A DNA stretch of 64,000 nt from Uranotaenia lowii (taxonomy: Eukaryota > Arthropoda > Insecta > Diptera > Culicidae). Within the stretch, counting starts at the first letter, position 1. Every line of letters starts with the position of its first letter. The notes under the pieces are model-generated. The model saw nothing but the letters and a program-made list of their open reading frames with translations, searched no databases and was not told the origin of the DNA. Below are positions 1 to 64,000 of this stretch, piece after piece. The position numbers were made by a program, and so were the translations under genes. The DNA is taken from NCBI RefSeq assembly GCF_029784155.1, contig NC_073693.1, forward strand, positions 359,243,825-359,307,824, given 5' to 3'.

Positions 1-133
1 GAACCTCTGTCACCTGGTGTCACCTAGTGTCGTCTCACTTACACCGAGTATCGGAATAAGGTGACAAGAGTCGAGTGACGACGGTGGGGTTACTCGACAA
101 TCGTCACCTCACGCGCGGCGCAGAATAAGGGCC
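1..133. repeat. Right end of a MITE-like element, truncated by the window edge
   Basis: The sequence up to about 133 ends in CGCAGAATAAGGGCC. Its reverse complement resembles the terminal repeat of the complete 219-bp MITE at 55883-56101 (both share CTTATTCTGCG followed by a CGCG/GTGACG-rich stretch). Internally it has several GTCACC and GTGACGA motifs on both strands. The left end lies outside the window, so the call rests on one terminus only. Confidence 0.35.
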
Positions 134-1768
134 AATGTTTATCCTTTTGAGATGCTGTTTTGTTGGACAATGTCCGGTCAAGAGACATGTGTAAGTACTT
201 AACTCGTGCTTACTTAAGTTCTACAGTAAGTCGTGGGCTTGGTTTGGATATTTTTTTTCGCTTGAGCTGCTCTCTCTACTGTTTTCCAATTGGAAACAAT
301 AGTTGCGGTATTCTTAGCATACCACGGTGGGCTGGAGCCCAGAATAAAAATTTTCTGGCTTTCGCTGGCCCAGAATGAATGAACTCGCAAACTGATTGGT
401 ATCAAACTATTCTCTCTATAACTCTCTCTAACTATAACTCTCACTAAAATAAGCAAAAAACGACTTACACACCTCTGATTGTTGCCATACGTCCACTACG
501 TCGTGTCCTGTCTGGCAACACTGCTGGGCACCTTCCAGAATGCTCATCCGGCAAATCCAGTTCAATGCTGGCCTAACTTTCCAGTGGGAAATTCCCTCCC
601 GATATTGTGATACGCTGATGAATGTGATTGATAGCTGGATGAATAGCCTCGAGGTGGTCCCGAAAGTTGACGATTCGAAGAACGACAAACGCTGACGTTT
701 TTGCGGCGACGCGTCAACCGATGATGCCGAAACCCCCTTCCGAGAAGGCCGAGTTCCACCGCTCCATGGCTAAAGTGCATAATGCTGCCGTAATCACTTC
801 CTAGTTCCCGCGAGCACGTCGAAAAATTCGTCGTTTCCTTTCATAGCTTGTTTCTTTCCTGTAGCGGGAGGCGAATGGCGAATACAGGAGCTGCACAGGA
901 TACTTGATCCCTAACAGATTAACAGAACGAAATCCAACGCCGACAGACGAAGCAATTTGATGGGCCTTTTTTCGATTCCCTTTTCTACAGCCTCAGCCTG
1001 GAGCGGATGTACAAAAAGGAATGTATGCGAAAACTAGTTGCCCAAGGGGGCATCCTTCCGTTTCTGCCGAATCCTGTTGTCAAATGGATGACGAAAGAGT
1101 GCCAAGGTCGACATGACAAAAGCCGAAGGATGGTCAAAATGTCCTTTTGGAACGTGAGAAAGCGTGTAGCTACCTGGGGATGATTCATCGGGACGAACGA
1201 CCGTCTTACCCGGCTTTTACGAAGCAGTATTCGCGGGAGATAAAAAAGGTCCTGCTGAACAGGAATTCGTGGTTAAAAATGGCCAATTTTTCATGAAGCG
1301 CTACTTTCGATATCGCGACCCCTTTTTTGCGGACCTTATCTGTCGTGTTTTTGTCCGGAACGATGATTTGGCACAGTAAAGCGAAACTAATACCGCGTGG
1401 GCATTAATTGAATTGCGCAATAGAGCTTTTCCTCAGGCTTACCAGATTCAGTTTGCCTATTATGCCCTTGAGGCGAGGGCCTGTTCTACTACACGAACTG
1501 CTTCCCCGGCAACACACTTTCTCCGGAAACGCAATTTGACAGTGACATTGTTGCCTATTTTCTTGATTATTATTTGTAGCCAAACATCAGTCCAATTTTG
1601 TGCTGCAGATGTCTGGCTAAATTATCTCTCGATTTTCGATGTTTTCTTTGTTTCGAATTTTTGTTGGTTGATCTTTGACAAGAGATGATTTTTCCAAGGG
1701 GGGTAAATAGAAAATTTCAGAACCAGCCATGTTGATTGTTTCGTTGCGTTTGTTCGCTTTCAATCCTT

Positions 1769-1799
<31 letters not shown>

Positions 1800-1903
1800 T
1801 AATCGAGCCTACCGTCAGAGGGCTCTAATTGAAGGGCTCAGTTACGAGACTATATTGCCACTTTTAATCCACCATACTGATGAGGCATATGAGATTTTGA
1901 GTC
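134..1903. other. No recognisable gene; unassigned repeat-like sequence
   Basis: Short open frames here (for example 428-780 minus, 985-1188 minus, 1413-1688 plus) have no motif or start context that I recognise. The stretch 780-1400 looks like mosaic remnants of older elements. A TTC microsatellite lies at 1766-1798. I see no splice-bounded exons. Confidence 0.3.
1766..1798 (+). repeat. (TTC)n microsatellite
   Basis: Eleven consecutive TTC units can be read directly. The run lies in a stretch with no identified gene, just downstream (on the minus strand) of the LINE reverse transcriptase fragment. Confidence 0.9.
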
Positions 1904-2235
1904 TTATTGTAGTTGGTATGTCTGTGGTGTTGGTGTTGTCTGTTGGTGTATCTGTGGGTTACATGTTATTTTTAAGTCTAGTATAATTCCTAAAAATTTC
2001 ACTTGTGATTCGAAGTTTAACACTTCCGCATCTAGTGTAAGAGGATTTAAAGCACTTTTTCGTCTCTTAGTGGATGCTTTCACGGTAGTTTTATAAATGT
2101 ATATGGTCAGTCCCTCCTCCCTGCACCAGAAAAGGGCGTAGTTAAGCGCAAATTGCATTCTGTTTGACAACACGTTCTCATAGTTTCCCTGAACTATAAT
2201 AACCACGTCGTCTGCAAAGCCTGCAATACGACGAA
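1904..2235 (-). pseudogene. Non-LTR retrotransposon reverse transcriptase fragment (FADD motif)
   Basis: The minus strand opens with GFADDVVII, the catalytic box of a non-LTR (LINE) reverse transcriptase. It is followed by the post-catalytic region, including KTTV and VKFLGIILD, which matches the usual KT..V and YLG(I/V)xLD motifs of LINE RTs. The frame is lost at about 1904. Only about 105 residues survive of an ORF2 that would normally exceed 900, with no endonuclease or RNase H around it. Decayed copy; clade not determined. Confidence 0.7.
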
Positions 2236-2500
2236 AAAAGCACGGTTTGCATGTCTACGGGCTTGAAGAGTGTCAATGTCTATAAGGCGGCATCGGTTTC
2301 CATAGTTTAGTAATCGAAAAGGGTCTTGCCAGTTCAGGTGCCTAAGGGCGTATCATAAAAGCGCCGTTGGATAGCCTCGAGTCGTTCAGCACCGTTCTGG
2401 TAGTAGGGGCACCAGACGGCAGATGCGTATTCAAAGGAACAATGCTGCAATATACATAGGCTTTTCAGGCAACACACGTCCTTGAAGTCCTTGGCTACTC
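2236..2500 (-). pseudogene. LINE ORF2 C-terminal fragment, out of order
   Basis: The minus strand encodes, with interruptions, motifs such as EYASAVWCPYYQNG..RLEAIQRRF, typical of the region downstream of the RT core in Jockey/CR1-like LINEs. On the coding strand it lies directly upstream of the FADD fragment (1904-2235), the reverse of the normal order, so the two pieces come from different copies or from a rearranged one. Stops and a frameshift are present. Confidence 0.55.
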
Positions 2501-2575
2501 TAAAAATGAAACTTAGAATGCTGACTACGAAAATTTACGAAATGTACGTATGCTAGAGTCCATTTCGTCACGTTT

Positions 2576-4413
2576 ACAGTGCACTATGGGGTTTGAGGCG
2601 GCAAAAAGTCAAAAATAAGCTTCATCGTAATGGTATTTGTCATACACCAGTTTGTAGCTTTATATTCAACTATGATATCCTCAATTTTTCAGATCATTAT
2701 CATAAGCACTTATCGTTTCACAGACATCAGACTTAGAAAGTTTTGAAAAATATACTTTAGATCCAATAATATTCAAATCAATTTTTCTCCTTAGAATGAA
2801 ATGCTACACCAACTTCCAATACATCGTTAGAAAGCTTATTTTTTAAGCTTTTTATCGAAATATTTTTCATTTTTACACAGTTAGCAAAAAAGTGTAAAAA
2901 ATGAGTAATTTTATGATTAACTCAAAAGGTTTACACATTTTGGTCTCTAAGAAAAAAGCCTTACGTTTCCCAAAACTTTTTTTGACTTTTGAACATAGCT
3001 AAACTGCCGTTCTAAGCAAGATTGTCCCATGTGGAAAAACGTGCAAACGAGAAAAACGCGATTGAAATATCAGCTATATTTCCAATTTTTCTCTCAAACT
3101 AAAAATTCACCGACAGTTTTTTCGTAGTGAACAGTTCAAGTTAATCATTTTACAATGTTTTCTGCCTAAAAAATTACATTTCCTACAAAAAAAAACAGCA
3201 AATTAGAGCCAAAAATGCTCCGTGTGACACTTTTGCTTAGAATCAGAACGCATGCTGATGCTAGTTCTACGAAAAACTGTCACACGGCTACAATTTTTCT
3301 ATCATTTTAAAAGCTTGCGTAGTTTATTTTTTTGCCAAAAACTCATGCTAAACCGTAATTTGAGAAATACGTTCCTCTTTGTTTATAAAATTGTATAGTT
3401 GAGTATGGATCTTGTAAGTAGTGCCTACCGAAAAGTGTTTAGTGAAAATTTCTCTGAATAAAACACTCAAGGCTTCTCGCTCCTCCTCTGCCCTTTATTT
3501 TAGTGTTCTTTTCAGTGAATAACATTAAATTCAACAGTTTGAACTCATCTTAAGACAATTTTTTGATAAAATTTGCATTTTTCATAGAATTTTCTCTAGT
3601 GTGACATTCTTGCGTAGAACTATCAACATAGAGACAACCACCTTGATGAAAATTTCGTATAAGTTCAGAACAAAGTATACTTGTTTGTGTTTTTATTCGA
3701 AAGTTAACATTAAAAGAGACCGTTTCCAGCAAAAAAGTGAAAATGACCCAAAAGTCACATGGGACATTCTTGCGTAGAACGGCAGTAAAGCTCTAATAAT
3801 TCAAATGCAAGAAAAAAAAGTTGCATATATTTGCATCCTTCAAAGTTATAATAAAAACAAAAAATGGGTAATTTTTACCATTTTGGAAAAAAGTATGTTT
3901 AATGTTAAACATCGTTAAGCAAACATTGCTCATAACGTGAAGGAAGATGATTGTAATTAATTGTGACCAAAAGGTACGATAGAATTTTGATATCTGTAGA
4001 AATAATTGAAATTTTTCAAAAACTACTTATTTCCTAAAAATTATAAAATTTTTATACTGCATTTTTTTGCGTGTACTCTTTAATTCTTCATACAAAACTG
4101 AATAATATTGAACAAAAATGCCCGGAGTGGTTTTGCTTTAATCTCTCAAATATTTTTTGTGAACACCGAACTTAAAAATATGCACGCATTTCCGAAATAA
4201 GTTTATTTAAACAATTATTGATTCAAAACTACACTATGCATTTTTACGAGTTAATGTTCCAATTTTATTGTCCTTTCTGAGCATACATGTAAAACCATAG
4301 CCGAAAATAGTTTATATTGGGTTTCAAATGCAAGCAACTCATTTCATCTTCAAAAAAGTTCATAAATAGCAAAAATAAACTTTTTGCCGCCTCATTGTAT
4401 AGGGCTGTCCCAT
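2576..4413. mobile_element. AT-rich non-autonomous element with terminal inverted repeats (hAT-like/foldback)
   Basis: The left end (2576-2620) and the reverse complement of the right end (about 4370-4413) share GAGGCGGCAAAAAGT plus weaker similarity in the outer bases (CAGTGC/ACAGCC, then CTAT). The interior is very AT-rich with no coding capacity. It contains a second complete TIR element at 3004-3785. No convincing target duplication was found, so the outer bases are approximate. The CAG-type termini suggest a hAT-like origin, which is only an inference. Confidence 0.5.
3004..3785. mobile_element. Nested 782-bp MITE, TIR CTGCCGTTCTAMGCAAG
   Basis: The left terminus (3004-3035) and the inverted right terminus (3754-3785) are near-identical over about 30 bp, differing at a few bases. 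TAAA flanks both sides (3000-3003 and 3786-3789), consistent with a target duplication. Subterminal inverted copies of a GTGACAY...GCKTAGAA motif occur near 3230-3290 and 3598-3625. No coding frame. It sits inside the larger TIR element 2576-4413 and is therefore the younger of the two. Confidence 0.75.
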
Positions 4414-4590
4414 AGTTCAGTAGTGTAATTGGCTAAAGCGCCGTTGTACTGAAGCGGAAATTGCGGGCTCAAGTCTCGTCGGTGAGCCGTTTTATCTTTT
4501 TAGAAAAATTCATGATATTTACGGCTTATGTGCTTTCTTTCTTTGATATCTCATGTTTCTCTAATACATTCCATCACTTTTAAAAATGTT
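4414..4590 (+). repeat. tRNA-derived SINE (family 1)
   Basis: The head ATAGTTCAGT...TTGGCTAAAGCGCC resembles a tRNA 5' half with an A box, and GGGCTCAAGTCTC fits a degenerate B box. The body (TATCTTTTT..., GATATTTACGGC, CTTTCTTTCTTTGATA) recurs in inverted orientation at 37608-37700 and again at 37728-37776. This shows a dispersed SINE rather than a tRNA gene. The 3' boundary is approximate. Confidence 0.6.
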
Positions 4591-4875
4591 ATATTTTTGG
4601 TATTTTTGAAATCGGGACTAACCCAGTGGAAAACCAATGGTCATAGTGAAAATTTAAGTCTATGATGCCTTATAAAAATTTTATAAAACAAATCTCGACG
4701 TTTAGTGCATTTGGGGACATTGGGCACCAACAAAATTGTTCAATTTTCCAAATATCCTTTCTACCCTCTTATGTGAAATTTTGAAGTTTTGAGTAATTTT
4801 AAGCATGTCAGTTTTTGAGTCGAATCTGAAAAATGCATATCATAGGTTTTTTGACATTCCATGATGGAATTTTTG

Positions 4876-5065
4876 GCTTGTGATATAGCTCAGTTGGCAA
4901 GTCTGTTGTCTCCTGAGCCGATGTCTGCGAGTTCGAGCCCAAGAGTAAACATCGAACACAGTTGTACCGGATAAGTTTTTCAATAACGATCCGCCAACTG
5001 CAACGTTAATAAAGTCGCGAATGCCATAAAGATGGTAAAACGACTATAATCGAAACAAAAAAATG
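4876..5065 (+). repeat. tRNA-derived SINE (family 2) with 13-bp target duplication
   Basis: A tRNA-like head carries an A box (TAGCTCAGTTGGCAAG) and a B box (GAGTTCGAGCC), followed by a tRNA-unrelated body and an A-rich tail. A perfect 13-bp direct repeat, GATGGAATTTTTG, flanks it at 4863-4875 and 5066-5078. This is the signature of LINE-driven retroposition. The body resembles SINEs common in Aedes genomes; the family name is not certain. Confidence 0.85.
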
Positions 5066-5328
5066 GATGGAATTTTTGCCATACACCCATTGTCACTCTA
5101 ATGCTCATGCAGTATTATAGTAGATTTGTTTCCACACAAAATTGCTGAAGCGCCAAGCAAATGAAGCTGTGAAAATGTTACTAAGCATTTGGAATGGGCA
5201 TCATCTGTTGCCATTGTTGTTGATAAAAGTCCTCAAGCACGATCAGAACCATTTTCCATTGCATCGAGTGAACGAGCGCCAAGTGTGGGCTGGTGATGAA
5301 AACAAATCCTAGCGGGAGGGTATCGTTA

Positions 5329-6209
5329 CACACTCATTTTGCGGAACCCCTTAAACTTGTAAAATTGACCCGTTATTGGGAACGTCCATTATATGTCAAA
5401 TAATGGGTCATTTGAAAGGGTCAATATTACACATGTTTTTGGTAAAGCATGAGTACGCTTAAAAACGTGTAGTCTTTGATCTTGTCAAAATTTCGTCATT
5501 CATCTGAGAAGTGAAAACGGTCGATGGAACAAATTAGGCGCGATAGATTGCAGTAAGTATTTCAATATTTTTACATAAAAATTGTTTATTAAGTAGGGGA
5601 AATATTTATCACATTCGTTATTGTTTTGCAGGTCTGAAAAAAACGATGCGGCCGAACATTCCGGCATTTCTACGGCAACCTGCGAACATGAATCTCAAAA
5701 AAAGTGGACAGATCATCATTGCAGCAAAAGCAAATTTCGTCTTCCAATAGTTAAGGTGAGTTTATTAATAAAATTCTTGAATATTTCTAAAAAAATTTTA
5801 ATTGTTCTCCACTAATCAGAGAGATCAATAAGTTAAAAAATTTAAACCTCCCGAGAAAAAAAACCATTACTAATCAGTTTCAATTTCTTTCAGATTCCTG
5901 CATTCCTTTTCCCGCTGTGTGTGCGCCAAAATATATAAATTAACTTATATTTAATAATAAATAATTTTAATTTGGTGAATCTGACTTGCTTTCTATTTTA
6001 TTATTCTTGCATGCAACATTTCAAGTATCTGCTCACATCTCCACCGGGAGCAAGCGTTTGAAATAATGTGTAAATTTGACCCGACATCAGAGAAAAGCCT
6101 ATGTACCCGAAAAAGGGGTACAGGGGCTGTACACGAAAAAGGAGTTAACCCAGTCTTTTCCGATAACGCATCAAAACTACACTATAAGGGGTTGCCCCGA
6201 ATGAGTGTG
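5329..6209. mobile_element. 881-bp TIR element flanked by TA, carrying gene-like exons
   Basis: The left terminus CACACTCATT..GGAACCCCTTA and the inverted right terminus CACACTCATT..GCAACCCCTTA match apart from a few bases. TA lies on both sides (5327-5328 and 6210-6211), suggesting Tc1/mariner-type mobilisation. Subterminal TTGACCCG motifs occur inside both ends. The interior is occupied by a compact three-exon candidate gene (5524-5938). No transposase is recognisable, so the element is non-autonomous. Confidence 0.6.
5524..5938 (+). CDS. Candidate compact 3-exon gene inside a TIR element (65 aa, unknown function)
   Basis: I do not recognise the protein. Exon 1 is 5524-5552 (ATG start, donor GTAAGT), exon 2 is 5632-5755 (acceptor TTTTGCAG, donor GTGAGT), and exon 3 is 5894-5938 (acceptor CTTTCAG, stop TAA). 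The reading frame stays open through both predicted junctions: 29 + 124 nt gives exactly 51 codons and exon 3 adds 14. An AATAAA signal follows at 5956-5961, 18 nt after the stop. The product is small, basic and hydrophilic, with a Cys/His-containing segment (CEH...DHHCSK) that might bind metal. It lies wholly between the terminal repeats of the element at 5329-6209. It could be a captured host gene, a remnant transposase fragment, or chance. The splice consensus at all four sites argues against chance. Confidence 0.4.
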
Positions 6210-7479
6210 TACGATCGGATTGCTGTTAAGAGAGTAGTCAAGAAAGCGAATTTTACGCGACCGATCTGTCTCGCGCGTGTTTACGACAAGTGGTTGGTTA
6301 ACCTAAAATGTGTAGCATTTAAATTAGATTCAATTATGCCTTAATTGAAACGCTCACCGAACAATGTTTATTTCGGCGCGACCACAATTGACCGCCGGCC
6401 AAATCTCTTTATAATAGAGGAAAAGAAAAGTTGAAAAAAAATGAAAAACCGAGGTCGATCGCTGCCCGTTACATACATAAATATACTTATGTTGGTATCT
6501 GGCTCTCGCCATCTACTATTTACGTCCTCTCTTGGTCGCCTCTTCCTGTCAAGGTTTGTCGTCCCATAACACCACATCGAAACATGTGCGATTAGCCGCA
6601 AACTTTTTCGTGTGTGTTTGTATGTGTGTGCAAGTGGCCAATAATAATTAACATACATTAAATTAATATGTTCCACTCGGAGGCAATGCATCATCTTCCT
6701 TTCATATTTAATCCTTGCACTTGCGATGCGACTGATGATATGTACCTTAGCCACTACCAAAATGTGCGACTACCTTCAACTGCCAACGGATCATATGGTT
6801 TAGTATTTTGAAATTCGTGGTTTTTGAGATTTGCTCACGTGTGTCCGGCGGAACGTCAGAAAGAAGGAAAGAAAAAGATCAAGCGACCAGTCTCGGTAAA
6901 GTGAGTAGTAGTCCATCAGCCGCTGTGTTCTTCAAGTCTCAGCAGAGTCAGAGCGAGCTATTTTTGTACACCTTCACCTTAGAGGCATCTGATTTGCCCC
7001 CCTCTTGGAGAACACCGACCGCTGCTTGCTGCTACCCACGATGGGTGATGAGTCAAGCGAGCAAGGAGGCTTATATACCAGGTTACACCACACCGCAAAT
7101 TTCCCTCTCAGGTGGCCGCTATAGTCCGCGGAAGGGTGGAATGGGGGCTAATTAAAATTTTGATCATCGATATTCACACGTTCGCTGATTTGCCTCTCGT
7201 GTTTGAAGTGTTGCTACGTGATTTAGAAATGCTCCTAATCTGGGAGCGAAATTTTCCGGGATTATCACATTCTCTTTCCGCGTAGCAGCAATCCGCATAA
7301 TATTTTTATTGCATTTGTCTAGGAAGAGTTTAGGTTTTTATGCATAAACATATTTTAAAACTAAATCGTTTAATAAAATTTCCTTAATCTCAATCCCGAG
7401 ATATTGTCACTTCACATGAATCTCGTGACTCTATCTAGAATGAAATTTCTACGTGTACATAGGAGTTCAAACAGATTGG
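6210..7479. other. No recognisable gene
   Basis: Open frames at 6368-6760 (minus) and 6808-7155 (plus) have low-complexity composition and no recognisable domain. The sequence is less AT-rich than its neighbours and contains no obvious terminal repeats. It may be unique host intergenic DNA. I can support nothing more. Confidence 0.3.
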
Positions 7480-8683
7480 TTCTTCGTAGACCGTCCCTCC
7501 ATGGAGCCGGCCTGATGACTTCCCACGAATCTTTTTGCGGAACTCCCTTCTTGTAGATTGGACATATTACCCCTTCCTTCGACTCCTCCGGTAGCAGTCC
7601 TGTGTCTCAAATCCAGATCATCAGACAGTGTAGGCAATCGGCCAACATGCTCGGGAGTGGCTCTTCTACGTCGTTGGCTACGTCGGCGATGTACCTTCCC
7701 CCACCGCCTTGGTCACGCATGTGTGCCGGTCAGGTGTTCATCGAAGTGATGCTTCCACCTTTTGATCACCTCACGATTGTCCGTCCGGATACCTCCGTCC
7801 TTATTCCAGCACATTTTGGCTAGCGGTACGAAACCTTTGCGGGATGCGTGCGTTGAGCTTCGGATAGAATTTGCGTGTTTCCTGGAAACGGAGCAGCTTC
7901 TCCAGCTCTTGAGCTCCTCCTCCTCCAGGCGGTGCTTTTTCTCCTGGAAAATTCGGACTCGCTACCTCTTCCGCGTGTGTGATTTTCTACTTCTTTGCAC
8001 TACTGCCACCCGCGCGGAATTCTTTTCGTCCATCACCCTCCTACAATCCTCGTCGAACCAGTCGTTCCGTCGTGTTCGTTCTACATGCCCGATGACGTTC
8101 TCCGCAACGCCGTAATGACTGTCTTGATGGTCTTCCAACACCTCGAGAGGGATTTCGTCAAGCTCGCCCTCTGTCGGCAGCGTTGCTTTGAGCGGTTGCA
8201 GTCGTCGGATTTGTATGTTGTTCACTACGGAGAGTTTCGACAGGATTTGAAGTCGATGAAGTCCGAGAAGTGCGGAATGTCTGCTAAGTCGTTTGATACG
8301 GTGATCTGGAGGTGTACTTGAGTGGTAGGCAGTTCTGGGAAAAGGTAAGACGTACGGCCATTCGCTTGGAAGCGGCGAAATCTATGCGTTGGTTAGCTAG
8401 TGCCGGTGCGCTGAACCATCCAGTTTTCGGTTTGAATTCCTCCTCCTGGCCGACCTGAGCCTTAAAATTCCCGATGACAATCTTGATACCATGTTTTGGG
8501 CAGCAGTCGTATTCACGCTCCACCGGTGCATCCAAAGTGAAGGATGTGTACGTTGATGATACTGATGTTGAAGAACCGACCCTTGATCCCAACTGGCACA
8601 TACGTGGGTCGACCTGTCACCACCCGATCCAAGCTCGTATGTGTTGCTGCAGCTCTGTTATTTATTTTAATGGTGTTCCGTCA
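7480..8683 (-). pseudogene. Decayed LINE: endonuclease tail, linker and RT start (RTE-like)
   Basis: Reading the minus strand from 8601 down, the first piece (8601-8284) has GxFxAQVG..., ALANQRIDFAASKRMAVR and LKYTSRSP. These match the last part of a LINE apurinic-type endonuclease (GDFNAQVG, NFA..., T..SP). The next piece (8225-7962) has NDWFDEDCRRVMDEKN, the linker typical of RTE-type elements. At about 7620-7540 the frame reads EGVICPIYKKG, the beginning of the RT domain. Frameshifts separate the pieces. The copy is interrupted at 8684 by the mariner element; the first bases past it (10451-10590) resemble more LINE-like sequence before copia similarity begins. Confidence 0.6.
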
Positions 8684-8815
8684 TAAAGTCTGTTTCACAT
8701 AGAATCTTATCGGATAAAATAGATCATTTCTCCGCAAAGAAATAACGTACAACAAAAGTGAAAATGTCATTTTGTAGGGTTTTTATTGCGCTTTAAGGAA
8801 AAAGATACATAAAAA

Positions 8816-10288
8816 TCATTCGTCAGCTTTTCGGATGAATTTTCGAACTTTTTTTGTGATACCACCCATCATTTTCTGCACAGTACTGCTGGTAACCTCA
8901 TTCGCCATCTTGTTCCACCATTTTTCCATTTGAGCGGATTTTTCCATGGTTCAGCCACATTTCTTCAGTTTGCCCTTAACTATTGCCCAATATTTTTCGA
9001 TGGGACGAAAATCCAGACAGTTTGGTGTATTGATACTTTTTTCAACAAAATCGATCTTATTCTCCTTATACCACTTAAGGGGCCGTTCAGATACCACGTG
9101 GACAGAAAAAATGAGATTTTTGACACCCCCCATCCCCTCCGTGGACAAGCGTGGACATTTGGCAAACCCCTACCTCCCTCCCCGGATGTCCCGGGTCTCC
9201 CCGTGGACAAATTTGATTTTTTTTTCAAAAACTCATTTGACAGTTAGAAAAGTTACTTTTTTTAGTTACTTTTTGAATATTTGTTATTGGAATGACTGAT
9301 TAAAAAAAAAAAAAAGAAATAGCTTTACCTGATATAAAATAATCTTAAAATTTTTAAATTTCATAAAAATCATATTTATTACTTGCTTTCAAGTGGCTTT
9401 TGATTGTTTAAACTTAAACTGGAAAGCTTTGTAATTCTATGATTCAAACAGTAAGTATGTCCACGTGGAAATGACCCAAACCCCTACCACCCTCTCCGTG
9501 GACAAGCGTGGACATTTCCATACACCCCCTCTCCCCCTAAGTTGTCCACGTGGTATGTGAACGGCCCCTAACGACATCCCGGCTGTAGTGGCCGCTTTGT
9601 GGGACCGAATGAATGGCAAAACCCTCTTCTAGAGACATTCTTCTTTGTAAACATTTCCATTTATTGTGTCCCCAGTGATGAAAATCTTAGTCTTCTTCCC
9701 ACAAGTACAGATCCCTTGCCAAATCATCAACTTACGAGCAAATTTATCTGCAAAAACAAACTTGAATCTACCCGCAACATTCCCTTTACGCTTCGCAAGG
9801 TAAAATTTGTTACCGGGTATTTGTCCAAAATCCATTTTGACGTAAGTTTCGTCGTCCATCAAAATGCATCCGTTGTACTTGGTCAACACTTTCTCGTACA
9901 ACTTCCTTGCCCTGGTTTTTGCAACCAGGTATTGTTTCAGCGTCCTGTTGGGGTGTTTGCTTGTATGATACGACCGCAAGCCTTCTCGCAAACAAATTCG
10001 TCGAGCTGTACTGTGGTTCGTCTTGAACTTTTTCGCCAAATCACGCAAGGAGATTCCAGGATTATTGTGAACTGATCGAATTACCTTTGCTCGCAGCTTC
10101 CGGTCATATGTTCCACTTTTACGCCTGGTTTGTTTTGCTCGATCCACCGAAAGGGTCTCCCGGTAACGTTGCAGCACCGAATTTACAGTCGATTTTGGAT
10201 ATTTCAGAAATTTCGCGATCTTTACCCCTGACCACGTCGGTTTCTCTACGTGAGTGTGCAGAATTTTCTCTCGCCTTTCGCGTTCCAT
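8816..10288 (-). pseudogene. DD37E transposase, broken by two stops and a MITE
   Basis: The family cuts and pastes TA-flanked DNA using a D,D,E triad. The N-terminal part from 10288 shows a paired helix-turn-helix region (GVKIAKFLKYPKSTVNSVL and SLRDLAKKF...TARR) and the first catalytic Asp in CILMDDETYVK. An in-frame TAG at about 9629 follows EECL. The frame resumes as KRVLPFI until the MITE insertion at 9568. Past the MITE the C-terminus resumes from 9075 with DFRPIEKYWA, containing the catalytic Glu, then an in-frame TGA at 8951, and ends at 8816. The segment with the second Asp was not seen next to the insertion. Closely related in layout to the intact copy at 15494-16507. Confidence 0.85.
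9079..9568. mobile_element. 490-bp PIF/Harbinger-like MITE nested in the mariner transposase
   Basis: Inverted termini GGGGCCGTTCAGATACCA (left) and its near-perfect complement (right) continue into CACGTGGACA. TAA flanks both ends (9076-9078 and 9569-9571), the 3-bp TWA duplication typical of PIF/Harbinger. Internal CGTGGACA motifs repeat in both orientations (9089, 9143, 9202, 9461, 9500, 9542 regions). There is no coding capacity. It interrupts the transposase between the HTH/first-Asp part and the PIEKYW motif, so it arrived after the mariner. Confidence 0.85.
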
Positions 10289-10594
10289 TGTCGATAACTT
10301 TTGAGTACTGCTTCAATCTTGATGAAATTTTCATCACTAAGTAAACAAACCATCCGGATCAAAACACTGTCAATAGATTCGCGATGTGACAACTAGGAGC
10401 GCTGCAGTAAATGAAAAGATGCGACTAGATTCTATGTGAAACAGACTTTAACCTGATGAACAATGTTCCTCCAATATACTCGGTCCATGGCAACTGTTCT
10501 CCAACTTCTCGAGCGTCCCACATTCGCCAGACCACGCTTCAACTACTGTCCTGCAAAACAGGCGTTCGCCTACGTGAAATCGGTTTCGAGGTTA

Positions 10595-11800
10595 ACGATC
10601 AGTGGCTGGAATCTTTGCTGCTGAAAAGTCTTCCGGCTTACTATGCCCCGATGATAATGGGCATTCAAGCGTCGGGAATGGAGCTGACGTCCGATGCCAT
10701 CAATACGACGATTCTTCAAGACGTTAGGTGGCCATTGACGAGCTCTGGTGATGAAGGTGCCCTGTACACGAAGCAGAAGCTTCGGCATGCGAATAGTGTT
10801 TCTCGATCTGATGGTGCGAGAAGAAACATTGTTTGTTTCAACTGCAATCAACCTGGTCATTATGCAGAAGATGGTTTCGCCAAGAAGGAAAATTTCGTGC
10901 ACTCCATTAGCACGGCAAACAACAAGACGACAACAGGGGCAACGTCACCATGGTGCATGAAGAAGATCCCATCGAAGTACGCAATGTTCTTCTAGTTCCC
11001 GATGTAGCAGCCAACCTTCTGTCCATCAGCAGCATTTGCATCAAAGATTGGTGTTCCGAGCCGGTCGTTGCGAGGTCCTGAATGAAGATGGTGACGTAAT
11101 TGCATCTGGATCCGAGACAGAAGGGCTATACCGGCTGAACCAAGGGAAACCGGCGAAGTCGATTCCAGCGGAAACATCAGAAGAACTAATAGAATTGTTC
11201 TGCGATTTGGTTCCAAATCAGCCGAGGGTAAAACGAGCAACAGATGACCAAAGTGTGGTTCCGGAGCGCGAGCCAAAAGTCGAAACACTGCAGGATGATC
11301 ATCCAGAAGCCGAGCCAAGTGTGGTGGTGCCAAAAAAACCAGCTGATGAGCAGCAAGGGTCGAGGCTCAGCGGTAGGGAGCGCGTTTTTCCAGGCAAGTA
11401 TAATGACTTCATCTGTTTTAGTCCTGTTACTGGTCCTAGTCCTTTACAGAACGAAAAGGAAAACGAGTCAATAAACTACACCAACGCCATGGGGAGTGCG
11501 AAGGTGGCCACGCAGGAAGAAATGAACAGGCTCACTGAAAATGGGACCTGGAATCTGAGCAGGACGGCGATTCGAAACAAATGAGTTTCCCAGCGCAAAC
11601 GAAAATCCGACGGCCGACCCGAGTGATACAAGGCGGAGCTGCTGGTAAAATGCTATGCGGATGCCGATTGGGGAGGAGATCCAGATACTCGAAAATCCGT
11701 AGCGATATCCAGGGAGGCCACGCGGAAAGCGAGCCAGGCAAACGACCTAGGAGGGAATCTTGTGTCAGATTTCAAGAAGGAATTTTACGTTAAGAAGGAG
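10595..11800 (+). pseudogene. Internally deleted Ty1/copia retrotransposon
   Basis: Pieces of a copia polyprotein appear in normal order. First is a Gag segment with LLLKSLPAYYAPMIMGI and a CCHC knuckle (CFNCNQPGHYAED, last Cys not conserved). Next is the region before integrase (RNVLLVPDVAANLLSISSIC, about 10970-11040). Then comes a linker and the start of the RT (NAMGSAKVATQEEMNRLTENGTWNL, about 11485-11560), and finally the RNase H end (CYADADWGGDPDTRKSV, about 11650-11705). Integrase, most of the RT and most of RNase H are missing. Frameshifts and stops divide the rest. It runs into an LTR at 11801. The purine run GAAGGAG just before it fits a polypurine tract. Confidence 0.75.
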
Positions 11801-11976
11801 TGTTGAGTTTATGATAAATTATAGTAACCTATGAATCCGTTGTCAAGATAAACAAACTGTATCCAAGCAATATGTTTTTCTGTCGGCTATAAAAACGTGC
11901 TTGGCAGCAAATATATTCTATTCTAAATTTCTACTTCAACCTAACTACACGAGTTTCTATTCCACGCCACTTTACA
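11801..11976 (+). mobile_element. 3' LTR of the decayed copia element (176 bp)
   Basis: It begins TGTTGAG directly after a polypurine tract, ends ACTTTACA (TG...CA) and contains a TATA-like CTATAAAAA near 11889. Length and termini fit insect copia LTRs. No matching 5' LTR is present, in keeping with the truncation upstream. Confidence 0.65.
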
Positions 11977-12692
11977 AGTGCGAAATACAATGCCGAATAA
12001 GTGGCTCTTCAATTCGTTGGAAAGTACGAGGGTACTGCCCATGATATTTAGAGATCGGAAGTTCCAGATTTCAGGTTTCCAATTGCTTGTCCCTTGTCGT
12101 CACGTGGTCCTTTGCCAATTTCCCTCCGAAGTTTTTTGTTCATTGTTCGTTGCTTGTATTTTTTCTAAGTTACGGGCTCGCAAAGCCCGCTGCTAGCCCC
12201 ACTATCTCGCAGGAGAACCGTCGTGATGTTGCTGTTTTGGGTCCCGAACACCACCCGGACGTTATTGCACTCCGCACGCTGCCCTTGACTTGTAGAAGAG
12301 ACGCGTACGGAGCCCCCTATCTCAGTTAGTAACGTAAGATCATAAATTAACATTTCGCGATCACCTTTTTTAGGAGGCTTATTTGTATATAAAAAAGGAG
12401 TGGAAATCATATATAGATTTGTGCGGAACTCGAGCTTAGAAAGAGGGGGGAGAGGTACAGGGAAACACTTCTAGCCAGCTCTAATTTGCAAAAAAAAAGA
12501 TGTTTGAAGAATTACGACAATATTGATAGCCCATTAGGGTGCCTAGTTTCCAAAGTCAAAGACGGGTGACCTGACAAGCTGATCTTTTCGTTTTATAATT
12601 ACTTTGCATAGAGGTTAGGTCCAAAAAACTGGCAATGGTGAAATTCTCGAAAAGCTCTAAATCTTTAGATCAGAACAGATCTTTTGCCGCAG
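11977..12692. other. Unassigned, repeat-like
   Basis: The part 12060-12340 has the GC content and broken frames of an old element; CTCGCAAAGCCCGCTGCTAG and the following bases look like a LINE tail. I cannot assign a family. No intact coding frame. Confidence 0.25.
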
Positions 12693-12761
12693 GTCGTGGC
12701 GCAGAGGATAGCCTTCAAGTCTTCTAAACCAGCGGGCATGAGATCGAATCCCGGTCACGGC
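12693..12761 (+). repeat. tRNA-like head of a SINE (family 3)
   Basis: The 69-nt head folds like a tRNA acceptor: GTCGTGG at its start can pair (with G-T wobbles) with TCACGGC at its end. The B box AGATCGAATCC is close to GGTTCGANNCC, and TGGCGCAGAGGATAGC fits an A box. No proper anticodon arm is evident. The following 100-150 bp look like a SINE body, so this is a SINE head rather than a functional tRNA gene. Confidence 0.6.
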
Positions 12762-12899
12762 ACACATAGTACACTTTCTATGGGTTGGTGGTTTTAGCAT
12801 TTGTAAGATGCTAGCCTTCATATCCTCGAAAGAGGTACGCTTAGAGTTAAGAAAAGGAAATTTCTTCGAGGAAACATCAAGTTTCATCGAGATATGTAT

Positions 12900-15365
12900 G
12901 TATGTGTTTGTGTGAACTCTTCAGAACTTGTTACAGTACCCATGTAAAACTTGAAAAAAAAATCAGCTGGACCTAAATGATCTCATCCAAAAACTTTGAT
13001 TATCTTATTTTTTCAGATTTTCTTCATTTTTTCATGTTATATCTTCTTATAAGCGACTGTTAAGCCAACAATAATTTTACTTTATAATTTCAATATCTTA
13101 AGAATGGTAGGGTTTTGAAATTTGAGCTTTTCTTAAACAAAGTGTCTACTTTCTATTTGAAATTAAGTTGAAATATTTTCCGATTTATGTCCAAGTTATC
13201 TCTCATAGTGGAACACAGTGCAATATTTTGTTAATTTTTCTCATCTTTTACATGCTACTTAGATCATGAGGTTTGACAGCGGCAACTACGCTCGGAAAAA
13301 TAGTTTTTTCCAGTGATCAATGTTTAGTGGGGGCTTTAAGTGATGTGAAAGATGCTCAATCACGAATCCATTATGTTACAGAGGTTGTGTTCTTTGCTAT
13401 ACAAATTCCCAATTTTCGGAACATTTAAAACCAGCTAGAAAAAAAATCTCACCACAAAAAAGTGTTGCTTCAATCGTCATACAATAGACGGATTTCCAAA
13501 TGATTTTTTTAACAAATCACTTAGAGACAGCCTGATTCCCAAAGATGAAGTTAAAATAGTTGTAGTGTTAAACAGCGGGTTTAAAATTAAACATCGGGTT
13601 TAAAATTTATTGTTTCGCGATATGGTCAGAAAGCATTGTTAAACTTGGACGAACGTTGAATGCAGTCCTTCAGTTTTATTTTTTTTAATCTGGTTGAACA
13701 GAAAACCTGTTGAAATTCACAGACTTATTATCATTGGATCAGGAGGCAGCAGAAAAAAAACAAACCAAAATAAAACAAAATACTTAAATTCCTCCGCGAG
13801 CCGCTGTGTACCGTAATGGGTCTTTCTTTCTTTCTGGGGCCGCTATCATCGGTTTGCTATCTCCTGTTGCCTGATCGCATTCGAAGGTGAATGTTATTTT
13901 TATGGACTAATAAATGTTTATGTTAGTCGGTCATTCAGTTGATTCGATGAGGCCATACCGGGGTTTAGCATCTGCGGTTTTGGGGCGCTGCAAAACGGAT
14001 TAGTATAAGAACCATCATTATCACCTCGCTCGCTGCTTTCGGAGGTGTTAAAATTATGCTCCGATCAAATTAACGGCCAACGAGCTACTCCAAATATCGA
14101 AGGGTCAAGTTTAAACGAGGGTTGCATTTCGATTTCTATTTTCTCTGCACAGATGTATAGAAGTAATCAAACGTCTAAAATGATCAGTAGAAGTAGTAGG
14201 TAAGCAAAATAAAGAGGGAGATCAACATCGCCAAAATTGTCTTACGTAATTTGATGCACCGTCTTCGAGAATCTCAATCACCTGAATTAAGCTGCACATT
14301 AAGATGTCATGCAAATGACTCTCCCATTTTGACGCAAGTTCGTTGGTAATTGACCCAATGAGAATCTCATTTCCATTTTCCGCCCTCGGAATAGCGTGAA
14401 AAGTCAATGATTATCCGAAAAAGTTGGTACTGCTGGTACTAAACATCCATAAATAGGCGGACAATTAATAGTTAGTCATTTGCATCATTCCATCTTCCTG
14501 CCGACGAAGACGGTAGAAATGTGCCAATCCCTTTTCCCACCAGTGTTTTTATTTTTTTTCCAAATGAGATTCTTTTTGCTTTCATCACAACTACCTGCTT
14601 GGCCTTCGGTGGAGTTATTTTATTTTTCTGAAAAGTTGTACCGAAACCGCGAGACTGAAGAAATACAATATGATTCACCAAACGAGAACCGGTGAAAAAA
14701 ATTTCCCAATGCGTCGCAAATGGTTCAACAAATGGGAGCATTTAGTAAGTCGCTGTATGATGGGGAATCTAGAATTCCATGCTAGAGTTAAATACCCAAA
14801 GCCACTACACGAATGATCTGGCAAGTACGCACTAATGAACCGTAGAACCATGCTGCTTGTCCATCATCCCGAGCTGAATTCGTCAAAAAGTGGCGTCAAA
14901 TTTCTCTAATAATTTGGAAAGTGGAAATTAGGTATGCTTCATCTAAAGGTCGGGACACCTTCCAATTAGGATGAAGTAGCGTTAAAATTTGCTTCACTGA
15001 ATGGGTACTTAACTGATCATCACGAAACGGAACATGTGCATAATTTCACACTCGTATATTATTGAACTGATACAGGACAAAAGAAGAAACATATCGAAGA
15101 TGAAATTTTGTATTGCAGTAAATTGTTTTTTATTCTAATCCCTAATCTATTTCCCTTTTAAAACAGAAATTAATTTACGTTTTGGAAAAACCAAGCCCGG
15201 ATTAAGGGAGTGGGGCCAATGGAGGGCAATTGGCCCGGCTCAATGGTGCTCCCGAGGAAGAAAAAAATTTACCATTACTTTAATCATACAGCTTTCAGCT
15301 CTAGAAATCTAGCAAAGAAAGAATTGACCCAAGAAAATTGAAATTAAAACGTAAAATATAACAAG
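12900..15365. other. No recognisable gene
   Basis: AT-rich sequence without supported exons, terminal repeats or RNA genes. Small frames at 14222-14407 and 14472-14741 (minus) have no motif. From 13740 to 14480 the sequence is more complex than its flanks and could be conserved noncoding DNA, but nothing shows this directly. Confidence 0.3.
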
Positions 15366-15367
15366 TA

Positions 15368-16660
15368 AAGGGTGATACGGTCAAACTTGGTCAAGCGGAA
15401 ACGCGTGTAAATCGGTGAAATCGATTATTTAAAAAATCAAATTAAATTTCTTTTCCAAGTTTAATTAACATAAAATTCAGGAAAAATGTTCAGTTAGGCT
15501 TCTGCTTTTCCAATTCCGAATTGCCGGGCCTTAAGCTTAACACCTGCCATCAGATTTTGTACCTTGTCCACCTTTTTCGCCGCAGAAAGCCAGTTTGCCT
15601 TGAACTGCTGCTCGTCCTTAGCAGTTTTTTTGGTCTTCTTTAGGTTCCGCTTGATAATAGCCCAGTATTTCTCAATTGGGCGGAGCTCTGGCGTGTTGGG
15701 AGGGTTCTTGTCCTTGGGAACCACCTGCACGTTGTTGGCGGCGTACCACTCCATGCCTTTTTTACCGTAATGGCAAGATGCCAAATCCGGCCAAAACAGT
15801 ACCGAACAACCGCGTTTCTTCAGGAAAGGCAGCAGACGTTTATTCAAACACTCTTTCACGTAAATTTCTTGGTTGACAGTCCCGGAAGCTATGAAAATGC
15901 TGCTTTTCAAGCCACAGGTACAGATGGCTTGCCAAACCAGATATTTCTTCGCGAACTTTGACAGTTTCATGTGCTTGAAAATATCTGCTACCTTTCCCCT
16001 TCCTTTTGTCGTATAAAACTCCTGTCCCGGAAGCTGCTTGTAGTCGGCTTTGACGTAGGTTTCGTCGTTCATTACCACGCAGTCAAACTTCGTCAGCATC
16101 GTCATGTACAGCCTCCGGGATCGCGCTTTGGCCGTCGTATTTTGTTTATCATCGCGATTTGGAGTCACTACCTTCTTGTAAGTCGATAGTCCGGCTCGTT
16201 TTTTGGCTCGATGCACGGTTGTAGACGATTCACCCAGCTTATTTGCGGCATCTCGGAGAGAGAGGTTAGGGTTTCGCTTGAAACTACCGGCAACTCTCTT
16301 TGTCGTCTCAGCGGCTTCCGGTTTTCGATTTCCCCCCGATCCAGACTTCCTGGCTGTCGACAAACTTTTCCCAAACACTTTAATTACATTTGTAACGGTT
16401 GATTTGGCAACTTTTAGCAATTTTGCCAGCTTTGCGTGCGAGTAGCTCAGATTTTCGCGATGCGCGAGTAAAATTTTGATACGCTGCTCTTCTTCCATGG
16501 ACGGCATTTTGACAACTGAAGAGTGAATTCCAAAATCAAAATAGGAGCAACGTTCTACACACACACACACACCTTCAAAATGAGTGGCGTTCAGGTTTTT
16601 AAAATGCAAAATTGAAAGAAATACGTCAAGTTGATATTGACCAAATTTTGACCGTATCAT
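15368..16660 (-). mobile_element. DD37E Tc1/mariner element with intact transposase
   Basis: The left end reads AAGGGTGATACGGTCAAA after a TA (15366-15367). The right end reads TTTGACCGTATCA, the complement of the same motif, but its outermost bases (TCAGGGG instead of CCCTT-TA) diverge, so the right boundary is approximate. The TIR core GATACGGTCAAAnTTGGTCAA is present at both ends. The transposase occupies 15494-16507. The motif is one I associate with very abundant Aedes elements. Confidence 0.88.
15494..16507 (-). CDS. DD37E transposase (337 aa), apparently intact
   Basis: Catalyses cut-and-paste movement of the surrounding element in the nucleus. From the ATG at 16507 the protein reads without stops. 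An N-terminal double helix-turn-helix region covers residues about 5-110 (AKLAKLLKVAKSTVTNVI and LSLRDAANKLGESSTTVHRA). The catalytic residues are Asp148 (MNDETYVK), Asp241 (FWPDLAS) and Glu279 (LRPIEKYW), leaving exactly 37 residues between the second and third, which defines DD37E. The open frame extends upstream to 16660, but that region covers the TIR and a CA repeat; MPSMEEEQ is the natural start. Length is normal for the family. It lies 80 bp upstream of the 5' LTR of the Ty3-type element. Activity is plausible but unproven because the right TIR end is altered. Confidence 0.92.
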   Translation of the reverse strand: MPSMEEEQRIKILLAHRENLSYSHAKLAKLLKVAKSTVTNVIKVFGKSLSTARKSGSGGNRKPEAAETTKRVAGSFKRNPNLSLRDAANKLGESSTTVHRAKKRAGLSTYKKVVTPNRDDKQNTTAKARSRRLYMTMLTKFDCVVMNDETYVKADYKQLPGQEFYTTKGRGKVADIFKHMKLSKFAKKYLVWQAICTCGLKSSIFIASGTVNQEIYVKECLNKRLLPFLKKRGCSVLFWPDLASCHYGKKGMEWYAANNVQVVPKDKNPPNTPELRPIEKYWAIIKRNLKKTKKTAKDEQQFKANWLSAAKKVDKVQNLMAGVKLKARQFGIGKAEA

Positions 16661-16741
16661 CAGGGGGGCCAGTGAAAAAATTTCCCTAATAGTTCACTGT
16701 ATCAGAAGTTAAGGGGGCCCCCTAGAATTGCAGAATTTTCC

Positions 16742-17562
16742 TCTGGTAGGTAGTGCTCGGAATACTTGCAATAGAAAAGAAATAATATGTTAAATTAACT
16801 TCTTCTTGTTTGTTTCAGAAAGTCGCGGCTAAACCGTTCACAGTAAATAAAAATATAAATATGTATTGAAACAATCTGTGCAATCGCTTTAATGAGTAAA
16901 ATACATTCGAAATTAGTTACTGATCTATGACATTTTGAAATTATCCAATTGAGAAAGGTAGGGCTTTAATGACTAAAGATTAAAGGTAAAATATCTATCA
17001 TGAACATAGGAAGCAAACAACGAATGATTTATTGCAGTGTATAAGAGAACGTCATCGTTATTGGCAATGATTTGAGTATTATCGAGAATAATTATGTATG
17101 TGTCACATCACAAGAGAGAAAATAGGATCGTATGAATGGACTGAGCGAGTGTTCCGTTAGGGTGTTAAGGAGTTCCGAGTCAATGTGGTAAATGCGGAGG
17201 TGAGGATGAACTCAAATGTTCCCGAGTAAGAACAAAATCTTACAAAATCTGGCAGATGACGTAGGTTGTTATGTAGAACTTACGCGAGTATGTATGAATG
17301 CTGTATGAAATGTTATCTTACGTGAGTCTTCTTGATCTGCACCACCTGGTTATCTAGACAGGTTGGCACCGAGTATTGTTGAAATTACTCGTGATTTTGG
17401 AACAAGTGTGTGTGAGAGCGATTTGAAAGATGGGTTCGTGGGAGATCTGGGTGATGAGCGTGAGCATGTCATTCTGTATTCGAAATTGGAAGATAGTGGT
17501 TCAGCGTTTACGGAAGTCGCAAATGGAAAGCCGAAAGAAAGGACCTCGACGAGGTTACCACA
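16742..17562 (+). mobile_element. 5' LTR
   Basis: Begins TCTGGTAGGTAG and ends GGTTACCACA. I compared it block by block with the 3' LTR and found no difference. A TATA-like AAATATAAATA lies near 16852-16862 together with an AATAAA. The promoter start and the R boundary cannot be fixed from sequence alone. A long frame through the LTR end (17363-17605) starts at TTG and shows no domain, so it is not annotated as a gene. Confidence 0.93.
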
Positions 17563-17563
17563 A

Positions 17564-17581
17564 TGGCGTAGGCGCTCCCAA
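17564..17581 (+). other. Primer binding site candidate
   Basis: One base after the 5' LTR the sequence reads TGGCGTAGGCGCTCCCAA. A primer site complementary to a tRNA 3' end must start with TGG (pairing with CCA), as it does here. I could not identify the tRNA with confidence. Confidence 0.55.
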
Positions 17582-18088
17582 AGGGTAAGTTCTGATGACG
17601 CTTGATCTTAACCTCGTCGCAATGGGCTACGGCTGGCTTGGCTACGATAGAACGCTGCTTAGACATCTTGTGTTTTAATATTGAGGGTAAGAATTTCTCT
17701 GGCAATAAAATATCCAATATGGAGGTCGAAAATTGCTTTATAATAAAATTTACGAATATCAGTTATATTTTGATAGCAGCTTGTTCATTTGAAGAGGATT
17801 TTAAATATTTAAAAGTGAGGAGGGTTGACTTATTTTGAAGCGGGTTGGTTGAGGCTTGCTACAGCCAGGCGCTACCAAACAAAATGGCGGGCTTTGAAAC
17901 AAAGAGGCAGTTCTGCACACGCATTTTTGCCATATATTCGACACTGTTTTGCAGTAATGGTGGTAATTGGAAATGACAAAAAGAAAGGGGTTCTAGGGTG
18001 CCACTATTTTGTGTCGATGAAGGGTGCATATTCGCAAGGAGTGAATTTACATTTTTTTTTCCGCGAAGTGGATGGTGTGCATCAACAT

Positions 18089-20357
18089 CGAGCATCAGGC
18101 ATGCTCGTTACAAGATGGTGGGGTTTCGGTTGGTTTGTTTTCAGCTGTAGTGATGAAGATCAGAGTACCCGTCGTGCTCATAACGAAGTGTTAACACGTG
18201 AAGTCTTTGTGGTGATTTTTTCCGTGTGAAATTACGTCCGCGAGTGCCGCAAACGGGAAAACCGTAACAACGAAAGTCGGTTAAGTTTTGCATAAAATCT
18301 ATCGGTGCATTATGACGGGAATACACTCGAGAAGGGTGCATTTCAACCTTCTCTTCCCACAAGTGAGCCGGAGAGCATAAGCAACCAATCGGAACCGAGC
18401 ATCTATCATGCTCACATGAAGATAGTGAGTTTCAGTTATTGCGTCTACATGTAGTGGTGGGATGATGACCAGTACCCGCCGCTGCTCGGAGGAAAATCTA
18501 AGGGATTGAATTTTGGGTTGAATTTTATTCCGGAAAATTACGTTCGCGTGTGCTACAAAACAAGACATCTGGCAAACAAGCGCTGGAAACTTGTTAAAAA
18601 AATTGGTTACGATTCACAAAATCAATGAGGAATGGCGATCAAGTAAACATCGAGCAACTATCTGGCTCGCACTATCTTAGTTTTGCCTATTTCGTCTTCT
18701 GTAGTGGTGAAAATGATGGTTAGTACCCGTCGCTGCTTGGAAAGAGTTCATTACGTGAGATTTTGGGGTTGAATTTTATTTCGGAATATTACGTCCGCGA
18801 GTGCTACCAAATTGGAAGTTGGTTACGATTTACGAATTAGTGCATTTTGATCATCCCCCTACATGCGAGCCAGTGAGGACGGGCGACCAAACCAACATCA
18901 GCCTAACAGGCTCGCTCAATTTGGTGAGTATTCTTTGGGGGTATTAGTAAAGAGGAGTGTATCAGTTGTGTGCGTAACAAAATATTAACACGCGAACCAC
19001 CAACCAAGACGGGGTTTTTATTGGTAAAATTATGTCCGCGAGTGCCGCAAACAAAACAACAACCAATTAAACGGAAAACCGTAACAAAGAAAGTCAGTTA
19101 AGATTTACAAAATCTATCGTAGCATTATGATGCAAATTCATTGAAAAGGTTGTGTTTTTAACCTTCTCATCCCAAGATAGTGAGTTTTTGGATATTTTGT
19201 ATCTACATGTGGTGGTGAAGATGATGTTCAGTACCCCGCTGCTTGAAAGAAAATCTGGTCATGTGAAGTTTAGGGTTGAATTTTTATTGCGGAAAATTAA
19301 GTTAGCTACAATTTACGAAACTTATCAGTGCATTTTGACCGTCTTCACCCCACAGGTAAGCCGGTGAGAACGGGCGACCATCCAACACCGTGCCTCTATC
19401 AGGCTCGCTCAAGATAGTGAGGTTTTGATTGGTTCGTCTTCTGGTGTAGTGGGGAAGAGTAGAGTATCCGTCGTCCTAATATCGGGATTTGAATACGCGG
19501 AGTTTGGGCGATTATGTTTCATTGTGAAATTTCTTCCTACGCGCTCCTTTAAATCAAAATAAGTAACAAGCAAACCGGAAGACAACGAGACCAAAAGTTG
19601 GTAAAGATTTACAGAAATCAATCTTGCATTATGGTGTGAGTACATATGCGAAGGGTGAATGTAGGACCATCTTATCTCACGAGTGGGCCAGTGAGTACAG
19701 GTGACCAATTGGAATCGAGCTTCTATCAAGCTCACACAAGATCGAGAATTTTAGGTAGTTCGTATTCACATGTATTGGTGAAAGGAGGCTTGTGGAAGAA
19801 TTTTGTGTCGTCCGCGAGTGGTACAAAACAAACAACTAGCACATCTAATCTAAACTAATCTAAACAACGAATCGGAAAACTGTGACTTGAAAGTTAGTTA
19901 CGGTCTGCTAAATTGGATTTTATTTAGTTAAATTACTTCCGCAAGTGCAACAATACAAAGCCAAATTTTATCGAACCTATCGGACAAGAGTGTACCAGGT
20001 GAATTTTACAAAAAAAAAATCGCTTTGAAATCCTAGTAAGATCAAAAGGTGTCATATCATTGAGTTTCGTAGGCATTAAGACGTTTGCCTCTTTACATTT
20101 CCGAACATGTTAAAACAATACAAATGGCTTATGTAGAACGTTTTTCTCGTAAGAAATCGAAATATTTCAATGGTGTTTTCTTTTGCTTTATGCGCTAAAT
20201 CAGCAGTTCTAATTTATGTTGTGGTGATATACTGGATCGTTTATCATATTTCAAACAAAATCGTAGCAAACAGTGCATTTTAAACCCCCTCCAGTACGCA
20301 ACTTAGCTGTGTGCTCTATACGACCATTCGGCACCAAGCTTCTATCATGCGCGCATA
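18089..20357 (+). repeat. Leader repeat family 1: about seven degenerate ~300-bp units with a CTATC-loop hairpin
   Basis: Units share phrases such as ACGTCCGCGAGTGC, GTGCATTWTGA, GAGCCRGTGAG, GGGCGACCA and AAGATAGTGAG, spaced 250-620 bp. Most carry a short hairpin at 18089-18107, 18397-18413, 18651-18669, 18900-18912, 19389-19407, 19717-19733 and (degenerate) about 20336-20352. Five loops are CTATC. The stems differ but still pair: GAGCAT/ATGCTC, GAGCTT/AAGCTC, and CGTGCCT/AGGCTCG (one T-T mismatch). The pattern implies selection on the fold rather than on the sequence. Confidence 0.75.
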
Positions 20358-21867
20358 TGATGGTATATTCCAAGGTGGACAATAGTGGTAGTGATAGTAT
20401 GAGCGGGTCCAATTTGGTGCAGAGAAGTGAAATTATTTGATGACATCTTAATGTATGTGGTGGGCACATCGCTCTTTAGAGTTTTGCATTCGTAGTGGAG
20501 ATATTGAGTTCTCTTGTATTGAAAATGCACCGTTCGAATACCGGTTGCAAGAATACCGTTTGATGGTAACAACCACAATTAAAGGAGAAGTAAAAGTCAA
20601 GAACAAAAGTTGTCAATTGGGGTAAGAACATAATATGTTGTCAGCAGCTGAGCGTAAGTGCAGCTGATGAAATGGTGTGAATGTTGCGATAGATGAAGAA
20701 GTCCCACTTAAATTAAGGTAAGTTTGGATATGCTAGAACTTTGTGTTTCATACATTGCTTTAGTTTAATTTTGAACTACAAAAATATATACGAGAACTCA
20801 TACATAAGATATGTTGCGGTTGGTGTTCAAAGTTATGAATACTGATCCTTTAACCGACAAGGTATATCAGATGCGATTAAAAAAAAAAAAGCAACAGAAC
20901 TACGACACTATTGCCAATTGCGGGTGTGTCAAAATATAACCATAATACATTGGGCAAAGTAATGCTTTAAGGAAGATGAATGAGACAAAAAGGGAAATAT
21001 TCAACTTAATTATCCATTTACGGCGTTCAAATAACTTGCTGCTAGTACTGGTTGCTGGCAGGTTTAAACGAATGACAAATTTATAGGAGCGGAAATTTAA
21101 ATTCTCGAGTGCTGTTTAATTAATTCGTCAATTGAATCTGTATTTCACTAGCGTAATTTACCGTGGAACAACGATACGGATAATCTATACGTCGAGTTAA
21201 CAGAATTCTAACATGGTGGTAGGAAACATTCGAAATAACCAATGAAATACATTCACTTACGAAATAGGAGGTTGCGATTAGTCGCCCCGACAGAAAGAAA
21301 AGGAAAAGTGAATTAGATTATACTCGGAATATCAATAATTTAAAAAAAAAAATCATTTTTTTTTGGTTTTAATTTTGAAATTTTCATAGTATCACTAATA
21401 TTTCAAGGCGATCTATGAAAAAAGAACTTCTTAAAGGCTGAGGAATCAGTCGATTGCTAAACGAACGATAATTTGACATATTAGTTGATATCAATAGTCA
21501 TATGTTTGGTATATTCAACTTAATATACATATTCCAGTATATTAATTACAATTGCCTCCAATACAAGGGGGGAACCAAATATTGTTTTGTCATATACAAA
21601 ACTTTTATTATTAATCAGCTTATATTGAGCCTAGTTAACGAACTTGAGGTAGAAATTATTCATGATCATTGACAATTTACTAAATTTGGTGAAAAAAGCT
21701 AAATAAAATTATACGAAAGATAGATCTAGCTAAATTCGATCCTTCTAGCAGAGTAAAACTTAATAAAGACTAATAAAAGAAAATAGACGTGTTACTGTTA
21801 CAAAGGATTATTAAAAATCACGATGAAACATCAAAAGATTGCTGTCAACGGAACATATCGAGTTCGA

Positions 21868-22332
21868 TTCGTGCGACAGGTCATGAATTGAATGATTGGA
21901 AGATTGATAAGTTCGGTAAATTCACGAACAGAATAACTCGATCAAGATGAATGAATAAGTACTAGACCAACTCCAATCAAAAGACAACTTGCGACAGGCC
22001 AAGTTCAATTCAATTCATGCGACAGGTCATGAATCGAATAAAGATTGAATAGATAAAATTTGAGTACGGGGTTCAATAACAAACAAAAGATAACTTGCGG
22101 CAGGTCAAGTTCAATGTATTCGTGCGACAGGCCACGAACTTAAAAAAAAAGGTTGAATAAATAATAATTTGCGCTAGATAGTTTACGTTCAAAAGACAAC
22201 TTGCGACAGGTCAAGTTCAATTCGACTCATGCGACAGGTCATGAATCGAATCACTATGAATTGAGCCATTATTTCGTTTAAAGTTGGGACAATTGAACAG
22301 GTAAAACTGTTTCGTGCGGCAGGTCACGAAAC
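21868..22332 (+). repeat. Leader repeat family 2: tandem ~106-bp unit, eight hairpins with CGRCAGGY loops
   Basis: Hairpins with 6-8 bp stems and an 8-nt loop CGRCAGGY are at 21868-21887, 21986-22005, 22014-22033, 22092-22111, 22119-22138, 22198-22217, 22223-22248 and 22309-22332. Stems alternate between AACTTG/CAAGTT and TTCATG/CATGAA or TTCGTG/CACGAA. The A-T to G-C exchange is compensated on both sides, and one copy (21868) shows the G-T intermediate. The AACTTG hairpins repeat at exactly 106-nt spacing. The array ends about 345 nt before the predicted acceptor and 380 nt before the gag ATG, within the predicted leader intron. Confidence 0.85.
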
Positions 22333-22711
22333 GTATAAGTATTGAATGAATGAAATTGGATTTCACATAACAAGAAGCGAACCCTTGGCAGGTAAAGTGC
22401 AAATTGATCGGAGTAACAGACACATGAGTGAAAACATAGTAGAGTAACTAAGGCGCTTAATTATATGACGATTTGAAAAATAATTAAATGAACAAAGGGT
22501 TAGTAAATAGGTGATTAAGAATTCAACGAGGGTTTGGAAATACTGTTGTGATGTTTAGCAGCATTCATATCGTTTAGCAGAAAACAAGCGAACCCATTCA
22601 AATTATACATTACCAAATTTTGCAAGTTGAAGTATAATAAAAATGTTTTACTGATATTTGGGTACATCTTCATTTAGGTGCACTTCGACCCCAAGGAAAA
22701 CAAAACTGAAG

Positions 22712-24163
22712 ATGAAAGTTATGGCAAAAAAGTTGGCTCGAGAAAAGTCGCGGTTGGCGGATTTGACGACTAAGGTGCAAAGACTGGAGGAAGAGAACGC
22801 AACATTGAAGAATCAGACAAAGTTTGGAGATCATGATTTTGAAACCTGCCAAATTGAATCCGAGGGTAGTGAAGTTTTTGCATCTAACACTCAACAGGCT
22901 AGACCAAGTTATAAACCGAATGAATCTCGTTTAACGTCCTCCGTCAACCAATTAGCCATATCGTCTATTTTGATTCCTGAATGCAAACCTTTGGCCAGTG
23001 ATACCGAAATCCACAGGCATACCTTTGAAGCCTGGATCGAGCTTTTGAATAACTATTTGGATCTTGCTGGAATTATTGACGAACCCACTAAGTTTACGAT
23101 TTTCAAAGTGAAGGCTGGCAGTCAGTTGCTTCAGATCTTTAAAAACACCAGCTCTTCAACTGGGGATCCTGACCCCTGCCTTTTTCCGTTCTCTAATGCT
23201 GTTCATCGATTAACCCTATATTTCGGCTCTACATCGGGTGTTATGCTCAATCGACGAACGCTAGCTTCGATAGTCCAAGGCGTTGAGGAATCAGACTTAA
23301 CATTTATCAATCGTGTAGCAGCCACTGCACGACTGTGTAATTACGAAGACCGCGAATTTGCTGAGATAGTTGGAACTGTAGCTGAACGTGCCGTTCATAA
23401 AGAGGTTAGAGTAGCCGCATTCAAAATGATGGGTCGCCAAGGGACATTCACACAACTGGTTGATAAAATCAGAGAAATTGAGGCAATCCGAATTAACGAG
23501 AAGTGTTTTGAACTTAAGCATAGAAAACAAGAACCACTAGTCCTAGCACCCGTCGAAGCCAACATGGTAACCCAGGCAAATGCGTCAACCGGCGACTTTC
23601 GTCGAAGACCTATTCAAGAGTACATAAGCTATGATCGCCAAGGCGATCCGAGATCATCGAGACCGCAAAACAAACCGTACAGAAACAACGATTGGCGTAA
23701 TTACCGTGAGGGATTCCAATTTAACAGAAGACCATACCAGCCGTCCGCCTATAAAGCCAGAGACATTTACGACACAAACAGAGGAAGGTCCAATACTCGC
23801 AGAGACGGCAGATTCCGGTCCCCTGCGAAATTCACCACGAACCGAGGAGACTATCAACCTAGTGGTAAACGACCCAAATCTGAGGATTATTATGAACAGC
23901 AACAAGGCAATCAATCCATCGACAATCAAGCAAGGTGCAAAGGATGTGGAAGCGTTTTCCATCACTATAAAGACTGTAGTTCTTGGGAACTGACGTGCTA
24001 CGGTTGTAACAAAGTTGGACACATCAGAAGGGTGTGCCCGAACGCAGACTCCGGAATTAAGGGACATACACCGCGTCCGTTGGAAACAAGAGAGGTTCCA
24101 TCTGAGGTTAAGACAAATGATAACAGTTCGGATGACCGAGTAAGTGATTCAACCGAGAATTAA
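22712..24163 (+). CDS. gag: Gag of the LTR retrotransposon (483 aa)
   Basis: The structural protein of the element, expected to form cytoplasmic particles and bind the genomic RNA. The frame is open further upstream to 22658 but only through a TTG; the first ATG is 22712 (context AAGATGA). The N-terminus is a lysine/arginine-rich segment followed by a predicted coiled coil (LADLTTKVQRLEEENATLKNQ begins near residue 16). The middle has the helical retrotransposon-Gag region (LFPFSNAVHRLTLYFG, VEESDLTFINRVAATARLC). An Arg/Tyr/Asn-rich basic stretch precedes two zinc knuckles near the C-terminus: CKGCGSVFHHYKDC, with unusual spacing, and CYGCNKVGHIRRVC, a canonical CX2CX4HX4C. The last 7 codons overlap a strong donor site (24140). 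Confidence 0.93.
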   Translation: MKVMAKKLAREKSRLADLTTKVQRLEEENATLKNQTKFGDHDFETCQIESEGSEVFASNTQQARPSYKPNESRLTSSVNQLAISSILIPECKPLASDTEIHRHTFEAWIELLNNYLDLAGIIDEPTKFTIFKVKAGSQLLQIFKNTSSSTGDPDPCLFPFSNAVHRLTLYFGSTSGVMLNRRTLASIVQGVEESDLTFINRVAATARLCNYEDREFAEIVGTVAERAVHKEVRVAAFKMMGRQGTFTQLVDKIREIEAIRINEKCFELKHRKQEPLVLAPVEANMVTQANASTGDFRRRPIQEYISYDRQGDPRSSRPQNKPYRNNDWRNYREGFQFNRRPYQPSAYKARDIYDTNRGRSNTRRDGRFRSPAKFTTNRGDYQPSGKRPKSEDYYEQQQGNQSIDNQARCKGCGSVFHHYKDCSSWELTCYGCNKVGHIRRVCPNADSGIKGHTPRPLETREVPSEVKTNDNSSDDRVSDSTEN

Positions 24164-24368
24164 TTTTTTTTATATTTTAAAGCTTGTTGAAGTGGATGTT
24201 TATTTCCCATTCTGTTAAATTTGTTCATTTTTGGTCACATAAAACTGATGTTCTGAAGAATTGAAATAAATCTTGATATAATACTAAAATAAATACTAGA
24301 GAAGAGCGTTTATGTTTTTTCATTATTCACGACATAATTCCTAATTAGGCTCCGTCTTACATTGGCAG
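24140..24368 (+). other. Predicted 229-nt intron joining gag and pol in frame
   Basis: The donor CGA|GTAAGT at 24140 falls exactly between gag codons 476 and 477. The acceptor CTTACATTGGCAG ends at 24368. A CTAAT branch point (24341-24345) places its A 24 nt upstream. Removal deletes the gag stop and joins codon 476 directly to ATT-ATG..., in the pol frame. Two AATAAA signals sit inside (24265-24270, 24288-24293). The intervening DNA is AT-rich and non-coding, unlike its flanks. Confidence 0.7.
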
Positions 24369-24371
24369 ATT

Positions 24372-27300
24372 ATGATCGGACAGCAGATTTGCGATACGGA
24401 TGGTGATCCTTTCATACTAGCTGTCTTCAATAAGGGTGTCAGCGATGGAATTTTATCAGCTACAGTGGCTGGAATGCCTTGTTCTTTCCTAATAGATTCG
24501 GGGGCTCAGGTGAACACCTTCACGTTTGATCTATTTGAAAATTTGAAAAACGATACCAGATACAAGAGCGGCATGATCAATTTGAAATTCGGAACGGACA
24601 CGCCATTAAAAGGGTACGCTTCTAAACAAGAGATTAATGTTGTTGCTACCTTCGAAGCGCTTCTATATGTGAGTTCGGATCGGCCTGTATTGCTCGAAAA
24701 ATTTTACGTGGTGAAAGAGATCAAGGCACTTTTAGGGAGAACGACTGCGCTGAGATACTCGGTATTAATGATAGGCACAATGGTTCCAATAAGCGTTGAT
24801 GCATCTCACACCGATTTTAAGGAAGTTAATAGTATTGATCAGATTGACAAGAAAATTTTTCCAAAATTCAACATACCACCGGTAAAACTAAGCTTCAGGA
24901 ATCCAAAAGCACCCTGCCGTAACATCTTCACAAATATTCCCCAAGCTCTGAAGCAAACAGTCCAAAGCAGGCTTAACCAATTAGTAGAAGCTGGAATAAT
25001 AGAACCAGTTACTAACAACATGGTCATGACCTTTTGTTCTTCCATGTTAGTGGTGCCAAAAGGAAAACAAGACATTAGACTCGTGATAGATTTACGGGGT
25101 CCAAACAAGTTTATCGATCGTACACCGTTCGCTATGCCGACATTGGAATCTATCCTAGCGAATTTGAACGGAGCAACCTGGTTTTCCACCATCGATCTGA
25201 CCAACGCTTACTTTCACATAGAGCTGGATCAAGATTCAAGGCACCTCACAAATTTCTTCACAGAATTTGGAATATACAGATACGTGAGGTTGCCCTTTGG
25301 GTTGTGTAACGCTCCGGACCTGTTCCAGGAAATCCTTCAAAGGAAAATATTGGGCGGATGTAAAGGAACCCATAACTATCTGGACGATATAATTGTGTTC
25401 GGTAGCAGTAAAGTCGAGCATGATGCAAATTTGGAAGAAGTTCTTTCCCGCCTTAAACAACATAATGTGAACTTAAATCTGGCAAAATGTGCATTCCGGA
25501 AGCAGTCCGTAAACTTCTTGGGCTTCACAATAACGGCAGAGGGATGGAAGGTGTCTGATGAAAAACTTAAAGCAATCGAGGGATTTCGTCGCCCTAGGAC
25601 TTGTGGCGAAGTGAAAAGCTTTCTAGGCTTGGTCACGTTCATGGATAAATTCATCCAAAATCGAGCGGACTTGACTCGAAGTTTGAGAGCATTGGCGAAC
25701 TCTAACTCCTTTTATTGGAAGGAAGACGAGGAAAAAGAGTTTGTTTACCTGCAAAACAGCGCGTTGAAGACGATCAGAATGCTTGGATATTATAGCATTA
25801 CAGATCCTATAGAACTATTTGTGGACGCCAGCCCGATAGGCCTCGGTGCTGTACTTGTCCAATTTAATAATAAAAATATGCCACGCGTTATTTCGTGCGC
25901 ATCGAAATCTTTGACACCCGCCGAACAAAGGTATCCACAGACGCAGAAGGAGGCATTGGCGGTAGTCTGGGGAGTCGAGCGCTTCAGCTTCTATTTACTC
26001 GGCAGATCTTTTGTCGTACGAACAGATGCTGAGGCAAATGAGTTCATTTACAACAGCAATTTTAGACTGGGTAGAAGAGCTTTGACTAGAGCTGAAACTT
26101 GGTCGCTGAGGCTCCAGCCTTATGATTTGAGAATCGAAAGGGTTAAGGGTGAGAAAAATGTGGCGGATGCCCTCTCACGCCTCATTGAGAATACTAAGGA
26201 GGCGATCCCATTTGACGAAGACAACGACAATCATTTCCTTTTCTCTGTGGACGCGGGGATAATGAGCATAACTTGGGAAGAAATTGAACGAGCTTCTGAG
26301 TCTGATACTGAGCTGCAGTCGCTACAAAGGTCTTTAGATTCCAATAAATGGCCGAAAGAGCTGCGTAAGTTCGAGGCTCAGCGTAACAACATCTACAGAG
26401 TCGGAGCTCTGCTGTTCAAAGGAGATCGATCTATTCTTCCCGCTGAACTACGAGTAAAAGTTTTGAAATATGCGCATGGGGGACATGTTGGAGAATCAGC
26501 TATGAAAAGAATCATGCGAGAGTTCTTCTGGTGGCCGGGTATGTCCGTAGATACCACCGACTTCGTGAAATCCTGCGAAACTTGCGCTATTCTGGCCAGA
26601 AAGAACCCACCATTACCCTTGTCTTCCCGAGTTCTACCTGATGGTCCCTGGGAAGTAGTCCAGATTGATTTTCTCTCAATCCCAGGTTGTGGGACAGGAG
26701 AGTTCCTGATTGTGATCGACACTTATTCTCGGTACTTATCAGTAGTAGAAATGAGACAAAAGGACGCTGAAAAAACCAACGTGGCGTTATGCGAGATCTT
26801 TAAACTCTGGGGATGTCCATTGATAATGCAGAGTGACAACGGCCCCCCGTTTCAAAGTGACTGGTTCATCAACTTTTGGGAGAATAGAGGTGTCAAAGTT
26901 AGGAAAGCAATCCCGCTTTGTCCACAGACAAACGGTAGCGTCGAGAGGCAGAACCAAGGGCTGATTAAAGCAGTAGCAGCGGCGAGAATAGACGGCGTTA
27001 ATTGGAGGAGAGCGTTGCAAGAATACGTCCACAAACGTAATACACTAGTCCCACATTCACGGCTCGGAGTGACGCCCTTCGAGTTGATGGTGGGATGGAG
27101 ATATCGGGGATCGTTTCCATGCCTCTGGAACCAAAACGACAAGAAAAGTTTAGATCGCGAGGAAATTAAGGAAAAGGATGCGGAAGCTAAATTGGTCAGC
27201 AAAAAATACGCGGATCATGTAAGAGGAGCAAAAGAAACAGAATTAACAGTAGGCGACACTGTTCTTTTAGCACAAACGAAGAAATCAAAAACAGATCCGA

Positions 27301-27719
27301 CTTTTTCGTCAGAAAAGTTTAAGATTGTAGCAAGGCAGGGTTCTAAGTTTGTAGTGGCTAGCCAGTCGGGTGTTCAATACGCTCGGGCCATTAAGGATAT
27401 CCGCAAAGCTCCCCTACATTCAGGACCTTGGGACGAAACACTTGGCGGCGAGAAAGATCCAGATTTTCCAGAAACTTCGACGGATAGTGTTAACCCAGAC
27501 TTAACACCACTCCATAATACGTCAACGGATTTGTCATTTGGGTATAAAGCGAGGACCAGTGAGTTAGCTGTTAATCCAGAAGATGATACCGCTCCATGCA
27601 GCTTGCAACTATCACAACTTCCGGATCCGGGTTTTTCTTCGTCAAGACTTCGACCTCGTGACTTGGTAAGAAGACCAGCCAGATTTGATGAAAATTACGT
27701 TTTATCGATCTTCACTTAG
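24372..27719 (+). CDS. pol: Pol polyprotein: protease, RT, RNase H, integrase (1115 aa)
   Basis: Copies the element's RNA to DNA and inserts it. Aspartic protease: FLIDSGAQ with DSG at residues 42-44. Reverse transcriptase: LVIDLRGPN, FSTIDLTNAYFHI and the catalytic YLDD at 336-339. RNase H: Asp485 (VDAS), Glu527 (QKEALAVVW), Asp552 (RTDAEAN). Integrase: zinc-binding His702/His705/Cys735/Cys738 with FWWPGM between; catalytic Asp766, Asp822 and Glu858, i.e. DDx35E. A basic tail ends at 27719, 18 bp before the 3' LTR. All catalytic residues are present and no stop interrupts it. It lacks an upstream overlap with gag, so simple ribosomal frameshifting cannot link them; a predicted intron (24140-24368) can. 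Confidence 0.96.
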   Translation: MIGQQICDTDGDPFILAVFNKGVSDGILSATVAGMPCSFLIDSGAQVNTFTFDLFENLKNDTRYKSGMINLKFGTDTPLKGYASKQEINVVATFEALLYVSSDRPVLLEKFYVVKEIKALLGRTTALRYSVLMIGTMVPISVDASHTDFKEVNSIDQIDKKIFPKFNIPPVKLSFRNPKAPCRNIFTNIPQALKQTVQSRLNQLVEAGIIEPVTNNMVMTFCSSMLVVPKGKQDIRLVIDLRGPNKFIDRTPFAMPTLESILANLNGATWFSTIDLTNAYFHIELDQDSRHLTNFFTEFGIYRYVRLPFGLCNAPDLFQEILQRKILGGCKGTHNYLDDIIVFGSSKVEHDANLEEVLSRLKQHNVNLNLAKCAFRKQSVNFLGFTITAEGWKVSDEKLKAIEGFRRPRTCGEVKSFLGLVTFMDKFIQNRADLTRSLRALANSNSFYWKEDEEKEFVYLQNSALKTIRMLGYYSITDPIELFVDASPIGLGAVLVQFNNKNMPRVISCASKSLTPAEQRYPQTQKEALAVVWGVERFSFYLLGRSFVVRTDAEANEFIYNSNFRLGRRALTRAETWSLRLQPYDLRIERVKGEKNVADALSRLIENTKEAIPFDEDNDNHFLFSVDAGIMSITWEEIERASESDTELQSLQRSLDSNKWPKELRKFEAQRNNIYRVGALLFKGDRSILPAELRVKVLKYAHGGHVGESAMKRIMREFFWWPGMSVDTTDFVKSCETCAILARKNPPLPLSSRVLPDGPWEVVQIDFLSIPGCGTGEFLIVIDTYSRYLSVVEMRQKDAEKTNVALCEIFKLWGCPLIMQSDNGPPFQSDWFINFWENRGVKVRKAIPLCPQTNGSVERQNQGLIKAVAAARIDGVNWRRALQEYVHKRNTLVPHSRLGVTPFELMVGWRYRGSFPCLWNQNDKKSLDREEIKEKDAEAKLVSKKYADHVRGAKETELTVGDTVLLAQTKKSKTDPTFSSEKFKIVARQGSKFVVASQSGVQYARAIKDIRKAPLHSGPWDETLGGEKDPDFPETSTDSVNPDLTPLHNTSTDLSFGYKARTSELAVNPEDDTAPCSLQLSQLPDPGFSSSRLRPRDLVRRPARFDENYVLSIFT

Positions 27720-27724
27720 AGTAC

Positions 27725-27737
27725 AGGCGAAGGCGAA
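27725..27737 (+). other. Polypurine tract candidate
   Basis: AGGCGAAGGCGAA abuts the 3' LTR. It is purine-rich apart from two cytosines and sits exactly where plus-strand DNA synthesis should be primed. Confidence 0.5.
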
Positions 27738-28558
27738 TCTGGTAGGTAGTGCTCGGAATACTTGCAATAGAAAAGAAATAATATGTTAAATTAACTTCTT
27801 CTTGTTTGTTTCAGAAAGTCGCGGCTAAACCGTTCACAGTAAATAAAAATATAAATATGTATTGAAACAATCTGTGCAATCGCTTTAATGAGTAAAATAC
27901 ATTCGAAATTAGTTACTGATCTATGACATTTTGAAATTATCCAATTGAGAAAGGTAGGGCTTTAATGACTAAAGATTAAAGGTAAAATATCTATCATGAA
28001 CATAGGAAGCAAACAACGAATGATTTATTGCAGTGTATAAGAGAACGTCATCGTTATTGGCAATGATTTGAGTATTATCGAGAATAATTATGTATGTGTC
28101 ACATCACAAGAGAGAAAATAGGATCGTATGAATGGACTGAGCGAGTGTTCCGTTAGGGTGTTAAGGAGTTCCGAGTCAATGTGGTAAATGCGGAGGTGAG
28201 GATGAACTCAAATGTTCCCGAGTAAGAACAAAATCTTACAAAATCTGGCAGATGACGTAGGTTGTTATGTAGAACTTACGCGAGTATGTATGAATGCTGT
28301 ATGAAATGTTATCTTACGTGAGTCTTCTTGATCTGCACCACCTGGTTATCTAGACAGGTTGGCACCGAGTATTGTTGAAATTACTCGTGATTTTGGAACA
28401 AGTGTGTGTGAGAGCGATTTGAAAGATGGGTTCGTGGGAGATCTGGGTGATGAGCGTGAGCATGTCATTCTGTATTCGAAATTGGAAGATAGTGGTTCAG
28501 CGTTTACGGAAGTCGCAAATGGAAAGCCGAAAGAAAGGACCTCGACGAGGTTACCACA
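27738..28558 (+). mobile_element. 3' LTR
   Basis: 821 bp, the same length and apparently the same sequence as the 5' LTR. It is followed by the TTTCC duplication at 28559-28563 and then ordinary flanking DNA. No solo-LTR or rearrangement signs. Confidence 0.95.
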
Positions 28559-28563
28559 TTTCC

Positions 28564-29326
28564 CTACACTTTTATTGGCTGGGAAAATCAGTACAACTAT
28601 TTTCAAAACCTAGCATAAGCTTTTTTACACAAAATCCGAACAAATCAAGTAGAAACCAGTGATTACCTCGAATATTCATTTGTCAAACTTGTCAACAGCG
28701 TTAGAATCGTTTTTGAAACTACAAAAAAAAACAAATTGAGATAAAGAAAGTTAAAGAAAATTTAGAACAATTTGAGTTGAGCCAGATCATGCTTTACTTT
28801 CCCTGTCAACTTTACTTTGAAAACCTTTTAATGTTCGAATAAATCCGGAAAATCTGGTATGCCTCCAATACATAATACATCACTTCCTCTTGGGAACCTA
28901 GCCACGAGCAGGAATCTCGAAAAATTTTATATCGAAAACTCGATTTTACCATAAATTTCTTTGTCCCCCAGAACACATCTGTCCATTGCAAAGAAATCCG
29001 GTTACAAATTGAAACCTATGTAATCGCAAACTTGGAAATTGGAAGGTTAGGTTTGAATTTAAATGTCTAGCTCTTTCAGTTACCTGGTGAATTGATCGTT
29101 AATCTAAATAGGAATTGATTGGACTTCCTGGCACTGTCTGTAGCTATTCTATCTACATTTGAAACAATTTTAACTTTAACTGAGAGTTATTTTCTAATTT
29201 TTATAATACCTACGCTTTTTATACGACTTGCACTAGCTTTTACTCACAGATTTATGAATTCGAAAACTATCAGATTGCTATGATTAGTTTAAATCCTAAA
29301 CCTACCTAACGGCAAGAAATAAGGTA
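28564..29326. other. No recognisable gene
   Basis: AT-rich flanking DNA between the LTR element and the nested TIR structure. I see no exons, repeats with clear termini, or RNA genes. Confidence 0.4.
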
Positions 29327-30623
29327 GGGAAAAGGTTTCCTAAATGGGCCTATCGGGTTAAATGCGCCTACGGCTGTTTGACAAAATGGCGGTCAAGACA
29401 ACATTTCTAATCAATGCATTTTGAGGGTGATACGCTTTGAACATAAGACAAGAAAGAATTTTATGAATAAACTAACTCAAAAAAATTTAAAAATTCATAC
29501 AAAGTTTTGATATCTTTTGATGTAATATTTTGTCTTTTAAAAATTATACGATAGGGAGCTCAAAACAAAAAGTTGGGTGGTTTTTGTTTCTCATTCAAAT
29601 AAACCTTAGCTTAGCTTAGCTTAACTTGATTGACTACTCACATCCACCTTTGAACTATGGAACCCGAAATACTTCATCTTGAATTTATTTATCATTAGGT
29701 GATTTCATTTTTGCTTCCACATTACTTTTAATGCATTTCGAACTCCATTGCCGCAGGCGTGGTTCAGTAGAACAAATTCCACATCGCCAATGGTTTCTAC
29801 TCCGTGATTGACCGAGGCCATCAGTTTTGCTCAAAGGTCAAAAGAATGGTGCTTGGGATTAGCAGCTCATCCTCAATGCACAAAACAGATGCTCTCTCTT
29901 TAAACATCAATAACGGAGCCGGCCACGTCCTAGTAGTCAATGGATAGATTGGAAAAGGTAGAAAGGGATGAAAGATCAATTTTGTGCTTTAGGACCGAGG
30001 TTACCTCTGCATCCTAGCAAAATAATTTAAAGTTGGAGGTTTGGGAGAAAAGGAAATGAGCAGGATACACTTTTGACTAGTATAATGATGTGAAAAACCA
30101 AATACTATACATTGTACTACGCTATTGTTCTTCCCTAAAGACACTCAAAAGGTTAAAAATGCATAATGTTTTAATACATTAACTTCCATTATTGAAGAAT
30201 TAAATTGAAGAAAAAATGATATCAATGTAAAAACAAATTATTTAAAAAACGATGGTGACTGTCTTTCTTTTCTTTTACCTTCAACATACTAAATTTAATC
30301 TAAACATAAAAAAGTATGTATCAGATTAGTCAGATTTTGTCAAAAATTATTTTACTTTATGAAAATATTACTGTTACCAATATTATTGGTGTTACCAAAA
30401 AAGTTATTTATCCATTAAAGGTTTAGCCAAATTTCAAAATTATGGAATCCAGGATTTATGATCCTACAAAAATTGGAATTCCAATCAAAACTGCAACTTT
30501 TTGCCAATTTTAAACTTCCGAAAATGCACTTTAACGCCGATGAATTCTGTAGTTTATTCAAAGTCAATTTCGTGACAGAAAAAAGTGATGTAGATCAACA
30601 ATATATGTATGTAACTGCATATA

Positions 30624-31613
30624 CACGTAGCGAAAAGATTTTTTAATTCAAAGGAAAGTGCCGCAAAAACAAAGGAAAATTTCCTTTGAATTTGGGATAG
30701 TTAATTTTTGTTTTGTTTCAAATACATTTCCCTTTTTTGAAAAATCTTTCGATTCAAAATATGAATGATTTGATTTAAAACACAATTTCATTTGTTTCAA
30801 TTTTATTTTCTTTTGCCACAATGTAACTCAGATTTAGATTTAAAAGCATTTATTCATTGAACCATTTTCATTTATTCCAATTGGAAGAAATATTTTCTAT
30901 TGTTTTGAAATTCCTATTAGGAATTTCAAATAATGAAAAGAAACAATTTTAGATGCTAAATATATTTTTATTTTCAAATGAAACACTATAGGTTACAAAC
31001 TGCTTCAATAGCATCGAATCATCCGGTCGTAATTTTCGTCGACCTGACCGCTGCATTTGGAGTGGTGTCATCTTGTGCAGCTTTCACCTCGGTTGGGGCA
31101 TCCAGGGACTTGAAAAAACCATCCGTCGGCCCTGGTCCTGTACGAACGCAATCACTTATAGAAAATCTTCAATATTCACTCTGTAATTGACATACTTACC
31201 ATCATCATAAATCCTTATAATTTAGCTAACTCTGATCTACATTTTCACACGACCAGCCAATCTTGATTCGATTTTCTGTTCTTCTTAAAATATCTTTTGA
31301 ATCAAAGGCTGAAGTTTTTATTTAAAGGAATCATTTCTTCAAGTTTAAAAGCATTGTTCTTTGGTTCAAAAAAATTTGACTTAGTTTCAAAAGAAATAAG
31401 CTCAGTTACCATTTAATTAGAATCAAAGTATTTGCTTAAAATCAAAATCCAAAAATATTTAGTTCAAAGAATTAATTCCTTTCAAAAAATTTTTTTTTGA
31501 ACCGAAAACAAAAGTTTTTGATTCAAATAAAACAGGAGTTTGATTCAAAATAATGAAAGTTTTGAATCAAAACCAGTTTTGTTTTGTTTCAAAAGCCTAG
31601 TTTTCTCTGCGTG
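30624..31613. mobile_element. 990-bp MITE, TIR CACGYAGMGAAAA, TA-flanked
   Basis: The ends CACGTAGCGAAAAG and (inverted) CACGCAGAGAAAAC are flanked by TA (30622-30623, 31614-31615). The interior is made of many TTTGATTCAAA and TTCAAAGGAAA-like palindromic words around a GC-richer island (about 31010-31240). Another right end of the same family occurs at about 53390-53401. Confidence 0.65.
31019..31137 (-). pseudogene. Exon-like relic inside the MITE (about 39 codons)
   Basis: On the minus strand an acceptor-like GTTCGTACAG precedes an open frame from 31137 that reads PGPTDGFFKSLDAPTEVKAA... and stops with TGA at 31021-31019. Its GC content is well above the surrounding AT-rich MITE. A GTAAGT donor lies about 60 nt upstream, giving a minimal intron, but the frame before it meets a stop without an ATG. 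I do not recognise the protein. It may be a captured terminal exon or chance. Confidence 0.25.
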
Positions 31614-31828
31614 TAATAAATATATAATCGATAATCAGAAATATAACTAAACGATTAACTCAAACCGATGAACCCGACAAAAATTAAGTCAAAGTTTCCC
31701 ATTAGAAGCTAAAATTGTATCACAATTTAGGAACTGTGAATTATCAAATTCTAACCTTACTCAAAGACTAAAAATAAAAAAAAATACTTATAATCAAAGG
31801 TTTGAAGAACCTCTTAGCTGAATGAAAC

Positions 31829-32049
31829 TATGATTTCAAAGTAGTCGAAGATTCCTTTGAATTCAGCTACAGTTTTTGAAAGACCCAAATACTAGTATTT
31901 CACTAGCTACTTGCTAGCATCCTCAGTGGGTTATCGACTGTCGATAACCCACTGAGGATGCTAGCAAGTAGCTAGTGAAATACTAGTATTTGGGTCTTTC
32001 AAATACTGAAGCTGAATTCAAAGGAATCTTCGACTACTTTGAAATCATA
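31829..32049. repeat. 221-bp near-perfect palindrome (foldback)
   Basis: Two 110-nt arms (31829-31938 and 31940-32049) are exact reverse complements apart from two mismatches and are separated by a single base at 31939. In RNA this would form a 110-bp hairpin with almost no loop. No flanking duplication is obvious. Confidence 0.92.
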
Positions 32050-33085
32050 AAAAATATACTTAGCTTTGTGCTATCAGGCTGGTAGTATCAGGTTTTTTAA
32101 TGAAGAGCATTCCTGGAGGGAAACCATCCGAGTCAGGAATCGGGAATCTAACTGATAAGAATAATCAAAGATCGATCACACCAAATTCTTCCATCATTTC
32201 CTTGTTGAAAAGATCGTAGGTTCAGCAGTCCATTTCCTTCGCTTGGTATCCTAGGTCCACAGAGCAGTTTGGGAAAACATTTGATCGAAAATTTCTGCAG
32301 CTCACCCGTTTCGGGAATTGGGTATTATTTTTTCTCTACATCCACACGATTGTCCCTAAAAAGTCTTGAAATTTTCGGAGCCTCTGTCAAACGGGTCCTT
32401 CTTATAGCGTTGACTACTTAGATCTCCCTCTGTTTCTCATTCAAATAAACCTTAGAAGTCAAACAAATTTTAGCTTTTATGATTGTTTCAAAATGATTTG
32501 AAAGAGGAATAAGAGAGTGTTTTTGTATGCCTCCATCATGTTTGTAAAATGCCGCTATCCTAAAATAACAGGTTAAATAAAATGATGATATGATTTTGAT
32601 CATTAAAACTTTGAATTTAAGCTCTTATTAACACCTTTAGGGAGAATTGAAGATCTCATAACATATTTGATAAAGTTTCTATTATGAATGAACTGCCCTC
32701 GTTATATGGCAACCCTAACTTTTGTTTTATTCTATAAAATAATAAAAGAAATAGATTTTAATAAAACTTCAGCTTTGTCCTATGAAAGTTATCAGTTTCT
32801 ATTATTTCCAATGAAATTAAACGGAAAAATTGCCAAAAACAGAAATTTTGCCTAAAACATAAATAGGCGCATTTAGCCCGCACGGTTTGAGGTTCGGCTA
32901 TTTTGACAAAAGTTAGAATAAAATCGATTTCTCAAAAACTGAAGGAGATTTCAACATAAAAATTACTCCAATGTATAGAAAACAGATGACTGCACATATG
33001 TATATAGTTTTTGTACACATGTTCGATGTAATATTTGATTAAATCAGTGTTCTGCTTAGTAGGCGCATATAGCCCGCTTTTCCCC

Positions 33086-33748
33086 TACATATTTTTAACT
33101 TCTGGCTAAAGCGATAAGGGTATACGAATTGGACGATATTCGAAACCTTATTCATACATGCTGAAAGAATGCAAGAGAGCAAAGTTTTTTCTCTCAACGC
33201 ATGCGAACCGTTGCCAGCGACAATATTTGCTGCTTCTGTCATTGGACGATTCTTGCAAATACACCATCTGATTTTTAGTAATCTGGTTGCACTGCTGATC
33301 GCAGAGAGAACAACAAAGCTCTCATTTGACCCACGCGGGAGAAAAACAGGACTATACGTCTTCAAAATCTGCAAACATGGCGGACTTATTACCATAACCG
33401 ATTTAAACCATTTAAACCGACTAGGAGTAACGATTTTTACGACCTTTAATTTGCGTAAGTTGAAATTGCGATTTGCGGTGACGTTTTTCAAGACTTGAGT
33501 TATCATTTTTAAGGCGATTTTATGTTTGCTGGGTAGAAAGCGGTTCATAAGACGAATCTTATGAAAATTATAATTAAAATTTTCCTGAGTGTAGTATAAT
33601 TACAAACTTCAACCATTTTTTCGTAAATTTTGAAACATATTAACACAGACCCATAGCTTAAGAAAAGCATAGAATTTTGAGGTTTATTTTTGTTTAAATT
33701 GTTCCACGAATAACTGAGATATTTCAACTTATATGAAAAGTAGATAGG
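33086..33748. other. Unassigned repeat-like sequence
   Basis: A 169-codon minus frame (33039-33548) overlaps it but overlaps the MITE end as well and shows no domain, so I reject it as a gene. The stretch 33160-33400 has the complexity of an old element. Confidence 0.25.
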
Positions 33749-33750
33749 TA

Positions 33751-34728
33751 GGGGAGAATGAGGATACTTGATCCCTGGGGATACTTGATTCCTTAGCTAA
33801 ATCTCGAAACTGGAATGTCTTACAAAGATCAAATGTTCTAGAAAAATGTGCCAAAATGAGCAAAATAACAATGCTCGTAGTTTAAAAAATTTTAACAAAA
33901 TAATTGTTGAGTAATTGAACTTTGTTTGAAAAATTTCACAAAATGTAACTTGAAGATCTTTTTTCATCACTTTAAAATGTTCCTTACATGGGAAAATTAT
34001 GAAAAAAATATTTGTTCCAATGTATCAATCGTTCGAGCGTAGAATGAACTTAATAATGCCATATTTTCAAAGCAATGGAAAACTCTCAACTTTTTTCAGA
34101 AAAAGTTTTCTAAAATGTTGATTATGGGTATAATTGATCCCCTAGAGTTGGGTACAATTGATCCCCCTTCCAAACGGCATATTCTTCTTCTGAATTGATC
34201 GTTATGATTGCTGATCACGAAATTACTAATATTTATTCAAAAACTAATATTTATCAAACAATTGTCTGAAGAAAAGACCAAAAATAATTCATTTTCTCTA
34301 AATTATAAAAAAAAAATAGCGCCTTTAAGTATGCAATGTTATTAGCGTTAAGACAAAGTTATAGAATTTTCTTCTTATGTCTGCTATAAATTGTGAAATG
34401 AGAACAAACATGACCAAAATAGTAAATTAACATTCTATCTTGGGGTTTTGTTTGATTTTTATACAAGGATTAGGGCTTCCTGAATAAAAGATCAAGCCTC
34501 CTTCAATAGGGGATCAAGTCTCCCCTAACTTCAGAAAAATCGCAATTTTTTTACACCCACGAAAATGCTTCTAGTTCATCAACGGGTTCAAGTATCGTTC
34601 TAATTTTTGGAGCATAGAAACTTGAAGTTACAAGCTGTCAGAAAATGTCAAAGACGGCGAGTTGCTAAATTTTTCCAAAAAGATATGGTGAAAATAAGAA
34701 AAGGGGATCAAGTATCCCCACTCTCCCC
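33751..34728. mobile_element. 978-bp TA-flanked MITE with repeated GATCAAGT words
   Basis: Terminal inverted repeats GGGGAGAATGAGGATACTTG (left) and GGGGAGAGTGGGGATACTTG (right, inverted) are flanked by TA (33749-33750, 34729-34730). ACTTGATCCC/GGGATCAAGT recurs inside (about 33755, 33779, 34135, 34157, 34508, 34706). There is no coding frame. Confidence 0.8.
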
Positions 34729-34730
34729 TA

Positions 34731-35224
34731 TTGTAATAAAATTTCGAATTGTTGTAGTACTTTCCCAAACCCTCGTTTAGGCGGCGTGTATGTCTCATCA
34801 CTCTTACCTAACTTAGGACTTTTTTCTCAAAATATCATTTCCAGCTTTCTCATGTTTTTAAGCTTCTCTTAGGTGTAGCTATAGCTTTTGACTAACAGTT
34901 TTCATTGGTATAGATTGTTAGCTTACCATAATTCGAAAGATTCAGCGCAAAAAGTAAATAAAAATAACGAATGGCTTTAGTTTTATGCCGATTTTAGTAG
35001 ACTCCGGCGGGGTTGGGTACTAGAGGGGTTAAAGACAACATCAAATTTCTGAGATCTAACTAAAAAAAATTGATTCATTCGAGATTCATTTAATTTTTTT
35101 TTAAATTTTCGCAATAAGAAAAAAAAATCCTGATACTTTATTTTCCAATTAAAGAAAGGTTTTATCCACATCCACATTCAATATTGACTAATATTATCTA
35201 TTTTTTTTTTTTTCAAATTTCCAG
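34731..35224. other. Upstream intron of the MATH gene
   Basis: It ends in a long T tract and TTCAAATTTCCAG, the acceptor of the first visible MATH exon. No upstream exon of this gene was found in the window, so its donor lies further left or is hidden among the repeats. Confidence 0.45.
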
Positions 35225-35410
35225 CGAGTACGATAGCAACGTGATCACGATCTGCAACATTCGGGACCCGACGACCTCGATTGTGCTGTCGAAGCAGTAC
35301 ACCGACACGGTGGGCTCCCGGTGGCGCCTGAACGTATACCCCAAGGGCAACAACACCAATTACCGCTATCTGAGCACCTACGTAGAACTGTGTGACGGTG
35401 TCGCTGGAAG
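35225..35410 (+). CDS. MATH gene exon A: first half of MATH repeat 1
   Basis: Acceptor TTTCCAG at 35224, donor GTAGGA at 35411. It begins with one base that completes a split codon (phase 2) and reads EYDSNVITICN..., SRWRLNVYPKGNNTNYRYLS. The initiating part of the repeat is complete, so the previous exon probably ends just before the domain, as in exon D. Confidence 0.85.
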
Positions 35411-38400
35411 GTAGGAGAGTGTGGAGTTCCTTGAATTGAACTCTTAAAGATTTTTTTCTGGTTACAGATACCAGTACACAGTGGAACTGCTCCACAAGGA
35501 TGCCCACAAACAGGTCAAGTTCCAATCGGAGGACCACTTTCGGGTCGGTGAAATACGAGGCTATCAGAAGTTTATCCGCGTGAAGCGCGTCCTGGAAGAG
35601 GGCTACCTCAACGAGGACGGGTCAATCTTTATCCGGCTGTCGATTAGGCCGGCTACGTTGGCGCTTCGTTGCCAATTTCAGGAAGAGTACCAAACCATCA
35701 AAGAGGAACGGATTTTGTTCCAGTTCAACAGCCAGTTGAGTCAACACTTGACGAGGATCAGGAATCTGAGAGACGAGAATGCGGCCCTACAGGCAATCGC
35801 CTATCCGGAATTCAATTCGAATGTTTTTGTGATGCGAAACTTCAGCGAGCTGCGGCAGGGGGATGAAGATGTGTGTTCGGATAATAGCTACGACGATCTG
35901 GGATGCTGTTGGCGTCTTATTGTGTACGCCAATGGCGATAATGAAGCGAGGGGTGAATGGTTGAGTGTGTATCTAAGATTGCTAGAAGGAATTCCCGGAA
36001 GGTAAGATAGTAAGACAAGATAGACTTCCACCAAAACTTAAACGTACCCATTTACAGCTACGAATACTGCATAGAGCTGCTGAACAACGACCCTGCCAAA
36101 ACGGTTCGCATGGAAGGGACACAAACTTTTGAAATTCAGGAACGCTTCGGATGGTCCCAGTTTGCCAAACTGGAAATGATCTGCCAAAACGGGTTCGTCA
36201 ACGAGGAACACGATTCGCTGTACTTCCGGTTTTCGTTGAGGCCCCAGAACTACAAGGCCAAATGTGAGCTACAGCAGTTACTGCGTGTGGACGCGAAAAA
36301 GGAAATCGAATCCCTTAAAAGGTAACTCTTCTAAAACCAAATGTTAAACTCCGATTCATATAGCAATTTTTTTCCTATTTCTATCTAGAGAACTAATACC
36401 GGCATTCAGTACGATTACTTACAAGCTGAAAAATTTCACCGAACTGCAGCAGAAGGAGGGCTTCGTATATTCGGATCCGCTGGTCGATGACCTCGGGTTC
36501 GCCTGGCGGTTGCTGATCTACGCGAACGGGCACAACGAGGGCCACGACTGCCACGTGAGCATCTATCTGGTGCTGTTCGAGGGCGTCTCCGGAAGGTGAG
36601 TTTTAACTGTAATGAACCATAAAAAATGCTATATGAAGGTTCATCAGAAATATTTTTACATTAAAACACTCGACATTTTAACACAAACTACCATAAAGCT
36701 GAAACGAGCAAAACTATTTTCGAATAAGATAGAGTAATATTTTCCGAGTAAAAAGTGGCTCCAGAGATCAGCTAAAATTTAACAAAGCCCATTTTTGTGC
36801 AAAAGAGGTAGTAAAAGTCCAATGCCTTTTTAGCAAATCTCTGTGCCAAAAACGCGCTGAAAAGTGTTCTGTACCAAAGATGATATGATTGGAAAAGCAC
36901 TACTGGCATGAAGATTCGGGCTCCCATGCAAAATGATGCATACATTCAAGATGCATCCCACTACATTCAAGCGAAACAAGAAAAACATTTTATGGGATTT
37001 TCCTCCTATTGGATAGTTCATCCCAGAAAAAAATGTGAGAATCGAACGCACTGCAACATCTCGTCTCTGCTTGCCAGTCCGATATCTTATCCAGTGCATC
37101 ATCTGAGTCGGTTAAAAAACGAAAATTTGTTGTCCTTCTGCCATTGTCAATTACCAAAAAAAGGCACTGCATTGGCCGTCTGCGAAATTTCAAGTCCGAC
37201 ATAGAATCTTATACCGATAATTCCACCTCCAAAGAAGTTTATTATTGAAGTAGAGTCTGATTTGTGAGTGTAATGGTCAGGCTCGATTACCGTGCAAAAA
37301 ATTGAACAAAAATTCCACAAAAGTTTTTGGTTCGTTCTTAATGCGTTTCATTAAATTAAGCAGAGTTTTCATTTATTCTTCTAGTTCCCATCTAACAGAA
37401 ACTCGGCTTTTCTAATAACTCTCATACTACATGTTCAGTTTTACCCGTAATTTTGATAAAGGCATATGACCCTATTACGTAAAAATTTAATAGCCAGACT
37501 TGGACAGCCAGACAAAAAGCTCTTTTTTATTCTAAATATCACTTTTGAATTCACTTTTCTTCAAAGCTTTTTCAAACTTAAAATCGATACATTTTGAATG
37601 TGATGGGAAGTATTTGAGAAACATGAGCTATCAAAGAAAGAAAGAACATAAGCCGTAAATATCAGATATTTCTCGAAAAGATACAACGACTCACCGGCAG
37701 GAACTTAAACCCGTAATTTCCGCAAGTGCTTGCCGGTGAGCCGTTGTATCTTTTTCGAGAAATTTATGATATTTACGTTTGTCGACAGGGGACCTATATT
37801 CGGGTGACGGGTTTATTTCCTGGGAGGCCCCGTTACATCAAAAACGGGTGACGCTCTCTGTCTTAAGTAAACCGCTCAGTTTAGCCACACGTTGCAAATC
37901 TTTGAGTTCTTCCTCTTTATTTTGTCGCTCTGAGAATTTCCTTGGGCCTGGCTAGTAAAACTACCAAAATAAGCGTGGCAACGATCGTGTCAAAGCTTGA
38001 GAGAATCTAGTAGCATTGGTTTGGTTTGCTTGTGGCAACAACAACATGGTGATCGGTGGATCGCTCTTCACCCATCGACCAGCACATAAGGTCACTTGGG
38101 CATCCCGAGATGGCCGAACAGATAGTCAAATTGACCCCATCTGCATCAGCCGAAAGTGGAGAAGGAGTCTTCTTGATGTCCGCAACAAACGAAGCGCAGA
38201 CATTGCATCTGACCATCACCTCGTCCTTGGTGAGATACCGCCGGTTGGAAAATCCAGAGGTGAAAAGGGTATACGTTGAACAGCTTAGAATTCCTCGAGC
38301 CTCGGAATTGCCGACAGACGGAACAGTCGAAGAACAGTGGTGTGGAATAAAAAATGCCTTTATCACGACGAGCCATGGTACTCTCGGTAAAGTTTGTGGA

Positions 38401-41400
38401 AGAAGGAGTGAATGGAAGTCGGATGAAACTTGGAGGATGGTCGATGATCGGAGAAAGGTAAAAGTCGGAATTGAGCAGGCATGTACCGGGTCAGCCAAAG
38501 CAGCTGCCCGCTTACGATATGCGGATCTGGAAAAGGCAGTTAAACGAGCTTGTAGACTAGACAAGAGAGCCTATATAAACTCCCAAGCCGAAGAGGGAGA
38601 AAGAGCCGCCGTTAATGGAGATATCCGATTACTTTATGACTTTTCTCACTGCCTTAGTGGTGCAAGGATTAATGCAAGAATGCCGCTGAAAGACCGAGCA
38701 GGTCAGTCATTGGCCGATTGAACAGATCAGCTCAAACGATGGACTGAGCACTTTGAACAACTCTTCCGAGTCACGAATAGCGATGGCCAACAGAACTCGC
38801 AGCTCGTAGCGCCAACTGTAAGTCGCATTAATGGCGTAAACTCTTAAGCGCCCTTGCTGGCTCAAATAGAAGCGGCAATCAAAAGCATGAAATTCAACAA
38901 AGCGCCTGGGATCGATTGCATCCCTGCTGAAATGCTGAAAGCCGTCCCTGCCTTGTCGGCACAAATGTTGCACCGTCTTTTGCTGACATCTGGGATACTG
39001 CAGCATTCCAGGCCGACTGGATGAAGGGTATCCTCGTAAAGGTCCCCAAGAAAGGAGAGTACGGTAACTGGCGAGGCATAACATTGATCTGTACAACCCT
39101 CAAAGTACTCTGCGAAGTGATCCTGAACAGGATCCAGGAGAAAATCGACGCTACACTCCAATGGCAACAAGCTGGAATTCGATCCGGATGATCATGTGTG
39201 GACCACATTACAACGCTACGAATAATACTGGAACAAATCAACGAGCTCCAGGACTCTCTTCTACTGGTACTCATTGATTTCGAAAAAGCATTTGACCGAC
39301 TTAACCACGAAAACATCTGAGATGCTCTAAGACGACGAGGGGTCCCAGAGAAACTTGTCCATCTCATCGAAGCACAGTACGAGGCATTTTCGTGGACGGT
39401 GTCTTTTCCGAACCAATCCCGGTAACAGCTGGAGTGAGACAAGGATGTATTTTATCGCCGCTGCTTTTTCTTAGCGTAATGGATGAGATCTTGACTGGAT
39501 CGACCGAGGACTGCCGCGGAATCCTTCAGCAATTGAGCAACTGAACGACCTTGACCTGGCAGACGATATTGTTTTGCTCGCCCAAACACAACAAGATATG
39601 CAGAGCAAACTCGACGACCTCACCGAAAGCTCCAAGGCAGCAGGTCTCAAAATCAATGTCGGGAAGACCAAGTCGATGGAAATCAACACAGAAAATCGTT
39701 CCAATTTCGTGGTAGCTGGACAACAGGTTGAGACAGTGGAGTGCTTCCAGTATCTTGGTAGCCAGATTACGCCTGATGGTGGTACCAAGAAGGACATCGA
39801 AACCCGGATCAGAAAAGCCCGATTTGCGTTTGCGAATCTCCGAAACATCTTACGCTCACGCCAGATCTCACTACGAACTAAGATCCGAATCTTCAACTCA
39901 AACGCTCTTGGCGGCGAAGTCTAGCCGCTGAAATCCGCACAGTTGACGAGAACCTTGGCTGGCAGCAAGTGAAGACGCTGGCTCCGGATCGCCAGCAGTG
40001 GAGATCTTTTATCTCAGCCCTATGCGTCGGTCAATCGGCGCCGGACCCTTAGGTGGTAGCTAGGGGAAATAGTAGTGCATTAGACGAAAAGGAGCGCCCA
40101 AGATCTTGGAAGTCAATGATTGGTTCATCATTTGCTACACGTGGTCTCGAGTCTCGTCGATTAAAGGAGTAGCGTATTCGTTTGAAATATCGAAAAAAGC
40201 AGACACTATCGCATGACGGTTAATTTCATCCAGCTGCAAGGGGAGCTGCAAGGAAGGAAAGTTGTGTTGTTGGAAACGTTTAGTATCAAGCCTCTTGAGA
40301 GCCTGTCCGTTTAAAGGGTGTCCACGATGAAATTGCGACACACAAAATTGATTCGCAAAATACGAGTTTTCATCCGATTGCCATCAAATTTTAAGGGATT
40401 GAAAAACAACTATTAAACGTCTTTTACCATTTTACTCGTATTTAATTTACAGTCATACGCAAATGTCCGCACCTTGGCCTTAACCCCGGCCATAAGATTC
40501 TGCACAACCTGTGAATCAACCGTTTTTTTGCATGTAAACCCATACTTTCTTCAGTTCCTCGACTGGCTTCACTACCTTAGGTCGTCTAAGAAGGTGCTGC
40601 TTCATAATCGCCCAGTACTTCTCGATGGGGCGGAGCTCCGGAGTGTTGGGTGGGAGGGTGGAATATTTTCGGCCCAAAGTTGACCTAATTGTCCGCATAC
40701 CACTACGTCCTTGGAGTAGTATCTAGAGTAAATCTAGAAGGTTAGAAGATTGTTTGGACGTTGTGGCCCTTCAGGAGAGCAAGCAGCCGCTTCTGGAAGC
40801 ACTCTTCCATGTACAACTGTCCGTTCATCGGGTCCTGGGTCACGAAAGGTGCATTCCGCTTCCCGGACGTACAGATGGCTTACCAAATCAGGAATTTATT
40901 CGCAAATTTGTACATTTTCTGAGAGCTGACATGCTCCGTAATGCTGAGCTTATCCTTGGCCGTGAAAAACAGGTGGCCGGAGATCTGTTTGAAGTTGGCC
41001 TTCACGTATGTTTCGTCGTCCATGATGCAGCATTCAACTTTCGTCAGCACGTTTAGGTGCAACTTTCTGGCACGGGTTTTGGCGGACTTGTTTTGCTTCT
41101 CGTCCCGATCAGTGGCCTTTTGTACTTTGAACGTTCGAAGCCCAGCCCTAGTTTTGGCCTTCTGAACAAAACTTCGGCTTAGGTGCGGCTTCTTAGCCAC
41201 ATCCCGAACGGAGGCGTTCGTGTTTCGTCTGAAGGCCCCAACTACGCGGTTGTGATTTTTGGTGTTGTACGGAAAACTTTTTCCTTCACTTCTGGGCTTC
41301 CGATCGGTGGTCAATTGTTTTTCGAACCACTCAATCACTCGCGACACCGTGGAATTCGCGATTTCCAACGTTTCAGCGATGGAACGATGCGAGAGTTTCC

Positions 41401-42585
41401 GCATTTTCGCAAGTTTTGATCACACGACTTTAAAAATTGCAGGATGTAAACAATGCACTATCAACTAACTCCACCCAAAATTTCATTAAATTCTACCCAA
41501 CGATTTAAAAGTTAGAGCAATTTCATAGTGTGGCAATTCTGTCGTGGACAACCTTTAATTTTTTTACTGGTTTGTTCGATGCGAATCCCTGGCCAGATGA
41601 AAGAAATTTCTCGAACCACGTGGACCAATGGTGACCTGGGTTCCCTTCGTTTTTAACGGCGACTCTTGCGTGACTAGACCTTCAATTCCAGTTGCTTCTG
41701 ATGAGATTTCCTACGGATGTGAGAGATGGTTTCGCCTTGATCCCGGTTCCTTTCATCCACCGGAACCTTTTGCCAAACCGCTAGTCGAGACAGAGAGGGA
41801 GAAAAGAAGAAAAATGGAGACAAAGAGTCCTAAGGCCGTCTGCCGTAAGGAAAAGCTCAGCATAATCCGGAGCTCCTTGCTCTTACTCTTCTTGGTGCTC
41901 TTTTGGTGTCTATTTGTTTCCTGCCACTTTTTCCTTATTTCCGCGTTGGCTCGTTTGCCACAATTGCTAATAAGTATGAAATGTATGTGGGTTAATCTTG
42001 ACATTCCTCGGCGTCCAAAGAATGCTGTGTTCTTCAACAAGAGGAACTTTTCATCACGACTTGTTTCTTCCGTGGTCAGAGAACGAATGATGGTCTGGTT
42101 ATGACGAGTTTAAGGTTACCTACTAATGAACTGATTGAGCTTTGTTGGATTTATTTTAAGGGATTCTGTATTACTCAGGTAAAGAGTGGCTCCAGAGAGT
42201 GTTAAATCTGTAAAAGCGCACTTTTGTCCATTTTTTCTGTAAAATAATCCAGAATATAAGAAAGATCGGAAGTTTCTTGTAGATATTTTCATCTCGTTAT
42301 GTGCTTTCTATTTTTTTTTTTCTCAGCCGCTTTGAATACCGTGTAGAGCTGCTGCACCAGAACCCCCTCGCCAACATCAAGATGGAGGGCGTCAACGTGT
42401 TCAAGTTGAAGAAAATCTGGGGCTGGCCGACGTACATCCACCACGAGCGGCTACGAGACGAGGGCTACTTGGCCGCGGACGATTCGCTCGAGTTCCGGCT
42501 CTCAATCTGCCCACCGGACATGAAACTCAAGTGCCAGTACCAGCAGCAGTTCATCCGGAAGCTGAAGGAAGCATCGCAAAAGTGA
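35225..42585 (+). CDS. Host gene with three tandem TRIM37-like MATH domains (3' part)
   Basis: MATH domains bind peptide motifs in partner proteins, as in TRAFs, TRIM37 and USP7. Exons: 35225-35410, 35468-36001, 36058-36321, 36389-36595 and 42327-42585 (stop TGA). All introns, including the one before the first exon, are phase 2. Each MATH repeat starts with FNSNV/FSTIT-like strand 1, then (D)LG..WRL.(V/I)Y.NG, then (Y)EY..ELL, and ends R.S(I/L)RP...KC. Each is cut by an intron at the same place (G-AG|). Dense charged helices (for example QFQEEYQTIKEERILFQF and QLLRVDAKKEIESLKR) link the repeats and probably form coiled coils. The similarity is closest, from memory, to the TRIM37 MATH domain. 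No RING or B-box is seen, but the 5' exons are missing. The last intron is 5.7 kb and full of transposons, yet the splice sites are intact. Confidence 0.85.
35468..36001 (+). CDS. MATH gene exon B: second half of MATH 1, linker, first half of MATH 2
   Basis: Acceptor GGTTACAG, donor GTAAGA at 36002. It encodes YQYTVELLHKD...SIRPATLALRCQF, a helical linker rich in Glu/Gln/Arg, then FNSNVFVMRNFSELRQ...CCWRLIVYANGDNE. It lacks the intron that separates repeats 2 and 3, showing intron loss or gain between repeats. Confidence 0.88.
36058..36321 (+). CDS. MATH gene exon C: second half of MATH 2 and linker
   Basis: Acceptor CATTTACAG, donor GTAACT at 36322. It reads YEYCIELLNNDPAKTVRMEG..., FRFSLRPQNYKAKCEL, then a charged helix. 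Phase 2 at both ends. Confidence 0.86.
36389..36595 (+). CDS. MATH gene exon D: first half of MATH 3
   Basis: Acceptor TTTCTATCTAG, donor GTGAGT at 36596. It reads ELIPAFSTITYKLKNFTEL..., DLGFAWRLLIYANGHNEGHDC. Its boundaries correspond to exon A of repeat 1. Confidence 0.86.
37608..37776. repeat. Two SINE family-1 fragments head to head (inverted repeat)
   Basis: The minus-strand copy (37608-37725) carries the same body and a B box-like GGGTTTAAGTTCC as the SINE at 4414. A plus-strand tail fragment (37728-37776) restarts at GCCGGTGAGCCGTTGTATC. The arms pair over about 50 nt around a loop of about 30 nt. Confidence 0.6.
38016..40060 (+). pseudogene. Decayed LINE ORF2 (RT region, RTE-like) in the MATH intron
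   Basis: The linker before the RT is open from 38056 to 38721 (221 codons). RT motifs follow in broken frames: SMKFNKAPGIDCIPAEML (about 38880-38940), LIDFEKAFDR (about 39270-39300), then DLADDIVLLAQTQQDMQSKLDDL (about 39550-39620), KINVGKTKSMEI and FQYLGSQIT (to 39924). Many stops and frameshifts; the endonuclease is missing. The ADD and the KINxxKTK style resemble RTE-type elements. No target duplication found. Confidence 0.75.
40314..41555 (-). mobile_element. Degraded DD37E-like mariner in the MATH intron
   Basis: The termini AAGGGTGTCCACGATG (left) and AAGGTTGTCCACGACAG (right, inverted) continue with similarity to GAATTGCCACAC, flanked by TA at 40312-40313 and 41556-41557. At 1242 bp, size is normal for the family. 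The transposase is minus-strand and broken. Confidence 0.88.
40516..41404 (-). pseudogene. Broken DD37E-like transposase
   Basis: From 41404 the frame gives HTH motifs (HRSIAETLEIANSTVSRVI, SVRDVAKKPHLSRSFV) and the first catalytic Asp in CIMDDETYVKANF. A stop at 40880 after FLIW is followed in frame by more homologous sequence (NGQLYMEECFQKRLL). The block with the second Asp is scrambled. The last block (40698-40516) has PPNTPELRPIEKYWAIMKQ with the catalytic Glu. It is a separate family from the copies at 8686 and 15368, judging by its different TIRs. Confidence 0.85.
42327..42585 (+). CDS. MATH gene terminal exon E: second half of MATH 3
   Basis: Acceptor TTTTTCTCAG. It reads RFEYRVELLHQNPLANIKMEG..., FRLSICPPDMKLKCQYQ and ends at TGA 42583-42585. 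The homology to exons B and C and the retained phase (G-AG|C) show that it continues exon D across the 5.7-kb intron. Confidence 0.87.
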
Positions 42586-43100
42586 AACCGACGACACCGA
42601 GCGAAAATGTTAACTCAATTTCTAGCGAATAGTACACTACTGAAGCCGATGAGCTTTTGAGAAGAGGAAAAAAAGTGCATGATCGGGAATTTGTGAGGCG
42701 ATGAGTGAGTGTGAGGACTGTGAGGGTGAATGTTATGTTGACAGTGATGGACTGTGCGATTGGTCAGATTTAGTAGAAGCGAATGAGTAGAGTAACAATA
42801 AAAATAGGAATGAGAAGGACTGGCAAACCGAACATGAACTACAGCAACTCGCATGAAACGTATTGTTGTTACTAGGAAATGGGAATATCAGTCGAAAATA
42901 AACAAGAGCAACAACGCTCGGAAACCAACAATAAAATTTGATTAGCACGACGGCGAAAAAACCAAACATATGTAACATGGTCTTCCATCGATATGCGTAT
43001 GCGACAAACAATTCAAAAGCCGAAAGATATAACAAAATATAGCGGAGGACTTATTTTTAGAACCGAAATGAAAGAAATATTATCAAGCTATTTTTCTAAG
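42586..43100 (+). other. Probable 3' untranslated region of the MATH gene
   Basis: No coding frame continues. Canonical AATAAA signals lie at 42797-42802 and 42897-42902, with another near 42930. Any could end the transcript. Confidence 0.5.
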
Positions 43101-45163
43101 AGGGTAAGCTAAGCGTATGGGAAGCTGCGGGTGGAAAAAGCCGAAAAGGTTAAGCTGGCACCACCAGACGACACTGGTTGAACGGCTGAAAAACTAAACG
43201 GCAGCCAACAGCGGATTTTAGTAAGATTTTTTTTGTGTTGATGTCCCAATGTTTTTATTACTCCTTCCCTGCATCCGTTCGTTTCGTTTGAGCGTAAAAG
43301 GAAATTGGGCATACCTTTCGTTGACATGAACGTGTTTTTAGGTTTTTCTTAATTTTCTTTGCTTTGAGTGATCCGTGAAATTATCAAATTCTATTAGATT
43401 CACAGTTAGCAGGTAGTTTTTTTTAGTTTTTTCTTTATCAACTTTGAGTTTATAAGAAACTGTAACTAAATTTAGGAAAAGAAAAAAAAGTGTGAGTGAA
43501 AAATATTTGAGGAAATCATTTGTGAAAAAAAACAAGAAAAACAACTAAGCTAAAAGTGACTGCCATCATTCTTAGACCCAACCGATGCGAAGGAATTGTG
43601 TGAACAGGAAGATAAAAGTTAACGGTTGGAATACTCCAGTTGTTTACCACATTGTGAATATTAAATGGAAAGTGATATTTGTTTCAGTCATAGAAGAATA
43701 TTTGATTAAAAAAATCAGCCATTTGAACTGTTGCATATCAAGCGACGACTTCATTTCATAGACATGTGGTTTGTTACAATTAAAATGGGAAGTAATGACG
43801 TATGCGTATGACAAATACTACTTACTAGACATCAACTTCAACCAATTCGGTTTCCAAATATCTTTAAAAGTACGTATAGGTTTTTTTTCACCTATAAAAA
43901 GAAGTTCTCTGGCCTGACAAAACGAGTCCTCAATCCATACTCTGTTCATTGTCGCTTGTCGAGCGAGAAATGTTTTCGAAAGTTCTTGTTTTGTATATCT
44001 TATCGCCAGTATAGGGAAAAACTTTGACTAAATGAAATTCCTAAGTGAAAAATAAAGAGTGATTTTGAAGTAAGGTGAAAATTTTAGTTTTGAAAGAAAC
44101 CCCATTTCCGTGAAGAGAATCCATGTTCCTGAACTTAATATTGTCTGTACTGCATGTATAAAGAGATTCGAGATCACAAATTAAGATCAAAATAGAGATT
44201 TAAAATGCAAAATTTGGATGCAGAATTGATCAGAGCTTGTGGATTAGGGTTTCCGTGCAGAATCTGTGTCCAGATTAGGCATTCAACAGTAGAATTCAGA
44301 TCCAGAATGGAGATGCAATTTCAGTGTCTGATGCAGATAAAGAATATTTAAAAAGTGACAGTAACTAAAATTTGTTTTAAATTAATTATAATGCCATAAT
44401 AACACAAGATGACATGGCAGAATTGACAAAAATGAACAAAACGTGAAAAAGTACAAAAAAAATAACAAAAACGACAATTATACAAAAATGACTAAATTAA
44501 TGATCAAAATGATGAAAATGACGAAAAAAAAATCAGAATACAAAAATAGCAAAAAAAAATCAAAAGATTTCAAATGGCAGAAACGAACAATCAGATAACT
44601 TTAAGTTTAAAAAAAGACAACAACGACAAAATATAAATGAATAAAAAAAATTTAAAAAAAAACAAAATAAATATGAAAATTAACAAATGACAAAAATAAG
44701 ACAAATGACCAGAAAATGAAAGACAAAAAAACAAACATTACGAGAAAATCAAATCTGATGGGTTTAAAAAAATGCAAATTTGCCATCTGACAAAACACAG
44801 TAACTCTCTGTGGAAAAACTAATAAAAATTATAAAAAATAAACAATAGACATAAATTATTAAAATGAAAAACTAGACAAACAACAATGACAAAAAACAGT
44901 GAAAAACATGACAATAATGACTAAAATTACACAACATAGTTGATTTTGACATTTCTCACGCACGTTAACTAGCGTCCCGCTGGGGTGTAATTCATTAAAA
45001 ATTTAAAAAAGTCGCAAACATAAAAAAATACAAAAGCAACCTTAAAAACAAAACCAAAATAATTTGGAGTAAAAAACATATCACGAAATTTCCTAAAATG
45101 GTAAAGTCCAGAAAATAATAAAAAAAAAAAAATAAGAAATTCAAAATCGATTAAATGAGAAAA
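43101..45163. other. No gene; increasingly A-rich low-complexity DNA
   Basis: From about 44380 the plus strand is dominated by AAAATGACAAAA-like words, which continue at 47785-47890 and 53030-53130 on either side of the Helitron and LINE insertions. This low-complexity tract was therefore one block before those insertions. Confidence 0.5.
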
Positions 45164-47781
45164 TCTATATATGTATATATAAAAATGAATGTTTGTCTGT
45201 CTGTCTGTTCCCTATAGACTCGGAAACTACTGAACCGATCATCGTCAAAACTGGCATCTGAGGGTTTTTGAGGCCGGGGATGGTTTCTGTAATAGTCAAA
45301 ACTCCATCCGACTTAAGGAAGGAGAGGCTTCCATACAAAATTTGTAGTTTTTCGAAACAAATTAAAGTCATGACATCCATTTTCTGAGATTTTTTTTTCC
45401 TTTGGGCGGTTTGTTTTTCGTCTCTATGGTCGAGGCGTCGCAAAAGGAAAGTAACCCAGGCATAGCATACTGATCAGTATGAATATTTTGGCGCGTATTT
45501 CTCAACCTGGGGTTTGTTTTTCGTCTCCATGGGCGAGCAAACGTCGTCGCAAGAGGATAGTAACCAAAGCACACTGTTCATTGATTGCTGGAAAATTTAA
45601 CAATAAGGCGCCTGTTTCTCAAACACGTGAGGCGATATGTAACCTAGATGTGTTTTTTTCTTGCTTATTTGAGTTGTACACAGCACTAGAGTGTCCATTT
45701 CCCGGCCATTTTCTCGTTCCCGGGAATCGGGAAATCTGGTGACCTGTTTCCCGGGAATTCCCGGGATCCCGGGAAATATTCAAAAACATGTAAAATATAT
45801 GCACTTCGATTCAAATATACATATCTTATCAAACCTTCCGTGCATACAAGCTCATAATTTGTTCTAAATGTACTCTTCATAATGTTTCTTTTTAACTTGT
45901 TTTCAATCAAATAATTCAAAATGTTTTCAACAATAATGTATTGAATAAGTCAAATGAAGAATTCATACATGCAATTAGGGGTTGATAAAAAAATGTTTTT
46001 ATTTGTTTGATAATTCTAACCATTTTCCGCTTTTCTGAGCACTTTACATATTAGCTCTTCATATAAAAAAACGATGTGTTCTTCATTTTTAAGTTTTGTA
46101 ATTTATCTGGCTTTCAAAGCCAAAGGGAAACAAGTGCATGAATGTTACTTTCGAGAAAACTCAATCTGTCTACCTGCTGCGTGATTTTTCATATATTTTT
46201 CGGTGTATTTTTGTTTTCGTTCAATAAAAACGGCGAAGAAATATATATAATCTTTTTAAACTTATCTATTTGAATAAAAAAAAAATTGCACCCAATGGCT
46301 GCAAAATGTCTATTGCCACAGAAATCGGCATATTCTCAATGTGTTTTGTATTTTGTATTTTCAAAAAGAACAATAAGAATGATTTCGGAGGCTTCCAGGC
46401 TTTTCCAGAGAAATAATTTCATACATGTCGGGAATTCGCGGGAATGAAACTGCGATTCCCGGGAATCGAGAATTCCCGAATTTTTCAAATTCCCGGGAAT
46501 TCCCGCCCGGGAAATCCCGGGACGGACACTCTACACAGCACGTGGTAATAAATGACGCCTAGATGTGACACGGATTGGTATTTTATCAATCGAATCAAAA
46601 CCAATTGAAAGATTTGCAAAAATACTTCCATATTTAGTTGGGGTCATGTAGGTAGCATTCGACTTTTCATTCAAGGAACATTAGAACATGTTCAAACGTT
46701 CAACTTTTTCTGTTTAAAAAAATTGAAAATTATGTTTTCTTCTAGAATTTGTTACTTCGGCCCAAATACACAACTAAAACGAATTAAGAAATGAAAATGG
46801 GAGCTTTTTATTTTAAATAATTCTGAAAAAACCATCGTACTTTTTGCTTACATACCAATTCAAGTACGTACTTAACATGAAAAGTGTTTTTGTGTTACAT
46901 GGCTGCATAAAAGAGACTTTTGATCCGCTTCGGTTTTGAAAAGCGAGACTTTAGAACTGATATTCAACTGGACGCAAAACTTTTAAGAGAAATTTTTAGT
47001 TTACCCTTAAAGTGTTAAAAACAATATTCCCTCCTGTCAACTTACACGGTGGGGCAAGGGCAAACGTCGGACTTTTCAGAAATTCATTTTCAAAATGGTT
47101 CAATATGTTGGAAAGACCAGAAGGGGTATTCCGAATGTTGAAACTGCAGCGGATATTGAAAATTCTTAAATGTCTTTGTAAATGAAGGTCATTCCCTTTG
47201 AACAGCATTCGTTAAAAGTGGAGTAAAAAACTTAAATATATATTGCAGGAATACTGCAGATATATCAGTGAAACTTGATAGAACAAAAAACAGCAATTCG
47301 TGTTAAATCCATTTTAAAGCCATTACTCTGACGCATATGTAAATAAGCTTTGCATTGACACTTGCCCCAATATACGGGACAAATGTAAACTTAGAAATTC
47401 TTAGAAAACTTAGAATTTCAAAGAGAAAACTAAAAAAAACGCTGAGAACTTATTTAGTGATGCAACTGCATTTTTTTTTGAATATTTATATGTTAACCGT
47501 AGTAAAGAGCTTTTCAAAGAAGGGACCATGTTTTTTGGGTACAGAGTACAAATTTCAGATCTTGAAAAACGAGTTTAGAGATCAAGTTTCAGTAAATAAT
47601 ATATACCATCTTTGAATTGCTATTCAGAACAGCAGCTGTAACTCTCATTTCAAAGTTGTTGGTTCTGAAGTATGATGAGGTTTGATTTAAAAAAATGCTC
47701 TCTAAAATCTAAATTTTAATAAATTTTTACAAATTACATTTATTTCCGGAAGGTGTAGCAAAGCACAACGGGTCAGCTAGT
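45164..47781 (+). mobile_element. Non-autonomous Helitron (Helentron-like)
   Basis: It begins TCTATATATGTATATATAAA with ATGAATGTTTGTCTGTC just inside and ends CGGGTCAGCTAGT, with GGAAGGTG...GCAC-type subterminal structure. This is the TC...CTAG(T) arrangement of insect Helitrons. There is no target duplication, as expected for rolling-circle elements, and no Rep/helicase frame. A MITE (45689-46531) is nested inside. Inserted in an A-rich tract. Confidence 0.65.
45689..46531. mobile_element. 843-bp MITE with CCCGGGAA-rich ends, nested in the Helitron
   Basis: The termini GAGTGTCCATTTCCCGG and (inverted) GAGTGTCCGTCCCGGG are flanked by TA (45687-45688, 46532-46533). The subterminal 100 bp on both sides is a tangle of CCCGGGAATTCCCGGG-like palindromes; the middle is AT-rich. 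No coding frame. Confidence 0.8.
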
Positions 47782-48003
47782 AAGTGATAAAAACAACAAA
47801 AAATCCAAAAATGATAACTTGAAACAATTTACGAAAAAATGCAAAAATAAAAAAATCTCACAGAAATGCCAAAATAACAAAAACTATAGACTAAAAAAAT
47901 GTTTTTTTTTTTTTGTTTTTGATAGGAGTTTAACCCATTTAGGTCATTCTTCCTCGATGAAAATGGTGTTTAACCCATTAGGGTCATTGGGGTGGTTTTT
48001 AGT

Positions 48004-51000
48004 TCAGACTTTATGCAAAAGTTTGGCTTTCCGAAGGAAAGCCAGAACCTTGGTCTCTTCTTCCGGGCAGTTACTAAGAATTTCCCTTAGGCTTGTTGCA
48101 AGACGGCAGGTCTGTCTGATAAGATGGTATTGAGGACATGTAACCAAGATGTGTTTGATGGTAATTTCTGTGTCGCAGCATGGGCAGATTGGAGGGTGGC
48201 TTTTAGTCAAAAGATGTTCGTGTGTGAGGCGAGTGTGGCCGATACGGAGGCGGGTAAGAGCCCTTCTTTCATTTTGGGTCGGTCTGTCTGTCCATTTAAC
48301 CGTGGAGTTTTTTATTTCACGCAACTTTGCATGGAGATTGGAGTTCCATTCGATGTCCCAGGATTCTTGTAGAGACCTTCTTATGAAGTTGAGGGCATCT
48401 TGTTGAGGAATGACTATCGGCGGGGGATCCGAAAGCGTGGCTGCGGCTGCAAGTCGATCGGCGGCTTCGTTTCCGGGGATTCCGGCATGCCCCGGTACCC
48501 AGCAAAGGGTGATTTGCTTTTGGAGAGCTATTTTGGTGATGGTTGGTAGCCAAGGGTGTTTAATGTTGCCGTGTGACAAGGCGGAGAGCACACTGGCCGA
48601 ATCGCTGAAGATGACAGTTTTTGGATCGTATGTTTCAGCTGCTTTTAGTATTGCGAACGCCTCGGAGCTGAAGACCGAACATTGCGATGGGATAGGTAGG
48701 CTTAGATTGTTGTTACCATTGTATACGCCGCTCCCGACTCGGCCGTTGTTGGTTTTGGAACCATCTGTGTATGCGTGAGGGAGGTGGCCAAATTTATGTT
48801 CCACAAGCTGTCTAAAGTGGGCTTGAATGATTGTTGGGGGATCATTTTTTTTAATAACTTGCATCAGGCTTAAATTTACTATGGGAGTTTTATCGTTCCA
48901 GAAACTAATACGAGGTTCTGGTCTGGGGCAGATCGGTGGGATTTCGTTGCCCGTCAGGTTGGAGAGGAGGGTGTTCGTTCTAGCAACCATTTGGTATTCG
49001 CTGGAGCCCCCATTTGAGAGCCAACGCACGGCTTTTGATGATAGAAGTTTAGCGATTGTGTATTTGAATGGGGTTTGGCCGCTCTCAGCCATCAGTGAAC
49101 TGATTGGGCTGGTGCAGAAAGCGGAGCCAATGATTCGTATGCAGCTATTGTACAGAGGTTCCAATTTGGTGATGATTTCTGAACTAGCTCGGCTGAGTAG
49201 GCCCAGCCCGTGTAGGATTGAAGGAAGAAACCAACCGTGGAGGAAGCGAAAGAGGGAATCTCTGTGGGCGTGGCTGGTTTTGTTGGCTAGGATTTGAAGG
49301 ATGGATAACTTAGCTTTGGCATTCTTTCGAATCTGGTTCAGATGAAGATTGAAGTTTAGTCGGTCATCCACCCAAATACCAAGTAGGCGGGTGGAGCGGG
49401 TCAGTGGTATTATTTGGTTGTTGATGGTGAGGTCGGGCAATTTCTTGAGTTTTCTTCGATTTGGACCGATATGTAGGAGGCAGGATTTACTGGGTGAGAA
49501 CTGGAAGCCCACAGTGGGTGCCCAGTTTGCTATTTCGGTCAAGGCTTCTTGGAGTCTTTTCCTGGTAGTCTTGGGAAAGGCTGATGTTGATATGAGTCCA
49601 GAATGTCGTCTGCGTAGACCAGTGCTTGTATGTTTGGCGGGATTTTTTGGAAGATGGAGTTGATTGCGATGAGGAATAGGGTGGGGGCTATTACTGATCC
49701 TTGAGGGACCCCTCCGTGGACTGTTATTTTTTCGGAGCGAGTGCCGTTTACGAGGACTTGGATGCTGCGATCTGATAGAAAGTCGGTTATGTAGTGCATT
49801 ATCCTTCCTACTATTCCCCTTTCGTTCAGTTGATTTATGATAGCGACTCTGTCGACACGGTCGAATGCTTTAGACAGGTCGAGCGAGGCACACTCTGTAT
49901 GGTAGTTCCTTTGGGAGGGTGAATCAAGAAGCATTTCTAATTCTTGAAAGTAGTCGTCGGTGGATCGACCACTACGAAAGGTATTTTGGCGATGATCTAG
50001 CAGAGACTGTCCTTCGAGGATGGCGTGGAGTCGTCGGTTTACCATTCGTTCCATTATCTTGCCAGTGCAGGCCAGCAAAGTAATGGGTCTGTAGCTATCC
50101 AGGAGGTGAGGATCTTGTTTAGGCTTTACTATAGGGATGACTAGACCCAGTTTCCAGCAGTTGGGGAAAGTGCCATTTATCCAGATTTCATTGAAGATAT
50201 GGAGAAGCGTTGTTTTGCCGGTGAGTGATAGGTTTTTTAAAAAGGGGTAACCAATATCGTCGGGGCCGGCTGAGAGGCCCTTGACTTTCCTCAAAGCTGC
50301 CTCAAGTTCGTCGAAAGAGAAGTTGGTGTTATAGATCCTTTCGTTCAGGGATGGGTTTGTTGGCAAAGGTAGCATAGTGGTGTTTGAGGGAGATGATATG
50401 GATGCAAAGTGGGAGCAGAAGGAGTTGGCTAGGGTGGAAGGGTCGTTTATGTATTTCTGGTTCAGGAGAAGATGGAAGGGATTGCTTCGGTGTTCGCCGT
50501 TGAGTATTTTTATTTTGTTCCACAGAACATTGGTTGGGGTGTTTGGATGAACCTCTTCTGTGAATTTCTGCCAGCTGTTGGCTTTGGCGGTGCGAACTAC
50601 GGCTCTGGCTAGTGAACGGGCTGTCTTGAATTCTGAGAGTGCCTGTTGTTTTCTAGGATCATCATTTGGAATTCTTTTCAGGTATCGTAGTGCTTTCCGC
50701 CTTTTTTTAATGGCGGAACGGACTTCTGGACCCCACCAAGGGACTGCAGTCTTGCCGGGGACGCCGCTGGTCCTCGGGATGTTTTTAGTTCCTGCTTCCA
50801 AAAGTATTTTAGTGAAGGAGGGGATGCATAACGATGTTCCAAGGGCTAGGGATTTATCGACTTCCATTTGGTATCCTATCCAGTCTGCCTCGTCGTACTT
50901 CCAGCGAGGTCTGGTCGCGGATTTAGGTGTAGGGTGTTCGAGCTTAATCAAGATAGGGAAATGGTCACTGCCGAAGGTGTCGTCAAAAATTTGCCAACCA

Positions 51001-51671
51001 AACTTTGGTCCGAGCTCCCATGAGACCAGTGTGATGTCGATAGCGGACATATTGCCGGAGGCAGGGTCTATTCTGGTTGGTTGCAAGTTGTTTAAAATAG
51101 TCAAGTTTCGGCTTAAGGCTAGGTCTTCCAAAAAGGACCCTTTATTGGTGGTGTGGGAACTGCCCCAGCAAGTGGAGTGGGCGTTTAGGTCACCCATGAT
51201 GATGAAAGGGGGTGGAAGCTCGGATAAGAGATGCTCTATTTCACTTGTGAACTGATGGTAGGGCAGTTGTGGAGGAATGTAGAGAGATACGACGGTTATG
51301 TCTATCGGTGTGTGGACTCTGAAACAGACTGCGTTTAAAGTGGTGTTGATGTTGAGAAGTTTGTATGGGGTGTTGATTTTTACGGCTAGACCGGCGCCTT
51401 GGCGTGATGATGGGTCGGATATCGTATGTAGATTGTATCCTTTTATGATGTTTTGAGGGATTTTGGAGTTCGTAAGTATGTCTTGGATGGCAAAAATAGT
51501 CGGTGAAGCATTTGAAAGGAGGATTTGAATATCAGGAAGTCTTTTTGTGAGGCCTCTAGTGTTCCACTGGATGGCAAAATTTTGAGATTTTTTTTGAGCG
51601 GGTCGGTTAGTCACGGTGGTATTGTAAGATTGGTTCTGCATTCTATTTAGTGTGCTTGACGATGTATCCAT
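48004..51671 (-). pseudogene. LINE ORF2: endonuclease, RT, RNase H, with one frameshift
   Basis: Would nick the target and reverse-transcribe the element's RNA. The first frame (51671-49539, 710 codons) has the endonuclease (WNTRGL..., FIIMGDLNAHSTCWGS, SAIDITLVS), then the RT (GLSAGPDDIGYPFL, ASLDLSKAFDRVD, GGVPQGSVIAPTLF and YADD at residues 686-689). A one-base loss near 49596-49600 throws it out of frame. The continuation (from about 49595 to 48004) carries STRLLGIWVDD, the RNase H (YTDGSKT, SSEAFAILKA, IFSDSASVLSAL, PGHAGIPGNEAAD) and a C-terminal CCHC (CPCCDTEITIKHILVTC). All catalytic residues are otherwise intact. Confidence 0.92.
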
Positions 51672-51693
51672 ATTTGTTTGGGATAGGTTTAAT

Positions 51694-52833
51694 TTAACGG
51701 TTTTGGTTTTGTGACTTACCGAACTGCTTGGAGGGGTCTGGTGTTGTAGTTTTACCTGGCTGGGTGGTTTGCGAAGTGGATGGGAGAGCTTGATTTTTCT
51801 GACCGCGCGATCGTTTTTTCTTGGGTCGTTCCTTAGTTTGGCTTTTTATGGGGTCACCTCCGGTGGGAGAGTCTTCGGAGGATGTCTTCCAAAAGCGCTT
51901 GGGTGTGGAGATTGTGCTAACTGTGGAGCTGTTACTGGTCATGTCGGTGTCGCTGTCAGATTCCTCGTGTGATCCTGGTTCCGATTGATTTTGGTTTTTC
52001 ACTTGGCTTGTGAGTTTCTCAATTTGGGTGGTGAGAAAGGCTACCAATTGTTTGAGTTCTGATATTTCCTTGTTCTTGTCGTTGATTGCGGAATTTAAGC
52101 TGGCTTGGTTGAGTCGCTGTTGGACTGATGTTGTTTGGTTTTGGCGGAGACGATATTCTTTAACAGCTTCGTTGTGTGAAATGCCCTTATCGGTCCTGAT
52201 TTTAATTATCTCCTGCTCGGCCTGGAAGGCAGGGCAAGATCGGCTGTTGCTGGGGTGGGAGCCTTGGCAATTTACGCAGTAGGGTGTTTTTTGGCAGTCT
52301 TTGTGGCTTTGCTTTTCTCCGCAGTTAAGGCAGGTGACATCATTCTTGCAGTGCTTTTTGGTGTGTCCAAGTATGCCACACTGCAAGCAAGTCATTGGTC
52401 GAGAGTAGTACGGACGGGTTTGAGCTTGAATGAAGCCGAATCGGATGTGGGTGGGAACTAGGGTTCCTTGGATGGTTAGGACAAAGGTGTTGGTGGGTTG
52501 AATTTTTCCGTCAATCTTTCTGGTAAATCGGTACACGTTGGTTACCCCTTGATTGGCAAGGTCTTTGGTTAATGCCTCGTCAGTAGCGCCAGCAACTTCC
52601 CGGCAAGTTACCACGCATTTGCAGCTGTTGAGTGTTGGTTGGAGCTCTACGGTGACGGGAGTTGAATCAATCAACTGTTTGACGGATAACAGTTTGTCAA
52701 TTGGGGCGGGTTTGAGCAGCAGGAACTTAATCGGTCCGTGTGCTCCGTTCGGATCCATCCATTCAGGGATTTGTCTTTGATTGGAGCTTGATGGGATTAG
52801 GGACTTTCCCCATGGCGGGGTATTTTCCCCCAT
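51694..52833 (-). CDS. LINE ORF1, nucleic-acid-binding Gag-like protein (379 aa)
   Basis: Packages the LINE RNA. The ATG at 52833 opens a 379-codon frame. Residues 60-150 form an RRM-like region (VELQPTLNSCKCVVTCREV... and NTFVLTI...IRFGFIQAQTRPYYSRPM). Three CCHC knuckles follow: CLQCGILGHTKKHC, CLNCGEKQSHKDC and CVNCQGSHPSNSRSC. A Gln/Asn-rich coiled coil (NKEISELKQLVAFLTTQIEKL) and a Ser/Pro/Lys-rich basic tail end it. The stop lies 22 bp before the ORF2 ATG. Intact. Confidence 0.93.
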   Translation of the reverse strand: MGENTPPWGKSLIPSSSNQRQIPEWMDPNGAHGPIKFLLLKPAPIDKLLSVKQLIDSTPVTVELQPTLNSCKCVVTCREVAGATDEALTKDLANQGVTNVYRFTRKIDGKIQPTNTFVLTIQGTLVPTHIRFGFIQAQTRPYYSRPMTCLQCGILGHTKKHCKNDVTCLNCGEKQSHKDCQKTPYCVNCQGSHPSNSRSCPAFQAEQEIIKIRTDKGISHNEAVKEYRLRQNQTTSVQQRLNQASLNSAINDKNKEISELKQLVAFLTTQIEKLTSQVKNQNQSEPGSHEESDSDTDMTSNSSTVSTISTPKRFWKTSSEDSPTGGDPIKSQTKERPKKKRSRGQKNQALPSTSQTTQPGKTTTPDPSKQFGKSQNQNR

Positions 52834-52975
52834 GGCGGCGGCTGTGCATTTATTTTATGCACTCAGAGATTTCGAAGCTGGAGATATTTTTCCTAGCTTG
52901 GCGGTGAAAAAGATTCACTACAAAAGGATGTCTGTGATAGAGAAGATGGGCACTTAAATACGCTTGTGCGGGAAA

Positions 52976-53014
52976 CACGTCCGAACACGACACAGGATCG
53001 AGATAGACTGAATC
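52976..53014 (-). promoter_or_regulatory. Internal LINE promoter: initiator plus DPE
   Basis: Five bases into the element the minus strand has TTCAGTC, an insect initiator, with its A at 53009. Counting that A as +1, GGACGTG occupies +28 to +34 (52982-52976), a perfect downstream promoter element at the right distance. Such TATA-less internal promoters are known from I, Jockey and F elements. Confidence 0.7.
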
Positions 53015-53099
53015 CTAAAAAAATGTTCAATTTGACAAAACTGCCAAAAATACAGAAAAACAATACAGAAAATCAAAATAACAAAAGAAAAAAATATAT

Positions 53100-53401
53100 G
53101 ATGAAACTATACAAAAACAAAGGAAAATGCCGACTAAACATATGAAAATTTCATCTTTTCTGGGACTAATAATAATTCATTTGTTTCTAATCCCAATCGC
53201 TTTGCTTTACAGATTTTTCTTCCTTTGACATTAACATAAATTCTTTGATTCAAAATTTTGTTTATATTCAAAGTATAAAGTTATTAGTTTAAAAATAAAA
53301 ATAAAAAAAAAGTTCCAAATAAACAGGAGTTCTTTAAATTTCAACAAAAGATTTTTTAAATAAAACAGTGTTTTAAATAAAACCTAGTTTTCTCTGCGTG
53401 A
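53100..53401. repeat. Right-hand fragment of the CACGCAGAGAAAA MITE family
   Basis: It ends CCTAGTTTTCTCTGCGTG, the same terminus as the MITE 30624-31613, with similar AAACAGGAGTT and TTCAAA words before it. The left terminus is not identifiable. Confidence 0.5.
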
Positions 53402-53886
53402 ACAAAGTGAACATAGTATTTAAAAAATATAGACAGCTATGACATGAACAATTAACATAACGACAAACAAGATAAAAAGACCACACGCTCATATTTTTTC
53501 AAACATTAATGACTTTTCTTGAATCATTTTTTGCGATTTCCGATTAAACTGCCATAATTGTTGTTTTTCATTCATGGCGTTCGGTTAAATTTTAAGCATT
53601 TTAGAAGTTCTAAAGAAAAAATTGGAAAATGGTTATATTTCAACCTCAAAACATATGAAAAAAACGCCATCTTTGCAAGGGAACTTGTTTGTTTTTTTTT
53701 TCAGCTGTGCGATAAATTCAACATTTTCGCTTTAAAATCAGTGGTTTTAGTATATAGTTAGTTGAATTTATAATATTTGTGATAAGAATTATCCGAGGAG
53801 TAAGTAGCTGTTAGATTACAGTTGAAGTGTTTATAAAATAAAATCCTCTACATCCTTTTTTTGGCGTAGAGAACGGAAACTTGGAA
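53402..53886. other. No recognisable gene
   Basis: AT-rich, with a short frame at 53558-53761 that has no start context or domain. Confidence 0.3.
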
Positions 53887-54549
53887 GCATCGATGGATCA
53901 CAGGTGCCCTTCGTTATCTATATTCTCCGAGGAATACAGATCCATTCGATTGTGCGTCATAATCCGCAGCCTGCTTCAAAAGAAATCGGATCAGAGGCTT
54001 CCGGGAAGTGACATACAGCTTCCGGAAAATTTTCTACAGGAGCCTCCGGAAAATGATCGATATCTTCATAGCTATGCGGGAGGTGAGGCGATGAATCTTT
54101 TTCCTCGACTGAATCCGACTTCAACGGTTAAAAAATGGTTACCTAATCAGAATGACATTGATAGATAAAACGGAGACTGCCGGTAGTTCTAGGAATGGCA
54201 AATATCTTATCAAAAAGGTAGCTCAATTAATTGAATATTGTTTTTTTTGCACTATAATAACAATTTTCTGTTATTCTTTTTATTGCAGTAATGATGAGAA
54301 ACGCTCTACTCCTTCCAAAGCGATTCGATCCGATTCCACAAGTTGCTATTAAAAACCCAGATTGATGGAACTGATACTGGCTCGTGTGCTGTGCCAGTTA
54401 CCGGTGAGGAAGCAGAAGCATTCTCGGAAGAATTTCAGAGGCTGACAAAAGCTGACGTTGCTGATCGGTATAAAAATTCCACTCCACAACAAAATAGTGC
54501 ATCTTCATTGATAGTACCCAATAGATGGATTTCCTTTGATGGCAAATAG
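53887..54549 (+). pseudogene. Degenerate two-exon gene of unknown function
   Basis: The first exon (53887-54217) is open for about 95 codons (HRCPSLSIFSEEYRS..., LPENFLQEPPENDRYLHSY). A one-base frameshift near 54165-54175 switches it to IDKTETAGSSRNGKYLIKK. The intron 54218-54288 (71 nt) has GTAGCT and TTTATTGCAG. The second exon starts NDEKRSTPSKAIRSDSTSCY, shifts frame near 54355 and ends QNSASSLIVPNRWISFDGK at TAG. An AATAAA follows near 54602. The pieces have protein-like composition but no family I know; the two shifts make it a likely pseudogene. Confidence 0.4.
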
Positions 54550-54686
54550 AAAACGTTTAACATGGAATTTTTAATTATTCTCTCACATTACATGTATTTT
54601 GAAATAAAACACGGATTTAAACAAACGTGGGTTGATTCTAGTCGTTTTTTATTTATCCAGATGTTTTCCAGATGTTGTTCGGTATG

Positions 54687-54805
54687 CTTGAAAAATAACC
54701 ATAATCCAAGTTCTCTTCGAAATCACATTTAATGAGTTTTGGCTGAAAACTCATAAAACGACTTGATCCACAAAACTTCGATTATGGTTATTTTTTCAAA
54801 CATTA
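54687..54805. repeat. Small foldback: inverted repeat with central hairpin
   Basis: CTTGAAAAATAACCATAATC (54691 region) recurs inverted as GATTATGGTTATTTTTTCAA (to about 54805). Between them ATGAGTTTT-GGCTG-AAAACTCAT forms a perfect 9-bp stem. Confidence 0.6.
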
Positions 54806-54855
54806 ATGGTTCAATATAGCCGAGCGTGCAAATCCGGTTAATAAAAAGAGTAGTA

Positions 54856-54936
54856 GGACCACTAGAAAGATTAGTAGGATTCCTACTTGCCGCCTACTAG
54901 CCATCCCATTGTTTTCTAGTGGAAAATGGCCCAACC
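54856..54936 (+). repeat. 81-bp direct repeat, left copy
   Basis: Nearly identical to 57638-57718, with only a few differences, and similarity continues weakly beyond (GAATTTT..CAGAATGACA). Each copy is itself an imperfect inverted repeat, CCACTAGAAA ... TTTCTAGTGG. Confidence 0.8.
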
Positions 54937-55269
54937 GATACAGTAGAAATGAATTTTGCCGATTCAGAATGACACCTTACGCACACAAACGCATGGCTGG
55001 TTTGTTTACATTTAGTGTAAATGTATTAGTGCACACGAAAAAATCGCTTGTATGTGTGGGTGTAAGCTATAGAAACGGAATTTTGGAGAGGTCGAATACC
55101 GGAAAAGAAAAGTTTTATCTTTAAAATCATAATTTAAATTTATTTAAAATAATAAAAACGCCTCTCCAATGATTTATTCTGCTTACAAGGTCACGTAATT
55201 GAACAATTTATACAACTAACCTTACAACTTTCAACACTGGGAATACAAAAAACCCATTGTCCGTATAAA

Positions 55270-56810
55270 AACATGTAGGACACAAATTAATTTTCAACAT
55301 TCTTATCTTCGCTTAGTTCTAATTTGACCTGACGTTCCTCCCGGTCCCACATCTTCTTATCCTCATTCCTTGTTGGAATCTTCAAGCTGCATAATTCGGA
55401 ATTATTTGTTCGGGTTCGCATTTTTGGCTGCCACTTTTTTCGCGGTTGCCACCTTTTTCGGGTTCCTTCTTATCCTGCGGCGTGCTCGGAACAACATTTT
55501 TTTTATACGATCTGGACGTTGGAGTTGGAAACTGACCTGAGGTCCCGTTCGCTGCGATCCCCGTTCCCACTTCAAGGCCCACGGCTCGCGCTCCGTGGTG
55601 GCCTGCTGTTGAAATGAAGCTCGTACTCGGCGACCGCTGCTGCAGCTAGAGCACCTGAAATATTAAAAAAAAACAAGTTATCGAACAGCTGTTACTCGGA
55701 CAAACATAAAGGACAACCTCTAGTCGAATTTTCGGCCGTCTTTCCGCTTCCTTCTCGCGCTTCTGTTCGGCGGCTGCTTCCTCCTGTTTTCGTTCCTTTC
55801 CAGGGGCCGTAATTCTCGTTTGATTTCTTTGGAAGATTTTTCCTTCGTCTCCCGAGTGGCGATGCCCATTTTTTTGGCTATGGGGGCTTATTCTGCGACG
55901 CGAGTGACGTGACTCACGAAATTTCACTTCTTCGTCCTGACTCCAGAAAATGCTTCAGCCAAGAAATTTATGTATCGATGAGTTCTGAAGACCAATATTA
56001 GCTCATTCGAACGAAAATTTAGAGACTAGAGAGGCTATGTAAGCCAGCAAAACGATATGAAATTCCGTGAGTCACGTCACTCGCGTCGCAGAATAAGCCC
56101 CATGATTTTTTATTCTTTCTGGACGTTGGAGTTGGAAACTGACCGGAGGTCCCGTTCGCTGCGATCCCCGTTCCCACTTCAAGGCCCACGGCTCGCGCTC
56201 CTGCTCGCGCGGCCTGCTGTTGAAATGAAGCTCGTACTCGGCGACCGCTGCAGCAGCTAGAGCACCTGAAATATGAGAAAAAAAGTTATCGAACAGCTCT
56301 TACTCGCACAAAAATAAAAGACAACCTCTAGTCGATTTTTCCGCCGTTTCTCCGCTTCTTTCTCGCGCTTCTGTTCGGCAGCTGCTTCCACCTATTCCCG
56401 TTTATTTTCTCGGGCCCGATCTTCTCGTTTAATTTCCTTGGACGATTTTTCCTTCGTCGCGGTATCGCTACTGCTTCAACGGAAATCTCCCGAGTGGTGA
56501 TGCCCATTTTCTCGGCTATAATTTCTATACGTTCTGGACGTTGGAGTTGGAAACTGACAACCCGTTCGCTGCGATCCCGTGGTTACCTGCTGTTGAAACG
56601 GAGCTCGTACTCGGTGACCGCTGCTGCAGCTAGAGCACCTGAAATATGTAAACATGGTGTACGAGTCCTGAATCAGTGGCGGAGGCTTCGGTGCCCGATT
56701 CCTCCGGATGTTTTCATCCGTGATGTACTGGGCTGGTGGAAGGGGAAGCGACTCACTTGGATGGTGTCTGCGTTGGCCATTTTCGGTGTTTTGGAACCGG
56801 ACTTCACTTA
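55270..56810 (-). repeat. Triplicated exon-like blocks (minus strand), decayed gene family or captured gene
   Basis: Three imperfect tandem units begin, on the plus strand, at about 55511, 56118 and 56533 with TCTGGACGTTGGAGTTGG. On the minus strand each has an acceptor (ATATTTCAG or similar) followed by ALAAAAV(A/T)EYELHFNSR..., WERGSQRTGP and [11 protein letters not shown]. Units 1 and 2 are preceded by a Lys/Glu-rich coiled-coil-like segment (EAAAEQKREKEAERR). The final stretch (about 55400-55290) reads DKKMWDREERQVKLELSEDKN before a stop. Near 56780 the minus strand has MANADTIQ followed by GTGAGT, a possible first exon. Frames break repeatedly. I do not recognise the family. Confidence 0.45.
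55883..56101. mobile_element. 219-bp MITE inserted between exon-like blocks
   Basis: The terminal inverted repeats of about 42 bp begin GGGGCTTATTCTGCGACG; they are nearly perfect. ATG flanks both sides (55880-55882, 56102-56104). The 130-bp interior is unique and AT-rich. It separates block 1 from block 2. Confidence 0.85.
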
Positions 56811-56981
56811 AAGCGGCTATTACAAAATCGTCAAGCGATATTTACTCCACTACGAGTTTTACAAGAAAAAACTTTAATTTTTTCGGAAAATCGAACGAAT
56901 GCAAACCCGAATTTATATTTTTTACTAAGACCATTTGGATTGTAAAACAAAAAAAAATGTCCGAGTTCTTCCAATTTCTAG

Positions 56982-57167
56982 GAGCTTCCAGCACCTAGCG
57001 AGGGCACGGAACCGATCCCGGCTCCAATGCTGCTGCCATCAGTTCCTCCTCCTCCTCCGCCAGCCGAGGAACATTATTTCACAGCGCAAGTGTCTCCCCA
57101 GCAGCAAATTTATAACATTCCCCGGAAATTGGGCGCAATTATTCAAACATTAAAATTTAATGTTTGA
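56982..57167 (+). pseudogene. Polyproline exon-like segment (61 codons)
   Basis: After an acceptor CCAATTTCTAG at 56981 an open frame reads ELPAPSEGTEPIPAP, then SVPPPPPPAEEHYFTAQVSPQQQIYNIP, and ends at TGA. Proline-rich and Gln-rich composition looks like the disordered part of a regulatory protein. The last 17 codons and the stop lie inside a 75-nt palindrome (57118-57192), so the original downstream sequence has been replaced by an inverted copy. No upstream exon in frame was found. Confidence 0.4.
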
Positions 57168-57192
57168 ATAATTGCGCCCAATTTCCGGGGAA
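57118..57192. repeat. 75-nt perfect palindrome
   Basis: TTCCCCGGAAATTGGGCGC... runs to the centre at 57155 and is mirrored exactly to 57192. The arms are 37 nt with a one-base centre. Confidence 0.93.
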
Positions 57193-57637
57193 ATGGACAA
57201 TTGCGTTGTGCAAGAATGTTCCACGGCTTTAATATGGTCGCACAACACGTTTTTTCAATAAAAAAAACTTACCTGATTACTCGATTTCGGTGCCGTTCAA
57301 AGATAATCTGAAATAAAAAGACAAAGTTTTTTTTATGGCATGTTCAAACAAAACAATTATATTATGAAATAGAAATATAAATATATTATAAACTGAATTT
57401 TAACTTACCTTTTTTCGAGAGCGACACTTTCTGCTGCTTCTTGGGTAGGATTAAATTTCAAAATGGCCGATGAAGCGAGCATATGCCAAACGTACTGAGG
57501 CTTCACTCACACTTAAAAATAAAAGTGAACCAGATGAACATTTATTTGTCATACACAAGTTCGGTTCATCTTGAGTGTATATTATATAAATGAACATCAC
57601 AAATACAGAAACATCCCTTTGACGGAAAAGACCACTA

Positions 57638-57718
57638 GGACCACTAGAAAGATTAGTAGAAATCCTACTAGCCGCCTACTAGCCGTCCCATTGTTTTCTA
57701 GTGGAAAATGGCCCAACC
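57638..57718 (+). repeat. 81-bp direct repeat, right copy
   Basis: Partner of 54856-54936. The pair encloses 2.7 kb containing the exon-like blocks, the MITE and the polyproline exon, as if they formed the ends of one composite unit. Confidence 0.8.
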
Positions 57719-60141
57719 AAATGAATTTATATGACTAGAAATGAATTTTCAGAATGACAGCTGGGTTGACATGTGTGCTTTTGTGTGAGTGCATGGCATT
57801 GAAATATGTGCATGTATGTGTAATGCAATAGGGTGGTCCGGTTTCAAAAGGCATTTATGTTAATTTTTCAATTAAAATAGTTTTGGTTTTTGAGTTTTTA
57901 TTAAAATTTTATTAAAAATTTTATTCATCGGTTTACAATCACTATAATACAATATGCTTTCTCTCTTAATTCCTATTTTTACCACTAAAACACAAATTAC
58001 ATTATATAACACTTAAAATGGTCTTTTTGGTGGAGCCCCATTTCTTGACAATTTTTTAGCCGACGGTGAGCTTCGATGGCCTGGGGCTGGAAACGATCGC
58101 TGAAGCGCATTTTATGAACTGGCAAAGGCGACGGAGCTCACCAACCCCCTGGCAACTTGACAGTTCGGTCGAGTTTCGTGTGTCTCTTTCAAAATCGCAG
58201 ATGTCGCATGTGTGCCGCTTGTTTCCATACTTTTCGAGTCATGCATATGGAAAGGGCACACTATTAAATGTGGTGCAAATCAGGGAAATTCATAACTTTC
58301 GAATGGATAAAAAAAGTTTTAATCGAAATTGTTAATCTTATTCAATATTCTACCGATTTATATATTGTGTATAAACAGTTTTCCTATAAAATGGGAAAAG
58401 TTCTGCTATAATGTGATTGTTTTGTCATTTTAAAATTTTCATATGCATCGCAGCTTATGACAATCACTTAATGATTGATGCGGTAATGTTGTATTTTACG
58501 TTTATTGTGCTTGAGTGTCTTCAGCAGTTTCGGTGGAAGGTAAACTTGTCCCAAAAAACTGCCGGATATCAGTAAATTGTTTAAAGTAGTCCAGAACTTT
58601 TATACCTTATGTAGGACATACAAATTAACGCTCTACTCGTTTTCTTGGACTAAAGTTTTGAAAACAGATTCACTTCACATAAAACATAGCAAAAAGTTCC
58701 AATTTCAAAACTTTTTTTAGTTATTGAATCAGTTATTGCTGATCCACTCTTTTTTTCTATTTCTGCGATAGCTGATTTGGGCTCCCGTAGGGTACCACTG
58801 TAAAAAAAATTACAGTATTCAAGAAAAAAATGAGCATTGTTCTACATAAGGATTATTTATCGACTGAAATTAAATCGGATGAACAAGCGGAAAACATTGA
58901 AAGATGATTTAATAAAAAGTTGTCAAACAAACATGTATACCAAATATTATTATCGGATTATCTATTGTTTACAAAACAAAAAATTGTGTTTGCCTTGAAC
59001 TTGGTCAATCAGCGGTCAAAATCACGGAAAAATGAATAATAAAAAAAACCTGTTTGCGATGGGGTCAACCAGCGGACAAATTCACGAAAAAAAATGAAAA
59101 CCTGTAGTTGTTTAAATAAGTTTAGAGTTCGACGACACGGTTGATTGAATGTTGGATTTCGTGCTATGTTTTGCAGTCGGAGTTATCCGTATAGAGTTTA
59201 ACTGAAAAGCGGTTAGCGTGTAGAAAACCGTCAGATTTTATACTGATTTGACAGATCGCACAAATTTCGCAGTTATGAGTGCGCAGTCCAATTTTTTGCT
59301 ATGGGAATGGTATTATTTCCTATAATAGACTATTCACCGTATACAACTCCTTTTTTTAACTTCTCATATACGATTTGTTACATTTTAACGACAACATAAT
59401 TGAATTCGACCAGCATATAAAGTATCAAAGACGCATTTATCGCATCCAAAATCTTCGTCATGCCAAATTGGTTAATTCTCAGGCTATGGAAAAATGTGTT
59501 TCCAATAATGTAGATTGTTTTTTGTTTTGTCTGGGATTTTAACGCTCGTAATTAATTCAATCTCAATGAATACTAAGAATAATAATATTTCATTCCGATG
59601 ACTTCATGTTTTGTCCTCTCTTGCAAAATAATGATTCGAAGATTGATTCAAGAATTTACTTCTTAACTTTTCAATGAAATAAGTGAGTAAGAGTGAATTT
59701 TTTAACTGTGTTTACTGCTCCGGCTAGCCTACCGCACGGAAGGCTACCGTCGCACGATTAGAAATTTTCCCAGTAACCGCAATACTAAAAACATATTTCA
59801 ATATGCGTCCTTCCGACATGTTACGTAGCTCGATTTTCGATTTGACAGAACCAGAGAACCAGAAAAAATTGGCACACGCGATTTGTATGGGAAACGTCAA
59901 GTTGCCAGGGGGTTGGAGCTCACTGAAACACCAAAACTTGTTGATACCGATAATGCGGAATCGATCGAGCACAAGGACAGGTGAAATTGATTCTTTCCGC
60001 AGTGCTTGACAAGATACTGAAATTTTAAGAAAAGAAACGAATAAAGCACAATATGAGCAATTAAACAATAAAAACACAGAGAACAATTACCTGTTCCATC
60101 CGTTTCACAAAAAAAAATTAGGCCAGCACGCAGTGACGACT
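57719..60141. other. No recognisable gene
   Basis: AT-rich. Short frames at 58066-58335 and 59724-60086 have no domain. Possible decayed repeats, but no termini or splice-bounded exons that I can support. Confidence 0.35.
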
Positions 60142-60233
60142 TGTTTATGTTGTTGTTGTTGTATTTTAATTTGTTGGCTTGAGTGTCAAAACTCATATCG
60201 CCAGAGTCATAACGTTAGTATGACAGTAGTCCG

Positions 60234-63200
60234 TTACGGTTTGATTCTGGCCATCCGTATGAATTGGATGACTTCTTTTATTTTTGTTTGTTCGAAATTT
60301 CCAATAAGTTGCTTTAAGTTCTGATTTCCTTCCCAATCGAAGTGATTTCTTACATGGTTGTATTTAACACATTTTAGCAAAACATGTTGTGTTGTGTCGG
60401 GTGTACTGCAGAGGTCGCAGACTTCCGAATCTTTGATCTTCATTTTTGCCAGCCAATAGTTTGAAAAGTCGTGTCCAGCCATTATTCTATTTAACATTCG
60501 TGTTTCATAGGCATCGTAGTTTTGGGTCCAGTACCACGGTTTCGTTGGGAAATTCTCGACAAATTCGTAGAACTTGAGTCCTTTATTGTCTTCTAGAGCT
60601 AATCGTCTATACCAAGTGTTGACATCATTCATCAATCCGTTTTTTATTCGAAGTGCCATGTCGTGCCATAATATTTTGTTTGTTAATATAGCTTCACTTG
60701 TGGTTCCTTCTTTGGCGAGTTCGTCAGCCTGTTCGTTTCCTTTAATTCCTACATGGGCTGGAATCCATTGTAGGACTGTGCCGGTTTTAGACAAACAATC
60801 ACAAATTTCAGATGTTAGTTGATCCATCTCATTTTTATCTTTGCAGGCATCGAGAAACCAGCAGGCCGACTGGGAATCGGTCAGAATTACTGTCGGATAT
60901 CTTGGAAGATTTTCAATTTCTTGGGTTGCTAGCCAAATAGCAATCAGTTCAGCGGTCATGATAGTGCAACATTCTTCTAGTCTCATACTTATTCTTAGAT
61001 CAGATTGGGCTTCAAAGATACCAATGCCACAGGAAGTTTCAGATCTTGAAGCATCTGTGTAAATTTGTCTCCAGCCGATGTAGTTTGTATTAATCATTTG
61101 CATTGAGATTTGAAGCATGGTTGAGGAGGTCATCTTGCGTTTCTGGATAGGGATTCCTTCGACTTGGATGCGAATGTCGATTTTTTCACAAGCTTTTGTT
61201 CTAAAAAGGCCATATGTCTTTTGAAGAGATTCCTTATTTTCCATGTATGTCCATTCTAGGTAAGTATAAAGCTTTTTTTCCTTCCTGTTTTCTGTGTCGA
61301 GTTCTATAAGTTGTTCGCTAACTGCATCACCCAGTTGAAGATGTTTCGCTATTCGCTTCTGGGTGTGATAGTTTCTTTTTAGGTGCAACGGAATTTCATT
61401 GCTTAGGGCGGCCAGAGTATTGATTGGTGTGCTTCTGCTACAACCTGTTGCGATCCTTTGACATTGTCTGTTAGCTACTTCCAGTTTTCCTTGATTTGTC
61501 TGGGACATGTTTCCATAGATTGATGATGCATACGAAAAGAAGCTTCCGTATAGCGCTTTGTGGAACATTACCATAACTCTTGGCGTTGCTCCTTTCTTAA
61601 TACTGCCTATAATCTTGAGCATGTTTTGTCGTTCAGTTATCTTTTGTTTTAGTGATTGAGCATGTGTTCCATATTTTAAATTTTTATCTAAATATACTCC
61701 AAGATATTTATAATTATGAACCGTTTCCAACAGTGTGTTTTCTATTGTAATTCCAACGTCGACGTTTTGATTGTTGAAAAGAATTACCTTCGTTTTCGCT
61801 TGGTTAATTTTAAGATTAAGTTTTTTGCTTATACTTATGAAGTTATCTACTGCTCTCTGTGCTTTTTGTATTACCTCTTGTTTAGACGATCCAGATACAA
61901 TTTTGAGGAAGTCGTCTGCAAATTGCAATGTAGTCTCCCCTTCAGTGCTTTCGTGTAATCCTACTGTATAAATATTAAATAAAGTAGGTGAGAGCACGTC
62001 TCCTTGTGGTAGTCCTGTGCTAACTCTATACTCGACTAAGCCTTGTTCTGCTTGTATGACGATTTTCCTGTCTTTTAGGAAATTTTGGATCCATTTTACT
62101 GTATCGTTCGGGAACTCCAATTTAATCATTATTTCGACCAGTGTATCCACTCTAACAGTGTCGAATGCGGAACTGAAGTCGAAAAATATTCCAATACTCA
62201 ATTCATTATTACGCTCAGCCTTCATTAATACATTAGTGGCATACTCTAAACAGCTTTCTGTTGATTTCTTCGATTGAAATCCGAATGATAGTTTTGGTAA
62301 AATGTTTTTTTCTGAGATGTGGCCTTTTACTACTTCTAGTACTGCGTGGTTGATTGATTTAGTCAAAGTGGGCAAAAGGGCTATTGGTCGATATGAGTTA
62401 ATGTTGTTGGGGTCTCTACCAGGCTTAAGTACAGGCAGTAATTTTATGTGTCTTAACTTTTCTGGTAGGTAACCTCTAGCGTATATGTCATTTAGTTCAT
62501 TAAGAAGTACCTCTTTTGCCTCCGTTCTTAGATTTCTTAGTATACTATATGAAATCTTATCTATCCCTGGAGCTGAACGTTTTTTGTTTTGAAGAATTTC
62601 GTTCCATTTCTCTAGTGTTAGGATTTTATTAGGGGAAGTGTTTTGTTGAGTGGTTGCTATTGGGTTGTCGTTTGGAGTATTGGATTTAAAGTTTGTTTGT
62701 AGAAATTCTAGTGCGAATTGTTTTGAAGTTAGTATAATGTTGTTTTTCGGTTTGTTTTCATGACGGTATTTAAGATTCCTGACCAGTTTCCAATTACTTT
62801 TAACATCTCTCGGGTCGATATCTTTTGTGATTTCTTCTAACTTTTGTCGCATGAATGTAATTTTCATTCTTTGGAATTTGGCCGAGGCTTTTTGGAAGTT
62901 TATTAGGTTTTCGATGTTTGAAAGTCTGTTGTATTCTTTTCTAGCATTTTTCTTTTCCTGGTACAGAAGTGATAGATCATCGTTCCAGTAAAATTTTGCT
63001 GTGTAGTCATTTTCAATTTTGTGTTTACCAATAGTGTTTTTTATTAAAATTTCGAGATCTTCTATAGTGTTAAAGTCATTAGCTTGTATGAGGTTTACTT
63101 CTTCGTTTATTTTTCTAAAGTTGAACCTGCTTTTTGGTTTCTTTGAGTTAATTGATTCAAACTTTATATGGATAATCAGATGATTGGAACCACCAATTGT

Positions 63201-63827
63201 TTGGTCCAGAACTTCCCAACTTGTCCCATTATATATTGCAATTTTGCACAATGTTAGGTCTATAGCACTAGGTCTATGTCCCAAATTTGTAGGTCGATAC
63301 GTTTTCGAGCCATCGTTTAATATTAGGTAATTCGAATTCAGAATGGTGTCATATAATAGTTTACCTTTGTTGTTGGTGTCTTCACAGCCCCAATGCTCGT
63401 TGTGTGCATTGAAGTCTCCACCGATGATCACATTTTGCCAGTTTTTGGTTTCGTCCATTATTTTTTCGATTCCTTCGATGAGGTTAGCAATAGGTATGCG
63501 TGGATTAACATAGACCGAAATAACATAAAGGTCTAAACTTGGTATGTGTATTCCTAGTACTTCGAAAAAATTGCTCGTTGTTAATTTCAGTTGTATGAAG
63601 TTGTAGGTGTCTCTCAAATATATTCCTACGCCTCCTCCTATATCCGTATCACGAGGTTGCAGGATTTTATGGTAACCAGATATGTTTAAATTTTGTGTTC
63701 TGCTAGGTTGTACCCATATTTCCGAAAGTATGGCCACATCGTATTTGTTTTCGTGAAGTAAGTATGCTAATTCTATCTTATTTTTTGAAAGGCTTTGTAC
63801 GTTATTCTGTATTATGTTGAATTTCAT
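60234..63827 (-). CDS. LINE ORF2: endonuclease, RT, RNase H (1197 aa), intact
   Basis: Performs target-primed reverse transcription. The AP-like endonuclease covers residues 1-225: NNVQSLSKN, LSEIW, VIIGGDFNAHNEHWGCED (about 133-150) and PSAIDLTLC. RT: SAPGIDKISY (about 418), IFFDFSSAFDTV (about 547), GLPQGDVLSPTLF (about 605) and FADD at 636-639, then KTKVILF and YKYLGVYLD. RNase H: YTDASRS with Asp925, TAELIAIWLA, ILTDSQSA, PAHVGIKGNEQADELA. The C-terminus has a Cys/His motif CDLCSTPDTTQHVLLKC. No stop or frameshift, so it may be functional. The ATG lies inside the ORF1 tail (26-nt overlap). The clade needs a tree; RNase H plus endonuclease fits the I superfamily. Confidence 0.95.
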   Translation of the reverse strand: MKFNIIQNNVQSLSKNKIELAYLLHENKYDVAILSEIWVQPSRTQNLNISGYHKILQPRDTDIGGGVGIYLRDTYNFIQLKLTTSNFFEVLGIHIPSLDLYVISVYVNPRIPIANLIEGIEKIMDETKNWQNVIIGGDFNAHNEHWGCEDTNNKGKLLYDTILNSNYLILNDGSKTYRPTNLGHRPSAIDLTLCKIAIYNGTSWEVLDQTIGGSNHLIIHIKFESINSKKPKSRFNFRKINEEVNLIQANDFNTIEDLEILIKNTIGKHKIENDYTAKFYWNDDLSLLYQEKKNARKEYNRLSNIENLINFQKASAKFQRMKITFMRQKLEEITKDIDPRDVKSNWKLVRNLKYRHENKPKNNIILTSKQFALEFLQTNFKSNTPNDNPIATTQQNTSPNKILTLEKWNEILQNKKRSAPGIDKISYSILRNLRTEAKEVLLNELNDIYARGYLPEKLRHIKLLPVLKPGRDPNNINSYRPIALLPTLTKSINHAVLEVVKGHISEKNILPKLSFGFQSKKSTESCLEYATNVLMKAERNNELSIGIFFDFSSAFDTVRVDTLVEIMIKLEFPNDTVKWIQNFLKDRKIVIQAEQGLVEYRVSTGLPQGDVLSPTLFNIYTVGLHESTEGETTLQFADDFLKIVSGSSKQEVIQKAQRAVDNFISISKKLNLKINQAKTKVILFNNQNVDVGITIENTLLETVHNYKYLGVYLDKNLKYGTHAQSLKQKITERQNMLKIIGSIKKGATPRVMVMFHKALYGSFFSYASSIYGNMSQTNQGKLEVANRQCQRIATGCSRSTPINTLAALSNEIPLHLKRNYHTQKRIAKHLQLGDAVSEQLIELDTENRKEKKLYTYLEWTYMENKESLQKTYGLFRTKACEKIDIRIQVEGIPIQKRKMTSSTMLQISMQMINTNYIGWRQIYTDASRSETSCGIGIFEAQSDLRISMRLEECCTIMTAELIAIWLATQEIENLPRYPTVILTDSQSACWFLDACKDKNEMDQLTSEICDCLSKTGTVLQWIPAHVGIKGNEQADELAKEGTTSEAILTNKILWHDMALRIKNGLMNDVNTWYRRLALEDNKGLKFYEFVENFPTKPWYWTQNYDAYETRMLNRIMAGHDFSNYWLAKMKIKDSEVCDLCSTPDTTQHVLLKCVKYNHVRNHFDWEGNQNLKQLIGNFEQTKIKEVIQFIRMARIKP

Positions 63828-63999
63828 GAATTTCAGAAGAAGACTGATCTTCTATGCTGTATCCCAAAATTTTACCTAAAATGTTAATGGTTTTTATTAG
63901 AATTTCCATGCTATTTTCATCATTGTTCATCATCGCTGTTGTCAAGTTTTTATAGACTCCTTCAGCTGTTTTCCTTAAGTTTTCTTTTTGGTCAGTAAG
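63802..63999 (-). CDS. LINE ORF1, C-terminal end (partial)
   Basis: An open minus-strand frame enters from the window edge (LTDQKENLRKTAEG..., MMNNDENSMEILIKTINILG) and ends at the TAA 63804-63802. It has no stop over 65 codons and overlaps the ORF2 start by 26 nt, the usual ORF1/ORF2 arrangement. Helical, charged composition; the CCHC knuckles expected of this ORF1 class would lie upstream, outside the window. Confidence 0.7.
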   Translation of the reverse strand, partial: LTDQKENLRKTAEGVYKNLTTAMMNNDENSMEILIKTINILGKILGYSIEDQSSSEIHEIQHNTE

Positions 64000-64000
64000 T

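What the first reader, a model, noticed from the sequence alone, without database searches (positions are those of the whole stretch)
21868..22332. Tandem array of eight covarying hairpins with a constant CGRCAGGY loop upstream of gag
Seen: eight hairpins keep the loop CGRCAGGY while stems change in matched pairs (AACTTG/CAAGTT, TTCATG/CATGAA, TTCGTG/CACGAA), including a G-T intermediate at 21868. They sit in a ~106-nt tandem unit with two hairpins each. Inference: selection keeps a folded structure with a loop that something recognises, most simply Gag or another protein binding RNA, giving a multivalent packaging or translation-control signal. I know of no described retrotransposon leader with this exact design. 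Alternative: palindromic DNA sites for an insulator- or promoter-binding protein, as the Su(Hw) sites in Drosophila gypsy.
Basis: partly seen in the sequence, partly recalled or inferred. Interest (0 to 1): 0.88.

Follow-up and report, generated by a model that had tools for sequence, protein, structure and literature searches.

The report
Shared RNA hairpins of mosquito retrotransposons
Rows of small RNA hairpins with a fixed loop are preserved by evolution in a mosquito's gene-carrying jumping elements and in gene-less elements that probably ride on them, so they look like the tag by which element RNA is picked for copying.

Summary
The eight hairpins are real. They lie in the 5.1-kb leader of a young Ty3/Mag-type LTR retrotransposon (16742-28558, identical LTRs); the host is Uranotaenia lowii, judged from contig lengths. 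The unit is a double hairpin: a 6-bp stem A, one base, then stem B of up to 13 bp, both with loop CGRNAGGY, loops 28 nt apart in 88 of 95 A-B neighbours and 27 in 7. Stems covary. Against a second gag-bearing subfamily, stems differ at 2/114 sites, loops 4/64, spacers 81/416; all 43 gap columns are in spacers. Six complete LTR elements without gag or pol, LTRs 99.8-100% identical, carry the same arrays; three of four compared with the window element align with it only in the array. Of 12 other gag loci sampled, 6 have hairpin arrays with other, clade-specific loops rich in GG, 1 is ambiguous and 5 show none. Best reading: a multicopy RNA packaging signal read by Gag and hijacked by gene-less elements. 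Selection and sharing are shown; Gag binding is inferred.

The parts
16742..17562 (+). 5' LTR, 821 bp, identical to the 3' LTR; TTTCC duplication at 16737-16741 and 28559-28563
   Evidence: self-BLAST 100% over 821 bp; sequence read
17563..17582 (+). primer binding site stretch ATGGCGTAGGCGCTCCCAAA
   Evidence: position after the 5' LTR and resemblance to gene-less elements
21847..21895 (+). B hairpin (loop CGACAGGT at 21874, 12 pairs) with decayed A partner
21983..22041 (+). A-B double hairpin 1 (loops at 21992 and 22020)
   Evidence: model R1 75.5 bits
22089..22143 (+). A-B double hairpin 2 (loops at 22098 and 22125)
   Evidence: model R1 54.2 bits
22195..22253 (+). A-B double hairpin 3 (loops at 22204 and 22232)
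   Evidence: model R1 77 bits
22288..22338 (+). B hairpin (loop CGGCAGGT at 22317, 9 pairs) with decayed A partner
22655..24163 (+). gag frame (first ATG 22712), two CCHC motifs
24345..27719 (+). pol frame with RT, RNase H and integrase of Ty3 type
27717..27737 (+). polypurine tract stretch before the 3' LTR (TAGAGTACAGGCGAAGGCGAA)
   Evidence: position and resemblance to gene-less elements
27738..28558 (+). 3' LTR

Best explanation
The array is a multicopy RNA packaging signal. SHOWN: tandem double hairpins with loop CGRNAGGY are kept by selection on pairing and loop, on one strand per locus, between the 5' LTR and gag of this element family and inside LTR elements that have no gag or pol but nearly identical LTRs. 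SHOWN: two other gag clades of the same genome carry hairpin arrays with other loops. INFERRED: the transcript displays many copies of the loop; Gag of the same clade binds the single-stranded, GG-containing loop through its two CCHC knuckles; clustered binding starts particle assembly on that RNA; gene-less LTR elements persist by displaying the same hairpins and so enter particles made by the autonomous element.
For: Covariation: two-sided changes in 12 of 19 pairs; 63 such cells against 25.8 in shuffles and at most 25 when slid. Window against L069: stems 2/114, loops 4/64, spacers 81/416 changed, gap columns 0 against 43 (p 4e-8). 76 listed array pairs, all with fewer changes in hairpins than in spacers (pairs not independent). 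One strand at 27 of 27 loci; sense to LTR/PBS/PPT in the six complete gene-less elements. Six complete gene-less elements with LTRs 99.8-100% identical; no Mag-like protein match. Loop type follows gag clade for clades I-III. Precedents: gene-less VL30 with PBS, packaging signal and PPT (PMC9450689, passages); BARE2 in BARE1 particles (PMC3735527, passages); GG/AG loops bound by Gag in MMTV (PMC8096270, passages).
Against: No binding or packaging data. Loop and gag may agree only because they are inherited together. L104, with gag 38% identical to the window's, has a window-type loop CGAGAGGT on other stems, 3 of 5 sites paired, against a strict code. Five of 12 sampled gag loci have no such array within 1.3 kb upstream. 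One covariation measure, further pair types, is not raised: 24 against 26.5 in shuffles. Folding the whole array lets copies cross-pair so that several hairpins are lost; with spans up to 60 nt 7 of 8 form at 0.57 or more, and the antisense strand does about as well. The G-T over A-C excess is confounded by composition. Gene-less elements were found through the array, so how many lack it is unknown.
Confidence: 0.62

Rival explanations
1. RNA export or stability element: the hairpins bind a host protein that takes unspliced element RNA out of the nucleus or protects it, as constitutive transport elements do (recalled).
For: Would also be needed by gene-less elements, fits many copies and conserved loops.
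Against: A host reader gives no reason for loops that differ between gag clades of one genome.
Confidence: 0.15
2. RNA dimerisation or reverse-transcription signal that acts without Gag recognition of the loop.
For: Shared by gene-less elements; arms of different copies can pair with each other in a predicted fold.
Against: Loops are not self-complementary and are the most fixed part; stems vary freely as long as they pair.
Confidence: 0.08
3. Control of gag translation (shunting, internal entry or repression by Gag).
For: Array lies just upstream of gag.
Against: Kept in six complete elements without gag or pol.
Confidence: 0.05
4. Double-stranded DNA sites for an insulator or promoter protein, as Su(Hw) sites in gypsy (recalled).
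For: Tandem sites in a leader; the constant part could be read in DNA.
Against: Arms differ widely while complementarity is kept, which a duplex reader of a fixed site does not need.
Confidence: 0.05
5. Passive minisatellite that spreads within elements without function.
For: It is tandem and copy number varies, up to 48 exact copies of a clade-II 16-mer at C2:2610076-2613408.
Against: Spacers diverge and take indels while hairpins do not.
Confidence: 0.03

Closest known systems
Gene-less tandem-repeat LTR elements and repeat-bearing Mag elements of Culex quinquefasciatus (PMC3286476; abstract, section 14 whole, passages)
   Same: 38 LTR families without coding sequence, with tandem repeats, LTRs over 98% alike, PBS, PPT and duplications; three Mag-lineage elements (cqgypsy_24, 25, 66) with tandem repeats in the 5' UTR
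Murine VL30 and its helper retroviruses (PMC9450689, passages)
   Same: Gene-less LTR element that keeps only PBS, packaging signal and PPT
   Different: A vertebrate retroviral signal; not known to me as a multi-copy double-hairpin array
BARE2/BARE1 of barley (PMC3735527, passages) and LARDs (named in PMC3286476)
   Same: Element that lacks Gag is packaged into particles of a relative
   Different: Copia-type in a plant; 'conserved dimerization and packaging signals' are stated there, not an octaloop array
MMTV SL4 purine loop and other retroviral Gag sites (PMC8096270, passages)
   Same: Gag binds single-stranded GG/AG purines of a loop and this is needed for packaging
   Different: One site of another sequence near the PBS; here arrays of 8 to 12 hairpins 0.8-4.8 kb from the LTR
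Yeast Ty3 encapsidation (PMC4974528, passages)
   Same: Same superfamily; NC zinc finger needed for RNA packaging
   Different: Ty3 NC has one knuckle and cis sequences lie at the RNA ends; no hairpin array seen in the passages
Su(Hw) array of Drosophila gypsy (recalled; named in PMC3286476, as an insulator)
   Same: Tandem sites in the leader
   Different: DNA sites; here pairing is kept while arm sequence changes

Membership tests
Ty3/Gypsy LTR retrotransposon, Mag lineage | LTR pair, PR-RT-RH-IN order, target duplication | tested here: met
   protease not tested by Pfam hit
Ty3/Gypsy LTR retrotransposon, Mag lineage | RT tree places it in the Mag clade | not tested
   Only names of relatives, 'K02A2.6-like' in mosquitoes; Mag is my reading of that name
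LARD-like gene-less LTR element (L054, L055, L058, L059, L096, L097) | LTRs, PBS, PPT, no coding capacity, long internal region | tested here: met
   target duplication seen in five of six, L058 unclear
Retroviral-type packaging signal | Structured RNA in the leader conserved at the level of pairing | tested here: met
Retroviral-type packaging signal | Shared by gene-less elements mobilised in trans | tested here: inconclusive
   Sharing shown; mobilisation by this helper inferred
Retroviral-type packaging signal | Specific binding by Gag/NC and need for encapsidation | not testable with these tools
   No experiment
Rfam family | Match to a described RNA family | tested here: not met
   16742-22700 searched to E 5: two weak matches, neither over the array
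Su(Hw)-like DNA site array | Fixed DNA site sequence | tested here: not met
   arms vary with pairing kept; no Su(Hw) matrix was run

The most novel reading that the evidence does not exclude
A Gag-loop recognition code: within one mosquito genome different Mag-like Gag lineages each read their own hairpin loop (CGRNAGGY; CTNGAGGA or CTAAGGA/CTACGGA; TGRCAGGA), and gene-less LTR elements parasitise a lineage by displaying long arrays of its loop, perhaps up to 48 copies in one stretch. Tag number would set the contest between parasite and master, and this would explain the masterless repeat-bearing LTR elements of mosquitoes.
Probability: 0.4. Interest if true: 0.9.

Novelty: new variant of a known kind. 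Interest (0 to 1): 0.82.

Why it matters
How Gag of insect LTR retrotransposons picks its RNA is little known, and gene-less LTR elements with tandem repeats in Culex were left without masters or a reason for the repeats (PMC3286476). Here one module marks both partners in U. lowii, and its loop differs by gag clade. That gives a small, direct binding test of RNA choice by Gag, and a rule for assigning parasite elements to helpers.

Tried and rejected
Pattern scans of viral contigs (6 and 7 loci) and GTDB genomes (32 loci) gave phage and bacterial loci with one or two matches each, taken as chance; only the call tables were looked at. A pol search of viral contigs found no relative. Rfam: nothing over the array.

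A second hairpin family in the upstream repeat (loop CTATC, 18083-20361) was suspected; only 3 such hairpins with at least 3 pairs were printed in the window leader, and none of that kind with at least 5 pairs in L054, L055, L058, L059. Not pursued.

Splice-donor (CAG|GT), Smaug (CNGG) and nuclear-receptor (AGGTCA) readings of the loop were considered from recall and dropped without a test: the last loop base may be C, the first two are nearly fixed, the right arm varies.

Gag knuckles match LIN28 and HIV-2-type Gag knuckles only at E 0.03-0.06, not used as evidence. The G-T against A-C strand test is weak.

Rows dropped before counts: one search left out L064 and motifs without two neighbours within 200 nt; the 27 rows are those among 58 unique A-B modules with spacing 28 and at least 4 differences from one another; one search lists pairs with one BLAST alignment of 70-97% identity and at least 400 nt, hairpins defined in one member; one search counts hairpins of at least 4 pairs; one search skipped 13 loci that overlap others.

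Full report
Element and host. The array lies in an LTR retrotransposon at 16742-28558 whose 821-bp LTRs are identical, with TTTCC on both sides. The leader is 5.1 kb; the gag frame opens at 22655 (first ATG 22712) and pol lies at 24345-27719, with RT, RNase H and integrase of Ty3 type. Gag has two CCHC motifs. Named relatives of pol are mostly 'K02A2.6-like' proteins of mosquitoes (best 120 of 1058 listed), which I read as Mag-like; no RT tree was made. Contigs C1, C2 and C3 of the window's genome have the lengths of contigs with Uranotaenia lowii proteins.

The hairpins elsewhere in the genome. CGRCAGGYCAWG occurs 428 times against 325 for the reversed pattern, often clustered in the 100 places shown. 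The array DNA gave 103 matches at E up to 0.001, a lower bound. In 27 loci with at least three motifs close together there are 237 loop motifs CGRNAGGY, always on one strand per locus; 224 of these, chosen by loop alone, have at least 4 pairs. Of 141 unique 38-mers, 63 have CGACAGGT, 53 CGAGAGGT and 25 other loops. Stem A has six pairs: the inner CTTG/CAAG hardly varies, the outer two are A-T, G-C or G-T, and position 7 is unpaired in 72 of 72. Stem B reaches 13 pairs and varies much. All 95 A-B neighbours are 28 (88) or 27 (7) nt apart loop to loop, so one base lies between the two full helices. RNAalifold adds a C-G pair inside the loop.

Selection. On 27 dissimilar modules 87.9% of cells pair against 78.3% in shuffles; 12 of 19 pairs have two-sided changes (8.7 in shuffles, reached by 3 of 500); 63 cells against 25.8; slid versions reach at most 25. 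Further pair types are not raised, 24 against 26.5. Between the window element and L069, a second gag-bearing subfamily (gag 86-87%), stems differ at 2/114, loops at 4/64 and spacers at 81/416 sites, and gap columns are 0 against 43 (p 4e-8). Across 76 listed pairs of arrays, hairpins change less than spacers each time, with 0-1 gap columns in hairpins; the weakest is L055/L061, p 0.05. These pairs overlap and are not independent.

Folding. Over the 590-nt array several hairpins lose to cross-pairing between copies. With spans up to 60 nt 7 of 8 form at 0.57 or more on the sense strand; antisense is about as good. Thus folding does not choose the strand; orientation to LTR and gag does.

Gene-less elements. 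L054, L055, L058, L059, L096 and L097 are complete LTR elements of 5.4-8.2 kb, LTRs of 275-559 bp at 99.8-100%, with 8-12 hairpins starting 0.8-2.4 kb after the 5' LTR. Target duplications show in five of six. The longest internal sense frames are 75-130 aa in four; in L096 and L097 the longest sense frame of the locus is 145 and 138 aa. No Mag-like protein matched L054-L059 except nothing at all in these loci (22 proteins), nor L095-L097 (135 proteins). Four were aligned with the window element: L054, L055 and L059 match it only in the array, L058 in one more 57-bp piece; among the four, outside matches are short, at the LTR/PBS and PPT/LTR edges. By eye the ends are alike: LTR start TGTGGT (TCTGGT in the window, TGTAGT in L096), LTR end ACYACA, PBS ATGGCG..CTCCCA-like, PPT ..GGCGAA. 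So the array is the main internal sequence shared with the autonomous element. The elements were found through the array.

Other gag clades. 92 gag matches were listed from 88 scored of 782 candidates. Window-type arrays lie upstream of five gags at 87-100% and of a decayed subfamily at 68% (L110). For 12 further gag loci 1.3 kb upstream was read. L098, L099, L100 and L103 have A-type stems with loops CTAGAGGA, CTGGAGGA and CTAAGGA/CTACGGA; L101 and L102 have varied GTG/CAC stems with loop TGRNAGGA (8 of 9 sites with at least 4 pairs); L104 has CGAGAGGT five times, three paired; L105-L109 have no such array. In a tree of 11 gags the loop types fall in separate, fully supported groups (window/L069; L098/L099/L100/L103; L101/L102), while L104 is far from the window gag (38%) despite its loop. 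The 16-mer CTTGCTAGAGGACAAG occurs 197 times against 0 reversed, with rows of 8, 16 and 48 among the 100 places shown. Two of these rows have no gag match in the next 1.5 kb, as expected of gene-less elements of clade II, but their LTRs were not read.

Meaning. Because gene-less elements keep the array, a role bound to gag translation is unlikely; packaging, export or dimerisation of the RNA remain. Loops that differ by gag clade yet keep GG favour Gag as reader, in line with GG/AG loops bound by MMTV Gag (PMC8096270, passages) and with the zinc finger needed for Ty3 packaging (PMC4974528, passages). Joint inheritance of array and gag is the main caveat. Repeats in gene-less LTR families and in three Mag elements of Culex were described without such a reason (PMC3286476). 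My searches for a described hairpin array of this kind found none among the papers listed (titles and abstract starts only, open-licence papers only).

Noticed in passing
window 18083-20361: Second, older tandem repeat of about 250-300 nt in the same leader, 68-78% alike between copies, with a few GAGCNN-CTATC-NNGCTC hairpins.
   Followed up: partly
L096 (reverse strand), L088: Gene-less arrays that interleave a second loop CAGAGAGT on an AAACTTG/CAAGTTT stem with the normal modules.
   Followed up: no
G000 C2:2610076-2613408: 48 exact copies of CTTGCTAGAGGACAAG, mostly 52 nt apart, in one stretch.
   Followed up: no
window 31829-32049: A 221-bp stretch that matches its own reverse complement at 97.7%, a fold-back palindrome.
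   Followed up: no
window 48004-52833 and 60234-63827 (minus strand): Two non-LTR retrotransposons with endonuclease, RT and RNase H domains.
   Followed up: no
window 9629-10288 and 15494-16660 (minus strand): Two frames with transposase-type HTH domains, the second with a weak DDE_3 match.
   Followed up: no
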